DNA of 64,000 nucleotides from Allobosea sp. UNC402CLCol (lineage in GTDB: Bacteria > Pseudomonadota > Alphaproteobacteria > Rhizobiales > Beijerinckiaceae), in the NCBI RefSeq assembly GCF_000745475.1, contig NZ_JQJJ01000014.1:1-64000 (forward strand), read 5' to 3'. Positions 1 through 64,000 of this stretch are shown here, piece after piece; position 1 is the stretch's first letter, and every line of letters begins with the position of its first letter. A program made the translations under genes and the position numbers. The notes beneath the pieces were generated by a model. That model was not told the DNA's origin and searched no databases. It saw only the letters and a program-made list of their open reading frames with translations.

Positions 1-749
<749 letters not shown>

Positions 750-764
750 CGCGTTTTCGTGAGG

Positions 765-793
765 GGCGAGGGCCCTTCGGGCCTTCGCCTTTT
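765..793 (+). terminator. Intrinsic terminator after tuf
   Basis: An 11-bp GC-rich stem (765-775 with 779-789, one G-T pair) closes a three-base TTC loop and is followed by TTTT. It fits a Rho-independent terminator separating tuf from rpsJ. Only 22 bases lie between it and the rpsJ start, leaving no space for a full promoter downstream, so the S10 genes must depend on readthrough or on a promoter inside tuf. Confidence 0.75.
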
Positions 794-815
794 CACGTCA
801 CGGAGAACAAAGACC

Positions 816-1124
<309 letters not shown>

Positions 1125-1193
1125 TCCGATTAAACGGGTCCTCTGTTTCCGGTATCCCCGGATGGACATGACCCCAAGGGAAGGTATGCACCG

Positions 1194-1922
1194 ATGCGTT
1201 CCGGTGTGATTGCACAGAAAGTCGGGATGACCCGCATCTTCACCGATGCCGGGGAGCACATTCCGGTCACCGTGCTGAAGCTCGACAACTGCCAGGTCGT
1301 CGCGCATCGCACGATCGAGAAGAACGGCTATGTCGCCGTGCAGCTCGGGTCGGGCTTGGCCAAGGTCAAGAACGTCTCGAAGGCGCAGCGCGGCCACTTT
1401 GCCGTCGCCAAGGTCGAGCCGAAGCAGAAGATCGTCGAGTTCCGCGTCAGCAATGACGCGCTGATCCCGGTCGGCGCCGAGCTGACCGCCGACCACTTCG
1501 TCGTCGGCCAGTTCGTCGACGTCTCCGGCACCACCACCGGCAAGGGCTTCGCCGGCGGCATGAAGCGCTGGAACTTCGGCGGCCTGCGCGCCACGCACGG
1601 CGTCTCGGTCTCGCATCGTTCGATCGGTTCGACCGGTGGTCGCCAGGATCCGGGCAAGACCTTCAAGAACAAGAAGATGCCGGGCCATCTCGGCGCCGAG
1701 CGTGTCACCACGCAGAACCTGCGCGTCGTCCAGACGGATGCCGAGCGCGGCCTGATCCTCGTCGAGGGCGCCGTTCCCGGCGTCGCCGGCGGCTGGATCC
1801 ATGTCCGTGACGCCGTCAAGCGCGCCCTGCCGAAGGATGCGCCGCTGCCGGGCAAGTTCAAGGTTTCCGGCGAGGCCAAGGCGGAAGAGGCTCCTGCGGC
1901 CCAGGCTGAGGAGAACGCGTGA
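1194..1922 (+). CDS. rplC: 50S ribosomal protein L3 (uL3)
   Basis: L3 binds near the 3' end of 23S rRNA and nucleates 50S assembly. The 242-residue protein has the long internal loop with [17 protein letters not shown], whose Gln is the residue methylated by PrmB in many bacteria (family knowledge). It is longer than the roughly 209 residues of E. coli because of a C-terminal Ala/Glu-rich tail ([12 protein letters not shown]), common in alphaproteobacteria. AAGGGAAGG before the ATG is a good ribosome-binding site. The 69-base gap after rpsJ is the widest early in the operon. The stop overlaps the rplD start by one base. Confidence 0.97.
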
Positions 1923-2542
1923 TGAAACTCGATATCACCACTCTTGAGGGCAAGGCGGCCGGTTCGGTCGAGCTCTCCGACGCCGTGTTCGGCCTCGAGC
2001 CGCGCGCCGACCTGCTCGCCCGCATGGTGCGCTACCAGCTCGCCAAGCGCCGCGCTGGCACGCACAAGTCAAAGGGCCGCTCGGAAGTCGATCGCACCCG
2101 CAAGAAGATCTACAAGCAGAAGGGCACCGGCGGCGCTCGCCACGGCGCGGCTTCGGCTCCGCAGTTCCGCGGCGGCGGCAAGGCTTTCGGTCCGGTCGTG
2201 CGCGACCATGGCCACGAGCTGCCGAAGAAGGTCCGCGCGCTGGCCCTGCGCCATGCGCTCTCGGCCAAGGCGAAGGATGCCGGCATCATCGTCATCGACG
2301 ATGCCACGCTCTCCGAGCCGAAGACCAAGGTGCTGCTCGGCCATTTCGGCAAGCTCGACCTGTCGAGCGCGCTGATCATCGGCGGCGCCGAAATCGATAC
2401 GAACTTCGGCCTGGCCGCTCGCTCGATCCCGAATGTCGACGTGCTGCCGGTCCAGGGCATCAACGTCTATGACATCCTGCGTCGCGACAAGCTCGTCCTG
2501 ACGCGCGCGGCTGTCGATGCGCTGGAGGCGCGCTTCAAATGA
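1922..2542 (+). CDS. rplD: 50S ribosomal protein L4 (uL4)
   Basis: L4 lines the peptide exit tunnel with its extended loop and in E. coli represses its own operon; whether it does so here cannot be read from the sequence. The ATG at 1922 gives a 206-residue product beginning [11 protein letters not shown] and overlaps the rplC stop by one base (TGATG). A GTG one codon upstream (1919) is possible but less likely. The basic segment [14 protein letters not shown] and the Gly-rich part of the tunnel loop ([19 protein letters not shown]) are clear. It overlaps rplW by four bases (ATGA), indicating translational coupling. Confidence 0.97.
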
Positions 2543-2850
2543 GCCAGTCCGGCAAGAACCTCGACCCGCGCCACTACGATGTGATCGTGGCGCCGGTCAT
2601 CACCGAGAAGGCGACCATGCTCTCGGAGCACAACAAGGTCGTGTTCAAGGTCGCCAAGACCGCGACGAAGCCGCAGATCAAGGCCGCTGTCGAGAAGCTG
2701 TTCGACGTCAAGGTGAAGAGCGTCAACACGATCGTCACCGAAGGCAAGCTCAAGGTCTTCCGGGGCCGGCTCGGCCAGCGCTCGGACGTCAAGAAAGCGG
2801 TCGTGACCCTCGAAGAGGGCCACTCGATCGACGTGACCACGGGCCTGTGA
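2539..2850 (+). CDS. rplW: 50S ribosomal protein L23 (uL23)
   Basis: L23 lies at the tunnel exit and is a docking site for trigger factor and signal recognition particle. The 103-residue protein contains the conserved [12 protein letters not shown] start region and the [17 protein letters not shown] segment. Its ATG overlaps the rplD stop by four bases. The length matches the alphaproteobacterial form. Confidence 0.96.
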
Positions 2851-2860
2851 GGGAAGCATC

Positions 2861-3703
2861 ATGGCTTTGAAGAACTTCAAGCCGATCACGCCGAGCCTTC
2901 GCCAGCTCGTGATCGTCGACCGCAGCGAGCTCTACAAGGGCAAGCCGGTCAAGAAGCTGACCGAGGGCAAGTCGTCCTCGGGCGGCCGCAACAACCTCGG
3001 CCGCATCACCGTCCGCTTCCGCGGCGGTGGCCACAAGCGCACGCTGCGCCTGCTCGACTTCAAGCGTCGTGGCAAGGCCGGCATCCCGGCGACCGTGGAC
3101 CGGATCGAGTACGATCCGAACCGTACGGCGTTCATCGCCCTGATCACCTATCAGGACGGCGAGCAGGCCTACATCCTGGCGCCGCAGCGCCTGGCTGTCG
3201 GCGACACGGTCGTCGCGGGTGACAATGTCGACGTGAAGCCCGGCAACGCGGCCCCGATGGGCTCGCTGCCGATCGGCACGATCGTCCACAATGTCGAGCT
3301 GAAGATCGGCAAGGGCGGCGCTCTGGCGCGGTCTGCGGGTAACTACGCCCAGATCGTCGGTCGCGACCAGGGCTATGTCATCGTCCGCCTGAACTCGGGC
3401 GAGCAGCGCCTGATCTCGGGTCTGTGCTACGCCACGGTCGGCGCGGTTTCGAACCCGGATCACATGAACCGCAACGACGGCAAGGCGGGTCGCTCGCGCT
3501 GGCTCGGCCGCCGTCCGCATAACCGCGGCGTCTCGATGAACCCGGTCGACCATCCGCATGGCGGTGGTGAAGGCCGCACCTCCGGTGGCCGTCATCCGGT
3601 CACGCCGTGGGGTCTGCCGACCAAGGGTAAGAAGACCCGCTCGAACAAGCGGACCGATACGTTCATCGTGTCGAGCCGTCACGCCCGCAAGAAGAAGAAC
3701 TGA
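2861..3703 (+). CDS. rplB: 50S ribosomal protein L2 (uL2)
   Basis: L2 supports subunit association and peptidyl transferase function. The protein is 280 residues, standard for the family. It has the conserved [20 protein letters not shown] segment that contains the histidine near the peptidyl transferase centre, and the Lys/Arg-rich C-terminus (HARKKKN). It lies 10 bases after rplW with GAGGGAAGC in front as ribosome-binding site. Confidence 0.98.
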
Positions 3704-3711
3704 GGTCCGTC

Positions 3712-3990
3712 ATGGCGCGTTCGCTTTGGAAAGGTCCGTTTGTCGACGGATACCTCCTGAAGAAGGCCGAGGTCGCCAGGACCTCGGCTCGTAGTGAAGT
3801 CATCAAGATCTGGAGCCGCCGCTCCACGATCCTGCCGCAGTTCGTCGGTCTGACGTTCGGCGTCTACAACGGCCAGAAGCATGTGCCGGTGTCCGTGTCC
3901 GAGGAGATGGTGGGCCACAAGTTCGGCGAGTTCTCGCCGACGCGCACCTTCCACGGCCATGCCGCCGACAAGAAGGCGAAGAGGAAGTAA
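3712..3990 (+). CDS. rpsS: 30S ribosomal protein S19 (uS19)
   Basis: S19 forms the S13-S19 pair in the 30S head. The 92-residue product begins [18 protein letters not shown] and contains [14 protein letters not shown], both hallmarks of the family, and has a basic tail KKAKRK. It sits 8 bases after rplB and 3 bases before rplV. Confidence 0.97.
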
Positions 3991-3993
3991 GCC

Positions 3994-4377
3994 ATGGGTA
4001 AAGCATCCGCCCCCCGTGCGCTGCCCGAGAACGAAGCGCTTGCGGTCGCCCGCAACCTGCGCGTCTCGCCGCAGAAGCTGAACCTCGTCGCTCAGCTCAT
4101 CCGTGGCAAGAAGGTCGCGACGGCGCTCGCCGATCTCGAGTTCTCGCGCAAGCGCATCGCGAACGACGTTCGCAAGTGCCTGCAGAGCGCGATCGCCAAC
4201 GCCGAGAACAACCATGATCTCGACGTCGACGATCTCGTCGTCGCCCAGGCGTTCGTCGGCAAGGCGCTCGTCATGAAGCGTTTCCATGCCCGCGCCCGCG
4301 GCCGTGGCGCCCGTATCATGAAGCCGTTCTCGAACATCACGATCGTGGTGCGCGAGCAGGCTGCTGCGCAGGCCTGA
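3994..4377 (+). CDS. rplV: 50S ribosomal protein L22 (uL22)
   Basis: L22 lines the exit tunnel through a beta-hairpin loop that in other bacteria is a site of macrolide-resistance mutations. The 127-residue protein shows [20 protein letters not shown] near its N-terminus and the hairpin region [20 protein letters not shown]. The start three bases after rpsS implies coupled translation. Confidence 0.97.
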
Positions 4378-4387
4378 GGAGAGAACG

Positions 4388-5119
4388 ATGGGTCAGAAAA
4401 TCAATCCGATCGGCCTTCGCCTCGGCATCAACCGTACCTGGGACTCGCGTTGGTTCGCCAACAAGGGCGAGTACGGCAAGCTGCTGCATGAAGACATGGC
4501 CATCCGCGCCGCGCTCATGAAGCTGCTGAAGCAGGCTGCCGTCTCGAAGATCATCATCGAGCGTCCGCACAAGAAGTGCCGCGTCACCATCCACTCGGCG
4601 CGTCCGGGCGTGGTGATCGGCAAGAAGGGTGCCGACATCGAGAAGCTCCGCAAGGAGGTCTCGAAGCTCACCAAGGCCGACGTGACGATCAACATCGTCG
4701 AGGTGCGCAAGCCCGAGATCGACGCGACGCTCGTCGCCGACTCGATCGCCCAGCAGCTCGAGCGTCGTGTCGCCTTCCGTCGTGCCATGAAGCGCGCCGT
4801 GCAGTCGGCGATGCGTCTGGGCGCCGAGGGCATCCGCATCAACTGCTCGGGCCGTCTCGGCGGCGCCGAGATCGCCCGCCTCGAATGGTACCGTGAGGGC
4901 CGCGTGCCGCTGCATACGCTGCGCGCCGATGTCGATTACGGCGTCGCCACCGCCTTCACGACCTACGGGACGTGCGGCATCAAGGTCTGGATCTTCAAGG
5001 GCGAGATCCTGGAACATGACCCGATGGCCCAGGACAAGCGCCTTTCCGACGAGGGCAGCCGTTCCGGCGGCCGTGACCGCGATCACCGCGATCGCGATCG
5101 TCGCGAGCAGGCTGCGTAA
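4388..5119 (+). CDS. rpsC: 30S ribosomal protein S3 (uS3)
   Basis: S3 is at the mRNA entry tunnel and helps unwind structured mRNA. The 243-residue protein starts [20 protein letters not shown] and has a type II KH domain with the [17 protein letters not shown] loop, followed by the C-terminal domain ([20 protein letters not shown]). Its tail after about residue 225 is an Arg/Asp/His-rich low-complexity stretch ([17 protein letters not shown]), common as an extension in Rhizobiales. Confidence 0.97.
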
Positions 5120-5137
5120 GGCTGATCGAGAAGAGCC

Positions 5138-5551
5138 ATGCTGCAACCAAAACGCACCAAGTTCCGCAAGCAGTTCAAGGGACGCATCTCCGGCGTCGCC
5201 AAGGGCGGCACGGACCTCAACTTCGGCCAGTTCGGCCTGAAGGCCCAGGAGCCCGAGCGCGTCACCGCCCGGCAGATCGAGGCGGCCCGCCGCGCGATCA
5301 CCCGCGCCATGAAGCGCGTCGGCCGTGTCTGGATCCGCATCTTCCCGGACGTGCCGGTTTCCAAGAAGCCGACCGAAGTCCGCATGGGTAAGGGCAAGGG
5401 TTCGCCCGAATTCTGGGCGGCCAAGGTCAAGCCGGGCCGGATCATGTTCGAGCTCGACGGCGTGTCCGAGGAGATCGCCCGCGAGGCGCTCCGTCTCGGC
5501 GCCGCCAAGCTGCCGATCAAGACCCGCTTCATCCAGCGCATCGCCGAGTAA
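5138..5551 (+). CDS. rplP: 50S ribosomal protein L16 (uL16)
   Basis: L16 is near the A site and aids tRNA accommodation. The 137-residue product begins [16 protein letters not shown] and contains the conserved [20 protein letters not shown] and [17 protein letters not shown] regions; the Arg in this latter area is hydroxylated in some bacteria (family knowledge). Length is standard. Confidence 0.97.
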
Positions 5552-5562
5552 GGGAGGCTGAC

Positions 5563-5775
5563 ATGAAAATCACCAAGCGTCTGTCCGACCTCACGGTCAT
5601 GAGCACGGACCAGCTCCAGGATGAGCTGCTCAAGCTGAAGAAGGAGCAGTTCAACCTGCGCTTCCAGAAGGCGACCGGGCAGCTCGAGAACACCGCGCGT
5701 GTCACCGAACTGCGCAAGGACATCGCCCGCATCAAGACGCTGCAGCGGTCGAAGACCGTCGCAGCGAGCGCGTGA
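5563..5775 (+). CDS. rpmC: 50S ribosomal protein L29 (uL29)
   Basis: L29 is a small, mostly helical protein near the tunnel exit. The 70-residue product includes the family pattern [20 protein letters not shown] and [18 protein letters not shown] precedes the ATG. It lies between rplP and rpsQ in the universal order. Confidence 0.96.
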
Positions 5776-5785
5776 GGAGAGAATC

Positions 5786-6028
5786 ATGCCTAAGCGCGTA
5801 CTGCAGGGCGTCGTCGTCAGCGACAAGCAGAACAAAACTGTTGTGGTGAAGGTCGAGCGGCGCTATACGCACCCGCTCCTCAAGAAGACGGTTCGCCGCA
5901 CCAAGAACTATCACGCCCACAACGAGGCGGGTTCGTTCAAGATCGGCGACACGGTGTGGATCGAGGAGTCCAAGCCGATTTCCAAGCTGAAAAGCTGGGT
6001 TGTGCTCGAAGGCGCCCCCAAGGCGTGA
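5786..6028 (+). CDS. rpsQ: 30S ribosomal protein S17 (uS17)
   Basis: S17 is a primary 16S rRNA binding protein with an OB fold. The ATG at 5786 ([18 protein letters not shown]) with GAGGAGAG upstream gives 80 residues, the expected size; upstream in-frame codons overlap rpmC in an unrelated reading. The [20 protein letters not shown] segment is typical. A 209-base gap with a palindromic repeat follows. Confidence 0.96.
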
Positions 6029-6097
6029 GTCGAGCCGGCTTCGCCCGGCCCCGAATCAGGGGCAGGGCGGGGCAGGAAAGAAGCCGGACATGTTTTT

Positions 6098-6124
6098 CCG
6101 CAAAGGTGGAAACCACTTTTGCGG
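6098..6124. repeat. Palindromic Rhizobiales-type repeat
   Basis: Twelve-base arms (CCGCAAAGGTGG, 6098-6109, and CCACTTTTGCGG, 6113-6124) pair with one G-T wobble around AAA. The wording resembles short extragenic palindromes scattered in Rhizobiales genomes (for example the second copy type at 58752-58799). It lies in the only wide gap of the S10/spc half of the locus, between rpsQ and rplN. Confidence 0.7.
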
Positions 6125-6237
6125 ACCGTGTTTGTTTTGAGGCCAGGGGGCGATCGACCCCCGTCAGTCGTAGTCCCCGCCAGCGCTGATGCTGGCCGGG
6201 AAACCGCGCTGATACACAGATTGGAAGGATCAAGGCC

Positions 6238-6606
6238 ATGATCCAGGTGCAGACGAATCTCGACGTCGCCGACAATTCGGGCGCCCGTCGCGTGATGTGC
6301 ATCAAGGTTCTCGGCGGGTCGAAGCGGCGCTATGCCCGCATCGGCGACATCATCGTCGTCTCGATCAAGGAAGCCATTCCGCGCGGTCGCGTGAAGAAGG
6401 GCGACGTCATGAAGGCGGTCGTCGTTCGCACTGCCAAGGACGTCAAGCGCCAGGACGGTTCGGTGATCCGCTTCGACCGCAATGCGGCCGTGCTGATCAA
6501 CAACCAGAAGGAGCCCGTCGGCACGCGTATCTTCGGACCGGTTCCGCGCGAGCTGCGCGCCAAGAACCACATGAAGATCATCTCGCTGGCGCCGGAGGTG
6601 CTGTGA
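6238..6606 (+). CDS. rplN: 50S ribosomal protein L14 (uL14)
   Basis: L14 forms intersubunit bridges with 16S rRNA and is the target of the silencing factor RsfS. The 122-residue product starts [20 protein letters not shown] and has the conserved [20 protein letters not shown]. It is the first gene after the 209-base interval, corresponding to the beginning of the spc operon. Its stop overlaps the rplX ATG by one base. Confidence 0.97.
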
Positions 6607-6923
6607 TGGCTGCGAAGATCAAGAAGGGCGACAAGGTCGTCGTGCTCGCTGGTCGTGACAAGGGCAAGACCGGCGAAGTGCTGCAGGTCATGCCGAAGGA
6701 TGCTCGCGCCGTCGTGCGTGGCGTCAATCTCGTCAAGCGCCACACCAAGCAGTCGCAGACGTCCGAGGGCGGCATCATTTCGAAAGAGGCCACCATCGAC
6801 CTGTCGAACATCGCTGTCGCCGATCCGAAGGACGGCAAGGCGACCCGCGTTGGTTTCAAGGTGCTCGAAGACGGCCGCAAGGTCCGTTTCGCCAAGCGTT
6901 CGGGGGATCTGATCGATGGCTGA
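6606..6923 (+). CDS. rplX: 50S ribosomal protein L24 (uL24)
   Basis: L24 is an assembly initiator of the 50S subunit. From the ATG at 6606 the product is 105 residues and carries a KOW motif ([20 protein letters not shown]) and [10 protein letters not shown]. It overlaps rplN by one base and rplE by eight, so the three genes are tightly coupled. Confidence 0.97.
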
Positions 6924-7482
6924 GGCTCAGCAGGCGGCTCTCTCGCCGCGCATGAAGAAGCATTACGAGGACGTCGTCCGTCCCGCGATGATCGCCGAAT
7001 TCGGCTACAAGAACGTCATGGAAGTGCCGACCATCGAGAAGGTCGTCATCAACATGGGCGTTGGTGAAGCCACGGCCGACCGCAAGAAGGTCGACAACGC
7101 TGCGGGCGATCTCGCCCTCATCGCCGGCCAGAAGCCGGTCATCACCAAGTCCCGCCTCGCCATCGCCGGCTTCAAGCTGCGCGAGAACATGGCGGTTGGC
7201 TGCAAGGTCACGCTGCGCAAGACCAAGATGTTCGAGTTCGTCGACCGGCTCGTCACCATCGCCTTGCCGCGCGTGCGCGACTTCCGGGGCCTGAACCCGA
7301 AGTCGTTCGACGGGCGCGGCAATTTCGCGCTCGGGATCAAGGAGCACATCGTGTTCCCCGAGATCAACTACGACAAGGTCGACCAGGTCTGGGGCATGGA
7401 CGTGATCGTCTGCACGACTGCGAAGTCGGATGACGAGGCACGCGCTCTGCTCAAGCACTTCAACTTCCCGTTCCGGCAGTGA
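6916..7482 (+). CDS. rplE: 50S ribosomal protein L5 (uL5)
   Basis: L5 binds 5S rRNA and contacts P-site tRNA. The 188-residue protein contains [15 protein letters not shown], the [20 protein letters not shown] segment and the C-terminal [11 protein letters not shown]. It begins within rplX (eight-base overlap). Confidence 0.97.
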
Positions 7483-7517
7483 ACTGACCGTTCAAACGCG
7501 GAAACCAGGAGAGATCG

Positions 7518-7823
7518 ATGGCTAAGAAAAGCTCCGTCGAGAACAACGAGCGTCGCAGGAAGCTGGTGAAGAAATTCGCCGGCCGCCGGGCTCGTCTTCT
7601 CGCGATCGCCAATGACGACAACCAGCCGATGGACGAGCGCTTCCTCGCCCGCCTGAAGCTTGCCGAACTGCCGCGCAACTCGGCGAAGAACCGCATCCGC
7701 AATCGCTGCGAGGTGACGGGCCGTCCGCGCGCCTTCTATCGCAAAGTCAAGATGTCGCGTGTCGCGCTGCGTGAACTCGGCAACAAGGGGCTGGTTCCTG
7801 GCCTCGTGAAGTCGAGCTGGTGA
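7518..7823 (+). CDS. rpsN: 30S ribosomal protein S14 (uS14), zinc-independent form
   Basis: S14 is a late-assembling protein of the 30S head. The 101-residue product starts [20 protein letters not shown] and has the long form without the zinc-binding CxxC pairs; the region [15 protein letters not shown] keeps a single Cys. The strong AGGAGAG ribosome-binding site lies six bases upstream. Confidence 0.96.
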
Positions 7824-7836
7824 GGAGGACAGGACA

Positions 7837-8235
7837 ATGACAATCATTGATCCGCTCGGCGATCTGCTGACCCGCATCCGCAATGCGCAGATGCGTCGCA
7901 AGACCCGCGTGTCCACCCCCGGCTCGAAGCTGCGGGCCCGCGTTCTGGACGTGCTCCAGACCGAAGGCTACATCCGCGGCTACTCGACGACCGAGTTCGG
8001 CAACGGCCGGACCGAGTTCGACATCGAGCTGAAGTATCACGAGGGCCAGCCGGTCATCCGGTCGATCTCGCGTGTCTCGAAGCCCGGCCGCCGCGTCTAT
8101 TCGTCGGTCGAGACCATGCCGCGCGTGGCCGACGGCCTCGGCGTGACGATCGTCTCGACGCCGAAGGGTGTGATGGCCGATCATGTGGCCCGCGAGCAGA
8201 ACGTGGGCGGCGAAGTGCTCTGCCGGGTCTTCTGA
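7837..8235 (+). CDS. rpsH: 30S ribosomal protein S8 (uS8)
   Basis: S8 binds 16S rRNA helix 21 and in E. coli represses the spc operon by binding its mRNA. The 132-residue product has [18 protein letters not shown] at the N-terminus and the C-terminal [20 protein letters not shown] signature. It lies 13 bases after rpsN. Confidence 0.97.
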
Positions 8236-8270
8236 CCCGACAGGCGCCGCTCATCTTCAGGAGAGATCCA

Positions 8271-8804
8271 ATGTCTCGTATCGGAAAGAAGCCGGTTTCG
8301 GTTCCCGCGGGCGTCACCGCCTCGGTCACCGGCCAGCTCGTCAAGGTCAAGGGCTCGAAGGGCGAGCTCTCCTTCGAGGTTCCCGAGGACGTCTCGGTTG
8401 CCATGGAGAACGGCTCGATCGCGGTTCAGCCGCGCTCGCAGTCGAAGCGCGCCCGCGCGCTCTGGGGCACCTCGCGTGCCCGCATCAACAACCTCGTGAT
8501 CGGCACCACCGCCGGCTTCGAGAAGCGCCTCGAGATCAACGGCGTCGGCTACAAGGCCGCTGTCGCTGGCAAGGTGCTGAAGCTGTCGCTCGGCTACAGC
8601 CACGACATCGACTATGAAATCCCGGCCGGTGTCGCGATCACGACGCCGAAGCCGACCGAGATCGTCGTCGTCGGTATCGACAAGCAGGTCGTCGGCCAGA
8701 CCGCCGCGGAAATCCGCGACTATCGCGGCCCCGAGCCCTATAAGGGCAAGGGCGTCAAGTACGCCGGCGAGTTCATCTTCCGCAAGGAAGGCAAGAAGAA
8801 GTAA
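8271..8804 (+). CDS. rplF: 50S ribosomal protein L6 (uL6)
   Basis: L6 lies near the sarcin-ricin loop and the factor-binding site. The 177-residue protein starts [15 protein letters not shown] and ends with the family signature [20 protein letters not shown]. Both duplicated L6 folds are present. Confidence 0.97.
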
Positions 8805-8815
8805 GGACGCCAGCC

Positions 8816-9178
8816 ATGAGCAAGCAGAACGATGTGACTGCGCGCCGCAAGGCCCGCGTCCGCCGCGCGATCAAGGCGGTCGCCAATGGCCGCCCGCGCC
8901 TCTCGGTGCACCGCACCGGCAAGCAGATCTACGCCCAGGTCATCGACGACGTGAAGGGGGTCACCCTCGCTTCCGCCTCGTCGATGGACAAGGACGTGCG
9001 TGCCCAGATCAAGTCCGGCGCCAATGTCGAGGCGGCTGGCCAGATCGGCAAGCTCGTCGCCGAGCGTGCGGTCAAGGCCGGCGTGACGGACGTGGTCTTC
9101 GACCGCGGTCCCTATATGTACCATGGCCGTGTCAAGGCCCTGGCCGAGGCGGCCCGCGAGGGCGGCCTCAGCTTCTGA
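8816..9178 (+). CDS. rplR: 50S ribosomal protein L18 (uL18)
   Basis: L18 binds 5S rRNA together with L5. The 120-residue product has [20 protein letters not shown] and ends in [18 protein letters not shown], as usual for the family. A hairpin (9193-9222) and a 144-base interval separate it from rpsE. Confidence 0.97.
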
Positions 9179-9192
9179 GGATACCGGGTTTC

Positions 9193-9222
9193 GCCGGGAC
9201 GGCGCTCGCGCGTCGTCCCGGC
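9193..9222. other. Hairpin between rplR and rpsE
   Basis: Nine-base arms (GCCGGGACG, 9193-9201, and CGTCCCGGC, 9214-9222) are perfect inverted repeats with a 12-base loop and no T-run. It is a possible attenuator, processing site or mRNA-stabilising element within the spc operon. Confidence 0.5.
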
Positions 9223-9322
9223 GGCACTCGTTTTCAGGCTTCCCGCGGCAATGAGGCTCGCGGGGATTTGCTCGAGCGAGCGGCGAGGCTTCGAGCTTTG
9301 ACCGCGCAAGTAAGAGGTAGAG

Positions 9323-9880
9323 ATGGCTAGAGAGCCGCGTGAGCGTCGGGATAGCGAAGATTCCGAATTCGTGGATAAGCTCGTCCACATCAACCGCGTC
9401 GCCAAGGTGGTGAAGGGTGGTCGTCGCTTCGGCTTCGCCGCACTCGTCGTCGTCGGTGACCAGAAGGGCCGCGTCGGCTTCGGCCACGGCAAGGCCCGTG
9501 AAGTTCCCGAGGCGATCCGCAAGGCGACGGAAGCCGCCAAGCGCGGTCTCGTCCGCATCCCGCTGCGCGAGGGCCGTACCCTCCATCACGACGTGCAGGG
9601 CCGCCACGGCGCCGGCAAGGTCGTGTTGCGCGCGGCTCCGGCCGGTACCGGCATCATCGCCGGCGGCCCGATGCGCGCCGTCTTCGAGGCGGTCGGCATG
9701 CAGGACGTCGTGTCGAAGTCGCTCGGCTCCTCCAACCCGTACAACCTCGTGCGCGCCACCTTCGACGCGCTGAAGAACGAGGACAGCCCGCGCTCGGTCG
9801 CGGCCCGTCGCTCGCTCAAGGTTTCGGCCCTGCAGACCCGTCGCCGCGATGCCGGCACGGATGCGGCCGCGGAAGCGTGA
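9323..9880 (+). CDS. rpsE: 30S ribosomal protein S5 (uS5)
   Basis: S5 contributes to decoding accuracy and mRNA helicase activity. The 185-residue product has the double-stranded RNA-binding-like N-domain ([19 protein letters not shown]) and the C-domain ([33 protein letters not shown]). AAGAGGTAGAG precedes the ATG. Confidence 0.97.
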
Positions 9881-9890
9881 GGAGGGTTCG

Positions 9891-10085
9891 ATGGCAAAGG
9901 CTGAGAAGACTCTCATCGTCGAGCAGATCGGTTCCCCGATCCGCCGCGACGCCACCCAGCGCCAGACCCTGATCGGTCTCGGCCTGAACAAGATCCGCCG
10001 CCGCTCGACCCTCCAGGACACCCCCGCGGTGCGTGGCATGGTCGAGAAGGTCAAGCACCTCGTGCGCGTCGTCGACGCGAATTGA
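9891..10085 (+). CDS. rpmD: 50S ribosomal protein L30 (uL30)
   Basis: Small 64-residue L30. The ATG at 9891 follows GAGGAGGG and gives [20 protein letters not shown]; the reading from an earlier ATG at 9849 overlaps rpsE and is not credible. The [20 protein letters not shown] segment is characteristic. Confidence 0.96.
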
Positions 10086-10097
10086 GGAGGGCGACAC

Positions 10098-10574
10098 ATG
10101 AAACTCAACGAGATTCGTGACAACGAAGGCGCGGCCAAGTCGCGCATCCGCGTCGGCCGCGGCATCGGCTCCGGCAAGGGCAAGACCGGCGGGCGTGGCG
10201 TCAAGGGCCAGAAGGCTCGCGCCGGCGTGGCGGTCAAGGGCTTCGAAGGCGGCCAGATGCCGCTGTATCGTCGCCTGCCGAAGCGCGGCTTCACCAACCT
10301 CTTCGCCAAGGATCTGAACGAGGTGAACCTCGGTCGCATCCAGCAGGCTGTCGAGGCGGGCAAGCTCGACGCCAAGGGCGCGGTGACCATCGAGGCGCTC
10401 GTCGCCGCGGGCGTCATCACCCGCCAGGCCAAGGACGGCGTCAAGATCCTGGGCGTCGGCGAGCTCAAGACCAAGCTCGCTTTCGAGGTTGCCGGCGCGT
10501 CCAAGTCGGCCGTCGCCGCGATCGAGAAGGCCGGCGGTTCGATCAAGATTCTGGCCGCCGCTTCACAGGCGTGA
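10098..10574 (+). CDS. rplO: 50S ribosomal protein L15 (uL15)
   Basis: L15 is a 50S assembly protein. The 158-residue product has the Gly/Lys/Arg-rich N-terminal arm ([20 protein letters not shown]) and the [18 protein letters not shown] motif. It is the last ribosomal gene before secY. Confidence 0.97.
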
Positions 10575-10597
10575 TCCGAACGACTACATGACGTTTG

Positions 10598-10635
10598 CGA
10601 ACGGCGGCCGGGCCATGCGCCTTGGCCGCCGTTCG
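10598..10635. terminator. Hairpin between rplO and secY (terminator or attenuator)
   Basis: Perfect 12-base arms (CGAACGGCGGCC, 10598-10609, and GGCCGCCGTTCG, 10624-10635) flank a 14-base loop. The following sequence has only TGTTT, so it is not a textbook terminator; it may lower expression of secY and adk relative to the ribosomal genes upstream. Confidence 0.5.
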
Positions 10636-10727
10636 ACTGTTTGACGCACAGTGCGCCCCTGGAAAACGCTCCGCGATTTCAGCCGACGGCGTGCTTCAAT
10701 ATCGACTGAGACCCAGGGATCCGGCGC

Positions 10728-12068
<1,341 letters not shown>

Positions 12069-12662
12069 ATGCGGTTGATTTTCCTGGGGCCGCCGGGGGC
12101 GGGCAAGGGCACTCAGGCGGCGCGCATCGTCGCGAAGCATGGCATTCCGCAACTCTCGACCGGCGACATGTTGCGCGCCGCGGTGGCTGCGGGAACGCCT
12201 GTCGGCCAGAAGGCCAAGGCGGTGATGGATGCCGGCGGCCTCGTTTCGGACGAGATCGTGATTGGCATCGTCGCCGACCGCATCGAGGAGCCGGATGCGA
12301 AGACGGGCTTCATCCTCGACGGCTTTCCGCGCACGCTGGCGCAGGCCGAGGCGCTCGACGAGATGCTCGCGGGCAAGGGGCTGAAGCTCGACGCCGTGCT
12401 CGAGCTCAAGGTCGACCAGACGAAGCTGGTCGATCGGATCGTCCGCCGCGCCGAGGAGGCGAGGGCGGCCGGGCAGCCGGTGCGCAAGGATGACGATCCG
12501 GAGGTCTTCAAGACCCGGCTCGAAGCCTATAACCGCGATACTGCGGTGGTCGCTCCCTATTACGAGAAGCGCGGCCAGCTCACGCCGATCGACGGCATGC
12601 AAGCCATCGACGATGTTTCGGCGGCGATCGAGAGTGCGCTCTCGGAGACGGTGCGGAGCTGA
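12069..12662 (+). CDS. adk: Adenylate kinase
   Basis: Catalyses ATP + AMP to 2 ADP in the cytoplasm. The 197-residue enzyme has the P-loop [14 protein letters not shown] near residue 7, [11 protein letters not shown] in the NMP-binding region and the [13 protein letters not shown] motif. The LID is the short type: after [13 protein letters not shown] comes [15 protein letters not shown], with no zinc-binding cysteines, which explains the length below the roughly 214 residues of E. coli. The ATG follows the secY stop without a gap, a conserved secY-adk pair. Confidence 0.97.
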
Positions 12663-12702
12663 AGGCCAGGCGCGATCACCGGCGCTTGGCATGAATCTTG
12701 GT

Positions 12703-12726
12703 TGGCGCAGGTTGACTCTTGCGCCA
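12703..12726. other. Hairpin downstream of adk
   Basis: Seven-base arms TGGCGCA (12703-12709) and TGCGCCA (12720-12726) flank a ten-base loop. The loop holds TTGACT (12712-12717), and CTAACG lies 16 bases further on, so the region could instead contain the promoter of rpsM-rpsK-rpoA-rplQ. Both readings are weak. Confidence 0.3.
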
Positions 12727-12911
12727 TGAGTCGCTAACGACCCGCCATCCGGTTTCATGAGAGCGATGCCGTTACCTTCGCGAGAAGGGGCGACGTCGCA
12801 TTCTCGCGTGGAACCGTTCAACGTCCTGCATGGGCCGGCCTCCACCGGACGCGGGGCTTCTTTCACAGGCCGCGGGGCCATCGGGTTCCCGGCAGATATG
12901 GAGAAGAGACC

Positions 12912-13280
12912 ATGGCTCGTATCGCGGGCGTTAACATTCCCACCGGCAAGCGCGTCGTCATCGGCTTGCAGTACATCCATGGCATCGGCGCCGCCAAGGC
13001 CAAGGAAATCTGCGCGAAGGTCGGCATCGCCGACGAGCGTCGCGTCAACCAGCTGACCGACGCCGAAGTGCTTCAGATCCGCGAGGCGATCGATCGCGAC
13101 TACCTCGTCGAGGGCGATCTGCGCCGCGAAGTCTCGATGAACATCAAGCGCCTGATGGACCTCGGCTGCTACCGCGGCCTGCGCCATCGCCGCTCGCTGC
13201 CGGTCCGCGGCCAGCGCACGCATACCAACGCCCGCACCCGCAAGGGCAAGGCGAAGCCGATCGCCGGCAAGAAGAAGTGA
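12912..13280 (+). CDS. rpsM: 30S ribosomal protein S13 (uS13)
   Basis: S13 sits in the 30S head and contacts P-site tRNA and L5. The 122-residue product starts [20 protein letters not shown] and has the C-terminal [20 protein letters not shown] signature followed by a Lys-rich tail. It begins the alpha-operon part of the locus after a 249-base interval without infA or rpmJ. Confidence 0.97.
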
Positions 13281-13281
13281 T

Positions 13282-13388
13282 GTTCGGCTGAGCCGAACGT
13301 CGTCCTCGGGCTTGCTCCGAGGATCGTGTGACGAGGGCGCCTTTTGGCGCCTTCTCCTGCCAGAGATGCCCGGATCAAATCCGGGCAT
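13282..13388. repeat. Cluster of short extragenic palindromes between rpsM and rpsK
   Basis: Three palindromes follow rpsM. The first (13282-13298) is GTTCGGCT and AGCCGAAC around a single G. The second has TCCTCGG (13303-13309) and CCGAGGA (13317-13323). The third has ATGCCCGGA (13366-13374) and TCCGGGCAT (13380-13388). The third wording (GCCCGGATCAAATCCGGGCATGAC) matches a common alphaproteobacterial dispersed repeat style. They could act as an mRNA processing or attenuation region. Confidence 0.6.
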
Positions 13389-13457
13389 GACGGCGGGAAG
13401 ACCTCTCCCCAGCGCCTGGAATGACGGGCGCGCCTGAAGGATGAAAGAAAGAGAACC

Positions 13458-13847
13458 ATGGCCAAGGAAGCCACCCGCGTCCGTCGTCGCGAACGCAAGA
13501 ACATCGTCTCCGGCGTCGCGCATGTGAACGCCTCGTTCAACAACACCATGATCACCATCACCGACGCGCAGGGCAACACGATCTCGTGGTCGTCGGCCGG
13601 CACGATGGGCTTCAAGGGTTCGCGGAAGTCGACCCCCTATGCTGCGCAGGTCGCGGCCGAGGACGCCGCCCGCAAGGCTGCCGAGCATGGCATGCGCACC
13701 CTCGAGGTCGAGGTGACGGGTCCGGGTTCGGGCCGTGAGTCGGCGCTGCGCGCGCTGCAGGCCGCGGGCTTCACCGTGACCTCGATCCGCGACGTGACTC
13801 CGATCCCGCACAATGGCTGCCGGCCGCGCAAGCGCCGTCGCGTCTGA
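13458..13847 (+). CDS. rpsK: 30S ribosomal protein S11 (uS11)
   Basis: S11 forms part of the 30S platform next to the mRNA exit. The 129-residue product has [37 protein letters not shown] and the C-terminal signature [20 protein letters not shown]. Its ATG follows GAAAGAGAACC. Confidence 0.97.
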
Positions 13848-13865
13848 CGCGAAGTCCATTGCAAG

Positions 13866-13889
13866 AGGCGCCCGCAGGGGCGGGCGCCT
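13866..13889. other. Hairpin in the rpsK-rpoA gap
   Basis: Perfect ten-base arms AGGCGCCCGC (13866-13875) and GCGGGCGCCT (13880-13889) with a four-base AGGG loop. No T-run follows, so an attenuator or mRNA-stabilising role before rpoA is more likely than full termination. Confidence 0.55.
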
Positions 13890-13939
13890 GTCCGGGGCGG
13901 CGGTGGCCGCCAGATGAATTCAGCACCAGGAGTGCGGTC

Positions 13940-14956
13940 GTGATCAGCAAGAACTGGCAGGATCTTTCCAAGCCGAACAAGCTCGAAGTGAAGGTCGGAG
14001 ACGACCCGAAGCGTCAGGCCACCGTGATCGCGCGTCCGCTCGAGCGCGGCTTCGGCATGACGCTCGGCAATGCGCTCCGTCGCGTGCTGCTGTCGTCGCT
14101 CCAGGGCGCGGCGGTGACCGCCGTCCAGATCGACGGCGTTCTGCACGAGTTCTCTTCGATTCCGGGCGTCCGCGAGGACGTCACCGACATCGTCCTGAAC
14201 ATCAAGGCCATCGCCATCAAGATGCAGGGCGAGGGTCCCAAGCGCATGACCCTGCGCAAGTCGGGCCCGGGCACCGTCACCGCCGGTGACATCAACACCA
14301 TCGGCGACGTCTCGATCCTCAACCCCGAGCTCGTGCTCTGCACCCTCGACGAGGGCGCCGAGATCCGCATGGAGTTCACGGTCAACACCGGCAAGGGCTA
14401 TGTCCCGGCCGAGCAGAATCGCCCCGAGGACGCGCCGATCGGCCTGATCCCGGTCGACAGCCTGTACTCGCCGGTCAAGAAGGTCTCCTACCGCGTCGAG
14501 AACACCCGCGAGGGCCAGAACCTCGACAAGGATTCGCTGACGCTGGCGATCGAGACCAACGGCTCGGTCAGCCCCGAGGACGCGCTGGCGCTCGCCGCCC
14601 GCATCCTGCAGGATCAGCTCGCCGTCTTCATCACCTTCGAGGAGCCGCGCAAGGAAGAGGCCGTCTCGACCGCGCCGCAGCTGCCCTTCAACCCGGCGCT
14701 GCTCAAGAAGGTCGACGAGCTCGAGCTTTCGGTGCGTTCGGCCAACTGCCTCAAGAACGACAACATCGTCTATATCGGCGACCTCATCCAGAAGTCGGAG
14801 GGCGAGATGCTGCGCACCCCGAACTTCGGTCGCAAGTCGCTGAACGAGATCAAGGAAGTGCTGGCGACCATGGGCCTGCACCTGGGCATGGACGTCCAGG
14901 GCTGGCCGCCGGAGAACATCGAAGAGCTCGCCAAGCGCTTCGAAGAGCACTACTGA
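13940..14956 (+). CDS. rpoA: DNA-directed RNA polymerase subunit alpha
   Basis: The alpha subunit dimer scaffolds RNA polymerase, and its C-terminal domain contacts UP elements and activators. The GTG at 13940 gives 338 residues starting (M)[17 protein letters not shown], matching family length, with CCAGGAG seven bases upstream. An earlier ATG at 13859 would run through the hairpin and is rejected. The N-terminal domain has [20 protein letters not shown]; the C-terminal domain has [20 protein letters not shown] and [16 protein letters not shown], keeping the DNA-contacting Arg. Confidence 0.98.
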
Positions 14957-15071
14957 GTTTCAACCGGCGTGGGAGGCATCCCGCGCCAACCCCGCCCGGC
15001 TATTCCCAGCCGGAGCATAACGAACGGCCGTACCGTGGCACGGCGGCCGTAAGCAACGAAGGAGCCAAACA

Positions 15072-15488
15072 ATGCGTCACGGATTTCGCGGTCGCCGTTT
15101 CAACCGCACGGCCGAGCATCGCCAGGCGATGTTCGCCAATATGGCCCAGGCCCTGATCAAGCACGAGCAGATCACCACCACCCTGCCGAAGGCGAAGGAT
15201 CTGCGCCCGGTCGTCGAGAAGCTGATCACGCTCGGCAAGCGCGGCGACCTGCATGCTCGTCGTCAGGCGATCGCCCAGATCAAGGACATCGCGCTGGTCG
15301 GCAAGCTCTTCGCGGTGCTCGGCCCGCGCTACAAGGAGCGCAATGGCGGCTATCTGCGCATCATGAAGGCGGGCTTCCGCTTCGGCGACAACGCCCCGCT
15401 CGCGATCATCGAGTTCGTCGACCGCGACGTCGAGGCCAAGGGCAAGGACTCCGGTCCGGTGTTCACGGCTGAAGACGAAGCGGCCTGA
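15072..15488 (+). CDS. rplQ: 50S ribosomal protein L17 (bL17)
   Basis: Last gene of the ribosomal locus. The 138-residue product begins [20 protein letters not shown] and includes [20 protein letters not shown]. Its C-terminus is extended past the 127 residues of E. coli with an acidic tail ([17 protein letters not shown]). AAGGAG lies before the ATG and a strong terminator follows the stop. Confidence 0.97.
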
Positions 15489-15508
15489 TCGGCCGAATCA
15501 TCGATTTG

Positions 15509-15538
15509 AAAGGGGCGGTCTTCGGGCCGCCCTTTTTT
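15509..15538 (+). terminator. Intrinsic terminator of the ribosomal locus
   Basis: The stem GGGCGGTC (15513-15520) pairs with GGCCGCCC (15525-15532) around TTCG, extended by A-T pairs on the outside and followed by TTTTTT. It closes the rpsM to rplQ transcription unit. Confidence 0.88.
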
Positions 15539-15634
15539 ATTCGCCGGACTTCGTTCTGATGCGCGAGTCGTGGGAGCTTGCTGCGGTCTCTGAGACAGAG
15601 AGGCTTGGAAAGCCGGCTGCCGGGGTGCTGGCTC

Positions 15635-16054
15635 TCAGTCCGGCCGCCGCGCCAGCTCCCCGGCGAGGTCGAGCAGCGCGTCGACAGGCTGGGTTGGCAG
15701 ATCGGTTTCCGGCGTCACGCCATAGAGCCCGAAGATGAACTGCGTGGTCTCGTCATGCTCGGCCACGCCCATCGTCCAGCCGGCGAAAAGACGTTCCGCG
15801 ACGGGCGCTCGAGAGAGAACCTGCAGGCCAGTATGGCGCGGGTCCGCTTCGATCCGGGCATAGGTTTCACTGAGGCGAGCAGCCTCGCCTTCCAGCACCT
15901 GCGCGAAGGCGCCGCGCGTGGCGAGCAGGAAGCCGGTGATGTCGTTTGCTTCGTTGAAGCGGCGAGCGCTCGACAGAATTCCGCCCAGTTCCTCGCGTCG
16001 GTTTGAATCGTCGAGCAGGCTGTGGCTGGCATAAACAAGCCGGATCAGGCTCAT
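15635..16054 (-). CDS. BLUF-domain blue-light sensor protein
   Basis: A 139-residue protein made of one BLUF (FAD-binding blue-light sensor) domain. It has RLVYASHS at the start with flavin-contacting Tyr8, Asn34 in RRFNEAND, the ITGFLL segment, and the key Gln52 in FAQVLEGE. RHTGLQVL and the GWTMG motif with Trp93 and Met95 follow. All residues known to form the flavin hydrogen-bond network are present. The start at 16054 is preferred because AGGGAAAA lies just upstream. No output domain is attached and no obvious partner adjoins, so its downstream target is unknown. It is transcribed against the flanking genes. Confidence 0.9.
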   Translation of the reverse strand: MSLIRLVYASHSLLDDSNRREELGGILSSARRFNEANDITGFLLATRGAFAQVLEGEAARLSETYARIEADPRHTGLQVLSRAPVAERLFAGWTMGVAEHDETTQFIFGLYGVTPETDLPTQPVDALLDLAGELARRPD

Positions 16055-16205
16055 GAGTTTTCCCTGGTGGCTTGCGAAGCCGCATGAGTTGCACGACATG
16101 TCGGTGAGGAACTGCGAGCGTCGAGACGGGTATAATGAAGGATGCCCGGCTGGCCGCTGCAACTCCGATTTTGGCAGGCGGCTTTTGTTTTACGACGAGG
16201 ACAGC

Positions 16206-17642
16206 ATGATCGAACGCTTCTCAGGACATCGCAGGAGGCTGGCCGCCGCCGCGTTCGCATGTGCGCTGGGTGCCGCCGTCTCGCCCTGGCCGGCGCTCGG
16301 CCAGGCGCGGCAGGTGCCCGAGGCGCGCGAGCAGATCACGCTCTCCTTCGCGCCGCTGGTGAAGCGAACCGCCGCCTCCGTGGTCAACGTCTATGGCGCC
16401 CGCGTCGAGAAGCGGCCGCAGAACCCGTTCATGGACGATCCGTTCTTCCGCCGCTTCTTCGGCGATGGCGGCTTCGGCGTGCCGCGCGAGCAGGTGCAGC
16501 GCTCGCTCGGCTCCGGCGTCATCGTCGATGCGCAGGCCGGGCTCGTGGTGACGAACAACCACGTCATCGAGAACATGAGCGAGGTCAAGGTCGCCTTCGC
16601 CGACAAGCGCGAGGTCGAGGCCAAGATCCTGCTGCGCGACGCGCGCACCGACCTTGCCGTGCTCAAGGTCGCGGATACCAAGAACCTCGCCGCGATCGAG
16701 CTGGCCGATACCGATGAACTGCAGGTCGGCGACATCGTGCTCGCCATGGGCAATCCCTTCGGCGTCGGCCAGACCGTGACGCAAGGCATCGTCTCGGCGC
16801 TCGCGCGCACGCAGATCGGCGTCGGCGATGCCCAGTCCTTCATCCAGACCGATGCGGCGATCAATCCGGGCAATTCCGGCGGCGCGCTGATCGACATGAA
16901 GGGCCGGGTGGTCGGCATCAACACGGCGATCTATTCGCGCTCGGGCGGCAGTGTCGGCATCGGCTTCGCCATTCCTTCCGCGATGGTCCGCCTCGTCGTC
17001 GATAGCGCCAAGGCCGGTGCCACCACGGTCAAGCGCCCGTGGTTCGGCGCGCGCCTGCAGGCGCTGACGACCGATGTCGCCGACGGGCTCGGCCTCGACC
17101 GGCCGGCGGGCTCCGTCGTGGCCAGCGTGGTGGAGAAGGGGCCGGCGGACCTGGCGGGCCTGCGCCGCTCCGACGTCATTCTCTCCGTCGACGGGGCAGC
17201 GGTCGACGATCCCGAGGCGTTCGGCTACCGCTTCGCGACACGGCCGATCGGCGGCACGACCATGCTGACCGTGCTGCGCGGCGGCAACCGTATCTCGATT
17301 CCGGTCAAGCTCGTGGCGGCGCCGGAAAGCCGCCCGCGCGACGCGGTCAAGCTCACCAGCCGCTCGCCGCTGGCGGGGCTGACGGTGATGAATCTTTCGC
17401 CGGCCGTCGCGGAAGAGCTCTCGATGGAAACCGCGAATGAGGGCGTCGTCGTCGGCGAGGTCGAGGAGGGCAGCGCGGGCGCCAATATCGGCTTCCAGAA
17501 GGGCGACATCATCATGGCGCTCAACGGCGAGCGGATGGCGACCTCGCGCGATGTCGAGACCATCCTCAAGGATCGCCGGCGCGCCTGGGAGGTGACGATC
17601 TCGCGCAAGGGCCAGACGATCACCTCGGTCTTCCCCGGGTGA
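16206..17642 (+). CDS. Periplasmic serine protease, HtrA/Deg family
   Basis: A 478-residue Do-type protease for envelope protein quality control. A Sec signal peptide (RLAAAAFACALGAAVSPWPA, cleavage likely after ALG) leads to a trypsin-like domain with the complete triad His119 (TNNHVIE), Asp149 (DARTDLAV) and Ser224 (NPGNSGGALID). Two PDZ domains follow (about 275-360 and 380-475; GLRRSDVILSVDG and IGFQKGDIIMALNG). A Phe/Asp-rich loop (NPFMDDPFFRRFFGDGG) matches the LA loop of the family. The ATG at 16206 places the signal peptide at the N-terminus; an upstream extension is rejected. The stop overlaps the rarA GTG by four bases. Confidence 0.95.
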   Translation: MIERFSGHRRRLAAAAFACALGAAVSPWPALGQARQVPEAREQITLSFAPLVKRTAASVVNVYGARVEKRPQNPFMDDPFFRRFFGDGGFGVPREQVQRSLGSGVIVDAQAGLVVTNNHVIENMSEVKVAFADKREVEAKILLRDARTDLAVLKVADTKNLAAIELADTDELQVGDIVLAMGNPFGVGQTVTQGIVSALARTQIGVGDAQSFIQTDAAINPGNSGGALIDMKGRVVGINTAIYSRSGGSVGIGFAIPSAMVRLVVDSAKAGATTVKRPWFGARLQALTTDVADGLGLDRPAGSVVASVVEKGPADLAGLRRSDVILSVDGAAVDDPEAFGYRFATRPIGGTTMLTVLRGGNRISIPVKLVAAPESRPRDAVKLTSRSPLAGLTVMNLSPAVAEELSMETANEGVVVGEVEEGSAGANIGFQKGDIIMALNGERMATSRDVETILKDRRRAWEVTISRKGQTITSVFPG

Positions 17643-18946
17643 GCGACCTGTTCTCGGCCTCCGGCCTCGACAAGGCGGGGCCGCGCCCGCTCGCCGACCG
17701 CCTGCGGCCGACCACGCTCGCCGAGGTGGCCGGGCAGGAGCATCTGACCGGCCCTGACGGCGCGCTGACGCGGCTCGTCGCCTCCGGCACGGTCGGTAGC
17801 CTGATCTTCTGGGGGCCGCCCGGCACCGGCAAGACCACGGTGGCGCGGCTGCTCGCCGGGCTCGTCGATCTCGGCTTCGAGCAGATCAGCGCGATCTTCT
17901 CAGGGGTCGCCGACCTGAAGAGGGTGTTCGAGGCGGCACGCGGCCGGCGGCTCGGCGGCAAGGGCACGCTGCTCTTCGTCGACGAGATTCATCGCTTCAA
18001 CCGCGCCCAGCTCGACGCCTTCCTGCCGGTGATGGAGGACGGAACGATCACGCTGATCGGCGCGACGACCGAGAACCCGTCCTTCGCGCTCAATGCGGCC
18101 TTGCTCTCGCGGGCGCGCGTCCTGACCTTCAAGGCGCTCGACGAGGGTTCGCTGCTCTTCCTGCTCGGCCGGGCCGAGGTGCTGGAGAACCGGGAGCTGC
18201 CGCTGACGCCGGAGGCGCGGCTGGCACTGGCCCGTTTCGCCGATGGCGACGGGCGCGCCGTGCTGACCCTGGCGGAGGAGATCTGGCGGGCGGCGAAGCC
18301 CGGCGAAATCCTCGACGAGCATGGGCTGTCGGAGGTGATCCAGCGCCGCGCGCCGATCTACGACAAGGCGCAGGACGGCCACTACAACCTGATCTCGGCC
18401 CTGCACAAGACGATCCGCGGCTCCGATCCCGACGCGGCGCTGTATTATTTCGCCCGTATGCTCGATGCCGGTGAGGATCCGCGCTTCCTGGCGCGTCGTC
18501 TGGTCCGGATGGCGGTGGAGGATATCGGGCTTGCCGATCCGCAGGCGCTCCTCCATGCGCGGGCGGCTGCCGAAACCTACGAGCAGCTCGGCACGCCGGA
18601 AGGCGAGCTCGCGCTGGCCAATTGCGTGATCTATCTCGCCACGGCGCCGAAATCGAACGCCGCCTACACCGCCTACAAGGCGGCGGTGCGGGTGGCGAAG
18701 GAGCGGGGATCGCTGATGCCGCCGAAAACCATCCTCAACGCGCCGACCCGGCTGATGCGTGAGGAGGGCTATGGCGCCGATTACGCCTATGACCACGACC
18801 AGCCGGACGCCTTCTCGGGACAGAACTACTGGCCCGACGCGCTCGGCCGCCAGCATTTCTACGACCCGCCGGAGCGCGGCTTCGAGCGCGAAATCCGCAA
18901 GCGGCTGGAATACTGGGAGAAGCGGCGTCAGGAGCGGGGCAGTTAG
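17639..18946 (+). CDS. rarA: Replication-associated recombination protein A (MgsA/WRNIP1 family)
   Basis: AAA+ ATPase acting at stalled replication forks. The 435-residue product starts with GTG within the protease stop (GTGA). It has Walker A GPPGTGKT (59-66), Walker B LLFVDEIH (111-118), sensor 1 GATTENPSFALN, and the family C-terminal tetramerisation domain (NLISALHKTIRGSDPDAALY, RRLVRMAVEDIGLADP). HtrA-rarA coupling is frequently seen in Rhizobiales (general knowledge). Length and motifs are normal. Confidence 0.96.
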   Translation: MSDLFSASGLDKAGPRPLADRLRPTTLAEVAGQEHLTGPDGALTRLVASGTVGSLIFWGPPGTGKTTVARLLAGLVDLGFEQISAIFSGVADLKRVFEAARGRRLGGKGTLLFVDEIHRFNRAQLDAFLPVMEDGTITLIGATTENPSFALNAALLSRARVLTFKALDEGSLLFLLGRAEVLENRELPLTPEARLALARFADGDGRAVLTLAEEIWRAAKPGEILDEHGLSEVIQRRAPIYDKAQDGHYNLISALHKTIRGSDPDAALYYFARMLDAGEDPRFLARRLVRMAVEDIGLADPQALLHARAAAETYEQLGTPEGELALANCVIYLATAPKSNAAYTAYKAAVRVAKERGSLMPPKTILNAPTRLMREEGYGADYAYDHDQPDAFSGQNYWPDALGRQHFYDPPERGFEREIRKRLEYWEKRRQERGS

Positions 18947-19045
18947 AGCGAGGCATCGAGGCGGCGGTCGCTTGTCTTTCACGGCCACCTGATCCAGATG
19001 AGGTCATCCGCCGCTTCTGCGGATGGCATCCGACGGATCTCGACG

Positions 19046-19225
19046 ATGGTTCTGCTGGCACGCCTGCTGCTTTTCGTTCCCTCGGTGATCGCGGGCTGGT
19101 TCGTCTTGCGGGAGGACGTCTCCTACTGGATCATCGCCTTCGCGATCGCGCTGGTCTTCATCGTCCTGACCATTGCCTTCGAGCTCTATGCCCTGCCGCT
19201 GCTGCGGGCGCGTCTGAAGCGCTGA
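19046..19225 (+). CDS. Small two-helix membrane protein of unknown function
   Basis: A 59-residue product (MVLLARLLLFVPSVIAGWFV start) with two hydrophobic segments separated by a short polar part (LREDVSY), and a basic C-terminus (RARLKR). An in-frame ATG at 18998 would add 16 polar residues and is less likely because neither site has a strong ribosome-binding sequence. Family not recognised. It lies between rarA and an inverted repeat pair. Confidence 0.55.
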   Translation: MVLLARLLLFVPSVIAGWFVLREDVSYWIIAFAIALVFIVLTIAFELYALPLLRARLKR

Positions 19226-19257
19226 GGGCGCAAGGGCCCGCTTGGATACGCCCCAAG

Positions 19258-19374
19258 CCCTCATCCCGAGGAGCCATTCCGGAGGGAAGGGCGTCTCGGA
19301 GGATGATCCAGCAGGCTCCGGAGACATCTGAAGCATCCTTCGAGACGCGCCTGCGGCGCTCCTCAGGATGAGGG
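19258..19374. repeat. Inverted pair of a dispersed extragenic repeat
   Basis: Copy A (19258-19305) reads CCCTCATCCCGAGGAGC ... GCGTCTCGGAGGATG. Copy B (19334-19374) is the same unit in reverse orientation (read on the minus strand CCCTCATCCTGAGGAGC ... GCGTCTCGAAGGATG). The two share their ends but differ in the middle, and could fold into a long hairpin. The wording is typical of repeats found many times in Bosea-like genomes (recollection, not checked). Confidence 0.7.
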
Positions 19375-19403
19375 CTCACATCTCCAAACAGGCTCCAGAG
19401 AAA

Positions 19404-19754
19404 TCAGCTCCGGCAATAGAACGGCAGGAACGTGCCGGACATGCCCCGATTCATCGCCATCAGCGTCAGCGTGTTGGCGAGAGCCACTTCCTCCTTGCTG
19501 CGCGCGCAGACCTCGGCGCGGGCCTGGCAGTTTGCTGCGAGGAAAGCATCGTGGCTGGCAAGGAAATCCGGGCTCAGCCCGGACTTGCCTTGTCGATTCA
19601 AGGCCTGCTCGTAAGCCGTTCTGTAGCGGTTGCATTTTTCGGTCGGCCAGTCCGGCGCCCGGCCTTGCTGGGCCTCTGTGGCAGAGCCGGCCATGGTGAG
19701 GGCCGATGCGAAGGCGAAGCCGAGCCACACCCGCAAAACCCCGTTCATTGCCAT
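19404..19754 (-). CDS. Small exported protein of unknown function
   Basis: A 116-residue product with an N-terminal signal peptide (VLRVWLGFAFASALTMAGSA, cleavage probably near ATEAQ). The mature part has four Cys (in KCNRYR, ANCQAR, EVCARS and FYCRS), suggesting two disulfide bonds in the periplasm. The start at 19754 is favoured because AGGGAAG lies six bases upstream; a second ATG follows two codons later. No known family recognised. It is divergent from the solute-binding protein gene at 19911. Confidence 0.65.
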   Translation of the reverse strand: MAMNGVLRVWLGFAFASALTMAGSATEAQQGRAPDWPTEKCNRYRTAYEQALNRQGKSGLSPDFLASHDAFLAANCQARAEVCARSKEEVALANTLTLMAMNRGMSGTFLPFYCRS

Positions 19755-19910
19755 ATCCGTCTTCCCTTTATCCGTCGGCCGACCTGCTTCGCCAAGGCGC
19801 GGAACAGAGCGGGCGATTGCGGCGGAATTTGTTTAGGCGCCGATCGTCTCTGGCGCATCTCTTGCTGGCGATCTGCGGTGACGCCACGATCATCGCGAGG
19901 GGAGAATGAG

Positions 19911-21497
19911 ATGGACAGACGCCGGTTTCTCAAGGGTTCGGCTGCCGCGACGGCCTTGCTGCCGATGCCGCGACTGGCGCGCGCCCAAGGCGCGAAGACG
20001 CTGCGCTTCGTGCCCTATTCGGATGTCGCGATCATCGACCCGATCTGGACGACGGGCTATTCGACCCGCACCCATGCGCTGCTCGTCTGGGACACGCTCT
20101 ATGGCCTTGACGAGACGCTGCAACCGCAGCCGCAGATGGTCGAGGGGCATGTCGTTGCGGAAGACGGCAAACGCTGGACGCTGACGCTGAGGCCCGGCCT
20201 CGTCTTCCATGACGGCAGCAAGGTCCTGGCGCGCGACGCGGTCGCGTCGATCAAGCGCTGGGGCGCACGCGACGCCTTCGGCCAGTCGCTGATGGCGGCG
20301 ACCGACGAGATCTCGGCGCCCGACGACCGCACCATCGTGTTTCGGCTGAACAGGCCATTCCCGAACCTGCCTGCGGCATTGGCACGGCCGAGTGCTCTTG
20401 TCGCCGCGATCATGCCCGAATATCTGGCGCAAACCGATCCGTTCAAGCAGATCCCCGAGGCGGTCGGCTCCGGGCCGTTCCGCTATGTGAAGGAAGAGCG
20501 CGTGCCCGGTGCCCGGCACGTCTATGCGCGCCACGAGGGCTATGTGCCCCACGCGGACGGCAAGCCGAGCTTCACCGCCGGGCCGCGCATCGCCTATCTC
20601 GACCGCGTCGAGTTCGTCGTCATGCCCGATCCCGCGACGGCGATCAGCGCCCTGCAGGCCGGCGAGATCGACTGGGTTGAGCAGCCCTTGATCGATATGC
20701 TGCCGATCCTGCGCAAGGACCCGAACATCGTCGTCGAGGTCAAGGACCCGACGGGCATGGCCGGGCAGATCCGGCTCAACCATCTCCAGCCGCCTTTCAA
20801 CAACCCTGCCATCCGGCGAGTGATCCTGAAGGCGCTGGATCAGGAAGCCTGCATGGATGCCGTCTGCGGCGGCGATCCTGCGGTGAAGCGCGCGACGATG
20901 GGCTTCTTTCCCTCGGGCTCGCCGATGGCGTCCGACGCCGGCATCGGCGCGCTGGCGGCGGCGAAGGACCATGCGGCGCTGAAGCGCGAGCTTTCCGAAG
21001 CGGGCTACAAGGGCGAGCGCATCGTCTTCCTGTCCGGGCAGGACGTGCCGCGCATCTCGCAGGTGGCGGAAGTCGCCGCCGACATGCTGCGGCGGATCGG
21101 CGCCAATGTCGATTTCGTCGCGGCCGATTGGGGCACCGTCCTGCAGCGCATCACCAAGCGCGATCCCGTCGAGGCGGGCGGCTGGAGTTGCTACGTCACC
21201 TATTGGTCGGGGCTCGATCTCGGCTCGCCCGCGACCAACTCGCCGCTGCGCGGCAACGGCGTCAAGGCAGGCCCCGGCTGGCCCACCAGCCCCGAGATCG
21301 AAGCCTTGCGCGCGCAATGGCTCGAGACGCCCGATCTCGCCGGGCAGAAGGCGATCGCGGAGAAAATTCAGCTCCAGGCGATGCAGGACGTGCCTTACGT
21401 TCCGGCCGGGCAATATTTCCAGCCGGTTGCCTATCGAAAGGGCATTACGGGCATGCTGAACGGCGTGCCGGTTTTCACCAATATCAGGAAGGGGTGA
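19911..21497 (+). CDS. ABC transporter substrate-binding protein, family 5 (dipeptide/oligopeptide type), Tat-exported
   Basis: A 528-residue periplasmic binding protein of the SBP_bac_5 type. The N-terminus MDRRRFLKGSAAATALLPM is a twin-arginine signal (RRRFLK). Family segments include LVWDTLYGLDE, QPQMVEGHVVAEDGKRWTLT, VLARDAVASIKRW and VGSGPFRYVKEE. GGGGAGA precedes the ATG. No permease or ATPase gene adjoins, so it is an orphan here and must either share a transporter encoded elsewhere or act as a sensor. It resembles the protein encoded at 62372-63937 in layout. Confidence 0.92.
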   Translation: MDRRRFLKGSAAATALLPMPRLARAQGAKTLRFVPYSDVAIIDPIWTTGYSTRTHALLVWDTLYGLDETLQPQPQMVEGHVVAEDGKRWTLTLRPGLVFHDGSKVLARDAVASIKRWGARDAFGQSLMAATDEISAPDDRTIVFRLNRPFPNLPAALARPSALVAAIMPEYLAQTDPFKQIPEAVGSGPFRYVKEERVPGARHVYARHEGYVPHADGKPSFTAGPRIAYLDRVEFVVMPDPATAISALQAGEIDWVEQPLIDMLPILRKDPNIVVEVKDPTGMAGQIRLNHLQPPFNNPAIRRVILKALDQEACMDAVCGGDPAVKRATMGFFPSGSPMASDAGIGALAAAKDHAALKRELSEAGYKGERIVFLSGQDVPRISQVAEVAADMLRRIGANVDFVAADWGTVLQRITKRDPVEAGGWSCYVTYWSGLDLGSPATNSPLRGNGVKAGPGWPTSPEIEALRAQWLETPDLAGQKAIAEKIQLQAMQDVPYVPAGQYFQPVAYRKGITGMLNGVPVFTNIRKG

Positions 21498-21626
21498 GCC
21501 GCCGGGACCGCCGAGCCCCTGTCCGCTCCGGAATTTGTTTGTGCCGGCTCGTGGCGCTGGCTATTGCTCACCCATGCAACAGCACATTCTTCAAAGCCGC
21601 GGCCGGTGCCGCTCCGGAGGCCGTTC

Positions 21627-22847
21627 ATGAAATCCGGTGGCAAGGGAGCCGGCGGCGGCAGGGGCGGCAGGCCCGGCGCTGGTTCCGCGAAAGGCAAGCG
21701 CCCCAGTCATGACGCGCGTCGCCGCGCCGCTGCCCGACCGAAGGCGGAGGGCGGCGAGCCCATGGCGCGGGCATCGCGCCCGGCTGCGAAACCCGAGGCG
21801 CCGAAGCGCACGCGCGCCGAGGTGAAGGCCGAGACGGCCCAGGTTCTCTCCACCGGCGTCCAGCAACTCGTGGTGACGCCGGACGAGAACGAGATGCGGA
21901 TCGACCGCTTCCTCGAGACGCGCTTCCCGCAACTCTCCTTCAGCCATATTCAGCGCATCGTCCGCAAGGGCGAGCTGCGCGTCGACGGCAAGCGCGCCGA
22001 CAGCAAGGACCGGCTCAGCGAAGGCCAGACCGTGCGGATTCCGCCGCTCAAGCTGGAGCAGCAGGCGGAGCGCCCGCGCTCGGCCAAGGCCGATGCCGAC
22101 ACGATCGGCTTCCTGCATTCGATCACGCTCTATGAGGACGACGACGTCATGGTCCTCAACAAGCCGGCGGGGCTCGCCGTGCAGGGCGGCTCGGGCACGA
22201 CGCGGCATGTCGACGGCATGCTCGCCGCCCTGACCGACAAGGACGGCCAGAAGCCACGCCTCGTCCATCGGCTCGACAAGGACACGGCCGGCTGCCTCGT
22301 CATCGCCAAGTCGCGCTTCGCCGCCGCGACGCTCGCCAAGACCTTCCGGTCACGCTCGGCCCGCAAGGTCTACTGGGCGCTCGTGGCGGGCGTGCCACGC
22401 GTCAAGCAGGGCCGCATCTCGACCTATCTGGCCCGCGAGGAGGCCTATGACGGCGACCAGCGGATGGCTGTCGCCAAGCATGGCGAGGACGGCGCGATGC
22501 ATGCCGTGACCTATTACGCCATCGTCGAGACGGCGGCGCAGAAGCTCGGCTGGCTTTCGCTGAAGCCGGTGACCGGCCGCACCCACCAGCTGCGCGCCCA
22601 TGCCGCCCATATCGGCCATCCCATCGTCGGCGATCCGAAATATTTCAACATCCAGAACTGGGAGCTGCCTGGCGGCATCCAGAACAAGCTGCATCTGCTG
22701 GCGCGGCGGATCGTGTTGCCGCATCCGCGCGGCAAGGGCACGATCGACGTCAGCGCGCCGCTGCCGCCGCATATGCGACAGAGCTGGAATCTGCTCGGCT
22801 TCGACGATGCGCCCTACGATCCGATCGTCGAGGCCCCGGACGAATAG
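21627..22847 (+). CDS. RluA-family pseudouridine synthase (RluC-like)
   Basis: Isomerises uridine to pseudouridine in large-subunit rRNA. From the ATG at 21627 (CGGAGG seven bases upstream) the product is 406 residues. It has a basic Gly/Ala/Arg-rich extension of about 60 residues, then an S4 RNA-binding domain (RIDRFLETRFPQLSFSHIQR), and the catalytic domain with VLNKPAGLAVQGG and HRLDKDTAG, whose Asp217 is the expected nucleophile. The Arg-rich start is longer than in E. coli RluC and may add RNA affinity. An ATG 21 codons upstream is possible. Confidence 0.93.
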   Translation: MKSGGKGAGGGRGGRPGAGSAKGKRPSHDARRRAAARPKAEGGEPMARASRPAAKPEAPKRTRAEVKAETAQVLSTGVQQLVVTPDENEMRIDRFLETRFPQLSFSHIQRIVRKGELRVDGKRADSKDRLSEGQTVRIPPLKLEQQAERPRSAKADADTIGFLHSITLYEDDDVMVLNKPAGLAVQGGSGTTRHVDGMLAALTDKDGQKPRLVHRLDKDTAGCLVIAKSRFAAATLAKTFRSRSARKVYWALVAGVPRVKQGRISTYLAREEAYDGDQRMAVAKHGEDGAMHAVTYYAIVETAAQKLGWLSLKPVTGRTHQLRAHAAHIGHPIVGDPKYFNIQNWELPGGIQNKLHLLARRIVLPHPRGKGTIDVSAPLPPHMRQSWNLLGFDDAPYDPIVEAPDE

Positions 22848-22873
22848 GGCACTCCTTTCCCGGAAAGGGAGGA

Positions 22874-22888
22874 GAACAGTTGCGGAAC
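22874..22888 (-). promoter_or_regulatory. LexA-box-like site 1 (minus-strand orientation)
   Basis: GAACAGTTGCGGAAC is GAAC-N7-GAAC, the reverse complement of the alphaproteobacterial LexA box GTTC-N7-GTTC. It lies 52 bases before the chosen start of the gene at 22940. The consensus is known for alphaproteobacteria; binding here is inferred. Confidence 0.45.
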
Positions 22889-22900
22889 GGATCGATTTCT

Positions 22901-22915
22901 GTTCTAACTATGTTC
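22901..22915 (+). promoter_or_regulatory. LexA-box-like site 2
   Basis: GTTCTAACTATGTTC is an exact GTTC-N7-GTTC direct repeat with an AT-rich spacer, the form of the alphaproteobacterial SOS operator. It is 25 bases upstream of the ATG at 22940 and 12 bases from site 1, in opposite orientation. Confidence 0.55.
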
Positions 22916-22939
22916 TCTTTTGGGGAAGGGGGCTTGTCC

Positions 22940-23434
22940 ATGCGTTTGATCGTGATCGTTTCCGCTATGGTTCTGGGGCTTTCGGCTGCCGCGCAGGCCC
23001 AGACCGCGCCGATGAAACCTGCGGCGCCGGCTGTCGCGGCATCTTCAGACGAGCCCGTGCCACGGGCCGAGCGCGCCAAGGCGCGGCAGGATTGCGTTGC
23101 CGAGAACGTCGCGCTGTCGGGAGATGATCTGCGCGCGGCGATGCGGCTGTGCATGCAGGGCAAGTTTCCGGGCGTGCAGCTCTATGCGCAGGACGGCGTG
23201 ACGCGGGACGGCAAGCCGACCGCGGTCGCGGCCCGAGCCGCCTGCAAGGACGAGGTCGATGCGCGCAAGCTGGCAGGTTCGGAGCGGATCGCGGCGCTGA
23301 CCGCCTGCTTCAACGCCAAGCGCCCCGACCTCGCGCAGCGGGCCGAATGCCGCAAGGAGGCGCGCGCCAAGGGGCTCGACGGGGCCGATCTGCGCAAGGC
23401 GATTGACGCCTGCGCCCGCGAGGCCAGGGGTTGA
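22940..23434 (+). CDS. Exported protein with PsiF-like repeats
   Basis: From the ATG at 22940 (AGGGGGC upstream) the product is 164 residues with a signal peptide (MRLIVIVSAMVLGLSAAAQA). The mature part holds three similar units of about 30 residues. They are seen in ARQDCVAENVALSGDDLRAA, ARAACKDEVDARKLAGSERI and QRAECRKEARAKGLDGADLR, each with a Cys near the start, a Leu-x-Gly turn and a second Cys near the end (MRLC, TACF, DACA). This pattern resembles the PsiF repeat of phosphate-starvation-inducible proteins; function is unknown. Two LexA-like sites lie in the promoter region. An earlier ATG at 22880 would read through those sites. Confidence 0.7.
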   Translation: MRLIVIVSAMVLGLSAAAQAQTAPMKPAAPAVAASSDEPVPRAERAKARQDCVAENVALSGDDLRAAMRLCMQGKFPGVQLYAQDGVTRDGKPTAVAARAACKDEVDARKLAGSERIAALTACFNAKRPDLAQRAECRKEARAKGLDGADLRKAIDACAREARG

Positions 23435-23508
23435 GAGGCTACCGGCGGGATGGCGGCTATGACCGACGGGTCATAGCCTGGCATCTCGATACGCGTTAAA
23501 GCGCCCGC

Positions 23509-24186
23509 ATGGATCTCATCATCTTCGATCTCGACGGCACGCTGATCAATTCCGAGGCGATTCTTCTCGGCGCGCAATACGAGACCTTCAAGCGCTGCGG
23601 CCGGGTGCATCCCGGCCGTGAAGCCGGGCTCGGCATCGTCGGATTGACGCTGGACATCGCGCTGGCGCGCCTCGCAGGGATCGACAGGCCGGACGACTTG
23701 CTGACGCAGACCTATCGCGAGGTCTTCGGCGCCATGCGCCTGCAGGCGCAGACCGATCCGTCGCTGGACGAGCCGCTCTTTCCCGGCGTCGCGGAAACGC
23801 TGGCGCGACTCAAGGCCGTGCCGGGCCTCAAGCTCGGCATCGCCACGGGCAAGTCGCGCAAAGGTGCCGAATTCATCGTTGCGCGTCATGGCTGGCAGGG
23901 GTTGTTCGATACCGTTCAGTCGGCCGACGATGCGCCCTCGAAGCCCCATCCCGGCATGATCCTGAACGCCATGGCCGAGACGAGCGCCGCGGCCGGGCGC
24001 ACCGCGATGGTCGGCGACAGCTCCTTCGATATCGAGATGGCGGTGGCGGCCGGCGTCGTTCCCGTCGCCGTCTCATGGGGGTTCCAGCCGGTCGAGAGCC
24101 TCATTGCGCTTGGGGCGAGACATGCCTTGCGCGAGATCACCGAACTGCCCGCTGCGCTGGGCCTGGCGCAGGCCGCCGTCGCGTAA
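23509..24186 (+). CDS. HAD-superfamily hydrolase (phosphatase, HAD-IA/Gph-like)
   Basis: A 225-residue haloacid dehalogenase-like phosphatase. Motif I is DLDGTLIN with the nucleophile and acid/base Asp pair, motif II lies in GIATGKSRKG, motif III Lys is in DDAPSKPHPGMI, and motif IV is AMVGDSSFDIEMA. An alpha-helical cap sits between motifs I and II (subfamily IA). It resembles phosphoglycolate phosphatase, but the substrate cannot be told from sequence. It is monocistronic; a hairpin (24218-24238) follows. Confidence 0.9.
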   Translation: MDLIIFDLDGTLINSEAILLGAQYETFKRCGRVHPGREAGLGIVGLTLDIALARLAGIDRPDDLLTQTYREVFGAMRLQAQTDPSLDEPLFPGVAETLARLKAVPGLKLGIATGKSRKGAEFIVARHGWQGLFDTVQSADDAPSKPHPGMILNAMAETSAAAGRTAMVGDSSFDIEMAVAAGVVPVAVSWGFQPVESLIALGARHALREITELPAALGLAQAAVA

Positions 24187-24217
24187 GAGAGGCGAGCTTG
24201 AGAGCGGTGCTCCCTCA

Positions 24218-24238
24218 CCGGGGCTGAAAGTGCCCCGG
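24218..24238. terminator. Hairpin downstream of the HAD gene
   Basis: Perfect seven-base arms CCGGGGC (24218-24224) and GCCCCGG (24232-24238) with a seven-base loop TGAAAGT, 31 bases after the stop. No T-run follows, so it is a weak or Rho-assisted terminator candidate. Confidence 0.4.
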
Positions 24239-24452
24239 CTCGAACGACGTGCGTTTCGGCCGGCGGGATGGTCCGCTGGTCGCTATGTCAGCGGCCGCTG
24301 GTAACATCCTCGCAACCACATCGACTCAGCCTCGTTTAACCTGAATAATCGTTCAGATTTGCGCGTTAACCACCTGCTTCCCGACCCCGGCGCATGGTGT
24401 TCCCACAGCAGGAACGTACCGGCACAAAACAACGCCGGACAGGGGTTCAGAC

Positions 24453-24899
24453 ATGATCGGACATGAGCTTCGTGAATTCGTCGATCGCGCGATGGATCGT
24501 CGCGCGATCAACGATCAAGACGTCAAGATGCTTCAGCGCGAAATCTTGATCGACATCGTCCTGACGCGCGACATCATAGATGTCCTGGTCGCTCTCGACC
24601 GGGCGGTGGCGAAGAGCTGCGCGGCCTTTGCAGATTATCTGGTCGCGCTCACCGTCGACTTCGCCGTCTGGGAAAACCGCCCGACCGGCGTCATCGACCG
24701 CGACAAGGCACATTGGCTGGCAACGACGCTCTCGGCCGGCGAGGGGCCGACCGCGACCGCCCAGCGCATCGCCTTCGAGATCGTCCGCGAGGCGGAGCAT
24801 TGCGACGAGCTGCTTTTGTCCTTCGCCTTCGCCAAGGGGGCCGCCAAGAACATGGCCAAGAGCACCGGCGCGGCCCATCGGGTCGTGCTGGCGAGCTGA
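24453..24899 (+). CDS. Conserved-looking cytoplasmic protein of unknown function
   Basis: A 148-residue protein without signal peptide or membrane segment. It is predicted mainly helical from its pattern (REFVDRAMDRRAINDQDVKM, LVALDRAVAKSCAAFADYLV) with a central VDFAVWENRPTG segment. I do not recognise a family. Codon use is like its neighbours and a good AGGGG site precedes the ATG, so it is a real gene. Two TTAACC sequences lie in the 120 bases upstream, and a very strong terminator follows the stop. Confidence 0.75.
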   Translation: MIGHELREFVDRAMDRRAINDQDVKMLQREILIDIVLTRDIIDVLVALDRAVAKSCAAFADYLVALTVDFAVWENRPTGVIDRDKAHWLATTLSAGEGPTATAQRIAFEIVREAEHCDELLLSFAFAKGAAKNMAKSTGAAHRVVLAS

Positions 24900-24926
24900 C
24901 TGCGCATCTTCGCACATCGGGTTTGT

Positions 24927-24970
24927 ATCGATCGCCCCCGCATCCGGCCGGATACGGGGGCGATCGATTT
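24927..24970. terminator. Long perfect hairpin terminator
   Basis: Perfect 14-base arms (24927-24940 and 24955-24968) carry the CGATCGCCCCCG type sequence. The 14-base loop is itself largely self-complementary (ATCCGGCCGGAT). TTTT follows on the plus strand. It ends the gene at 24453 before the carboxylase gene. Confidence 0.85.
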
Positions 24971-25086
24971 TCCGGCTATGGTATCGGTTCAATGCCATAG
25001 CCGACTTTCGCATCGGTGGACGCCGGTTGCGGCGTCCCATACACCCCGGCTATTGCAGGTACGTCTGAAGCCGGGAGTGGCCACGC

Positions 25087-27087
25087 ATGTTCACGAAGAT
25101 CCTGATCGCGAACCGTGGCGAGATCGCCTGTCGTGTGATCAAGACGGCGCGACGCATGGGCATCAAGACGGTGGCCGTCTATTCCGATGCGGATCGCGAT
25201 GCGCTGCATGTCGAGATGGCCGATGAGGCCGTGCATATCGGCGCGGCGCCCGCTGCCCAGTCCTATCTGCTGATCGACAAGATCATCGATGCCTGCAAGC
25301 AGACGGGCGCGCAGGCCGTGCATCCCGGTTACGGCTTCCTGTCCGAGCGCGAAGCCTTCGCCCAGGCGCTGAAGGATAACGGCATCGTCTTCATCGGGCC
25401 CAATCCCGGGGCGATCGCCGCGATGGGCGACAAGATCGAATCGAAGAAGGCGGCGGCTGCCGCGAAGGTCTCCACCGTTCCAGGCTTCCTCGGCATCATC
25501 GAGAGCCCCGAGCATGCGGTGACCATCGCCGACGAGATCGGCTATCCCGTGATGATCAAGGCCTCGGCCGGCGGTGGCGGCAAGGGCATGCGCATCGCCC
25601 ATTCCTCGGGCGAGGTGGCGGAGGGCTTCGCCCGCGCCAAGTCGGAAGCCGCGTCCTCCTTCGGCGACGACCGCGTCTTCGTCGAGAAGTTCATCGTCGA
25701 TCCCCGCCATATCGAGATCCAGGTGCTCGGCGACAAGCATGGCAACGTCATCTATCTCGGCGAGCGCGAATGCTCGATCCAGCGCCGCAACCAGAAGGTG
25801 CTGGAGGAGGCGCCGTCGCCGCTGCTCGACGAAGCCACCCGCAAGAAGATGGGCGAGCAGGCGGTCGCGCTGGCCAAGGCGGTGAACTACGACTCGGCCG
25901 GCACGGTCGAGTTCGTCGCCGGGCAGGACAAGTCCTTCTACTTCCTCGAGATGAACACCCGCCTTCAGGTCGAACATCCCGTCACCGAGATGGTCACCGG
26001 CATCGACCTCGTCGAGCAGATGATCCGCGTCGCTTATGGTGAGAAGCTCGCGATCGCGCAGGCGGATGTGAAGCTCGACGGCTGGGCGGTCGAATCCAGA
26101 GTCTATGCCGAGGATCCGACCCGCAACTTCCTGCCCTCGACCGGCCGGCTCGTGACCTATCGGCCGCCGAGCGAAGGGCCGGACGGCGAGGCGACGGTCC
26201 GGAACGACACCGGCGTCTTCGAGGGCGGCGAGATCTCGATCTATTACGATCCGATGATCGCGAAGCTGGTGACGCATGCGCCGACGCGCGAGGCGGCGAT
26301 CAAGGCTCAAGGCCGCGCGCTCGATGCCTTCGCCATCGACGGCATCCGCCACAACATCCCCTTCGTCGCGGCGGTGATGCAGCATCCGCGCTGGATCGCC
26401 GGCAACCTCTCGACCGGCTTCATCGCCGAGGAGTTTCCGGAAGGCTTCTCGCTGCCGGCGCCGAAGGGAGAGACGGCTTTGCGCATGGCGGCGATCGCGA
26501 TCGCCTGCGACCACAAGCTCAACCAGCGCAAGCGAAACGTCTCGGCGCAGATGGAAGGCTGGCGCAAGGTCGCCTTCGACCGGCAGCGCATCGTCCAGCT
26601 CGGGGCTGAGCGCTTCGAGGGCGAGGTGATCGAGCAGGGTGAGGCGGTGGTCATCGCCTTCCCGGGCCGCAGCGTCAGCGTCGTCAGTGGCTGGGTGCCG
26701 GGCGAGCCGGTCTGGCACGGCACGCTCGACGGGGTGAAGGTCGCGGCGCAGATCCGGCCGATCCTCAACGGCGTCGCGCTCGGCCATGCCGGCGCCTATG
26801 CCGACGCTCATGTCTATACGCCGCGCGAGGCGGAGCTCGCCGCGCTGATGCCGGAAAAGGTCGCGGCCGATACGGGCAAGGTCCTGCTCTGCCCGATGCC
26901 GGGGCTGGTCAAGTCGATCGCGGTGACGGTCGGGCAGGAGGTCAAGGCGGGCGAGCCGCTCGCCATGGTCGAGGCGATGAAGATGGAGAACGTGCTGCGC
27001 GCCGAAAAGGACGCCACCATCGCCAAGATCCTGGCGAAGGAGGGAGATTCGCTCGCCGTCGATGCCGTCATCATGGAATTCGCCTGA
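25087..27087 (+). CDS. pccA: Propionyl/acetyl-CoA carboxylase alpha subunit (biotin carboxylase plus biotin carrier)
   Basis: A 666-residue biotin-dependent acyl-CoA carboxylase subunit, which carboxylates biotin with ATP and bicarbonate for transfer to propionyl-CoA by the beta subunit. The biotin carboxylase domain occupies about 1-445 (KILIANRGEIACRVI, ASAGGGGKGMRI, HIEIQVLGDKHGNVIYLGER, EMNTRLQVEHPVTEMVTG). A linker/BT region follows, and the C-terminal carrier domain holds EAMKMEN with biotinylated Lys632. The fused layout and length fit PccA rather than free-standing AccC. The beta subunit gene (pccB) is not in the window. A glutathione transferase gene follows by 11 bases. Confidence 0.94.
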   Translation: MFTKILIANRGEIACRVIKTARRMGIKTVAVYSDADRDALHVEMADEAVHIGAAPAAQSYLLIDKIIDACKQTGAQAVHPGYGFLSEREAFAQALKDNGIVFIGPNPGAIAAMGDKIESKKAAAAAKVSTVPGFLGIIESPEHAVTIADEIGYPVMIKASAGGGGKGMRIAHSSGEVAEGFARAKSEAASSFGDDRVFVEKFIVDPRHIEIQVLGDKHGNVIYLGERECSIQRRNQKVLEEAPSPLLDEATRKKMGEQAVALAKAVNYDSAGTVEFVAGQDKSFYFLEMNTRLQVEHPVTEMVTGIDLVEQMIRVAYGEKLAIAQADVKLDGWAVESRVYAEDPTRNFLPSTGRLVTYRPPSEGPDGEATVRNDTGVFEGGEISIYYDPMIAKLVTHAPTREAAIKAQGRALDAFAIDGIRHNIPFVAAVMQHPRWIAGNLSTGFIAEEFPEGFSLPAPKGETALRMAAIAIACDHKLNQRKRNVSAQMEGWRKVAFDRQRIVQLGAERFEGEVIEQGEAVVIAFPGRSVSVVSGWVPGEPVWHGTLDGVKVAAQIRPILNGVALGHAGAYADAHVYTPREAELAALMPEKVAADTGKVLLCPMPGLVKSIAVTVGQEVKAGEPLAMVEAMKMENVLRAEKDATIAKILAKEGDSLAVDAVIMEFA

Positions 27088-27098
27088 GAGGGCCGGGC

Positions 27099-27719
27099 AT
27101 GCTGAAGATCTGGGGGCGTTTGAGTTCGATAAACGTCCAGAAGGTCGTCTGGGCGGCCGGGGAGGTCGGGCAGGCTTTCGAGCGCGTCGATGTCGGCGGG
27201 CCCTTCGGCGGGCTCGATACGCCGGAATTTCGCGCGATGAACCCGAACAAGCAGATTCCCGTGCTGGAGGATGGCGCCTTTCGTCTGTGGGAGTCGAACA
27301 GCATCGTGCGCTATCTGGCAGCACGCTATGGCGCCTCCACCTTGTGGGAGGAGGAGCCGGCGCGGCGGGCCGAAGCCGAACGCTGGATGGACTGGATGCT
27401 CTCCGAGTTGCAGCCGGCGCTGGCGCCGGTGCTTTGGGGCGTGGTGCGCAAGGTGCCGGGCTATACCGAGCCCAAGGTGATTACCGAGGGCATGAAGCGG
27501 GCCGAGGCGCTGATGGCGATCATCGAGGACCAGTTGGCGGAGCGGCCTTTCCTGGCGGGCGAGCGCATCAGTGTGGCGGACATCACTGTCGGCTGTGGCG
27601 CACATCGCTGGCTCAACATACCGGTCGAGCGCGTGGAGCGGCCGGCGGTGCGGCGCTGGTACGAGACGATTTTCGCGCGGCCGGCGGCCAAGGCCGCGTT
27701 GCCGTTGCCGATTGCGTGA
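27099..27719 (+). CDS. Glutathione S-transferase family protein
   Basis: A 206-residue cytosolic-type GST. The thioredoxin-like N-domain has LSSINVQKVVWAAGE (Ser at the site usually activating glutathione), the cis-Pro in NKQIPVLEDG and the glutathione-contacting WESNSIVRYLAARYG. The C-terminal helical domain carries the FLAGERISVADITVGC folding motif. It begins 11 bases after pccA, so co-transcription is likely although a functional link is not obvious. Confidence 0.9.
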   Translation: MLKIWGRLSSINVQKVVWAAGEVGQAFERVDVGGPFGGLDTPEFRAMNPNKQIPVLEDGAFRLWESNSIVRYLAARYGASTLWEEEPARRAEAERWMDWMLSELQPALAPVLWGVVRKVPGYTEPKVITEGMKRAEALMAIIEDQLAERPFLAGERISVADITVGCGAHRWLNIPVERVERPAVRRWYETIFARPAAKAALPLPIA

Positions 27720-27769
27720 GGACGCGCCTGGCGGCTTGATCGCAAGGCGGCGGCTGGCATGATGCGGGG

Positions 27770-28282
27770 ATGATCCGTTCCTTCGCCGCGCTTTGCATCC
27801 TGACTTCCCTCTCCGTGCCGGCGCTGGCGCAGGATTCGACGCCGGCACCGGCCGCTCCTGCGGATCGGACCCAGCTCGCCGCATGCCTGCGGGACAATGG
27901 CGCATCGCCGGCAGCCTGCATCGGCGCTGTCGCGGTGCCTTGCGTCCGTGCCGCCAGCAGCGACTCACGTGGGGCGGAGGCCGGATGCGCTCGTCGCGAG
28001 GAGGTGGCCTGGCGCGAGCGGCTGGGCCTCGCTTTGCAGATGGCGTCGCGTCCGCTCGATGCCGGCCAGCGCAGCCGGCTCGCGGCGTTGCAACTGACCT
28101 GGGAAAGCTATGTCGCGCAGAAATGCGCGCTCTACGGCGCTGGCCAGCGCGACGGCCTCCAGCCCGGCCGGCAGGCCGGCTGCGAATTACGTGAGGTGGC
28201 CGAGCGCGCGATCGAGGTGGCGAAGTCGCTGCCTCGGACGCCGTCGCGGCGCCCGCAGAGTCCCCCGCAGATCATTCGCTGA
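27770..28282 (+). CDS. Exported LprI/DUF1311-like protein
   Basis: A 170-residue product with a signal peptide (MIRSFAALCILTSLSVPALA, then QDS). The mature part carries Cys residues in LAACLRDNG, PAACIGAV, VPCVRA, AGCARR, QKCALY and AGCELRE. The segment LQLTWESYVAQKCALYGAGQ resembles the LprI/DUF1311 core (WxxY ... C), a family with some lysozyme-inhibitor members. Assignment is by motif similarity only. The C-terminus is Pro/Arg-rich. Confidence 0.7.
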   Translation: MIRSFAALCILTSLSVPALAQDSTPAPAAPADRTQLAACLRDNGASPAACIGAVAVPCVRAASSDSRGAEAGCARREEVAWRERLGLALQMASRPLDAGQRSRLAALQLTWESYVAQKCALYGAGQRDGLQPGRQAGCELREVAERAIEVAKSLPRTPSRRPQSPPQIIR

Positions 28283-28359
28283 AGAGAGCAGCTTTAGAAA
28301 GCTGTCAGCATTCGGCGGCTATAGCGGGTGAGCGATCTTCCTCTCGATCCGGGCCAGCG

Positions 28360-29148
28360 ATGTTCTTCGTCCTTTCCAAGATTGTCTGGTTCCTGTTCTC
28401 GCCGGTCAATTTCGTCATCCTGCTGGCCGGACTTGCGGCGCTCCTCGCTTTCACCCGCTTCGCGCGGCCCGCGCGCTGGCTCGGGCTGTTTGCGGTGATC
28501 ATGCTCGGGCTGATGGCGTTCAGCCCGCTGCCGCGTGCGGTCATCCGCCCGCTGGAGGACCGGTTTCCGCAGCAGGACGCGGCGAAGGGGCCGGTGACCG
28601 GCATCGTCGTGCTCGGCGGGGCGATCGGGTTGGCGCGCGGCGACGTGGTGCTCAATGCTTCGGCCTCGCGGATGACGAAGGCGGTGGAGCTGGCGCGCCT
28701 GCACCCGCAGGCCAAGATCGTCTTCGCGGGCGGCGCCGCCAATCTGATCTCGGAGGCGACGGTGACCGAGGCTGATGGCGCCAAGCGTTTGATGGAGGGG
28801 CTCGGACTGGAACCGGGCCGGCTCATCCTGGAGGACAAATCGCGCAACACCCTCGAAAACGCGGTCTTCACGCGCCGCCTCGTCGATCCCAAGCCCGGCG
28901 AGCGCTGGCTGCTGGTGACCTCGGCCTGGCACATGCCGCGCGCGATGGGCGTCTTCCGCAAGGCAGGCTTCGCGGTCGAGGCCTTCCCGGTCGACTACTG
29001 GTCGCGCGGCAAGCCGGATGATTTCACCCAGCCCTATAGCCGCGCGCCGCGCGCGCTCGAGATCGCCGATAACGGCTTCAAGGAATGGGTCGGCCTCGTC
29101 GCCTATCGTCTCGCCGGCTATACGGACACGCTGTTTCCCGGCCCCTGA
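28360..29148 (+). CDS. YdcF/ElyC-like DUF218 membrane protein
   Basis: A 262-residue protein with two N-terminal hydrophobic helices (LSKIVWFLFSPVNFVILLAG and WLGLFAVIMLGLMAF) and a DUF218 domain. The domain is recognised by GIVVLGGAIG, AKIVFAGGAAN, DKSRNTLENAVFTRRL and VTSAWHMPRAMGVFRKAGF. Relatives such as E. coli ElyC influence envelope biogenesis; the enzymatic activity is not established. The domain should face the periplasm. Confidence 0.88.
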   Translation: MFFVLSKIVWFLFSPVNFVILLAGLAALLAFTRFARPARWLGLFAVIMLGLMAFSPLPRAVIRPLEDRFPQQDAAKGPVTGIVVLGGAIGLARGDVVLNASASRMTKAVELARLHPQAKIVFAGGAANLISEATVTEADGAKRLMEGLGLEPGRLILEDKSRNTLENAVFTRRLVDPKPGERWLLVTSAWHMPRAMGVFRKAGFAVEAFPVDYWSRGKPDDFTQPYSRAPRALEIADNGFKEWVGLVAYRLAGYTDTLFPGP

Positions 29149-29152
29149 ATCG

Positions 29153-29416
29153 TCAGGGCGTGTCGGGCAAGGAGAGCCGGTAGACGCCGCGGAAATCGTC
29201 GGGATCGACCGGGCGGCCCTTGCGGGTGATGACGAGCCGGCCTTCCTTCATCAGCTTCACCGCGGCGCGGCGCAGAGGCTGCATCAGCGGGCCCCAGCCA
29301 TCGGGATGGTCGCCGCCGATCGCGCGGGCGACATCCATCGGCGCGAGCGTGCGGCCGGGCTCCTGCCGCGCCAGCAGATCGAGGATCGTCGTTTCGAGCG
29401 TCGCCTGGTCGGCCAT
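29153..29416 (-). CDS. DUF3253 family protein
   Basis: An 87-residue protein with a winged-helix-like pattern: LETTILDLLARQEPGRTLAP, MDVARAIGGDHPDGWGPLMQ, LRRAAVKLMKEGRLVITRKG and RPVDPDDFRGVYRL. This matches what I recall of DUF3253. Its ATG overlaps the stop of the DUF599 gene by one base (TGATG), so the two are translated as a unit. Function is unknown. Confidence 0.8.
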   Translation of the reverse strand: MADQATLETTILDLLARQEPGRTLAPMDVARAIGGDHPDGWGPLMQPLRRAAVKLMKEGRLVITRKGRPVDPDDFRGVYRLSLPDTP

Positions 29417-30108
29417 CAAGGATCCTCGGGGTAGCGGAAGACGCGGGCGGCGTCGGAAGCGTATTGGCGCCGGTACATTGCCACCAGCACGGAGCCGGTG
29501 AAGATGAGGAAGGTGATCGGCCCGAGGAACCAGCCGAGATAGGCCAGCGCGAAGAAGAAGGCGCGTTGGCCGCGATTGAAATGACGCCCGGCCGCGACGT
29601 TCATCTCGATCGTCTCGTGCACGGCGTTGCGGGCCTCCTTCTCGTCGTGATTGCGCGCGGAGGGCAGCGCGCCGACGAGGATCACGCAATAGTTGAACAG
29701 CCGATAGGCCCAGGCGAACTTGAAGAAGGCGTAGCCGAAGATGATGGCGAGCCCGATCACCTTCAGCTCCCAGGCCGCACGCTGGGTCATCGGGACGAAG
29801 GGCAGGTCGCCGAAGATCGCGACGACACGGTCGGTCGATTGCAGCAAGGCGAGCGTGCCGCCGATCGCGATCAGCGAGGTCGAGGCGAAGAAGGCCGTGC
29901 CGTTCTGCAGGCCGTTCATGACCTGGGTGTCGACGATCCGGTTGTCGCGCATCATCGCCTCGCGCACCCAGCGGGCGCGGCGCTGGTTCATGCGCATGTT
30001 CAGGCTCTTGGGCGCATGCGGGCCGAGCTCGACGGCATAATGGTAGCCGATCCAGGACGCGGCGTAGAAGGCCAGCGCGAACAGATCGAAGGGGGTGAAA
30101 CCGAACAT
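29416..30108 (-). CDS. DUF599 family membrane protein
   Basis: From the ATG at 30108 the product is 230 residues with four likely membrane segments: PFDLFALAFYAASWIGYHYA, FASTSLIAIGGTLALLQS, VIGLAIIFGYAFFKFAWAY and LAYLGWFLGPITFLIFTGSV. Polar conserved-looking parts include NQRRARWVREAMMRDNRIVD and AGRHFNRGQRAFFFAL, typical of DUF599. An earlier ATG 12 codons upstream is possible. Paired with the DUF3253 gene. Role unknown. Confidence 0.82.
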   Translation of the reverse strand: MFGFTPFDLFALAFYAASWIGYHYAVELGPHAPKSLNMRMNQRRARWVREAMMRDNRIVDTQVMNGLQNGTAFFASTSLIAIGGTLALLQSTDRVVAIFGDLPFVPMTQRAAWELKVIGLAIIFGYAFFKFAWAYRLFNYCVILVGALPSARNHDEKEARNAVHETIEMNVAAGRHFNRGQRAFFFALAYLGWFLGPITFLIFTGSVLVAMYRRQYASDAARVFRYPEDP

Positions 30109-30246
30109 GGCGCCGCTCTGCCATTTCTCTTGCTGCCGAGGCAAGCAGCTTGCTTCGCGGCGCCGGTGGCAGCAAGAGAGGGCGATGTCATTGATGCTGC
30201 GCGGGCTGTCGTCACGCCGCGCCCGCAGACCCTAAGAGACGAGGCC

Positions 30247-30657
30247 ATGCCGCAGGTGATCACGAAGGGCTACAAGGCGCTGCTCGCCGAGGCCGGGCAG
30301 GCGGTCGAGACGCTCTCCGTCGAAGAGGCGCGGGCGCTGCACGGCCGGGACGATGTCGTCTTCGTCGACCTGCGCGATCCGCGCGAGCTCGAGCGGGAAG
30401 GGCGTATGCCCGGAGCCTTCCACTGCCCGCGCGGCATGCTGGAATTCTGGATCGATCCGGAAAGCCCCTATGCCAAGCCGGTGTTCCAGGAGGACAAGCG
30501 TTTCGTCTTCTTCTGCGCCGGCGGCTGGCGCTCGGCGCTCGCGGCGAGGACGGCGCAGGAGATGGGGCTGAAGCCGGTCGCGCATATCGATGGCGGTTTC
30601 GGGGCCTGGAAGAAGGCCGGCGCAGCCGTCGAAGCCGCCCCAGCGGCCAAGGCTTGA
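30247..30657 (+). CDS. Rhodanese-like sulfurtransferase
   Basis: A 136-residue single-domain rhodanese. It has the CDC25-like segments VVFVDLRDPRELEREGRMPG and GAFHCPRGMLEFWID, and the active-site loop FFCAGGWRS with persulfide-forming Cys90, followed by HIDGGFGAWKKAG. The ATG at 30247 is close to GACGAGG. The C-terminus is Ala/Lys-rich. Substrate not predictable. Confidence 0.92.
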   Translation: MPQVITKGYKALLAEAGQAVETLSVEEARALHGRDDVVFVDLRDPRELEREGRMPGAFHCPRGMLEFWIDPESPYAKPVFQEDKRFVFFCAGGWRSALAARTAQEMGLKPVAHIDGGFGAWKKAGAAVEAAPAAKA

Positions 30658-30667
30658 GACCGACGCC

Positions 30668-30841
30668 TTGTCCCATATCGTCATCGTCCTGCTGGTTGCC
30701 GCCTTCATCTTCCGCAAGCCGCTCGGGCGACTGCTCGCCCGGCAGTTTCCGAATCGCGCCAAGCGCCAGCAGGTGCTGGCCACGATCATCGCCGCCTTCG
30801 TGCTGGTGATCGCGCTGCGAGTGCTGGCGCTGTTCTGGTAG
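30668..30841 (+). CDS. Small membrane protein (uncertain start)
   Basis: With a TTG start at 30668 the product is about 57 residues, with two hydrophobic segments (IVIVLLVAAFIF and VLATIIAAFVLVIALRVLAL) around a basic loop (RKPLGRLLARQFPNRAKRQQ). The nearest in-frame ATG (30590) lies inside the rhodanese gene in another frame. The membrane pattern supports a real gene, but no strong ribosome-binding site is seen. Confidence 0.45.
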   Translation: MSHIVIVLLVAAFIFRKPLGRLLARQFPNRAKRQQVLATIIAAFVLVIALRVLALFW

Positions 30842-31155
30842 CGGTCTATCCCGATTTGAAATGGCGGAGGGCGACCTGTGCGACCGGCGCATGGGAGGGT
30901 GGCTTGCGTTCTGCCCACGGATCAGGCATTTTGGTTCTCCGGCTCCAACACGAACAAGGGAGGACTGAATGAAATTCATGATCATCGTCGCTCCCGAGCG
31001 ACCAAACCGGCACTAGGTCGGTCTCGCACGAGGCCCGCCTGCCGCGGCCTCCCAGAGCCTTTTTCAAACCTTTTCCCTTTTTCTGGAGACTGGCGTCCCG
31101 TCGTCGTCTCCACCTTGATTCGGAGTCGGCTGCCGTCCTGGCGCCGAATGACGCT
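30842..31155. other. Interval before the ABC exporter gene, with a 15-codon reading frame
   Basis: No full gene is seen in these 314 bases. At 30969-31016 a 15-codon frame (MKFMIIVAPERPNRH, then TAG) starts behind a very good AGGGAGGA site. It could be a leader peptide or the 5' remnant of a YciI/DGPF-type gene, whose proteins often begin MKFMIIV. The 3' part (31040-31090) is pyrimidine-rich. Confidence 0.4.
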
Positions 31156-32949
31156 ATGTCTCTCGATACTCAAACCGGGCGGCGGGAGCCGTTCCGGGCC
31201 GTTCTCGGCTTCACTTTCAGTCACTGGGCACGCCTGCCCGGCCAGGTCGCCTGGGTTGCGGGCGTCACCATCGTGTCCACGCTCGCGGAGCTGTTCACGC
31301 CGGTCTATGCCGGTCGGCTCGTCGATGCGGTCGCCAGCGGCGTCGGCAGCGCGGATGCGGCGCTATGGGCGCTGGGCGCGATGATGGCGCTCGCCGCGAT
31401 CACCGTGCTCGGGCGGCATTTCGCCTTTACCGGGATCACGATCATGACCCTGCGCACGATGAGCAACGTGGCGCAGGAAGCGTTCGCGCGGCTGCAGCGC
31501 TTCTCCACCGACTGGCATGCGAACAACTTCGCCGGCTCGACGGTGCGCAAGATCACGCGCGGCATGTGGGCGCTCGACCTGATGACCGACACGATCCTGA
31601 TCGCGTTGCTGCCTTCGCTCGTCATCCTGCTCGGCATGACGGCGCTGCTGGCCTGGCACTGGCCGGTGATGGGCCTCGTCGTGGCGCTGGGTGCGCTCGC
31701 CTATATCGGGCTGACGCTGGTGCTGTCGCTACGCTTCGTCGCGCCGGCGGCGCGGCTTGGCAATGCCTGGGACACCCGCCTCGGCGGCTCCCTGGCCGAT
31801 GCCATCACCTGCAACCCGGTGGTGAAGGCCTATGGCGCGGAGGCGCGCGAGGATCTGCGGCTCGCGACCGTCGTGGCGAAGTGGAGCCTGAGGACGCGGC
31901 GCGCCTGGCTGCGTGGCACCTGGGCCGGCACCGGCCAGCTGGTGGTGCTGCTCTTCCTGCGGGCGGCGGTGATCGGCCTCGTGATCTGGCTGTGGCTGAA
32001 CGGGCAGGCGAGCACGGGCGATGTCGCCTTCGTTCTCACGGCCTATGCAGTGGTGCACGGCTATCTGCGCGATGTCGGCCAGCACATCCACAACCTCCAG
32101 CGCTCGGTCAACGACATGGAGGAGCTCGTCTGGATGCACGACCTTCCTTATGGCGTGCCGGACCGGAAGGGGGCGGTGGCGATGGGGGTGACGGCGGGCG
32201 AGATCGCCTTCGAGGACGTGACCTTCCACTATGGCGGCCATCACGACCCGCTCTACCGCGACTTCTCGCTGACCATCCGTGGCGGCGAGAAGGTCGGTCT
32301 CGTCGGCCGCTCGGGCTCCGGCAAGACGACCTTCGTCAAGCTGGTGCAGCGGCTCTACGACGTCACGGCGGGCCGCATCGCGATCGACGGGCAGGACATC
32401 GCGAGCGTCACGCAGGAGAGCCTGCGCCGGCAGATCGCGATCGTGCAGCAGGAGCCGGTGCTGTTCCACCGTTCGCTGGCCGAGAACATCGCCTATGGCC
32501 GGCCCGGCGCCTCGCAGGCCCAGATCGAGCAGGCGGCGCAGCTTGCCAACGCGCATGACTTCATCATGCGCCTGCCCAAGGGCTACGCCACGCTGGTCGG
32601 CGAGCGCGGCATCAAGCTTTCGGGCGGCGAGCGCCAGCGCGTCGCGCTGGCCCGCGCCTTCCTGGCCGATGCGCCGATCCTGATCCTGGACGAGGCGACC
32701 TCGAGCCTCGATTCGGAATCGGAGGCGCTGATCCAGCAGGCGATCGAACGCCTGATGGAGGGCCGCACCACGATCGTGATCGCGCATCGTCTCTCGACGG
32801 TCAGGGCGATGGACCGCATCCTGGTCTTCGATCGCGGCCAGGTGGTCGAGGAGGGGCCGCACGAGGCCCTGCTGACTCGCGAGGACGGCGCCTATCGCGC
32901 GCTGTTCGAGAAGCAGGTCAGCGAACTGGCCAAGGGGCTGGCGGCGTAA
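31156..32949 (+). CDS. ABC transporter, fused permease and ATPase (exporter type)
   Basis: A 597-residue half-transporter expected to work as a homodimer exporting a hydrophobic or peptide-like substrate. Six membrane helices (about 25-310) are followed by a nucleotide-binding domain with Walker A GRSGSGKTTF (near residue 385), Q-loop VQQEPVLFHRSLAENIAYG, signature LSGGERQRVALARAF, Walker B ILILDEATSSLDSE and switch His in VIAHRLSTV. All catalytic residues are kept. The substrate is not predictable. A strong terminator follows. Confidence 0.93.
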   Translation: MSLDTQTGRREPFRAVLGFTFSHWARLPGQVAWVAGVTIVSTLAELFTPVYAGRLVDAVASGVGSADAALWALGAMMALAAITVLGRHFAFTGITIMTLRTMSNVAQEAFARLQRFSTDWHANNFAGSTVRKITRGMWALDLMTDTILIALLPSLVILLGMTALLAWHWPVMGLVVALGALAYIGLTLVLSLRFVAPAARLGNAWDTRLGGSLADAITCNPVVKAYGAEAREDLRLATVVAKWSLRTRRAWLRGTWAGTGQLVVLLFLRAAVIGLVIWLWLNGQASTGDVAFVLTAYAVVHGYLRDVGQHIHNLQRSVNDMEELVWMHDLPYGVPDRKGAVAMGVTAGEIAFEDVTFHYGGHHDPLYRDFSLTIRGGEKVGLVGRSGSGKTTFVKLVQRLYDVTAGRIAIDGQDIASVTQESLRRQIAIVQQEPVLFHRSLAENIAYGRPGASQAQIEQAAQLANAHDFIMRLPKGYATLVGERGIKLSGGERQRVALARAFLADAPILILDEATSSLDSESEALIQQAIERLMEGRTTIVIAHRLSTVRAMDRILVFDRGQVVEEGPHEALLTREDGAYRALFEKQVSELAKGLAA

Positions 32950-32971
32950 GCCGTCAGCCTGCTCCGAGACT

Positions 32972-33002
32972 GAAAGGGCCGCGCGAGCGGCCCTTTCGTT
33001 TT
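32972..33002. terminator. Terminator between convergent genes
   Basis: Perfect 11-base arms GAAAGGGCCGC (32972-32982) and GCGGCCCTTTC (32987-32997) with a GCGA loop, followed by GTTTT. The left side also gives an A/T run on the other strand, so it may serve both the ABC exporter and the cytochrome gene. Confidence 0.85.
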
Positions 33003-33075
33003 GCCGACGGGCTTATCTGGGGTCTCGCGCGATGCTGTGCGGGGAGCTGCAGGCGGGTGCCGAGCTTCGATCGGG

Positions 33076-34320
33076 CTAGGGTGCCAGAGTCTTCCGCAAC
33101 GTTGCGACATCCTTCGCCTCGACGGGCGCTGCAGCATTGCCCCAGCTGTTTCGGACATAGGTGAGAACCGCCGCAATCTCCTGGTCGCCGAGATTCCAGG
33201 CGAAGGAGGGCATCGCGGGACCTGTCGGAACGGCCTCTGTGGCGCCGGCCCGGCTTCCCGCGAGCACGACGCGTATGAGCGAGGTCGGATCGCCCGCATT
33301 GACGAGCGGCGCCTCTGCCAGACGCGGAAAGAGCTTCGGCACGCCGGCTCCGTTCGACAGATGGCAGCCCATGCAGCGGTCTGCGAAGATTGCCTGCCCG
33401 GCTATCATCAGCTTGTCGCCGGCGGGCAGCGGTGAAGGCGCCTTCGCCTCGCCATTGCGGCCAGCCTTGAGATAGACCGCCACGGCCTTCAGATCCGCGT
33501 CCGTCCAGTGCTGCGACGATTTCTCGACCAGCTCGGCCATGGGGCCCGACGCGATGTCGAAGCGGTTGGCGCCCGTCTTCAGATACTGGACGATCTCGTC
33601 CTCGCTCCAGGCGCCGATGCCCTTATGCGGGTCGGCGGTGATGTTGGGCGCGAACCAGCCCTGCAGCGTCGCGCCTTCGAGGAACTGGCTGTTCTTGTCG
33701 CCGCCGATCAGGTTCTTGGGCGTATGGCAGGTGCCGCAATGGCCCAGCCCCTCGACGATATAGGCGCCGCGGTTCCAGTCGGGCGACTTCGCCGGATCGG
33801 CCTTGAACTCGCCTTGGGTGAAGTTGAGCAGGTTCCAGCCGATCAGGCTGGCGCGGATGTTGAACGGAAACGGCAGCTGGTTCGGCTCGACCTTGTTCTT
33901 CACCGGCTCCAGCGTCTGCAGATAGGCCCAGATCGCCGCGTTATCCTGCGCGGTCACCTTGGTGTAGGCGGTGAAGGGCATGGCGCCATAAAGGTGATAG
34001 CCGCCCTTGCCGATGCCCCTCGACATCACGCTCTGGAAATCCTGGAGCGACATGCGCCCGACACCGGTCTCGGGATCGGGCGTGATGTTGGGGGCGACGA
34101 GATCGCCGAAGGGCGTCTGCAGCACGACCCCGCCGGCGAAAGGCGGCAAGCCCGGTGCGGTATGGCAAGCCGCGCAGTCTCCCAGGACTGCGAGGTAGCG
34201 CCCCTTCTCGACCTGCGAGAAGGCGGCGTCGCCGGTGACCTGCGCGCCGACCGGAATGGCGGCGGTCATGAAGGCGGCGAAGGCGGCCCTGCCGAGCCGT
34301 TTGGAAAGGAGCATCCTCAT
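33076..34320 (-). CDS. Tri-haem cytochrome c subunit of a membrane-bound FAD dehydrogenase
   Basis: A 414-residue periplasmic c-type cytochrome with signal peptide (RAAFAAFMTAAIPVGA) and three haem-binding CxxCH motifs: Cys49-Cys52-His53 (CAACH), Cys195-Cys198-His199 (CGTCH) and Cys316-Cys319-His320 (CMGCH). This is the electron-transfer subunit of gluconate 2-dehydrogenase/alcohol dehydrogenase type complexes, passing electrons to ubiquinone. The ATG overlaps the stop of the GMC subunit gene by four bases (ATGA). It is the last gene of the three-gene operon. Confidence 0.93.
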   Translation of the reverse strand: MRMLLSKRLGRAAFAAFMTAAIPVGAQVTGDAAFSQVEKGRYLAVLGDCAACHTAPGLPPFAGGVVLQTPFGDLVAPNITPDPETGVGRMSLQDFQSVMSRGIGKGGYHLYGAMPFTAYTKVTAQDNAAIWAYLQTLEPVKNKVEPNQLPFPFNIRASLIGWNLLNFTQGEFKADPAKSPDWNRGAYIVEGLGHCGTCHTPKNLIGGDKNSQFLEGATLQGWFAPNITADPHKGIGAWSEDEIVQYLKTGANRFDIASGPMAELVEKSSQHWTDADLKAVAVYLKAGRNGEAKAPSPLPAGDKLMIAGQAIFADRCMGCHLSNGAGVPKLFPRLAEAPLVNAGDPTSLIRVVLAGSRAGATEAVPTGPAMPSFAWNLGDQEIAAVLTYVRNSWGNAAAPVEAKDVATLRKTLAP

Positions 34321-36083
34321 GCGCTCACCAACGGGCCGGGGTTCTTGAGATAGAGCCGGCGGATGGCGTCGGCCGCCTTGAAGGCGAGCGCGCCGACGGT
34401 TCCCGTCGGGTTGTAGCCGGGGTTCTGCGGGAAGGCCGAGGCGCCGACCACGAAGAGGTTGGGCACATCCCAGCTCTGCAGGTATTTGTTGACCGCGCTC
34501 GTCTTGGGGTCCGCGCCCATGACGAAGCCGCCGACCACATGCGAGGATTGATAGGGGCCGGTGTTCCAGTGCCCGGTCATTGGATGGGGCACGAACTGGC
34601 GCGGGTTCATCGCCTTGGCGATGCCGGCGACCTTCTCGGTGCAGTATTGTGACATCTTCAGGTCGTTCTGCGCGAAATCGAAGGTGATGCGCAGCAGCGG
34701 CCGCCCGAGCCGGTCGGTATAGGTCGGGTCGAGCGAGAGGTAGTTGGTGCGCGTCGCATAGCTCGACGCCTCGCAGCCGATCGACATGGAACTGAGGTAG
34801 TTCTTGACCGTCTGGCGCTTCCACTCCGAGCCCCAGAGCGGTGTGCCGGGCGGTGTCGGCCGGTAGCCGATCGGGGCCGCGCCGATCGGCGTGACGCGGA
34901 TGCTGCCACCGCCGAAGAAGCCCAGGCCGGAATGGTCGAAATTGTCGTTGTTGAAATCGTCGATCCCCATGCCGAGCGCGCCGGCGCCGATGAAGGGGTT
35001 GAAGTTCTTGTCGTCGAAGAAGAGCTGGACGCTGTTGGCGGTCTGATAGGCGTAGTTGCGCCCGGTCGTGCCCGTCTGGGTTTCGGGGTCATAGGGCGTG
35101 CCCACGCCCGAGAGCAGCATCAGCCGCACATTCTCGAAGGTGAAGGCGGTGACGATGACGAGGTCGGCCGGCTGTTCCCATTCCTTGCCCGAGGTGTCGA
35201 TATAGACGACGCCGGTGGCGCGCTTGCCGGTGGCGTCGAGCGTGACCCTCAGCACCTCGGAATTGGTCTGCGCCCGGAAATTGGACTTTCGCACCAGCAC
35301 CGGCAGGACGGTGGTGATCGCGCTTGCCTTGGAGTAGTTGGCGCAGCCGTAATTCGTGCAGAAGCCGCAGAAGGTGCAGGGCCCCATCGTGACGCCGAGC
35401 GGGTTCGTATAGGCCTCGGAGATCAGCGCCGAGGGAACAGGGAAGGGCTTGTAGCCGAGCTCCTTCGCGGCCTGCGCGAACAGGGTCGGCCCATAGGGCT
35501 GGCGCATCGGGCCGGTCGGGTATTCTTCCGAGCGTGGCCCCTCGAACGGGTTGCCGCCCTCGCGGATCTGCCCCTTGAGGTTGCCGGCCCGGCCGGAGAG
35601 CCCGGCAAGCCGGTCGAACGCCGTGTAGAACGGCTCCATCTCGCTCCAATCCGTGCCCCAGTCCTGCAAGGTGAGCTCGGCCGGGATGGCGCCTGCGCCA
35701 TATTTCTCGGTGAGATGGGATTTGAGCCGGAACTCCTCCGGCTGGAAGCGGAAGGTGATGCCGGCCCAGTGGTTGCCGGCGCCGCCCGTGCCGTTGCCGG
35801 GATGGAACGAGCCCCAGCTGCGCATCGGCAGCGCCGTCTGGGACGGGTTGTTGCGGGCCGTGACGGTGTTCTGCGCGGTCTGGAGCATCAGCTCCTGGCG
35901 CTGGCTATAGCGCAGCTCGTCAGGGGCGGAGGCGATGTTGAAGTCGCGTGCCGTCTCGCGCCAGGGGCCGCGCTCGAAGGCGACGACCGAGAGCCCCTGG
36001 TCCGTCAGTTCATTGGCGATGATCGATCCCGCCCAGCCGAGGCCGACCACCACCACATCCGTCGCGGGCAGTTTCGTGGCCAT
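34317..36083 (-). CDS. GMC-family FAD dehydrogenase, large subunit
   Basis: A 588-residue flavin-dependent oxidoreductase. The N-terminus has the FAD-binding VVVGLGWAGSIIANEL, HPGNGTGGAGNHW follows near residue 94, and the C-terminus has the GMC block with QSSHVVGGFVMGADP and NPGYNPTGTVGALAFKAADA. A four-Cys cluster, Cys236, Cys239, Cys242 and Cys247 (PCTFCGFCTNYGC), resembles the iron-sulfur site of bacterial FAD-glucose and gluconate dehydrogenases. There is no signal peptide of its own, so it is probably carried out by the Tat signal of the small subunit. The substrate (sugar, sugar acid or alcohol) is unresolved. Confidence 0.93.
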   Translation of the reverse strand: MATKLPATDVVVVGLGWAGSIIANELTDQGLSVVAFERGPWRETARDFNIASAPDELRYSQRQELMLQTAQNTVTARNNPSQTALPMRSWGSFHPGNGTGGAGNHWAGITFRFQPEEFRLKSHLTEKYGAGAIPAELTLQDWGTDWSEMEPFYTAFDRLAGLSGRAGNLKGQIREGGNPFEGPRSEEYPTGPMRQPYGPTLFAQAAKELGYKPFPVPSALISEAYTNPLGVTMGPCTFCGFCTNYGCANYSKASAITTVLPVLVRKSNFRAQTNSEVLRVTLDATGKRATGVVYIDTSGKEWEQPADLVIVTAFTFENVRLMLLSGVGTPYDPETQTGTTGRNYAYQTANSVQLFFDDKNFNPFIGAGALGMGIDDFNNDNFDHSGLGFFGGGSIRVTPIGAAPIGYRPTPPGTPLWGSEWKRQTVKNYLSSMSIGCEASSYATRTNYLSLDPTYTDRLGRPLLRITFDFAQNDLKMSQYCTEKVAGIAKAMNPRQFVPHPMTGHWNTGPYQSSHVVGGFVMGADPKTSAVNKYLQSWDVPNLFVVGASAFPQNPGYNPTGTVGALAFKAADAIRRLYLKNPGPLVSA

Positions 36084-36086
36084 GGC

Positions 36087-36836
36087 TCAATCCTTCACGC
36101 GCCATTCGGACCGCCCGGCGATGCTAAGCGGGGGCAAATCGAGCTTCTGGTTATGCTTGTCGATGTAGTCGCGGTAATCGTAGCGCGCGCCGGGAAAGCC
36201 GAGCATCCGCCACGACACCATCTCCTTGTTGCCGCCATAGATCGGGTCGGCGAAAAAGCCTTCCATGGTGTTCTGCAGGAGGAGCGCGAAGAAGGCCTTG
36301 GCGTCGACATCTTTCAGCGTGATCGCGCCGGTCTGAAGCTGGGTCAGGACCTGGTCGCGCTGCTCGGGCGGCAGATCGGCGAAGGCCTTCTGATAGGTTT
36401 CGCGGCAATGTGCCTGAAGGCCCGCGAGCCCCAGCCGGTAGCGCTGACGCGGGTCGAGCGGGAACTGGTCGCCCTGTTCGGGCGTGCCGGGCTGGAACGG
36501 CCCCTTCATGTAGAGCCGCTCGGAGGAGCCATAGCTGCCGGCGAGCTGCCGGTCGATGAACTCGACGCAACCGGCATCCTTGCCGCTGATGCTCAATTCG
36601 TCAGCCGGGATCAGGCGCTCGGTGATCGCGCCGACCATGCGGACTTCATCGAGGGTCAGGAAATACCAGGTGCCTGAGCCCAGCGTCTGCGGCGGGCTTG
36701 CGTCGAAGGGCTTCCAGGCTGGGCTGCCCGCGATTGTCTCGCCAAGGCCTCGCCCGGTCGAGCAGAGAAACAGGGCGATCGCCGTCGAAGAGAGGAACTG
36801 CCGGCGGTTGGGCCGCGTGGTTTTGGTGGAGAGCAT
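36087..36836 (-). CDS. Gluconate 2-dehydrogenase subunit 3-like small subunit, Tat signal
   Basis: A 249-residue protein with a twin-arginine leader (NRRQFLSSTAIALFLC). The mature region carries the subunit 3 pattern: FLTLDEVRMVGAITERLIPA, GKDAGCVEFIDRQLAGSYG, FFALLLQNTMEGFFADPIYG and MVSWRMLGFPGARYDYRDYI. In relatives the subunit chaperones export and assembly of the flavoprotein. It lies three bases before the GMC gene, giving the order small subunit, flavoprotein, cytochrome. Confidence 0.92.
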   Translation of the reverse strand: MLSTKTTRPNRRQFLSSTAIALFLCSTGRGLGETIAGSPAWKPFDASPPQTLGSGTWYFLTLDEVRMVGAITERLIPADELSISGKDAGCVEFIDRQLAGSYGSSERLYMKGPFQPGTPEQGDQFPLDPRQRYRLGLAGLQAHCRETYQKAFADLPPEQRDQVLTQLQTGAITLKDVDAKAFFALLLQNTMEGFFADPIYGGNKEMVSWRMLGFPGARYDYRDYIDKHNQKLDLPPLSIAGRSEWRVKD

Positions 36837-37021
36837 CGCCTACCAACCGTTCTCTTGCGGGCTCAGCTTTCGTAGCGAGCCGCCCAGCCAACCTATACTG
36901 CGACAAATTCGAATAAGAGCCCCGTTTACAGCATCAGCCATGCGCTGGCCGCATGACGCCGGCCTCAACCTCTTCGCGGAGATCGGCCGTGTGAGCGCTT
37001 GCCGATGGTCTGTTGGCGGTT

Positions 37022-37891
37022 CTAAGCCGGTATGATCTGCTCGGTGAAGGTCTCGGGCTGCGCCGTCGAAATACGCCAGTCGAGCTCTTCGCCAAAAAGT
37101 TCTGCGGCGAGGCTGCAATCGAGGGCGCTGTAATGTGGACGGGGGGCGCCGCCACCGAATTCTGCCATGGGCACCCGCAGCAATTTTGGCGTTTTCCTTC
37201 CCGCTTGCCGAAGAGATTCGAACGCCGAGGCGACCCAATCGGCGCGCGACACCGGCGGCGATCCGGCCAGATGGAGCATCTGCGGAATGACTTCGCCTGC
37301 GTTCATGCGCTCAGACAGCGCCAATAGTCTCTTGGCAAGCTGGCGGATCGGGGTCGGGGAACCTGTCTGGTCATGCGCCACTTTCACCGTGTCGGCATCG
37401 GCCCGAAGCAGGTTCGCGATGAAGTCTTTGCCGTCTCCGAAGAGCCACGCGACGCGCGCGATACAAACCCTGCTGCCGACGGCTAGAACATTGCGCTCGC
37501 CTTCCGCTTTCAGGCGGCCATAGCTGTTGAGGGGCGAGACCGGATCCGACTCGCGCCACGGTCGGAGGGTTTCGGCCCCGAACACATAGTCGGTCGAGAT
37601 ATGGATCAAAGGCGTTCCCAGCCGGGCGCAGGCCTGGGCGATATACCCCGGCGCGGTGGCATTGACGGAACGCGCGCGCTCCGGGGCGGTATCGGAGGCC
37701 TCCACGCTGCTGAGCGCTGCAGCATTGATCACAACATCTGGACGCAATCGATCAAGTGTGGACCGGATGGAAGCGGCATTGGTGATGTCGAGTTCCGCGC
37801 TCGAAAGCGTGCGAACGTTTGAGCCGCCCGTTCGCGCCAACGCGCGTGCCAGTCGCCCATTACCGCCAGTGACAAGCACTCTGATGCGCAC
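37022..37891 (-). CDS. rfbD: dTDP-4-dehydrorhamnose reductase family protein
   Basis: A 289-residue extended short-chain reductase. It has RVLVTGGNGRLARALART as NAD(P)-binding loop, VINAAALSSVEASDTAPERA, HISTDYVFGAETLRPWRESD and the catalytic YGRLKAE (YxxxK), then VKVAHDQTGSPTPIRQLAKR. These are the RmlD signatures. The other rhamnose genes (rfbA, rfbB, rfbC) are not nearby, so the role may differ from dTDP-rhamnose synthesis. Bases around here look lower in GC (about 60 percent in a sampled line) than neighbours, a hint of separate ancestry. Confidence 0.87.
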   Translation of the reverse strand: MRIRVLVTGGNGRLARALARTGGSNVRTLSSAELDITNAASIRSTLDRLRPDVVINAAALSSVEASDTAPERARSVNATAPGYIAQACARLGTPLIHISTDYVFGAETLRPWRESDPVSPLNSYGRLKAEGERNVLAVGSRVCIARVAWLFGDGKDFIANLLRADADTVKVAHDQTGSPTPIRQLAKRLLALSERMNAGEVIPQMLHLAGSPPVSRADWVASAFESLRQAGRKTPKLLRVPMAEFGGGAPRPHYSALDCSLAAELFGEELDWRISTAQPETFTEQIIPA

Positions 37892-38216
37892 AAGTCGCTC
37901 CCGCTTCCGGTTCTCCGCTGCGCAAATTCTACACGACCGTCAGCAGGTGTCCGCACCTCACCCGAGCGCGCCGTTGGCCGAATGGCGAAGCCGCAACGTG
38001 GTTCGAGGATGATCGGCACGGGATCAGGCGGTTAAGCCTTTGAGATCGTGACACGAACCTTCAAGCAAAGAAGCATTTGCCACCGTCGGTTCACGTAAAA
38101 CTATTCCAGATCGTCATAACAACGCATTCCAAATGCATTGGCCAGCGATGGTTCGGGCGTGCCATCCTCCGGTCGCATGGGGAGCGTCGCGGCGCTCCCG
38201 TGCAGCGGAGTCCGAT
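37892..38216. other. Intergenic region between rfbD-like and prolyl aminopeptidase genes
   Basis: No gene is supported in these 325 bases, which are less GC-rich than the surroundings. A small palindrome GCATT-CCA-AATGC is present at 38124-38136, and an ATG at 38133 opens a frame into the peptidase gene, but codon use and the ribosome-binding site favour the later GTG. The divergent promoters of both genes must lie here; none is clear. Confidence 0.4.
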
Positions 38217-39194
38217 GTGCCTGACGACGAGAGCGCTCTCTATCCCGTGGTCGAGCCTTACCGCTCGCTGCGTCTCCCGGTCGGTGACGGCCACGCGTTG
38301 CAGGTCGAATTGAGCGGCAATCCCGAGGGAATTCCCGTCGTCTTCCTGCATGGCGGCCCCGGCGCGGGCACCAAGCCGGCCCAGCGCCAGACCTTCGATC
38401 CGGCGGCCTTCCACCTCGTGACCTTCGACCAGCGCGGGGCAGGGCGCTCCAGCCCTTCGGCGGAACTCGCAGGCAATACCACGCAGGCGCTGATCGCCGA
38501 TCTCGAACGAATCCGGGAGCATCTCGGCATCGAGCGCTGGCTCGTCACGGGCGGATCCTGGGGCAGTTGCCTCGGTCTCGCCTATGGACAGGCCCACCCC
38601 GAGCGCTGCCTCGGCTTCCGCCTGCACGGCATCTTCATGGCCGAGCGCGCCGAGATCGACTGGTGGTTTCATGGCTCGCGCACGATCTTCCCGGACCATT
38701 GGGAGACCTTCGCCAATTTCGTGCCGGAGGCGGAGCGCGGCGACCTGCTCGGCGCCTATTACCGCCGGCTCACCGGGCCTGATCGCGAGCAGCAACTGGC
38801 GGCGGCTGTCGCCTTGCGCACCTTCTCGGGCAAGACGCAGACCTTCCTGCCCGATGCCGAGCATGTCGCGGCCCTGACCGAGCCGGATGCCGCGCTCGCG
38901 CTCGCCCGCATCTTCACGCATTACTGCGTCAACGGCGCCTTCCTCCAGCCGGGACAGTTGGTGCGCGACGTCTCGCGCATCCGGCATCTGCCGGCCGAGA
39001 TCGTGCAGGGGCGCTACGATATCGTGACGCCGATGTGCACGGCCTGGCGCCTGAAGACGGCCTGGCCCGAGGCGCGCTTTACCATCGTGACCGAGGCCAA
39101 CCACGCGGCGACGCCGAGCGCCCCGGCCCTGTCGCTGGCTTTGCGTGATGCGACCGATCGCCTACGCGACTCCATGCCGGCCCTCGCGGCCTGA
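38217..39194 (+). CDS. pip: Prolyl aminopeptidase (proline iminopeptidase, S33)
   Basis: An alpha/beta-hydrolase that removes N-terminal proline from peptides. The GTG at 38217 gives 325 residues and follows GCGGAG by six bases; the ATG at 38133 would add 28 unrelated residues. It has the oxyanion motif VVFLHGGPGAGT, DQRGAGRSSP, the nucleophile Ser114 in TGGSWGSCLG, Asp in QGRYDIVTP and His in EANHAATP. Length and motifs match the family. It heads a peptide-use gene series on this strand. Confidence 0.93.
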   Translation: MPDDESALYPVVEPYRSLRLPVGDGHALQVELSGNPEGIPVVFLHGGPGAGTKPAQRQTFDPAAFHLVTFDQRGAGRSSPSAELAGNTTQALIADLERIREHLGIERWLVTGGSWGSCLGLAYGQAHPERCLGFRLHGIFMAERAEIDWWFHGSRTIFPDHWETFANFVPEAERGDLLGAYYRRLTGPDREQQLAAAVALRTFSGKTQTFLPDAEHVAALTEPDAALALARIFTHYCVNGAFLQPGQLVRDVSRIRHLPAEIVQGRYDIVTPMCTAWRLKTAWPEARFTIVTEANHAATPSAPALSLALRDATDRLRDSMPALAA

Positions 39195-39204
39195 AGGAAC
39201 GACC

Positions 39205-41019
39205 ATGTACGAAGCCGCCAGCCAGATCCGCCTGGGTATCGAGCCTTATCTCGAAATCCGCAGCGCCAAGAGCCCGGCCGTCGCGCCGGATGGCGAGCTT
39301 CTCGCCTATCTCAGCGACGAGAGCGGCACGCACCAGATCTGGCTCCGGCCGCTTGCCGGCGGGGCGCCCTGGCGCCTGACCGACATGCCGGAGCCGGTCG
39401 GTTCGATCGCCTTCAACCCGAAGAGCCGCGACCTGCTCTTCACCATGGATTGCGGCGGCGACGAGCGGCACCAGCTCTGGCTCATACCGGACGCCTCCGG
39501 CGTGCCGCAGTCGCTGACCGACGATCCGACGGTGGTGCATGTCTGGGGTTGCTGGGCGCCGGACGGGCAGCGCATCGCCTTCGCCTCGAACGCGCGCGAC
39601 CGCGAGCATATGGACATCTATGTGATGGACATGGCGACGCGGGCGGCGCGGCGTGTCTTCGAGGGCAGCGGCTATCGCGAGGCCGTCGCCTTCTTCCCGG
39701 ATGGGCGCTCGCTTCTGGTGGCCGACGCCACCCATGCGATGAACGATCAAGACCTCTACCGGCTCGATCTCGAAAGCGGCGCGCGCGAGGCGCTGCTGCT
39801 GCATGAGGGCCGCGCCCGCTATGCCGCCAGCCGGATGAAGAAGGACGGCAGCGGCTTCTTCACGATCACCGACCAGGGCCGGGAATTTCTTAGCGTCGCC
39901 TTCCGTTCGGCGGCCGATGGCGCGCTGAACTGGATCGTCGAGCGCGACGGGCAGGATATCGAGGCGGTGGCGCTTGCGCCGGATCAGAACCGTCTGGCCT
40001 ATGTCGCGAATGATCGCGGCTGGAACCGCATCTTCGTGCGCGATATCGCTGATGGGGTCGAGTTCGAGGTCGAGGGATTTCCTGCCGGTTCGATCGGCTC
40101 CGTCGCCTGGCTGCCGGATGGCTCGGGGCTAGTTTTTCCCCTCGACGGATCGACCTCGTCGCCGGATATCTGGCGCTTCGATAGTGCGACCAAGCAGGTC
40201 AAGCGCCTGACGGATGCCTCGAAGGCGGGGATCGATCCGGCCGGTTTCGTCGAGCCGACGGTCGCGACTACGAAAAGCTTCGACGGGCTCGAAGTGCCGT
40301 TCTTCGTCTACCGGCCGCGCGGCAAGGCGCCCGAGGGCGGCTATCCTGCCGTCGTCGTGGTCCATGGCGGGCCGGAGGCGCAGTGGACCCCGATCTTCCG
40401 GGCCGACCTGCAGTTCTTCCTGAGCCAGGGCATCATGGTGATCGCGCCGAACGTGCGCGGCTCGACCGGCTATGGCCGCAGCTACCACCATCTCGACGAC
40501 AAGCATCTGCGCATGGACAGCGTCGCCGACCTCAAGGCGGTCCGGCTCTGGCTGCGCGAGCAATCCGACGTGAACGATGACCGCGTGGCGGTCTATGGCC
40601 GCTCCTATGGCGGCTTCATGGTGCTGGCGGCGCTGACCGAGCAGCCCGAACTCTGGAAGGTCGGCATCGAGTTCTACGGCATCGCCAATTTCCTGACGCT
40701 GCTGCAGACGACCGGGCCGTGGCGGCGATATCTGCGCGCCGTCGAATATGGCGATCCGGTCGCCGACCGCGAGAACCTGATCCGCTTTTCGCCGATCCAT
40801 AAGCTCGATCGCATCCGCGTGCCGCTGTTCATCGCGCAGGGCTTCGACGACCCCCGCGTGCCGCCGGGCGAAAGCGAGATGGTCTATTCGGTGCTGCGCG
40901 GTCTCGGCCGGCGAGTCGAGTATCTGCGCATCCCGCATGAGGGCCATGGCTTCGCCCGGATCGAGAACCGGCGCACCGTCTTCGGCGGGGTGGCCCGTTT
41001 CCTGCGAGAGCATCTGTAG
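39205..41019 (+). CDS. S9-family prolyl oligopeptidase-like peptidase
   Basis: A 604-residue serine peptidase. The N-terminal two-thirds forms a WD40-like beta-propeller (repeats such as PDGELLAYLSDESG and PDGQRIAFASNARD). The C-terminal alpha/beta-hydrolase domain has Ser467 (YGRSYGGFM), Asp549 (GFDDPRVP) and His581 (EGHGF). It acts on short peptides or acylated peptides in the cytoplasm. The ATG at 39205 lies 10 bases after pip. It resembles acylaminoacyl-peptidase or dipeptidyl-peptidase types; exact specificity is open. Confidence 0.92.
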   Translation: MYEAASQIRLGIEPYLEIRSAKSPAVAPDGELLAYLSDESGTHQIWLRPLAGGAPWRLTDMPEPVGSIAFNPKSRDLLFTMDCGGDERHQLWLIPDASGVPQSLTDDPTVVHVWGCWAPDGQRIAFASNARDREHMDIYVMDMATRAARRVFEGSGYREAVAFFPDGRSLLVADATHAMNDQDLYRLDLESGAREALLLHEGRARYAASRMKKDGSGFFTITDQGREFLSVAFRSAADGALNWIVERDGQDIEAVALAPDQNRLAYVANDRGWNRIFVRDIADGVEFEVEGFPAGSIGSVAWLPDGSGLVFPLDGSTSSPDIWRFDSATKQVKRLTDASKAGIDPAGFVEPTVATTKSFDGLEVPFFVYRPRGKAPEGGYPAVVVVHGGPEAQWTPIFRADLQFFLSQGIMVIAPNVRGSTGYGRSYHHLDDKHLRMDSVADLKAVRLWLREQSDVNDDRVAVYGRSYGGFMVLAALTEQPELWKVGIEFYGIANFLTLLQTTGPWRRYLRAVEYGDPVADRENLIRFSPIHKLDRIRVPLFIAQGFDDPRVPPGESEMVYSVLRGLGRRVEYLRIPHEGHGFARIENRRTVFGGVARFLREHL

Positions 41020-41033
41020 AAAGGATACCAGCC

Positions 41034-42464
41034 ATGCAGAATTCCGAAATCATCTGGGAGCTGGTCGATGCCAAGCGGCAGCCTTTCGAGGCACTGAGCG
41101 ACCGCGTCTGGGGCATGCCCGAGATCGCCTATACCGAGTACCGCTCGGTCGGCGAGCATATCGCGATGCTCAAGGAGCAGGGTTTTCGCATCACCGAAAA
41201 CGTCGCGGGCATTCCGACCGCGGTGATGGGCGAGGCGGGCGAGGGCGGCCCGGTCATCGCGATCCTCGGCGAATACGACGCGCTGCCCGGCCTGAGCCAG
41301 GAGGCCAATATCGCCGAGCCGAAGCCGGTCGAGGCCGGCGGCCATGGTCATGGCTGCGGCCATAACATGCTGGGCTCGGCTGCGCTGCTGGCGGCGACCG
41401 CGGTGAAGGACTGGCTCGCCAGGACCGGCCGGCCGGGGCGCGTGCGCTATTTCGGCTGCCCGGCGGAAGAGGGCGGCGCGGCCAAGGCCTTCATGGTGCG
41501 TGCGGGTGCCTTCGACGATGTCGATGTCGCGATATCCTGGCACCCGGCCTCGATGACCAAGGTCGACGATGCCTTGTCGCTCGCCAACACCCGGATGGAT
41601 TTCCAGTTCACCGGCCGCGCCTCGCATGCGGCGGCCGCGCCGCATCTCGGCCGCTCGGCGCTCGATGCGGTCGAGTTGATGAATGTCGGCGTCAACTACA
41701 TGCGCGAGCATATGCCGTCCGATGCCCGCATCCACTATGCCTATCTCGATGCCGGCGGCATTGCGCCCAACGTCGTGCAGGCCTCGGCCAAGGTGCGCTA
41801 CGCCATCCGCGCGCGTGATCTCGCCGGCATGCTGGAACTCAACGAGCGCGTGAAGAAGATCGCCGAGGGCGCGGCGCTGATGACCGAGACTACGGTCTCG
41901 ATCTCGATCATGAGCGCGGTCTCCAACATGCTCGGCAATACGCCGCTGGAAGACGCGATGTTCAAGAACATCGACCGGCTCGGCCCAGTGCCCTTCGACG
42001 CGGCGGACAAGGCCTATGCGGCCAAGATCCAGGCGACGCTAGGGCCGGCCGACATCCTCAACGATTATCGCAAGACCGGGATCGCGCCGCGCGAGAACAC
42101 GCCGCTCTGCGATTTCGTCGTGCCGCAGGGCACGCGCGGCGTGCCGATGATCGGCTCGACCGATGTCGCCGATGTCAGCTGGAAGGTGCCGACCATCCAG
42201 GCGCGGGTTGCGACGCATGCGATCGGCACGCCCGGCCATTCCTGGCAGATCACGGCGCAGGGCAAGGCGCCGGCGGCGCACAAGGGCATGGTCCATGCCG
42301 CCAAGATCATGGCGGCGACCGCGGTCGACGTGATCAGCGACGAGACGCTGCTGGCGCGCGCCAAGAAGGACCATCAGGAGCGGGTGACGCGGACGCCCTA
42401 TGTCTGCCCGATCCCGGCCGATGTGAAGCCGCCGATCAAGCCGCGGCCTGCTGCTGCCGCCTGA
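41034..42464 (+). CDS. M20-family amidohydrolase, AbgB-like
   Basis: A 476-residue metallo-amidohydrolase of peptidase family M20D. Metal-site segments are GHGHGCGHNMLG, CPAEEGGAAKAF and the ISWHP motif, and the dimerisation insert begins with ANTRMDFQFTGRASHAAAAP. Length and wording match the AbgB type that cleaves p-aminobenzoyl-glutamate, but many relatives act on other N-acyl amino acids. It is 14 bases after the S9 peptidase gene and upstream of the importer, so its substrate may be the imported dipeptide-like compound. Confidence 0.92.
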   Translation: MQNSEIIWELVDAKRQPFEALSDRVWGMPEIAYTEYRSVGEHIAMLKEQGFRITENVAGIPTAVMGEAGEGGPVIAILGEYDALPGLSQEANIAEPKPVEAGGHGHGCGHNMLGSAALLAATAVKDWLARTGRPGRVRYFGCPAEEGGAAKAFMVRAGAFDDVDVAISWHPASMTKVDDALSLANTRMDFQFTGRASHAAAAPHLGRSALDAVELMNVGVNYMREHMPSDARIHYAYLDAGGIAPNVVQASAKVRYAIRARDLAGMLELNERVKKIAEGAALMTETTVSISIMSAVSNMLGNTPLEDAMFKNIDRLGPVPFDAADKAYAAKIQATLGPADILNDYRKTGIAPRENTPLCDFVVPQGTRGVPMIGSTDVADVSWKVPTIQARVATHAIGTPGHSWQITAQGKAPAAHKGMVHAAKIMAATAVDVISDETLLARAKKDHQERVTRTPYVCPIPADVKPPIKPRPAAAA

Positions 42465-42477
42465 GTCGGCGCTACCT

Positions 42478-42503
42478 CGGGAGCAACCGCAAGGCTGCTC
42501 CCG
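42478..42503. other. Intra-operon hairpin before the binding-protein gene
   Basis: Perfect eight-base arms CGGGAGCA (42478-42485) and TGCTCCCG (42496-42503) with a ten-base loop, in the 91-base gap between the amidohydrolase and binding-protein genes. Such stems often set differential expression of binding proteins. Confidence 0.5.
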
Positions 42504-42555
42504 GACGACATATGCGTTTCCAATCAAACAATAATCAAAGAGCGGGATCGAGATC

Positions 42556-44193
42556 ATGACCAACCGAAACGACGAGATCGTAATCAAGCGACGCCTCGCC
42601 GGACGCGAGCTGCTTTCCGCCGCGGCAGTCGCCGCCCTTTGCGCCGGCGCGGGAGTGGCCGTTGCTGCGACGCCGAAGAACGCGCTGGTGATGGCGTGGA
42701 ACGTCGACGCGATCAGCACATTCGACCCCGCCCAGGTTGGCGAGGTCGTCACCAACGAGATCCTGCAGAACACCTGCGATACGCTGGCCGATTTCGACCC
42801 GGCCGACGAGCGCAAGGTCGTGCCGAGCTTCGCCTCGCGCTGGGACGTCTCGCCGGACCGCAAGGAGATCACCTTCCACCTGCAGAAGGGCGCGAAATTC
42901 CCCTCCGGCAACCCCGTCACGGCCGAGGATGTGGCCTGGTCGCTGCACCGCGTCGTCAAGCTCAATTTCGGCAACGCGGCGACGCTGACCGAGTTCGGCT
43001 TCACCAAGGACAATGTCGAGCAGACCATCGTCGCGGGCCCGAACGACACGCTCGTCTTCAAGCTCGACAAGCCCTATCCGACGACGCTTGTGCTGCAGTC
43101 GATCGCGGCCAACCGGGTGTCCATGGTGATGGACAAGAAGACCCTGATGGCGAACGAACAGGGCGGCGATCTCGGCAACAAATATCTGGCGACGCGCACG
43201 GCCTGCGTCGGCCCCTACAAGCTGACGCGCTGGAATGCCGGCGAGTCGATCGTGCTCGAAGCCAATGATGGCTATTGGGGCAAGGCGCCTGCACTCAAGC
43301 GCGTGCTGATCCGCCATGTCGCGGAGCCCGGCACCCAGCGCCTGCTGCTGAGCCAGGGCGATGTCGACGTGGCGCGCGACCTGACCCCGGAGGACCTGAA
43401 GGACCTCGAAGGCTCCAAGGACGTCTCCATCGTCAAGGTACTGAAGCCGCAGCTCTTCTTCTGGACCTTCAACGTCGCCGACGGGCCTTTCTCCAAGGAG
43501 AAGGTGCGCCTCGCGATGCGATACCTGATCGATTATGACGGCCTCGGCAAGACGATCATGACCTATCTGGGCGTGCCGCGCGCCAGCTTCGCTCAGCTCG
43601 GCGCCGTCGGTGCGCTCGACGCGAAGGAAGGCCAGCCCTTCAAGCTTGACCTCGACAAGGCCAAGCAGTTGCTCACGGAGGCGGGCTATCCGACTGGGTT
43701 CGAGGCGAGCCTGATCTTCGGAACGTTGCCGCATTCGGCGCCGCTGGCGCAGAGTGTCCAGCAGAATGCCGCCAAGATCGGGGTCAAACTCTCGCTCGAG
43801 CGCATGGCCAATGCCCAGCTCTTCAGTAAGGTACGCGGGCGGGAGTTCCAGTCGGCGATGATGGCATGGCAGACTGGCGTTCCGGATGCGCATGGCAACG
43901 CATCCCGCCTCGTCTACAATCCCGACAACAGGGCCGAGGCGAAACAGACGCAGTATCCGAGCTGGCGCGCTTCGTTCCAGGACAAGGAGCTAAATGCCAA
44001 GGTCGATGCGGCGCTGCTTGAAGGCGATCCGATCAAGCGCGACGCGCTCTACGCCGAGATCCAGAAGGAGACGATGGCCAAAGGACCGATGGCCATCATG
44101 TTCCAGATGAACAACGTCGCCGGCGTCCGCAAGGATCTCAAATCCTGGACCTGGAACGGCTTCAGAACCTATTACGAGCTGGCGACCAAGTAA
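42556..44193 (+). CDS. ABC transporter substrate-binding protein, family 5 (peptide type)
   Basis: A 545-residue periplasmic binding protein. The leader (KRRLAGRELLSAAAVAALCAGAGVAVAA) is a signal peptide with a long basic n-region. Family segments include ALVMAWNVDAISTFDPAQVG, SPDRKEITFHLQKGAKFPSG and VTAEDVAWSLHRVV. It is the first gene of a complete importer set (binding protein, two permeases, two ATPases) with gaps of 10 and 3 bases to the permeases. Likely substrates are di- or oligopeptides or N-acyl amino acids, judged from the peptidases encoded upstream. Confidence 0.94.
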   Translation: MTNRNDEIVIKRRLAGRELLSAAAVAALCAGAGVAVAATPKNALVMAWNVDAISTFDPAQVGEVVTNEILQNTCDTLADFDPADERKVVPSFASRWDVSPDRKEITFHLQKGAKFPSGNPVTAEDVAWSLHRVVKLNFGNAATLTEFGFTKDNVEQTIVAGPNDTLVFKLDKPYPTTLVLQSIAANRVSMVMDKKTLMANEQGGDLGNKYLATRTACVGPYKLTRWNAGESIVLEANDGYWGKAPALKRVLIRHVAEPGTQRLLLSQGDVDVARDLTPEDLKDLEGSKDVSIVKVLKPQLFFWTFNVADGPFSKEKVRLAMRYLIDYDGLGKTIMTYLGVPRASFAQLGAVGALDAKEGQPFKLDLDKAKQLLTEAGYPTGFEASLIFGTLPHSAPLAQSVQQNAAKIGVKLSLERMANAQLFSKVRGREFQSAMMAWQTGVPDAHGNASRLVYNPDNRAEAKQTQYPSWRASFQDKELNAKVDAALLEGDPIKRDALYAEIQKETMAKGPMAIMFQMNNVAGVRKDLKSWTWNGFRTYYELATK

Positions 44194-44203
44194 GGCCGCC
44201 GCG

Positions 44204-45271
44204 ATGTCCCGGACCGCCATCGCGGCGTCCGGCCCGAGCTCTGAGCCGGTGCGGATTCTTCCGTCCTGGCTCAAGATCTCCGGCCGGATCCTCGCATCCT
44301 TCACTGTTACCCTGCTCGGGCTGGCGGCGCTGACCTTCTTCATCGGCCGCCTGCTGCCGCTCGATCCCGTCGTCGCCGTGCTCGGCGACAACGTGACCCA
44401 GGAAGCCTATCAGGCGATGTACAAGCAGCTCGGTCTCGACCAGCCGCTTTATGTCCAGTTCGGCCGCTATATCTGGGGCGTGCTGCATCTCGATTTCGGG
44501 ATGGCGCTGACGACCGGCAAGCCGGTGATGGCCGATATCGCCCGCGTCTTCCCGGCGACGATCGAGCTCGCCAGCGTCGCGATCGTCATCGGAACCAGCC
44601 TGGGCATCCCGCTCGGCGTGCTCTCGGCGATGTATCGTGGATCGTGGCTCGACCAGATCGTCCGAGTCGTCGGGCTGATCGGCTATTCCGCGCCGAATTT
44701 CTGGCTCGGCCTGATGGGGCTGGTGCTGTTCTACGCGACGCTGGGCTGGGTCGGCGGCCCCGGTCGCATCGACTTCACCTACGAGTTCGACCTCGAGCCG
44801 GTCACCGGCTTCCTGCTGATCGACAGCCTGCTTGCCGGCAACTGGGAGATGTTCGGCAATGCCGTCTCGCACATCATCCTGCCGGCCTCGATCCTGGCCT
44901 TCAGCTCGCTCGCCTATATCAGCCGCATGACCCGCAGCTTCATGATGGAGCAGCTCAGTCAGGAATACGTCGTGACGGCGCGCGTGAAAGGCCTGTCCTG
45001 GGCACGCACGGTCTGGGGCCACGCCTTCCGCAACATCGCCGTGCAGGTGGTGACGGTGGTGGCGCTGTCCTACGCCTTCCTGCTCGAAGGCGCGGTGCTG
45101 ACCGAGACGGTCTTCGCCTGGCCGGGCTTCGGCCGCTACCTGACCAATGCGCTGCTCGCCGGCGACATGAACGCGGTCGTCGGCTGCACGCTCCTGGTCG
45201 GCGTCATCTTCGTCACGCTCAACCTGTTGTGCGACCTGCTCTACCGGGTCTTCGACCCGCGGACCCGCTGA
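44204..45271 (+). CDS. Dipeptide-type ABC transporter permease (DppB-like)
   Basis: A 355-residue inner-membrane permease with about six helices. It has the N-terminal DPVVAVLGDNVTQEAYQAMY pattern of DppB/OppB proteins and the EAA loop EYVVTARVKGLSWARTVWGH that contacts the ATPase. The long periplasmic insert (RIDFTYEFDLEPVTGFLLID) is typical of the group. It pairs with the next gene. Confidence 0.94.
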   Translation: MSRTAIAASGPSSEPVRILPSWLKISGRILASFTVTLLGLAALTFFIGRLLPLDPVVAVLGDNVTQEAYQAMYKQLGLDQPLYVQFGRYIWGVLHLDFGMALTTGKPVMADIARVFPATIELASVAIVIGTSLGIPLGVLSAMYRGSWLDQIVRVVGLIGYSAPNFWLGLMGLVLFYATLGWVGGPGRIDFTYEFDLEPVTGFLLIDSLLAGNWEMFGNAVSHIILPASILAFSSLAYISRMTRSFMMEQLSQEYVVTARVKGLSWARTVWGHAFRNIAVQVVTVVALSYAFLLEGAVLTETVFAWPGFGRYLTNALLAGDMNAVVGCTLLVGVIFVTLNLLCDLLYRVFDPRTR

Positions 45272-45274
45272 GGC

Positions 45275-46207
45275 ATGGCCATGACACCACAATCCATCGA
45301 CCAGGCCGGCGGGCGGGGCCTCAAGGCCTGGCTCGCGGCGCCCGTTCCGTCCTCGCCCTTCCAGGCGCGGATGCAGCAATTGTCGCTGAAATGGTGGCGG
45401 CTCAGGGCCAACCCTGCCGCTATGTTCGGCCTCGCTGTCATCGTTCTGATTGTGCTGGTGGCGCTGTTCGCGCCCCTCGTCGCGACCCACGACATCTACG
45501 CGCAGGACCTGACCAAGCGCCTGCAACGGCCTTCGGTTGCGCATTGGTTCGGCACCGACGAGCTCGGCCGCGACATCTTCAGCCGGTTGGTCTTCGGCGC
45601 GCGGATCACGCTCTACATCGCCCTGCTGACGGCTGTGATCGCCGCGCCGCTCGGGCTGATCGTCGGCACCACCTCCGGCTATCTCGGGGGCTGGGTCGAT
45701 ACCGTGCTGATGCGCATCGTCGACATCTTCCTGGCCTTCCCGAGCCTGGTGCTGGCGCTGGCCTTCGTCGCGGCGCTCGGGCCCGGCATCGACCATGCGA
45801 TCATCGCGATCGCACTCGCCGCCTGGCCGCCGATCGCGCGATTGGCACGGGCCGAGACACTGTCGATCCGCAAATCCGACTATATCGCGGCGGTGCGGCT
45901 CCAGGGCGCCTCGCCGCTCCGGATCATCCTCGGCCATGTCGTGCCGATGTGCATTCCCTCCGTCGTGGTGCGCATCACGCTGAGCATGGCGTCGATCATC
46001 CTGACGGCGGCCGGCCTCGGCTTCCTCGGACTGGGTGCGCAGCCGCCGAGCCCGGAATGGGGTGCGATGCTCGCGTCGGGCCGCGAGTTCATCCTGACCA
46101 ATGGCTGGATCGCCGGCATCCCCGGCCTCGCCATCCTCGTCACCAGCCTGGCCTTCAACCTGTTCGGAGACGGCCTGCGCGACATCCTGGATCCGCGTCA
46201 TGGATAA
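45275..46207 (+). CDS. Dipeptide-type ABC transporter permease (DppC-like)
   Basis: A 310-residue permease. After a cytoplasmic N-terminal stretch, the first helix (AMFGLAVIVLIVLVALFAPL) is followed by HWFGTDELGRDIFSRLVFGA, the DppC/OppC hallmark, and the EAA loop SDYIAAVRLQGASPLRIILG. It overlaps the next ATPase gene by eight bases. Confidence 0.94.
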   Translation: MAMTPQSIDQAGGRGLKAWLAAPVPSSPFQARMQQLSLKWWRLRANPAAMFGLAVIVLIVLVALFAPLVATHDIYAQDLTKRLQRPSVAHWFGTDELGRDIFSRLVFGARITLYIALLTAVIAAPLGLIVGTTSGYLGGWVDTVLMRIVDIFLAFPSLVLALAFVAALGPGIDHAIIAIALAAWPPIARLARAETLSIRKSDYIAAVRLQGASPLRIILGHVVPMCIPSVVVRITLSMASIILTAAGLGFLGLGAQPPSPEWGAMLASGREFILTNGWIAGIPGLAILVTSLAFNLFGDGLRDILDPRHG

Positions 46208-47066
46208 GCCGCTGCTCGAGGTCGAGGACCTCTCCGTCACCTTCAAGGGCGCGCATCGCTCGGTGCAGGCGGTGCGCGGCATCTCCTTCAGTGTCGGCCG
46301 CGAGAAGGTCGGCATCGTCGGCGAATCCGGCTCCGGCAAGTCGCTGACCGGGCGCACGATCCTGAAGCTGACGCCGAAGGCAGCGACCATCTCCGCCAGG
46401 AAGCTCTCCTTCGACGGGATCGACCTGCTCGCGGCCAGCGAACGCCAGATGCGGACGATCCGCGGCAACCGCATCTCGATGATCCTGCAGGACCCGAAAT
46501 TCTCACTCAATCCGCTGATGCGGGTCGGCGAGCAGATCACCGAGGCCTACCGGCTGCACCACAAGGTCGGCGGCAAGGAGGCGGAAGCCAAAGCGCTCGC
46601 CATGCTGGAGGCGGTGAAGATCCGCGACCCCGCCCGCGTCTTCAAGCTCTTCCCGCACGAGGTCTCGGGCGGCATGGGCCAGCGCATCATGATCGCGATG
46701 ATGCTGATCCCGGAACCGGACCTGATCATCGCGGACGAGCCGACCTCGGCGCTCGACGTCACGATCCGGCGGCAGGTTCTGAGCATCCTCGACGAGCTGG
46801 TGACGCGGCGCGGCGCCGGGCTGATCTTCATCAGCCACGACCTCAATCTGGTGGCGGATTTCTGCGACCGCGTGCTGGTGATGTATGCCGGCCGGATCAT
46901 GGAGGACATCCCGGCGCGGGAACTGCGCAATGCCCGCCATCCCTATACGCGCGCGCTGCTCGACAGCCTGCCGCGCCTCGACCGGCAGGCCGACATGCTG
47001 CAGGTGCCGAGCCGCGACCCGGCCTGGCTGGACGGGCCGACCTTGCAGAGCGGGAGCCGGGCATGA
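46200..47066 (+). CDS. Dipeptide-type ABC transporter ATP-binding protein (DppD-like)
   Basis: A 288-residue ATPase. Walker A GESGSGKSLT, signature VSGGMGQRIMIAMML, Walker B LIIADEPTSALD and the switch His in ISHDLNLVADF are all present. The C-terminal extension (RHPYTRALLDSLPRLDRQAD) matches the oligopeptide-type ATPases; the usual four-Cys iron-sulfur segment of some members is not seen. The ATG at 46200 lies within the preceding gene. It overlaps the second ATPase gene by four bases. Confidence 0.93.
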   Translation: MDKPLLEVEDLSVTFKGAHRSVQAVRGISFSVGREKVGIVGESGSGKSLTGRTILKLTPKAATISARKLSFDGIDLLAASERQMRTIRGNRISMILQDPKFSLNPLMRVGEQITEAYRLHHKVGGKEAEAKALAMLEAVKIRDPARVFKLFPHEVSGGMGQRIMIAMMLIPEPDLIIADEPTSALDVTIRRQVLSILDELVTRRGAGLIFISHDLNLVADFCDRVLVMYAGRIMEDIPARELRNARHPYTRALLDSLPRLDRQADMLQVPSRDPAWLDGPTLQSGSRA

Positions 47067-47857
47067 GCGCTGTCGACACGACTCCGGCGGCTAACCGCCC
47101 GGCTGCGCTGACGGTCAACCATCTCTCGGTCCTCTTCGGCCGTGGGACCTCGGCTCTGAAGGCCGTGGACGATGTCTCCTTCACGCTCGGCCATGGCGAA
47201 GCCTTCGGGCTGATCGGCGAATCCGGCTGCGGCAAGTCGACCGTGCTGCGCGCGCTCGCCGGGCTCAACAGCGAGTATGGCGGCACGATCAGCTTCCAGG
47301 ATCGCGAGGTGCCGCATAAGCGCGACAAGGCTTTCTTCCGGCGCGTGCAGATGGTGTTCCAGGATCCCTATTCCTCGCTGCATCCGCGCAAGATGGTGCA
47401 GAACGTGCTGGCCGAGCCGCTGAAGATCCATGGCTTCGACCGGCCTCAGGAGCGCATCGACGAGATCCTGACCGCCGTCGGCCTCGGGCCGTCCTTCCGC
47501 TACCGCTTCCCGCACGAGCTCTCGGGTGGGCAGCGCCAGCGCGTGGCGATCGCGCGTGCGCTCATCATCGAGCCGGAGCTGCTGCTGCTGGACGAGCCGA
47601 CCTCGGCGCTGGACGTCTCCGTGCAGGCCGAAATCCTCAACCTGCTGAAGCAGCTCCGCCGGGACCGCGACCTGACCTATCTGATGGTCAGCCACGATCT
47701 CGCGGTGGTGACGCATCTCTGCGAGCGGGTCGCGATGATGAGCGAGGGGCGCATCCTCGAGGAGATGAGCGCGGGGGATGTCAGGGCCGGCCGGGCGCAT
47801 GAGCCCTATACGCGCGAGTTCCTCGAAGCGAGCGTCGGCTATCGCCCGATCGCGTGA
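47063..47857 (+). CDS. Dipeptide-type ABC transporter ATP-binding protein (DppF-like)
   Basis: A 264-residue second ATPase. Walker A GESGCGKSTV, signature LSGGQRQRVAIARAL, Walker B LLLLDEPTSALD and VSHDLAVVTHLC are intact, and the C-terminal HEPYTREFLEASVGYRP is the oligopeptide-type tail. It completes the importer; the next frame starts 23 bases later. Confidence 0.93.
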   Translation: MSAVDTTPAANRPAALTVNHLSVLFGRGTSALKAVDDVSFTLGHGEAFGLIGESGCGKSTVLRALAGLNSEYGGTISFQDREVPHKRDKAFFRRVQMVFQDPYSSLHPRKMVQNVLAEPLKIHGFDRPQERIDEILTAVGLGPSFRYRFPHELSGGQRQRVAIARALIIEPELLLLDEPTSALDVSVQAEILNLLKQLRRDRDLTYLMVSHDLAVVTHLCERVAMMSEGRILEEMSAGDVRAGRAHEPYTREFLEASVGYRPIA

Positions 47858-47880
47858 GCGGCCGGGCTGCGGAGGATCAG

Positions 47881-48909
47881 ATGATGGACGAGACAGTGAT
47901 GAGGGGCGAAGCCTTGCGTGCGGAGCATTGGCCGGTGAACGGTTGGGAGAGCGTCGCGCCCTAAGCAGCCGCCTGGTCGCGCGAGGGGCTCGACCAGGCC
48001 TGGCGCTTCGCCGACACCATCTCGACGGCGACGCTGATGATCGTGCAGGGCGGGCGCGTGGTGGCGAGCCGCGGCGATCTCGCCCATCGCTACCAGTGCC
48101 ATTCCGTCCGCAAGAGCTTCCTCAGCGCCCTGATCGGCATCCATGAGGAAGAAGGCCGGATCGACCTGTCGCGCACGCTCGCCGATCTCGGCATCGACGA
48201 CAAGGAAGGCCTCAGCGAGCGCGAGAAGGCGGCGACGATCTATGATCTGCTGACGGCGCGCTCGGGCATCTTCCACCCCGCCGGCTATGAATCGCCCTGG
48301 ATGAAGTCGATCAAGCCGGCCCGCCATTCGCAGCCGCCGGGTGCCTTCTGGCTGTACAACAACTGGGATTTCAACGCGCTCGGCACGATCTTCACGGCGC
48401 TGACCGGCGCCGGCATCCATGACGATTTCCTGGCGCGGATCGGCCGCCCGCTCGGCATGGAGGATTTCCGCCTCGACGGCGAGCGGCGCGACGGCTGGCT
48501 GGAGCCGGACGACTGCTCCGTTCACCCCGCCTATCCGTTCCGGATGTCGACGCGCGATCTCGCCCGCTTCGGCCTGATGTTCCTGCGGCAGGGTCGCTGG
48601 CAGAGCGAACAGGTCGTCCCGGCCAACTGGGTCGCGACCAGCGTGCTGCCGCTCTCCGATGCCGGGCCGCGCGGCGGCTATGGCTATATGTGGTGGACCG
48701 AGCGCTCCGGCGCAGGCTTCCCGGGAGTCGTGCTGCCGGCAGGCAGCTACAGCGCGCAGGGCGTCGGCGGGCAGACCTGCCTCGTCATTCCCTCGCTCGA
48801 CCTCGTGATCACCCACCGCGTCAACACCGACATCAAGGGCACGGAGGTGAGCCGCTTCGCCTTCGGCCGCCTGCTGCGCCTGATCCTCGAAGCGCGCCGG
48901 CAGGATTGA
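47881..48909 (+). pseudogene. Serine hydrolase (beta-lactamase class C-like) interrupted by an in-frame stop
   Basis: The reading frame begins at ATG 47881 with an excellent CGGAGG site, but a TAA at 47962-47964 cuts it after 27 codons (..WESVAP, stop, AAAWSREGLDQAWRFAD..). Downstream the same frame stays open to 48909, with the SxxK motif HSVRKSFLSAL and the family segments LTARSGIFHPAGYES and GGYGYMWWTERSGAGF. The intact form would be 342 residues. One base change (GAA to TAA) would explain it. A shorter product from ATG 48037 would keep SxxK but lose the first strand. It may be a recent nonsense mutation, a sequencing error, or a rare readthrough. Confidence 0.8.
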
Positions 48910-48946
48910 GCAGCGTTTGCCATCGCAAGACCGACCGGGAGTGATC

Positions 48947-50299
48947 ATGCCGAGCGCCATCGAACGTATCGCGGAGTGGAGCCGCACCGAACCGGCCTTC
49001 TCGCCGCTGGCCCGGCTACGAGCGCATCACGCCATCGCCGATACCGTGGGTTGCATGCTAGCCGGGGTCGGCGATCAGGCGACGCAGGCCGTGCGTCAGG
49101 CCTTCGCTTCCGGGATCGGCCCGCGGGGCGCTGCGGCGGTTGCGGGCGGTGGCAGGGTGACCGAGGCGATCGCCGCGCTGGTCAACGGCACGGCGGCGCA
49201 TGCGCTCGATTATGACGATAATTTCAGGCCGGGTATCACCCATGCCTCGGCGGTGCTGGTGCCGGCGCTGCTCGCGGTGGCGCAGGGGCGCGGGGCGAGC
49301 GGGCGGGTCTTCGTCGACGCCTATCTCGTCGGGCTGGAGGCGCAGGCCGCCGTCGGGCGCGGCATCAACCCGGCGCATTACACCATCGGCTGGCACGCGA
49401 CCTCGACGGTCGGCGCGATCGGGACGGCGGCGGGCACGGCCTGGCTGATGGGGCTCGACGGGGCGGGCATCGCCCGCGCGATGAGCGTTGCCGCCAGCAT
49501 GGCAGCCGGCCCGAAGGGACAGTTCGGTACGCCGGCAAAACCGCTGCATGCCGGGCTCGCGGCGCGCAATGCCGTCGATGCTGCTGCGCTCGCGGCAGCG
49601 GGGATGACCGGGCGCCTCGACATCCTGGAATGCCCGATGGGCTTTGCCGAATTGTTCGGCGACGACAGCGCCGCCGGCTGGGACAAGATGGTTCTGGCGT
49701 CGCCGCATGTCATCGAAAGCGATGGACTGACCCCGAAGCGCCATCCCTGCTGCGGCTCGACGCATCTTGCGGTCGATGCGATCCTCGACCTCAAGGCAAA
49801 AAACGGCTTCTCCGCCGCGGATGTCGAGGCGGTGGACACGCTGGTCGGCATCGCCAATGCGCGCAATCTCGCCTATCCCGATCCGCAGGACGAGATGCAG
49901 GGCCGCTTCTCGATGCATTACTGCGTCGCGCTCGCGCTCTTGCAGGACCGGCTTTCGTTGGCCGATTTCACGCCGGAAGCGGTCGCGCGCCCGGAGGTCC
50001 GGCGGCTGTTGCCGCTGACGGTGATGCGATCCTACGACAAGAGCGAGGAGGCGGCGGGGCGCCAGCCGCATCGCGTCACCATCAGCCTCAAGGACGGGCG
50101 CGTGCTCAAGGCCGATCGGCTGGAGGCGAAGGGTTCGATCGCCGATCCGTTCGACGATGCCGACCGGGAAGCGAAGTTCCGGGATTGTTGCGCCGGGATG
50201 CCGGGCGCCGCCGCGCTTTACGCCCGGCTCGCCGATATCGACGCCATGGCCGATCTCGACAGCTTGCTGTCGGAACCCGCGGAAGCCGGGCGCGCATAG
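48947..50299 (+). CDS. MmgE/PrpD family protein
   Basis: A 450-residue protein of the MmgE/PrpD fold (2-methylcitrate dehydratase and cis-aconitate decarboxylase relatives). Characteristic segments are HHAIADTVGCMLAGVGDQAT, VNGTAAHALDYDDNFRPG, GWHATSTVGAIGTAAGTAWL and KRHPCCGSTHLAVDAILDL. The ATG at 48947 follows GGGAG. No prpB or prpC lies near, so a role in propionate metabolism is not shown; association with a peptide importer suggests a small-acid dehydratase or isomerase. Its last 82 bases overlap the convergent LysR gene. Confidence 0.9.
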   Translation: MPSAIERIAEWSRTEPAFSPLARLRAHHAIADTVGCMLAGVGDQATQAVRQAFASGIGPRGAAAVAGGGRVTEAIAALVNGTAAHALDYDDNFRPGITHASAVLVPALLAVAQGRGASGRVFVDAYLVGLEAQAAVGRGINPAHYTIGWHATSTVGAIGTAAGTAWLMGLDGAGIARAMSVAASMAAGPKGQFGTPAKPLHAGLAARNAVDAAALAAAGMTGRLDILECPMGFAELFGDDSAAGWDKMVLASPHVIESDGLTPKRHPCCGSTHLAVDAILDLKAKNGFSAADVEAVDTLVGIANARNLAYPDPQDEMQGRFSMHYCVALALLQDRLSLADFTPEAVARPEVRRLLPLTVMRSYDKSEEAAGRQPHRVTISLKDGRVLKADRLEAKGSIADPFDDADREAKFRDCCAGMPGAAALYARLADIDAMADLDSLLSEPAEAGRA

Positions 50300-51252
50300 C
50301 CGCGTCGACTGACGGCAGGGCGGGGCGGATCGTCCGGGCGTGCTGGCTGGCCGTCATCTGCGATGGCGGCCCAGAACTGTTCGACGGGAAGGCGGCTCCG
50401 CTGCCTTGCCCGATAGAGCCGGATTTCGGCCGAGATGTACCATGAGGGGTCGGCCGCCGGCACGAGCTGGCCGCTGCGCAATTCCTCGACGACAAGGCTC
50501 TCGGGCACCCAGGCGACGCCATGTCCGGCCAGGACCATGGCCTTGAGGCCAACCGACATCGGATTCTCGTAGACGGTGACCAGCGGCGTCGGCCGCTCGG
50601 CGAAGAGCAAGGCGAGCCGGCGCGCGAAGAAGGAGGCGTTGCCATAGCTCAGCAGGCGCACCGGCGCATCGCCGCAGCGGAAAGCGTGGAGCGGCTCGCC
50701 GGCGCTATCGGGGATCGAGACGGGGATCGCTCGTTCGGCGCCGAGGTGGCGGTAGACGAAGTGTTCGGCGTCCAGTTCGGGCGGCACGGCCGGATGGGCA
50801 TAGGTCAGCAGGAAATCGCATTCGCCATGATTGAGCAGTGCGACATTGCCGTCGAAGGATGAGCGTTGATCGCAGAATCGCGTCTTCAGCGGACCGAGCT
50901 TGTCTTCGATGCGGCGCATCAGGCTGGGGAAATAGGTCAGGGACAGGGTGTTGAGCGTGGCGAAGGTCAGCGTCTCCGACTCGTCTTCGTGCAGCCGGCG
51001 GACCTCCCGACGCGCGTCCTGCACCTGCCTGAGGATGTCCTGGGCACGCGGGAGGAAGGTCCGGCCGGCTTCGGTGAGGCGGATCGGATAACTGCTGCGG
51101 TCGAACAGCGGCAGGCCGAGCCATTCCTCCAGCTGTTTGACCCGGCGGCTCAGGGCGGATTGCGTGATGTTCCGCTCAACGGCGGAACGCGAGAAGCTCA
51201 GCGTCGTCGACAGGCTCAGGATGTCTTCCAGCCACTTCAACTCCATTGCCAT
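50218..51252 (-). CDS. LysR-type transcriptional regulator
   Basis: A 344-residue LysR regulator. The N-terminal winged helix is ELKWLEDILSLSTTLSFSRS followed by QSALSRRVKQLEEWLGLPLF, and the effector-binding domain follows from about residue 95. It is about 40 residues longer than usual: the C-terminal tail (ARPDDPPRPAVSRRGYARPA) is read antisense to the end of the PrpD gene. It converges on the peptide-use genes and may regulate them, although its own promoter side faces the lactonase gene. A family-typical stop near residue 300 is absent. Confidence 0.9.
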   Translation of the reverse strand: MAMELKWLEDILSLSTTLSFSRSAVERNITQSALSRRVKQLEEWLGLPLFDRSSYPIRLTEAGRTFLPRAQDILRQVQDARREVRRLHEDESETLTFATLNTLSLTYFPSLMRRIEDKLGPLKTRFCDQRSSFDGNVALLNHGECDFLLTYAHPAVPPELDAEHFVYRHLGAERAIPVSIPDSAGEPLHAFRCGDAPVRLLSYGNASFFARRLALLFAERPTPLVTVYENPMSVGLKAMVLAGHGVAWVPESLVVEELRSGQLVPAADPSWYISAEIRLYRARQRSRLPVEQFWAAIADDGQPARPDDPPRPAVSRRGYARPASAGSDSKLSRSAMASISASRA

Positions 51253-51467
51253 GTCCTCCGCCGCTGCGGGCAGGATGGCATGGCTGCTCCAGCCACACCA
51301 GAAGTGGACAAGGCAAGGGAAGGGGGGCGTTGACGACGAACTCGCCCTGCCGTTGAACTTCGATGCGTCCGCTCGCGGCCATGCTCCCTCTATGGGCGGG
51401 AGCTGCCGTTTGAGCGGCTGCGCAACCCCAGGCTAACTGCCTGATCCCGGCCGAATGTCGGGATTCT

Positions 51468-52346
51468 TCATGCCCCGAACCGCATCTCCGGCAGGCCGCG
51501 AATGCCGAGATCGTAGATCGCGAAGAGGCTGCCGCGCAGCACGCCGTCGCCAGGGAAGCGCGGCAGCGGGGGCTTGGCCATCGAGGTCACGAAGAGGATG
51601 TCGAGCTTCGGGCCGCCGAACATCACGCTCGTCACCTTCTTGACCGGCATGTCGATGATGCGATCGACGCTGCCGTCCGGCGCATAGCGCACCAGCCGCC
51701 CGTCATAGACCAGCGCGTTCCAGAGATAGCCCTCGGCATCGACGGTCGAGCCGTCCGCCGCGCCACCCTTCGAGGTGTCGACCTTGGCGAAGACCCGCCG
51801 GTTGGTGGCGGCGCCGCTGTCGAGGTCGTAGTCATAGGCCCAGATCTCGCCGGACCAGGTATCCTGGAAATAGAAGGTCCTGCCGTCCGGGCTCCAGCAC
51901 GGACCGTTCGAGCAGACGATGCCGGTGTCGAGCTTCGTCACCTTGAAGTCGGTCGAGAGGCTGTAGAGCGCACCGTTGGCGCCTTCCTCCTGCGTGTCCA
52001 TCGAGCCGGCGACGAAGCGGCCGCGCTTGTCGACCTTGCCGTCGTTCAGGCGGTTGGCGGGCTGATCTGGCTCCGGGTCATGAATGAGCGTGACTTCGCC
52101 GGATTTGAAATCCAACGCGTGGAAGCCACGCTGCAGCGAGACGACCGCGCCTTGCCCATCCTTGCGCAGCGCCATCGAGCCGATCTTCTGCGGCACGTCC
52201 CAGGCCCGGATCTCGCGTCCGTCCACGGTCGCGCGGAAGACCCGGCCGTCGAAGGAATCGATCCAATAGAGCCGCTCCTGCTCCACGTCCCAGAGCGGGC
52301 CTTCGCCGAGCGTCGTCTTGACGTCGACCAGCACCTCGATGCGCAT
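51468..52346 (-). CDS. SMP-30/gluconolactonase family protein
   Basis: A 292-residue six-bladed propeller lactonase. The calcium/zinc ligands are expected at Glu of TTLGEGPLWD, Asn of CSNGPCWSPDG and Asp of AADGSTVDAEGYLW, all present. RLNDGKVDKRGRFVAGSMD is the usual substrate-loop segment. It would open a sugar lactone to the aldonic acid. It is the last gene of the seven-gene minus-strand operon, 24 bases after the BKACE gene. Confidence 0.93.
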   Translation of the reverse strand: MRIEVLVDVKTTLGEGPLWDVEQERLYWIDSFDGRVFRATVDGREIRAWDVPQKIGSMALRKDGQGAVVSLQRGFHALDFKSGEVTLIHDPEPDQPANRLNDGKVDKRGRFVAGSMDTQEEGANGALYSLSTDFKVTKLDTGIVCSNGPCWSPDGRTFYFQDTWSGEIWAYDYDLDSGAATNRRVFAKVDTSKGGAADGSTVDAEGYLWNALVYDGRLVRYAPDGSVDRIIDMPVKKVTSVMFGGPKLDILFVTSMAKPPLPRFPGDGVLRGSLFAIYDLGIRGLPEMRFGA

Positions 52347-52370
52347 GTTCGTCTCCTGCTCCGTGATGGT

Positions 52371-53300
52371 TCAGAACGCGACCTTGTCGCCGCCCTTGAG
52401 CGACAGCATTTCGCGGGCCTCGTCGGGTGTGGCGATCTCCAGCCCCAGCCCTTCCAGGATCAGCCGCACGCGGCGAACCTGATCGGCATTCGTCTCGGCG
52501 AGGCGCCCCGGCCCGAGCCAGAGGCTGTCCTCCAGCCCGACGCGGACATGCCCGCCCTGGGCCGCGGCGATGGCGGCGACATTCATCTGATTGCGACCCG
52601 CTCCGAGCACGGACCAGCGATACTGGTCTCCGAAGAGCCGGTCGGCTGTGCGCTTCATATGCGCGATGTCGTCGGGGTGGTTGCCGATGCCGCCCTGCAG
52701 CCCGAACACCGTCTGGATGAAGAGCGGCCCCTGCACCAGCCCGCGGTCGAGGAAGTATTTGAGATTGTAGAGATGGGCGGTGTCGTAGCACTCGAACTCG
52801 AAGCGCGTGCCGCTGCCGGCGCAGGTCGTCAGGATGTGCTCGATCTGCCCGAAGGTGTTGCGGAAAATGATCTCCTTGTTGGCGAGATAGGTCCGCTCCC
52901 AGTCGTGCTTCAGGTCCTTGAAGCGGTCGAGCATGCCGAAGAGGCCGAAATTCATCGAGCCGAGATTGAGCGAGGCCAGCTCCGGCTTGAAGGTCGCGAC
53001 CGGCTTCACGCGCTCCTCGATCGTCATGGTCGGGGCGCCGCCGGTGGTGATGTTGACGACGCAATCGCTGCGCTGGCGGATGATCGGCAGGAAGCGGGCG
53101 AAGGCCTCCGGAGTCTGGTCCGGCGCGCCGGTCTGCGGATCGCGGGCGTGAAGATGGACGATCGCAGCGCCGGCCTCGGCCGCGCCGATCGCCGCGTCCG
53201 CGATCTCCTCCGGCGTCACCGGCAGGTAGGGCGACATCGAGGGCGTATGGATCGCGCCGGTGACGGCGCAGGAGATGATGACCTTGCGGGCTTTCGCCAT
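52371..53300 (-). CDS. Beta-keto acid cleavage enzyme (BKACE, formerly DUF849)
   Basis: A 309-residue TIM-barrel enzyme of the 3-keto-5-aminohexanoate cleavage family. The start KVIISCAVTGAIHTPSMSPY, zinc-binding AAIVHLHARDPQTG and PDQTPEAFARFLPIIRQRSD match the family, as does GLQGGIGNHPDDIAHMKRTA. Family members condense a beta-keto acid with acetyl-CoA and split it into acetoacetate (or a homologue) and a new CoA ester. The substrate here is unknown; the neighbouring dehydrogenase would make a 3-keto acid. Confidence 0.93.
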   Translation of the reverse strand: MAKARKVIISCAVTGAIHTPSMSPYLPVTPEEIADAAIGAAEAGAAIVHLHARDPQTGAPDQTPEAFARFLPIIRQRSDCVVNITTGGAPTMTIEERVKPVATFKPELASLNLGSMNFGLFGMLDRFKDLKHDWERTYLANKEIIFRNTFGQIEHILTTCAGSGTRFEFECYDTAHLYNLKYFLDRGLVQGPLFIQTVFGLQGGIGNHPDDIAHMKRTADRLFGDQYRWSVLGAGRNQMNVAAIAAAQGGHVRVGLEDSLWLGPGRLAETNADQVRRVRLILEGLGLEIATPDEAREMLSLKGGDKVAF

Positions 53301-53309
53301 GATGGACTC

Positions 53310-54257
53310 CTATTCTCCGATGTCGCGCGCCGCGGCGCGCTTATGGGCGGCGAGCGCCATCAGGCGCCGGTCCCGCCAGATCTGGCGCTGGGCGAGGTCG
53401 TCGCGGGAGAGGCGCGCAGCGCGCTGGCCTTCGACCTCGTCCATCAGCGGCCCGCTCCAGTCGGCGCGGCGGCCGGCGAGCTCGGCGGCGATGCCGCTAT
53501 AGATGTGCTGGTAGCGCTGGGCGTAGTCACGCACGCCGCCGGGCGCATTGAGGTCGATCGTCTCGAACGGGCCGATGAAGGACCAGCGCAGCGCGAGCCC
53601 CTCGCGGATGCCGATATCGACATCCTCGACATCGGCGATGCCGTCGGCGACGAGCCGGAAGGCCTCGTCGAGCAGCGCGCCCTGCATCCGGTTCATGATG
53701 AAGCCGTCGATCTCGCGCTTCATCACCAGCGGCTGCTGTCCGCAGCCGCGCATGAAGGCGGCGGCCTTCTCGACCGTTTCCGGGGCCGTCCAGGGCGAGG
53801 GGCAGACCTCGACCGCCGGCACGAGATAGGGCGGGTTGATCGGGTGGCAGACGAGGCAGCGGCCGCGGCCCGCGACATGGTCCATGAAGCGTGAGGGCAG
53901 GATCGCGGAAGTCGAGCTGGCGATGACGGCCTGCGGCGGCGCCAGCCGGTCGAGATCGGTAAAGACCGCACGCTTGCTCTCGACGATCTCCGCCGTGCTT
54001 TCCTGCACATGGTCGGTGCCGGCGAGCGCCTCGTCGAGGGCGTCCACGGGTTGCAGCCGCGCCAGCACCTCGGCCGGCTCCTGGCCGTCGAGCAGGCCGT
54101 TGGCCGCGAGCTCGGGCAGGACGGACGCCGCGAATTCGAGCGCGGCACGCGGCGCCTTCGGATCGCGATCCCAGAGCCGGACGTCATGCCCGGCGCGGGC
54201 GAAGCTGACCGCCCAGGAGCGGCCGATCAGGCCGGAGCCGACGATGGTCGTTCTCAT
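53310..54257 (-). CDS. 3-hydroxyacyl-CoA dehydrogenase-like enzyme (L-gulonate 3-dehydrogenase/carnitine dehydrogenase type)
   Basis: A 315-residue NAD-dependent dehydrogenase. TIVGSGLIGRSWAVSFARAG is the Rossmann motif, ASSTSAILPSRF and CHPINPPYLVPAVEV contain the catalytic Ser/His region, and KREIDGFIMNRMQGALLDEA is followed by FIGPFETIDLNAPGG. These segments read like vertebrate lambda-crystallin (L-gulonate 3-dehydrogenase) and bacterial L-carnitine dehydrogenase, not like fatty-acid HADs, because the long second domain is missing. It would produce a 3-keto acid for BKACE. It overlaps the SDR gene by four bases. Confidence 0.9.
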   Translation of the reverse strand: MRTTIVGSGLIGRSWAVSFARAGHDVRLWDRDPKAPRAALEFAASVLPELAANGLLDGQEPAEVLARLQPVDALDEALAGTDHVQESTAEIVESKRAVFTDLDRLAPPQAVIASSTSAILPSRFMDHVAGRGRCLVCHPINPPYLVPAVEVCPSPWTAPETVEKAAAFMRGCGQQPLVMKREIDGFIMNRMQGALLDEAFRLVADGIADVEDVDIGIREGLALRWSFIGPFETIDLNAPGGVRDYAQRYQHIYSGIAAELAGRRADWSGPLMDEVEGQRAARLSRDDLAQRQIWRDRRLMALAAHKRAAARDIGE

Positions 54258-55033
54258 AGCGACTCCAGATTGCCGTCAACGGGGAAAGACTGGCCGGAGA
54301 GGTTGTTGCCGGCCGGCGTCAGCAGGAAGAGCGTCATCGCCGCGACGTCCTCGGCGTCGGTCATGCGGCGCAGCGAGATGCGCTGGAGATACTGCTCGCG
54401 CATCTCCGCGAACGATACGCCGACCTGGTCGGCGCGGGCCTGGATGACGCCGTCCATGCGCGGCCCCTTGATGATGCCGGGCAGGATGGCGTTGACGCGG
54501 ATATTGGCCGGGCCCAGCTCCTTCGCGAGCGACTGCGTCAGGCCGATGATGCCCCATTTCGCGGCGGAGTAGGGGGTGCGGAAGGCGTAGCCGAAGCGCC
54601 CGGCGGAGGACGACATGTTGACGATGGCGCCACCGCCCGCCGCCTTCAGCATCGGCACGGCAAGCCGCGTGCAGAGAAACTGGCCGGTCAGGCAGATGTC
54701 GATGGTGCGCCGCCACTCGCCCGGGTCGATCTCGTCGACGCCGCCGGTCGGCCCGGCGATGCCGGCATTGTTGATCAGCGCGTCGAGCCCGCCGAGCGTG
54801 GCCTGAGCCTCGTCGAACAGCCGCGCCACGCCGTCGTCATCCGCGACATTGCAGGTCGTCGCGCCGTGGCCGGGATGGGCGGCGCGGAAATCGGCGAGAT
54901 GCTTCTCGTCGATGTCGCAGATATGGACGCGTGCGCCGTTCTCGATCAGCAGATCGGCGATGGCACGGCCGATGCCGGAGGCGCCGGCCGTGACGACGAC
55001 GCGAAGGCCGGGCTTCAGGGCGAGTGCTGGCAT
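54254..55033 (-). CDS. Short-chain dehydrogenase/reductase (sugar dehydrogenase-like)
   Basis: A 259-residue classical SDR. It has VVVTAGASGIGRAIADLLIE (cofactor loop), NNAGIAGP, the catalytic Ser in MSSSAGRFGYAFRT, YSAAK and the LPGIIKGPRMDGVI lid region. An Asp-rich segment (ICDIDEKHL) after the first beta-alpha-beta unit suggests NAD rather than NADP. The stop overlaps the next gene by four bases, and the gene follows the permease by 14 bases. It probably oxidises a sugar or hydroxy acid. Confidence 0.92.
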   Translation of the reverse strand: MPALALKPGLRVVVTAGASGIGRAIADLLIENGARVHICDIDEKHLADFRAAHPGHGATTCNVADDDGVARLFDEAQATLGGLDALINNAGIAGPTGGVDEIDPGEWRRTIDICLTGQFLCTRLAVPMLKAAGGGAIVNMSSSAGRFGYAFRTPYSAAKWGIIGLTQSLAKELGPANIRVNAILPGIIKGPRMDGVIQARADQVGVSFAEMREQYLQRISLRRMTDAEDVAAMTLFLLTPAGNNLSGQSFPVDGNLESL

Positions 55034-55047
55034 CGTCTTGCGTCTCC

Positions 55048-57108
55048 TCAATGCGCGCGTTCGCGCAGCGCCACGACGGCGCCGAGCACCACGACGCCAT
55101 AGAGGATGGCGCGCGTGGCATAGGGCAGGGTGGTTCCGGCGAGCAGGGTCTGGAGCGCGGTCAGCAGCAGCACGCCGCCGAGCATGCCGAGATAGGAACC
55201 GCGCCCGCCGGTGATGAGCGCGCCGCCGACCACGACGACCGCGATCGAGGGCAGCAGGTAGTCGTCGCCCATGCCCAGGCTCGCCTGACCGGAGAAACCC
55301 GCGAGCATGATGCCGACCAGCGCGGCGCAGGCGCCCGAGAGCATGTAGACCTTGACCAGCGTCGCCTTGACCGGAACGCCGGAAAGCTCCGCCGGGCGCT
55401 CGCCATTGCCGATGGCGTAGATCCGCCGGCCGAAGACGGTGCGTCCGAGCAGGATCGAGGCACCGGCGGCGAAAAGCACCACGAGCGGCACGACCGGCGT
55501 CACGCCGAAGATTTTCGCGGTCATGAACCAGCGCAAGGCGGGCGAGGCGAAGCCGTTTGGCGTCCCGCCGGAATAGACCAGCGCCGCTCCTTGCAGGATG
55601 CCGTTCATTGCCAGCGTCATCACGATCGGCGAGAGGCCGAGCGCGACGATGCCGAGCCCGTTGACGAGGCCGATCAGCGCGCCGAGCGCGAGCACGGCGG
55701 GCACGGCATAGACCAGCGCGGCATCCGAGCCCGAGAGCAGGCCGGCGCAGAGAATGCCGGAGAGGCCGATGGTCCAGGGCAGCGACAGGTCGAGCCCGCC
55801 GGTCAGGATCACCGCGCCCTGTCCGAGCGCGAGGACGGCGAGAAAGCAGCCGAGCACGATCAGCGAGTCGTAATAGGGCCAGGAGACAATCGTGTTGCCG
55901 AGCACGAACTGCGTCACCACGAGGACCGCGACAAAGCACAGATAGGCTGGCACCGCGTTGCGCAGCGCTTCGGCATGGCGGCGCCACCAGGCTGGGTGCT
56001 CGATCGCCGGATCGTGCATCGGCAGGGCGATGCGGGCAGGGGGCAGATCGAGCTGGCGCGGCAGGCGCCCGGCCCGGCGGGCGGCGGCGCGAGCAAGACC
56101 CTGGCGCAGCGTGCGGGCCAGCACGGAATCGCGCGCCAGGGAGGAGGCGAGGACCGCCAGCACGAGGATCAGGCCCTCGACGACCGAGGAGTAGAAGGCG
56201 GGCACGTCGAGCACGAGCAGGATGTTGACGACGAGCATCAGCACATAGGCGCCGAAGATCGTGCCGACGATGCCGCCGCGCCCGCCGCCCAGCACGGTGC
56301 CGCCCAGCACCACGGCCGCGAACATCTGAAGCAGCATCGGATTGCCGACGAGCGGATCGCCCGAGCCGGTTTGGGCCGTAATGAAGACGCCCGCCAGACC
56401 ATAGAGCCCGCCCGCCAGCACATAGGCGAAGAACTCGTGCAGCCGGACGCTGAGCCCTGCGGCGCGGGCGGCCTCCCGGTCGGAGCCCAGGGCCGGCAGG
56501 GCCTTGCCGAAGAGCGTGTTTTTCAAGGCAAGCCACAGGCCGATGAGAGCCGCCAGCAGCAGCACCGGCATCGGCAGCAGGCCGGGGATGGCGTCGCCGG
56601 TCAGGGCCTGCGCGAAGCTGCCGGGAATCTGCCCGCCGGGCTTGTCCATCACGAGGAGGGTGACGCCTTGCAGGATGAACATGGTGGCGAGCGTCACCAC
56701 GATGGGCTGGAGCCTCAAGCCCGCGATGAACAGGCCGTTGAAGGCGCCGGTCGCCGCGCCGACACCGATGCCGGCGAGCGTCCACAGCAGCATCGAGCCG
56801 GGGCTGTCCTGCATCTGCCCGGCGAGCGTGACGTTGACGAGCGAGATGACGGCAGCGGCCGACAGGTCGAAGCCGCCGGTCAGCACCACGATGGTTTGGC
56901 CGCTCGCTGCGATGGCGAGCGTCGCGCCGCCGGCAGCCAGCGTGCCGAGTTCGTAATAGCCGAGTGTGCCGCCGCTGAGCCAGCGCACGAGTCCGAGGCA
57001 GAGCAGGAAGACGCCGATCGCGATCAGCGGTCCGCGCAGGCGGTCGAGCCAGCCGCGGACGAGGGAGGTGCTTGCGGCCTGCGGCGCCGTGGCAGCGATC
57101 GCGCTCAC
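55048..57108 (-). CDS. ABC transporter permease with two fused RbsC-type domains
   Basis: A 686-residue membrane protein consisting of two complete ribose-type permease domains in one chain. Domain 1 (about 1-315) has ASGQTIVVLTGGFDLSAAAV and GLYGLAGVFITAQTGSGD. A polar Arg-rich linker (RQGLARAAARRAGRLPRQLD, about 320-380) follows. Domain 2 has LGQGAVILTGGLDLSLPWTI and AIGNGERPAELSGVPVKATL. Each half repeats the TGGxDLS motif. Family permeases are normally about 330 residues and work as dimers, so this is a covalent pseudo-dimer. The GTG start at 57108 overlaps the ATPase stop (GTGA). Confidence 0.92.
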   Translation of the reverse strand: MSAIAATAPQAASTSLVRGWLDRLRGPLIAIGVFLLCLGLVRWLSGGTLGYYELGTLAAGGATLAIAASGQTIVVLTGGFDLSAAAVISLVNVTLAGQMQDSPGSMLLWTLAGIGVGAATGAFNGLFIAGLRLQPIVVTLATMFILQGVTLLVMDKPGGQIPGSFAQALTGDAIPGLLPMPVLLLAALIGLWLALKNTLFGKALPALGSDREAARAAGLSVRLHEFFAYVLAGGLYGLAGVFITAQTGSGDPLVGNPMLLQMFAAVVLGGTVLGGGRGGIVGTIFGAYVLMLVVNILLVLDVPAFYSSVVEGLILVLAVLASSLARDSVLARTLRQGLARAAARRAGRLPRQLDLPPARIALPMHDPAIEHPAWWRRHAEALRNAVPAYLCFVAVLVVTQFVLGNTIVSWPYYDSLIVLGCFLAVLALGQGAVILTGGLDLSLPWTIGLSGILCAGLLSGSDAALVYAVPAVLALGALIGLVNGLGIVALGLSPIVMTLAMNGILQGAALVYSGGTPNGFASPALRWFMTAKIFGVTPVVPLVVLFAAGASILLGRTVFGRRIYAIGNGERPAELSGVPVKATLVKVYMLSGACAALVGIMLAGFSGQASLGMGDDYLLPSIAVVVVGGALITGGRGSYLGMLGGVLLLTALQTLLAGTTLPYATRAILYGVVVLGAVVALRERAH

Positions 57109-58685
57109 GAGAGGGCCTCCAGCGTCGAAACCTGTTGCGCGGCAAGTGCGCCGGCTTCGCTCCCGAGCATGGCGCGCAGGATCGCATCCTCCGTGATCGC
57201 GTCGCCTTCCAGCCGCGCCGCTGCCTTGCCCCGGTAGAGCACGATCACGCGGTCGCAGAGATGGTCGAGTTCGGCCGTCTCGGTCGAGTGGAACAGGATC
57301 GAGCCGCCGGCAGCCGCGAATTCTCGCATCAGCGCATAGATCTCGTTCTTGGTGCCGACATCGATGCCGCGCGTCGGGTCGAACAGCAGCAGGATGCGGC
57401 TTTCGGCGAAGAGCCATTTCGCCACGGCGATCTTCTGCTGATTGCCGCCGGAGAAGGCCTTCACCGGCGTCCAGAGCGCGCGCATCTGTACGTTGAGGCG
57501 AGCCATGACGCGGGCAACCGCCGTTTCCTCGCGCTTTCGGTCGACGAAGCCGAAGCGGCTGTAGCGCTCGATCGCCGGCAAGGAGATGTTGCGCCGGCCG
57601 TCGAGCTTGAGGAAGAGCGCCTCCGTCTTGCGGTCCTCCGGCACGAGGCCGATCCCGATCCGCGCATCGAGAGCATCGCGCGGCGAGGTCAGGCTGACCG
57701 GACGGCCGTCGATGCGGATTTCGCCGCGGCTCTCGGCCGTGCCGAAGAGGGCCGAGAACAATTCCAGCTGGCCCATGCCCTGGAGGCCGGCGACGCCGAG
57801 GATCTCGCCGCGTCGCAGCCCGAATGACAATCCGTCGAGGCGGTTGCCGACCGAAAGCTCGGTGGCCGCCAGCACGGGTTCCTCGGAAAGCCTGCTGCGC
57901 GGCGGGCGCGGTGGAAAGGAATGGCCGCCGCTGCCGCCGGCGATGAGGCCGATCAGCTCCTCGTCCCCGACATCGGATAGCGGGCGCGTCGCGATATGCT
58001 TGCCGCCGCGCAGGACGGTGACGCGGTCGCAGAAGGCGCGGACCTCACGCATGCGGTGCGAGATGAAGACGGTGGTGACGCCTTGAGCCTTGCCCCTGGC
58101 GATGATCGTGCCGAGCCAGTCGATATCGCTGCCCGACAATGTCGAGGTCGGCTCGTCGAGCAGCAGGATGCGGGGCTTGCGGAACAGCGCGCGCGCGATC
58201 TCGATCTTCTGCCGCTCGTTGAGATCGAGGTCGCGGATCTCCGAGCGTGGGTCGATGGCGCTGAGGCCGAGAGCATCAAGATGTTCCTCGACCGTGCGGC
58301 GCGCCTCCGCCCGCCGGATCAGGCCGAGCGGCCCGCGCGGCGGGGTCGGCAGCAGCATGTTGTCGAGTACGCTGAGATCGCGGACGAGGCTGAGTTCCTG
58401 GAAGGCGGTGCGGATGCCGCAGCGGTGCGAGGCGGCCGGCGAATGCAAATCCGCGCGCTCGCCGAAGATGTCGAACCCGCCCGTGGTGGGTCGCACCAGC
58501 CCGGAGAGCAGCTTGACCAGCGTCGACTTGCCGGCGCCGTTCTCGCCGAGCAGCGCATGGGTGTCGCCGGCCATGATGTCGAAGCCGACATCGTTGACGG
58601 CGATAGTCGCGCCATAAACCTTGCGGATGTCGCGGGCGGCGATCGCGACAGGGGCGCCGTCAGGGGAAATCTCGCGCTGAAGCAC
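57105..58685 (-). CDS. Sugar-type ABC transporter ATP-binding protein with two nucleotide-binding domains
   Basis: A 526-residue ATPase from the GTG at 58685 (GGAAGGA upstream). The first domain is intact: GENGAGKSTLVKLLSG, signature LNERQKIEIARAL and LLLDEPTSTLSGSD. The second is degenerate: its P-loop reads VAGLQGMGQLELF without Lys, and Walker B reads ILLLFDPTRGIDVG where most relatives have LDEPTRG, although the signature SGGNQQKIAVAKWL is kept. Degenerate second P-loops are usual for RbsA-type proteins; loss of the DE pair is less usual. An ATG further upstream (58778) would read through a palindromic repeat and is rejected. Confidence 0.92.
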   Translation of the reverse strand: MLQREISPDGAPVAIAARDIRKVYGATIAVNDVGFDIMAGDTHALLGENGAGKSTLVKLLSGLVRPTTGGFDIFGERADLHSPAASHRCGIRTAFQELSLVRDLSVLDNMLLPTPPRGPLGLIRRAEARRTVEEHLDALGLSAIDPRSEIRDLDLNERQKIEIARALFRKPRILLLDEPTSTLSGSDIDWLGTIIARGKAQGVTTVFISHRMREVRAFCDRVTVLRGGKHIATRPLSDVGDEELIGLIAGGSGGHSFPPRPPRSRLSEEPVLAATELSVGNRLDGLSFGLRRGEILGVAGLQGMGQLELFSALFGTAESRGEIRIDGRPVSLTSPRDALDARIGIGLVPEDRKTEALFLKLDGRRNISLPAIERYSRFGFVDRKREETAVARVMARLNVQMRALWTPVKAFSGGNQQKIAVAKWLFAESRILLLFDPTRGIDVGTKNEIYALMREFAAAGGSILFHSTETAELDHLCDRVIVLYRGKAAARLEGDAITEDAILRAMLGSEAGALAAQQVSTLEALS

Positions 58686-58751
58686 GGGCGGCCGTCCTTC
58701 CTGCGTTGGCGGTAGCGGGATGCCGGGCGACGTGGCGCCGCCGGGCGCTGG

Positions 58752-58799
58752 AGCACCGGACCGAAAAGTGGGACCCACTCTTCGGAAAAGTCCGATGCT
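58752..58799. repeat. Rhizobiales-type double palindrome within the operon
   Basis: Inner arms CCGAAAAGTGGG (58761-58772) and CCCACTCTTCGG (58774-58785) and outer arms AGCACCGGA (58752-58760) and TCCGATGCT (58791-58799) pair with single mismatches. It lies in the 166-base gap between the binding-protein and ATPase genes, where such elements stabilise upstream mRNA or terminate partially. Similar wording occurs widely in Rhizobiales genomes (recollection). Confidence 0.75.
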
Positions 58800-58851
58800 G
58801 AACGAGCAGGACCGTCATGCCGCGCCCGACCCGGGCGCGGCGATCCTGCGA

Positions 58852-59973
58852 TCAGTTCTCGGGCTGGCCGACGAGGGCGGCGTTGAGACCGATCTCGGGC
58901 GTCTCGCTCGAGAAGATCGAGGCGAACCAGCCGGGATTGGTCACGATCGAGGGCTTGAAGGCGTTGCAGCCGGCCTTCATCTCATCCCAGGTCCCTTCCT
59001 GGCAGAGCTTGATCGTCTCGTTGGTGACGACCGGTAGCGGCAGGACGGTCTTCTTCGGCACGTCCTTGCCTTCCAGTTTCGCCACGGCGAGCTTCAGCGC
59101 CAGCGCGCCGGAATAGGGCGGCGAGGCGTAGGAGATGCGCGGCGCGGCCATCGGCTTGTAGGTGCCGTTGGCGCCTTCGACCTCGGTGCCGGTGGGCAGC
59201 ATCTGCACACGCCCGCCATTGGAGCCTTCGCCCGCGCAGGGCTTCAGCTTGTCCTCGGGGATGCCGGCCTCGATCTGCATGGTATTGGCGGTGTAGCAGC
59301 CGACCTGCATCCAGAGACCGTCGATTTGGTCCCATTTGCGGGTGGCCAGGATCTTCGACAGCTCCGTGCGCGCGACCGCCTGGCTCCACATGCCGACCGC
59401 CTCGTTGACGATCTTGATGTCGGGATGCTTGGCAAAGACCTCTTTTGCCGCCTTGGTGCGCAGCGTGTCGACCGAAGTGCCGGGCACGCCGGTGATCGAG
59501 ACGATGTTGCCCTTGCCGTTCAGCTTCTTGACCAGCCATTCGGCGGTGACGCGCCCGGCCTCCTCCTGATCGATCGCGACGTTGTAGGCGCAGGGCTCGG
59601 TGATCTCGCCGTCATAGGCAATGACGGTCACGCCCTTCTCGCAGGCGTTCTTCACCGCGGCGTTGAGCGCCGTCGGCGAGATCGGGAAGACGATGATCGC
59701 CTTGGCGCCGGCCTGGACCATGGCGTTGATCTGCTGGATCTGGCGCTGGGCGTTGGGGCCGGCGACCTGGACCTGCAGGTCGACCTTGTCGGCCATCGTC
59801 TTGGACGCCGCCATGGCCTTGATCATGTTGGCGGCCTCACCCTGCCAATCATTGCCGATATAGCTCATCGACAGGAAAATCTTGTGCTTGGCCTGGGCCT
59901 GCGCGGCGGAGACTCCGGCTGCGGACAAGGCCAGCGCGGCGGCAGCAGCCATCAAGTGCTTCTTTTTCATCAT
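58852..59973 (-). CDS. Sugar-type ABC transporter substrate-binding protein (periplasmic binding protein type 1)
   Basis: A 373-residue binding protein. The signal peptide (MKKKHLMAAAAALALSAAGV, cleavage around AQAQA) is followed by KIFLSMSYIGNDWQGEAANM and NAQRQIQQINAMVQAGAKAI, the periplasmic binding protein family 1 pattern of ribose-like systems. GGGGAGGA precedes the first ATG of a double ATG (59973/59970). It is the first gene of the operon. Ligand unknown; the catabolic genes downstream point to a sugar or hydroxy acid. Confidence 0.93.
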   Translation of the reverse strand: MMKKKHLMAAAAALALSAAGVSAAQAQAKHKIFLSMSYIGNDWQGEAANMIKAMAASKTMADKVDLQVQVAGPNAQRQIQQINAMVQAGAKAIIVFPISPTALNAAVKNACEKGVTVIAYDGEITEPCAYNVAIDQEEAGRVTAEWLVKKLNGKGNIVSITGVPGTSVDTLRTKAAKEVFAKHPDIKIVNEAVGMWSQAVARTELSKILATRKWDQIDGLWMQVGCYTANTMQIEAGIPEDKLKPCAGEGSNGGRVQMLPTGTEVEGANGTYKPMAAPRISYASPPYSGALALKLAVAKLEGKDVPKKTVLPLPVVTNETIKLCQEGTWDEMKAGCNAFKPSIVTNPGWFASIFSSETPEIGLNAALVGQPEN

Positions 59974-60137
59974 GAGCGTCCTCCCCGACGCGGTGGCGTT
60001 CAATCGTCAGGGCGCCTTGACCGGCGCCTCGTTTCTTTTGATCAAAGATCACAAATCATATATCAATGCAATGCGGATTTGATGTCGAGCCCGCGACCGC
60101 TATGGTCGCCCCGACGAACACCTTGGATTTCAAGACG
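59974..60137. promoter_or_regulatory. Divergent promoter and probable GntR operator region
   Basis: An AT-rich island in a GC-rich gap. It holds the palindrome TTTGATCAAA (60037-60046) followed by a second GATCA (60047-60051) and CATATATCAAT, then the regulator's possible starts. FadR/GntR-type operators are short palindromes of this size. Which strand each promoter uses is not clear. Confidence 0.5.
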
Positions 60138-60815
60138 ATGAGCCTCGTGCGCCCTCAGGAGCTGCCTTACTCACCCATCTCCCGCGCGACGATCCAGGAG
60201 CATGTCTATGGCCGGATCCGGGAGATGATCCTGAACGGCGACATCGAGCCGGGCCGTACGGTGACGGTGAGCAGCCTGTCCGAGGCCTTTGGCGTCAGCG
60301 CCATGCCGGTGCGGGAGGCGCTGCACCGGCTCGTCGCCGAAAAGGCCCTGACCGTGGTGGCTGGCCGCTCCGTCGGCATCCCGCCGCTCAGCGCCGAACG
60401 ACTCGACGACCTCAGGCGCGTCCGCTGCGAGATCGAGGGCATGGCCACGGAGTGGGCCGCTGCGGCGATCACGCCGGCGCAATTGCGCCATCTCGAAGAG
60501 CTGATTGCGATCATGGACGCCGCGAAGGCCGAGAAGGACCGCGCCCGCTATGTGCCGGCCAATCGCGACTTCCACTTCACCATCTACAAGGCCGCCGCCT
60601 CGCCGGCCCTGATGGCCATCATCGAGTCGCTCTGGCTGCAGATCGGGCCCTACATCAACCTGCTCAAAGAGACCGACAATTGGACGAGCGCCAATCGCGA
60701 CCACAAGGCGATCCATGCGGCGTTGCTGGGCAAGGATGCCGCGGCGGCCAGACAATCCCTCCAAGCCGATATCGAGCAAGCGGCGAAAAGCCTGGCCGGG
60801 CTTCTCGATATCTGA
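60138..60815 (+). CDS. GntR-family (FadR subfamily) transcriptional regulator
   Basis: The ATG at 60138 gives 225 residues (MSLVRPQELPYSPISRATIQ), normal for the FadR subfamily; in-frame ATGs at 60099 and 60066 are alternatives, and none has a strong ribosome-binding site. The winged helix is AFGVSAMPVREALHRLVAEK, and the all-helical FCD effector domain has DLRRVRCEIEGMATEWAAA and the metal-ligand-like RDFHFTIYKAAASPALM and NRDHKAIHAAL. It is divergent from the sugar-type operon and is its likely repressor. Confidence 0.9.
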   Translation: MSLVRPQELPYSPISRATIQEHVYGRIREMILNGDIEPGRTVTVSSLSEAFGVSAMPVREALHRLVAEKALTVVAGRSVGIPPLSAERLDDLRRVRCEIEGMATEWAAAAITPAQLRHLEELIAIMDAAKAEKDRARYVPANRDFHFTIYKAAASPALMAIIESLWLQIGPYINLLKETDNWTSANRDHKAIHAALLGKDAAAARQSLQADIEQAAKSLAGLLDI

Positions 60816-61140
60816 GCCGCGGGCGGCTCTCCTCGTTACGGCTGACCCATCCGAGATACGTAGGCGGCTCCTTGCAGACGCGCTGCGCGCAGTAGGGCGC
60901 GTTCGTCCACATGCGGCATCGGGATTGCGCAACGTTTGCGGGGAGGGCCCAGCCGCCAGTGGCCTCTCGCTCGTCGCCCGGAAGCAGGGTTGCCTTTTGT
61001 CTCGCCTGACGTCCGGCCCCGAGCCGAGCCGAGCAGGGCGTCGGCCTGTCTGCCCCACGCTTGCCACCACCTGCATGGCGTTTCCATCCCGAGAGCCGGT
61101 ATGGCGATATTGACAAGATCGCCAGCGCACAGCAGCATTG
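60816..61140. other. Intergenic region between gntR and the ROK gene
   Basis: No gene is supported. Most of the stretch is GC-rich with no clear reading frame of likely coding quality. Near its end TTGACA (61110-61115) is a good -35 sequence, with CAGCAT 17 bases further (61133-61138) as a possible -10, just before the TTAC palindrome. Confidence 0.4.
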
Positions 61141-61153
61141 TTACATAAAGTAA
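61141..61153. promoter_or_regulatory. TTAC-N5-GTAA palindrome 1 (candidate ROK operator)
   Basis: TTACATAAAGTAA lies 20 bases upstream of the ATG of the ROK gene, just past the candidate promoter at 61110-61138. It differs at one base from the second site at 61382-61394. Binding by the adjacent ROK repressor is inferred. Confidence 0.55.
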
Positions 61154-61173
61154 AAATAAACTCGGGAGGATGC

Positions 61174-62361
61174 ATGCGGGAGCCGCGAAGCCGGCGGGAA
61201 ACGCGATCGGCTGTCCTGCGCTATCTCTGGTGCTCCGGCGGCTCGTTTCGCCCCGCATTGGCCGATCATGTCGGGCTGACCGATGCGAGCATCTCGCGCA
61301 TCGTCGCCGAGCTGAAATCCGAGCGGCTGATCGACGAGTCGAAGCGCACCGCGCCTTACCAGGGCGGTCCGAGCTCCTTTCTTACATTAAGTAACGATCT
61401 CTATGTCGGCACGATCGAGTTCTCCGGCAGCCGTGTCCATATCGGCGTCGGGTCGCTGACCGGCGAGATCCGCTTTTCCGAATGGCTGGATTTGCCGGAC
61501 GGCGCAGAGCCGGAAACGGTGAGGTCGACCTATCGCCGCGCTCTTCATCAGCTCACCGATCATCTGCACCGGGCGGGCATCCGGCTTTGCCAGCTCGCGG
61601 TGTCGATCCCGGGCTATCATGAGGATCTGCGCGCCAATCCGATCATCGCGCTCGACCCCGCCGAGCTCCTGAGGGAGATCCAGGCCGCACTGCCTTCGGT
61701 GCCGCTGCTCGCGGCGAATTCGATCGTGACCCGCGCCGTCGCCCATCGGCTGAAGCTCGGTGTCGATCTTGCCGGCGGCCCCTATTTCTACACCTTCGTC
61801 GGCCATGGCGTGGCCGCCGCCCTGGTCGATGACTTCGCTTCGAGCGGGGAGGTGGCTGCCTGCGAGATCGGCCATATGGTGCTCGATCCCCGCGGGCCCC
61901 GCTGCCGCTGCGGCCATTCCGGCTGTCTCGAGGCCTATGTGTCCACGGCGGCCGTCGCGCCGGCCATCGGTCTGCGCGAGCAGGATTTGCTGGCGATGGA
62001 CGAATGGCAGGCGGGCCGGCTCAAACTGTCGACCCGCGCGCAGGCCGACCTCACGGCGCGTTTGGCGCGCCTCGGACACGCCATCGGCAATGCGCTCAAC
62101 CTGACGCCGATCCGACGGGTCGTGGTGGCCGGCTGGCCGGCGGAGCTGGGCGAAAAGATGCATGCCAGCGTGGTCGGCGGCATCGAGGCCAGCCTGTTCG
62201 GCGGAGCCGCAGCCGTGAACCTCACCTTCGCGAATGCGGAATTGGGGCGGGAGCCGGCCGCCGGGCTGGCGCTCGCCACCCACGCCTATCTGCAACGGGG
62301 CGCGATGCGACCCGCGGAAGCGGCCGAGAACAGGGCCGCGCATCACCTCATCGAACGATAA
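61174..62361 (+). CDS. ROK-family transcriptional regulator
   Basis: A 395-residue repressor of the NagC/Mlc type. From the ATG at 61174 (GGGAGG upstream) an N-terminal winged helix (LADHVGLTDASISRIVAELK) is followed by a ROK sugar-kinase-like domain. The zinc motif CRCGHSGCLEAY is intact (CxCGxxGCxE). The effector-binding GHGVAAALVDDFASSGEV segment replaces the kinase-type sequence, so it should bind a sugar without phosphorylating it. It lies upstream of a family 5 binding protein, which may be its target. Confidence 0.9.
   Translation: MREPRSRRETRSAVLRYLWCSGGSFRPALADHVGLTDASISRIVAELKSERLIDESKRTAPYQGGPSSFLTLSNDLYVGTIEFSGSRVHIGVGSLTGEIRFSEWLDLPDGAEPETVRSTYRRALHQLTDHLHRAGIRLCQLAVSIPGYHEDLRANPIIALDPAELLREIQAALPSVPLLAANSIVTRAVAHRLKLGVDLAGGPYFYTFVGHGVAAALVDDFASSGEVAACEIGHMVLDPRGPRCRCGHSGCLEAYVSTAAVAPAIGLREQDLLAMDEWQAGRLKLSTRAQADLTARLARLGHAIGNALNLTPIRRVVVAGWPAELGEKMHASVVGGIEASLFGGAAAVNLTFANAELGREPAAGLALATHAYLQRGAMRPAEAAENRAAHHLIER
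61382..61394. promoter_or_regulatory. TTAC-N5-GTAA palindrome 2 inside the ROK gene
   Basis: TTACATTAAGTAA encodes part of the protein (LTLSN region) yet repeats the upstream palindrome with one change. The site centres are 241 bases apart. It uses rare AT-rich codons in a GC-rich gene, suggesting selection at the DNA level. Confidence 0.5.
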
Positions 62362-62371
62362 GGGGAGGACA

Positions 62372-63937
62372 ATGAGTCTGAAAACAGTGACGGTCGCGCT
62401 TTTCGCCGGTGCCATGCTCGTGTTGACGGGGCCGGCCATCGCCGAGAGCGTTCTCAAGGTCAAACCGTCCGGGGACGTGAAGCTGCTGGATCCGCTCCTC
62501 GGCTCGGATTCCATGGCCCGCAATTTCGGCTACATGGTCTACGACACGCTGTTCGCGGTGGACGACAAGCTGGCGATCAAGCCGCAAATGGTCGAAAGCT
62601 GGGACATCTCGGCCGATGGCAAGGTGTGGACCTTCGTCCTGCGCGATGGCCTCGCTTTCAGCGACGGCCAGCCCGTGACGGCTGACGACGTGATCGCCTC
62701 GCTGAAGCGCTGGAGCGTCAACGACAGCATGGGGCAGCAGCTCAACCAGCGTGGTGCGAGCTGGCAGGCGGTCGATGCGAAGACGGTCCGCCTGACGCTG
62801 ACCTCGCCCTGGGGAATGGTGCTGGACGCCCTCGGCAAGCCAGGCGCGCCCGTGCCGTTCATCATGCCGGCCCGCGTCGCTTCGGCGACGCCGCCCAACC
62901 AGGCGGTGACAGATCACACCGGCTCCGGCCCGTTCGTTTTCAAGAAGGACGAATGGCTGGCCGGCGCCCGGCTGGTGTTCACCAGGAACGCTGGATACAA
63001 GCCCCGCCCGGAGGCGCCGGCCGGCCTCTCCGGCGGCAAGGTGGTCAAGGTCGATCGTGTCGAATGGCAGATCATCCCGGACCAGCAGACCGCGATCAAC
63101 GCCCTGATCAAGGGTGAACTCGATATCAGCGAGGAGATTCCCGGCGATCTCATTCCGCTCGCCAAGGCGTCGAAGGACATCGCTCTCGAGCGCCAGGACG
63201 ATATCGGCGTCGCCCAGCAGATCCGTATCAACTCGACCCAGCCGCCATTCGACAATCCGAAGCTGCGGCAGGCCCTGCTCCATGCCGTCGACGGTGCGGA
63301 GTTCCTCTCCGCGGTGATCGACGATCCGAGCCTCGGCAAGCCCTGCCGCTCCTTCTACGTCTGCTCGTCTCCCTATTTCACCGAGGCCGGCTTTCCAGCG
63401 GTCAATCTCGACAAGGCCAAGGCCCTCCTGAAGGAAGCCGGCTATGACGGCACTCCGGTGGTGCTGCTCGACGCCACCGAGAATGCCAATATCCACGCTT
63501 TCACCATGGTGGCCGAAGCCTTGCTGAAGAGCATCGGCTTCAAGACCGATGTGCAGGCGATGGATTGGGCGACGGTCGTCGCCCGCCGGGCCAGCAAGGA
63601 GCCGGTCGGCAAGGGCGGCTGGTCGATCTTCATCTCGGGGCCGGGCGGGCTCGACATGATGGAGCCGGTCAGCCATCTCGGCCTTCGCTCGAACTGCGAG
63701 AAGGCCTGGTTCGGCTGGCCCTGCGATGCCGATATCGAACAGATGCGGGCCGCTTTTTCCGATCTTTCGGACGGCGCGCAGCGCAAGGCGCTGGCGGAGA
63801 AGATCCAGCTGCGCGCGGCGCAGACCGTTCCCTATGTCCCGATCGGCGTCCAATATCAGATCCGGGCCTATCGCACTGATCTGACCGGGCTCCTGACCCC
63901 GCCGGCGCCGGTCTACTGGAACATCGCCCGCAAATAG
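62372..63937 (+). CDS. ABC transporter substrate-binding protein, family 5
   Basis: A 521-residue binding protein with signal peptide (VTVALFAGAMLVLTGPAIA, then ESV). The segments KLLDPLLGSDSMARNFGYMV, IKPQMVESWDISADGKVWTF and TADDVIASLKRWSVNDSMGQ are typical of family 5. AGGGGAGGA precedes the ATG, and the gene follows the ROK regulator by 10 bases. Permease and ATPase genes probably continue past the right edge. The C-terminus (PAPVYWNIARK) is complete. Confidence 0.93.
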   Translation: MSLKTVTVALFAGAMLVLTGPAIAESVLKVKPSGDVKLLDPLLGSDSMARNFGYMVYDTLFAVDDKLAIKPQMVESWDISADGKVWTFVLRDGLAFSDGQPVTADDVIASLKRWSVNDSMGQQLNQRGASWQAVDAKTVRLTLTSPWGMVLDALGKPGAPVPFIMPARVASATPPNQAVTDHTGSGPFVFKKDEWLAGARLVFTRNAGYKPRPEAPAGLSGGKVVKVDRVEWQIIPDQQTAINALIKGELDISEEIPGDLIPLAKASKDIALERQDDIGVAQQIRINSTQPPFDNPKLRQALLHAVDGAEFLSAVIDDPSLGKPCRSFYVCSSPYFTEAGFPAVNLDKAKALLKEAGYDGTPVVLLDATENANIHAFTMVAEALLKSIGFKTDVQAMDWATVVARRASKEPVGKGGWSIFISGPGGLDMMEPVSHLGLRSNCEKAWFGWPCDADIEQMRAAFSDLSDGAQRKALAEKIQLRAAQTVPYVPIGVQYQIRAYRTDLTGLLTPPAPVYWNIARK

Positions 63938-64000
63938 GCCTCCGGCGCTCGGCCCTGCCACAATTCCCGGAGCGCCTGCTGCCTCGCATCGCCGGCAGCG

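Follow-up and report, generated by a model that had tools for sequence, protein, structure and literature searches.

The window analyzed here, a 64,000-nucleotide stretch of DNA from Allobosea sp. UNC402CLCol (contig NZ_JQJJ01000014.1), carries a conserved operon whose best explanation as a whole, which we hold with moderate confidence, is import of a 2-deoxy-pentonolactone, oxidation at C3, and cleavage by BKACE. We infer the substrate, every reaction, and the stereochemical split between two dehydrogenases from the observed gene content and order, protein families, aligned catalytic positions, SDR subfamily, operator core, and co-occurrence of the lactonase with the importer. This chemistry has partly been described before, and the operon looks like a new version of known deoxyribonate breakdown. 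No description of this operon was found among open-license PMC papers.

Organization of the operon

Eight genes are present, all with open frames and tightly packed: seven on the minus strand and a divergent GntR gene on the plus strand. The locus comprises the following features.

60066-60815, plus strand: divergent GntR/FCD regulator (Pfam GntR and FCD)
59974-60065, no strand assigned: divergent promoter region with the operator-like palindrome TTGATCAA (motif counts versus shuffles and random stretches)
58852-59973, minus strand: CUT2 (ribose-type) periplasmic binding protein (SBP), 373 aa (Pfam Peripla_BP_4, 169 bits)
58686-58851, minus strand: intergenic region between the SBP and ATPase genes, whose strong hairpins include a palindrome at 58757-58794 (folding versus shuffles)
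57105-58685, minus strand: sugar-type ABC ATPase with two ABC domains (Pfam ABC_tran, two stretches)
55048-57108, minus strand: fused double permease, one 686-aa polypeptide with two RbsC-type domains (Pfam BPD_transp_2, two stretches)
54254-55033, minus strand: SDR dehydrogenase of the 5UNL/deoxyribonate dehydrogenase subfamily (Pfam adh_short_C2; 5unl match; tree)
53310-54257, minus strand: lambda-crystallin-like 3-hydroxy-acid dehydrogenase, below "the dehydrogenase" as distinct from the SDR (Pfam 3HCDH_N and 3HCDH; PRK06129)
52371-53300, minus strand: BKACE (Pfam BKACE, PF05853, 367 bits)
51468-52346, minus strand: SMP-30 family lactonase (Pfam SGL, 276 bits; PDB matches 7plb and regucalcin)

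Families were assigned with Pfam and NCBIfam, the SMP-30 protein without any NCBIfam model, and the GTG start codon of the ATPase was chosen after examining its start. The permease and ATPase genes overlap by 4 bp, as do the SDR and dehydrogenase genes. The remaining spacings are 14 bp (permease-SDR), 9 bp (dehydrogenase-BKACE), and 24 bp (BKACE-SMP-30). The open frames, coordinates, and families confirm the seven packed minus-strand genes and divergent GntR gene of the initial annotation. Genes of such operons bear names like 3-keto-5-aminohexanoate cleavage protein and 3-hydroxyacyl-CoA dehydrogenase.

Folding of the gap between the SBP and ATPase genes (58690-58855) gave a z-score of -4.49, with 0 of 200 shuffles as stable. 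The palindrome has one match in the window when up to 3 mismatches are allowed, and positions 48000-64000 contain no Rfam match at gathering scores.

Conservation of the gene set

The exact order SBP-ATPase-fused permease-SDR-dehydrogenase-BKACE-SMP-30 was recovered in 74 of 180 stretches, which are no random sample because most were gathered by similarity to operon genes. These represent 69 distinct loci, including the window, when loci are called distinct at BKACE DNA identities below 98%. The divergent GntR gene accompanies 62 of the 69 (scored at ≥45% identity) and lies at the same place in orthologous loci. The dehydrogenase has a match at E ≤ 1e-90 in 31 of 397 sampled genomes of the same taxonomic order, its own genome included, and 17 of 30 other regions retrieved from dehydrogenase-positive genomes hold the complete gene set, some regions being cut by contig ends. 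The search of other genomes for the linked set that had been proposed at the outset thus found strongly conserved linkage, with 69 distinct loci of the same order, and the grouping of the seven genes is not chance. In these searches, the clusters were found mostly in Hyphomicrobiales, such as Mesorhizobium. Clustering of flanking frames across loci did not reveal any other pathway gene shared by the CUT2 clusters.

Importer and lactonase

The hallmarks of a CUT2 importer are present, namely a Peripla_BP_4 SBP, a double ATPase, and a BPD_transp_2 permease with its two domains fused; in three orthologous loci (L004, L005, and L006), too, the permease is encoded by one gene of 2.0-2.1 kb. The SBP is 60-89% identical to 19 cluster orthologues. 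Its predicted fold (pLDDT 75.8, pTM 0.77) resembles binding proteins for ribose, fructose, and arabinose, with identities of 24% or less among the 50 matches listed, and the fold search returned nothing beyond such generic sugar-binding relatives.

When 3-kb flanks of 112 BKACE loci were inspected, 67 had both the lactonase and the CUT2 SBP, 38 had neither, and only 7 had one of the two. The lactonase therefore tracks the importer, which suggests that the substrate probably enters as a lactone. We know of no established case of lactone uptake by a CUT2 importer, which is a point against the best explanation.

The SDR as a putative C3 dehydrogenase

In a PDB search, 5unl scored 296 bits with the window SDR and the next chain 135 bits; the SDR of a related locus (L161) also finds 5unl far above other chains. 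One clade of 89 rows in the SDR tree (support 100/98) holds the window SDR and the SDRs of deoxyribonate-type clusters. This link to the deoxyribonate pathway is made through gene order in Paraburkholderia and Caballeronia, whose clusters also supplied the compared SDRs, a limit that counts against the best explanation. Plasmids of Paraburkholderia largidicola and Caballeronia grimmiae have the order AraC|BKACE-MFS-SDR-SDR, which is that of H281DRAFT_00640-00644 in PMC6365646, and the last SDR of such clusters is 54-56% identical to that of the window. SDR enzymes switch substrate easily at 55% identity, which counts against the best explanation. The P. simiae gene order was seen at none of the 3 SDR matches (E ≤ 1e-80) from 369 sampled genomes of another class.

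Across the 112 BKACE loci, the SDR occurs without the dehydrogenase in 9, the dehydrogenase without the SDR in 11, both in 88, and neither in 4. In 24 of the 97 SDR-positive loci, no lactonase and no importer of this type turned up within the limits set, and TRAP, MFS, or branched-chain-type transporters adjoin the SDR in some of them. Oxidation at C3 is a likelier role for the SDR than oxidation at C1, because it shares its subfamily with the SDRs of deoxyribonate clusters and the operon shares their TGATCA operator core.

The initial annotation had instead assigned lactone formation to the SDR, which is probably no such C1 enzyme. That assignment belongs to a lesser but real possibility, in which a free aldose (e.g., 2-deoxyribose) is imported, the SDR oxidizes it as a sugar 1-dehydrogenase to a lactone that SMP-30 opens, and the lambda-crystallin-like enzyme is the sole C3 dehydrogenase. 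CUT2 importers usually carry neutral sugars, the predicted SBP fold is ribose-type, and the 11 loci in which the dehydrogenase and BKACE lack a near SDR are consistent with such a route; the SDR subfamily, and the pairing of SDR with BKACE beside other transporters and away from lactonase and importer, argue against it.

The lambda-crystallin-like dehydrogenase

This two-domain protein (3HCDH_N and 3HCDH) scores 463 bits against PRK06129 (cut-off 347). Its best PDB match is lambda-crystallin (3ado), with which it aligns at the Ser, His, Glu, and Asn positions that we take to be the catalytic residues of lambda-crystallin-type dehydrogenases. The enzyme would be a second C3 dehydrogenase, stereo-complementary to the SDR. 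The dehydrogenases of CUT2 clusters are not monophyletic.

Lambda-crystallin is L-gulonate 3-dehydrogenase, and the C3 and C4 configuration of L-arabinonate fits oxidation of the lambda-crystallin type. Both points, with 3ado as the closest PDB relative, would favor an aldonate that retains its 2-hydroxyl (L-gulonate, L-arabinonate, or a uronate-derived acid), a substrate that we nevertheless consider improbable. By the BKACE mechanism, a 2-hydroxy-3-keto acid would give 2-hydroxyacetoacetate, yet relatives carry genes for 3-oxoacid CoA-transferase and thiolase. A 2-hydroxy aldonate fits poorly because these acetoacetate-handling genes imply an unsubstituted C2; it was rejected on this basis, along with the uronate-derived acid first suggested. 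The carnitine-like compound suggested beside it is scarcely credible. Carnitine-like quaternary amine catabolism would combine a 3-dehydrogenase with BKACE, and the dehydrogenase does match carnitine 3-dehydrogenase models, but at 188 and 170 bits it falls far under their cut-offs of 592 and 414. This candidate was rejected on these scores, and a sugar-type importer and SMP-30 lactonase make it unlikely as well.

BKACE

Among solved structures, 8rio (BKACE15 of Paracoccus denitrificans) lies nearest to the window BKACE, with a score of 521 bits. The protein also scores 543.6 bits against NF053538 (3,5-dioxohexanoate cleavage enzyme; cut-off 430), and 3,5-dioxohexanoate is among the confirmed substrates of BKACE15 (PMC11961710). 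A polyketide or phloroglucinol-type route through 3,5-dioxohexanoate is still very unlikely: it is at odds with a sugar importer and SMP-30, and the NF053538 name does not discriminate, because 7 of 8 BKACEs that represent varied clusters, among them two of deoxyribonate type, pass this model. We therefore dropped that name as evidence of function. Identity of the window BKACE is 54-57% with AraC-MFS-type enzymes but 65-67% with BKACEs of other clusters, which counts against the best explanation, and the BKACEs of CUT2 clusters are not monophyletic.

Action of BKACE on a sugar-derived 3-keto acid had been flagged as unusual. The route is coherent, but such cleavage, of 2-deoxy-3-keto-ribonate to glyceryl-CoA and acetoacetate, has already been proposed on the basis of mutant fitness data for three bacteria (PMC6365646). 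That study showed oxidation of deoxyribonate to a ketodeoxyribonate in vitro; its account of the pathway does not fix the oxidized carbon and presents BKACE cleavage without direct evidence, both of which count against the best explanation.

GntR operator

TGATCA occurs in 64 of 72 distinct CUT2-cluster promoters (shuffle mean 6.1, random-stretch mean 8.9), and the longer TTGATCAA occurs in 46 of 72 (0.4 and 0.6, respectively). TGATCA is the core of the GntR operator GTGATCAC of the deoxyribonate pathway (PMC6365646). Of 11 related loci inspected, 7 have exact GTGATCAC upstream of GntR, as do 2 of 72 CUT2-cluster promoters. Since TTGATCAA is far commoner than GTGATCAC in the latter, the GntR proteins of the CUT2 clusters and of the deoxyribonate pathway may respond to different ligands. 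The rarity of GTGATCAC in these promoters, like the lack of monophyly of their BKACEs and dehydrogenases, speaks against the best explanation.

Downstream genes in relatives

A glycerate kinase is needed in the deoxyribonate pathway (PMC6365646), and its glyceryl-CoA hydrolase was called unknown in GapMind (PMC9007349, 2022). In Agrobacterium Q15/94 and R. ruizarguesonis TP15, where the operon is plasmid-borne, it is followed by genes for a glycerate kinase and a HIBCH-type (3-hydroxyisobutyryl-CoA hydrolase) homologue. The TP15 locus additionally carries LarA, CoA-transferase, and thiolase genes, and a Lichenicoccus relative has the last two as well. The HIBCH homologue, LarA, and their neighbors are candidates for the glyceryl-CoA hydrolase that the pathway still lacks and for a branch through L-glycerate. 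Within available flanks, glycerate kinase or HIBCH homologues adjoin only 2 of 69 clusters, which counts against the best explanation; the window genome has one glycerate kinase homologue, located elsewhere than the operon.

Where LarA1 has Thr359 (counted on the 5huq alignment), the R. ruizarguesonis LarA carries Gln, the residue that a survey of LarA racemases with glycerate-active members links to glycerate preference (PMC11770544). The Gln is not decisive, because the broad-spectrum LarAIp also has it and yet prefers lactate and 2-hydroxybutyrate over L-glycerate. The window genome gave no LarA match in a search that had no positive control, an empty result that shows little.

Proposed pathway

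In the favored reading, the CUT2 importer would take up a C5 derivative of a 2-deoxy sugar that is neutral and in all likelihood a 2-deoxy-pentonolactone, and SMP-30 would open it to the 2-deoxy-pentonate. Either NAD-type dehydrogenase would oxidize C3 to the same 3-keto acid, the SDR acting on one C3 configuration and the lambda-crystallin-like enzyme on the other. BKACE would combine this acid with acetyl-CoA to yield acetoacetate and glyceryl-CoA. Genes elsewhere in the window organism would convert acetoacetate to acetyl-CoA, hydrolyze glyceryl-CoA, and phosphorylate glycerate, and GntR would control the operon through the TGATCA-core operator. Of the initial annotation, the linkage and the route through lactonase, 3-dehydrogenase, and BKACE are supported; its SDR role is probably incorrect, the chemistry has in part been proposed earlier, a uronate-derived substrate fits poorly, and a carnitine-like one is unlikely.

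A more elaborate version, which we regard as rather doubtful, would make the operon a stereo-complementary deoxyribonate branch for 2-deoxy-pentonolactones of several configurations, including the L series. The two dehydrogenases would act on opposite C3 epimers of lactones taken up by the CUT2 importer, and BKACE would release L- or D-glyceryl-CoA. The HIBCH-type protein would be the missing hydrolase, and a nickel-dependent LarA homologue would racemize L-glycerate ahead of glycerate kinase. If so, lactone entry would be, to our knowledge, a new role for the CUT2 class.

This reading would connect a large set of operons with deoxy sugar acid turnover; such acids can originate from damaged or decaying DNA, deoxyribonate being an oxidized DNA sugar. 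It also puts forward a specific candidate for the glyceryl-CoA hydrolase gap (PMC9007349), and suggests a physiological role for glycerate-active LarA racemases, a role that the LarA survey describes as still to be determined (PMC11770544).

Comparison with known systems

Like lambda-crystallin (3ado), the L-gulonate 3-dehydrogenase, the window dehydrogenase has the aligned Ser/His/Glu/Asn positions of their common family, but it belongs to the bacterial PRK06129 group and is linked to BKACE. The window BKACE is a full-length PF05853 member, as is BKACE15; the gene sits in a sugar-type operon, whereas the physiological substrate of BKACE15 is given as unknown in the description of that enzyme (PMC11961710).

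The closest system is the oxidative deoxyribose/deoxyribonate pathway of Pseudomonas simiae, Paraburkholderia bryophila, and Burkholderia phytofirmans (PMC6365646), which likewise has an SDR and BKACE in one cluster. The P. simiae cluster also has a lactonase and a GntR with a TGATCA-core operator (PMC6365646); the window lactonase, an SMP-30 protein (Pfam SGL), corresponds to PS417_07255 by its presence in the cluster. Both systems share the proposed products acetoacetate and glyceryl-CoA, and two relatives of the window operon have a linked gene for a glycerate kinase, which the deoxyribonate pathway needs. In contrast, the deoxyribonate pathway uses an MFS transporter and the window operon a CUT2 ABC importer. 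The window operon further differs in its extra lambda-crystallin-like dehydrogenase, the absence of a molybdenum deoxyribose dehydrogenase from the operon, its operator flanks, and an SDR that is ~55% identical to those of Paraburkholderia/Caballeronia.

Operon structure and conservation

The initial annotation described an importer and enzyme gene set in the window that would constitute a catabolic pathway. These genes are present, and their families were confirmed with Pfam and NCBIfam. The operon and its surroundings are as follows:

42556-50299: peptide-type ABC importer (family 5 solute-binding protein, permeases, ATPases), then a beta-lactamase-fold gene and an MmgE/PrpD gene; a LysR gene adjoins
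51468-60815: operon of seven minus-strand genes, with a divergent GntR gene
52371-53300, minus strand: beta-keto acid cleavage enzyme (BKACE) gene of the operon
61138-63937: ROK-family regulator, then a family 5 solute-binding protein, directly adjoining the GntR gene

The gene spacing is operon-like: 4-bp overlaps occur at the ATPase/permease and SDR/dehydrogenase joints, and the remaining joints are spaced 9-24 bp, except for a 166-bp gap 3' of the gene for the ribose-type binding protein (SBP), which folds into strong hairpins (z -4.49). The permease is one polypeptide with two permease domains. Only generic sugar-binding proteins match the predicted SBP model (pLDDT 75.8), at no more than 24% identity among the 50 matches listed.

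Conserved linkage next to a ribose-type importer was sought in other genomes and was found. The exact order SBP-ATPase-permease-SDR-dehydrogenase-BKACE-SMP-30 is present in 74 of 180 stretches that were mostly gathered by similarity and are thus not a random sample; 69 of the 74 are distinct loci, and the divergent GntR was scored at ≥45% identity in 62 of these. Annotated plasmids of Phyllobacterium zundukense, Agrobacterium tumefaciens Q15/94, and Rhizobium ruizarguesonis TP15 carry the same order with the divergent GntR, and a genome of another class holds one full set without a scored GntR. A profile search of genome contigs with a five-sequence alignment of the lambda-crystallin-like dehydrogenase kept 80 of 243 relatives. 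At E≤1e-90, this dehydrogenase has a match in 31 of 397 sampled genomes of the order, and among genomes with a match the complete set occurs in 17 of 30 non-own regions fetched, some of which are cut by contig ends. No match at this threshold came from the genomes listed for the same genus (3) or the same family (16), so the distribution is patchy.

Roles of the two dehydrogenases and the lactonase

Co-occurrence was counted at the 112 BKACE loci, out of 127 distinct, that have 3 kb of flanking sequence on either side. The SDR and the dehydrogenase are both near BKACE at 88 loci, the SDR alone at 9, the dehydrogenase alone at 11, and neither at 4, counts affected by the distance and identity limits (the dehydrogenase lies farther away in L012 and L158, and an SDR of the subfamily falls beyond the limits in L008, L010, L073, and L120). 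Each dehydrogenase can accompany BKACE alone. The lactonase (SMP-30) and the SBP of the sugar-type (CUT2) importer occur together at 67 loci and are both missing at 38; the lactonase lacks an SBP at 4 loci, all stretches cut before it, and the SBP lacks a near lactonase at 3, all with one farther off. These counts indicate that the lactonase accompanies the importer, not the SDR.

The initial annotation had the SDR making a lactone and the dehydrogenase oxidizing C3. We retain the latter role, but read the SDR as acting at C3 too: the two would be C3 dehydrogenases of opposite configuration, and a lactone would be brought in by the importer. Trees also suggest that the core has switched transporters repeatedly, since their starred branches require no fewer than 11 label changes in the dehydrogenase tree and 3 in the BKACE tree.

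On plasmids of Salipiger (L009, 3295-9930) and Microvirga (L010, 4191-10867), the dehydrogenase and BKACE accompany an importer of the branched-chain type, one gene of which is annotated ATP-binding protein/permease; this may be a related route for a different 3-hydroxy acid. Separately, the window BKACE matches NCBIfam equivalog NF053538 (3,5-dioxohexanoate cleavage), a name that is probably too specific since 7 of the 8 other BKACEs examined, from a range of clusters, also pass the model.

Downstream genes and the likely substrate

Genes for a chemoreceptor, glycerate kinase, and a homologue of 3-hydroxyisobutyryl-CoA hydrolase (HIBCH; 426 bits to PRK05617, whose cut-off is 274) lie downstream of the operon on the Agrobacterium plasmid. 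R. ruizarguesonis has in this place a chemoreceptor, LarA, LarC, a LarE-like gene, LarB, glycerate kinase, and the same type of hydrolase (445 bits), with CoA-transferase A/B, thiolase, and a HupE/UreJ protein nearby. The two hydrolases share 68% identity; the 21 other plasmid records that passed the limit lie at 50-55%. The GapMind paper states that the glyceryl-CoA hydrolase is unknown (PMC9007349). Flanks examined in other clusters hold none of these downstream genes, except CoA-transferase and thiolase in Lichenicoccus. Away from the operon, the window's own genome encodes a single homologue each of glycerate kinase (48%) and HIBCH (42%); a LarA search of this genome, run without a positive control, gave no match.

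CoA-transferase and thiolase would imply acetoacetate and hence an unsubstituted C2, and glycerate kinase would imply a C3 acyl product and hence a 2-deoxy C5 acid, a substrate inference that rests on two plasmids. Lambda-crystallin enzymes act on L-3-hydroxy acids. This preference, together with LarA, would fit an L-configured or mixed substrate, at least in the Rhizobium relative.

The R. ruizarguesonis LarA scores 340 bits, under the 460-bit lactate racemase cut-off, and has Gln, also present in the broad-spectrum LarAIp, at the position equivalent to Thr359. A LarA survey links this position to glycerate (PMC11770544). Rhodovastum likewise has a LarA of this type next to glycerate kinase, but other genes neighbour it in Phyllobacterium A18/3m and R. 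leguminosarum. In the stretches from Phyllobacterium (L178, 8992-14763) and R. leguminosarum (L179, 9001-14806), LarA and the lar accessory genes adjoin importers of the branched-chain type as well as an NAD(P)-dependent oxidoreductase, which in Phyllobacterium matches 3-hydroxyisobutyrate-dehydrogenase domains.

Relationship to the deoxyribonate pathway

Genetic data of Price et al. (2019) support degradation of deoxyribose or deoxyribonate by an SDR, BKACE, and glycerate kinase, joined by a lactonase in P. simiae; conversion of deoxyribonate to a ketodeoxyribonate was shown in vitro, though not which position is oxidized, and cleavage was not shown directly (PMC6365646). Of 11 related loci checked, among them the near-copies L012 and L158, 7 carry the operator of that study, GTGATCAC, upstream of GntR. 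Of the remaining four, two carry TTGATCAA or CTGATCAA and two lack both. TGATCA is found in 64 of 72 distinct CUT2-cluster promoters (mean 6.1 in shuffles and 8.9 in random stretches), TTGATCAA in 46 (0.4 and 0.6), and GTGATCAC in 2 (0.5 and 0.7). These counts overstate independence, since the promoters share ancestry.

A second BKACE of the window's own genome (L133, contig C8, 5037-9141) groups with BKACEs of the AraC-MFS deoxyribonate type (100/100). It sits between genes that read as a cyclase-like protein, a beta-propeller lactonase-like protein, and a branched-chain-type binding protein.

Plasmids of Paraburkholderia largidicola and Caballeronia grimmiae carry AraC|BKACE-MFS-SDR-SDR, which matches the P. 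bryophila locus-tag order in Price et al. (2019). The last SDR in each of four such clusters, assigned to this type by gene order, shares 54-56% identity with the window SDR. The window SDR matches PDB 5unl at 296 bits (next chain, 135 bits), and the L161 SDR matches 5unl at 327 bits, its sole match at E≤1e-34. In a 106-row tree, whose deeper order is unsure owing to long branches outside this clade, the cluster SDRs and the deoxyribonate-type SDRs form one clade of 89 rows (support 100/98), within which the Lichenicoccus CUT2 cluster has an SDR that groups with the deoxyribonate-type members (97/88).
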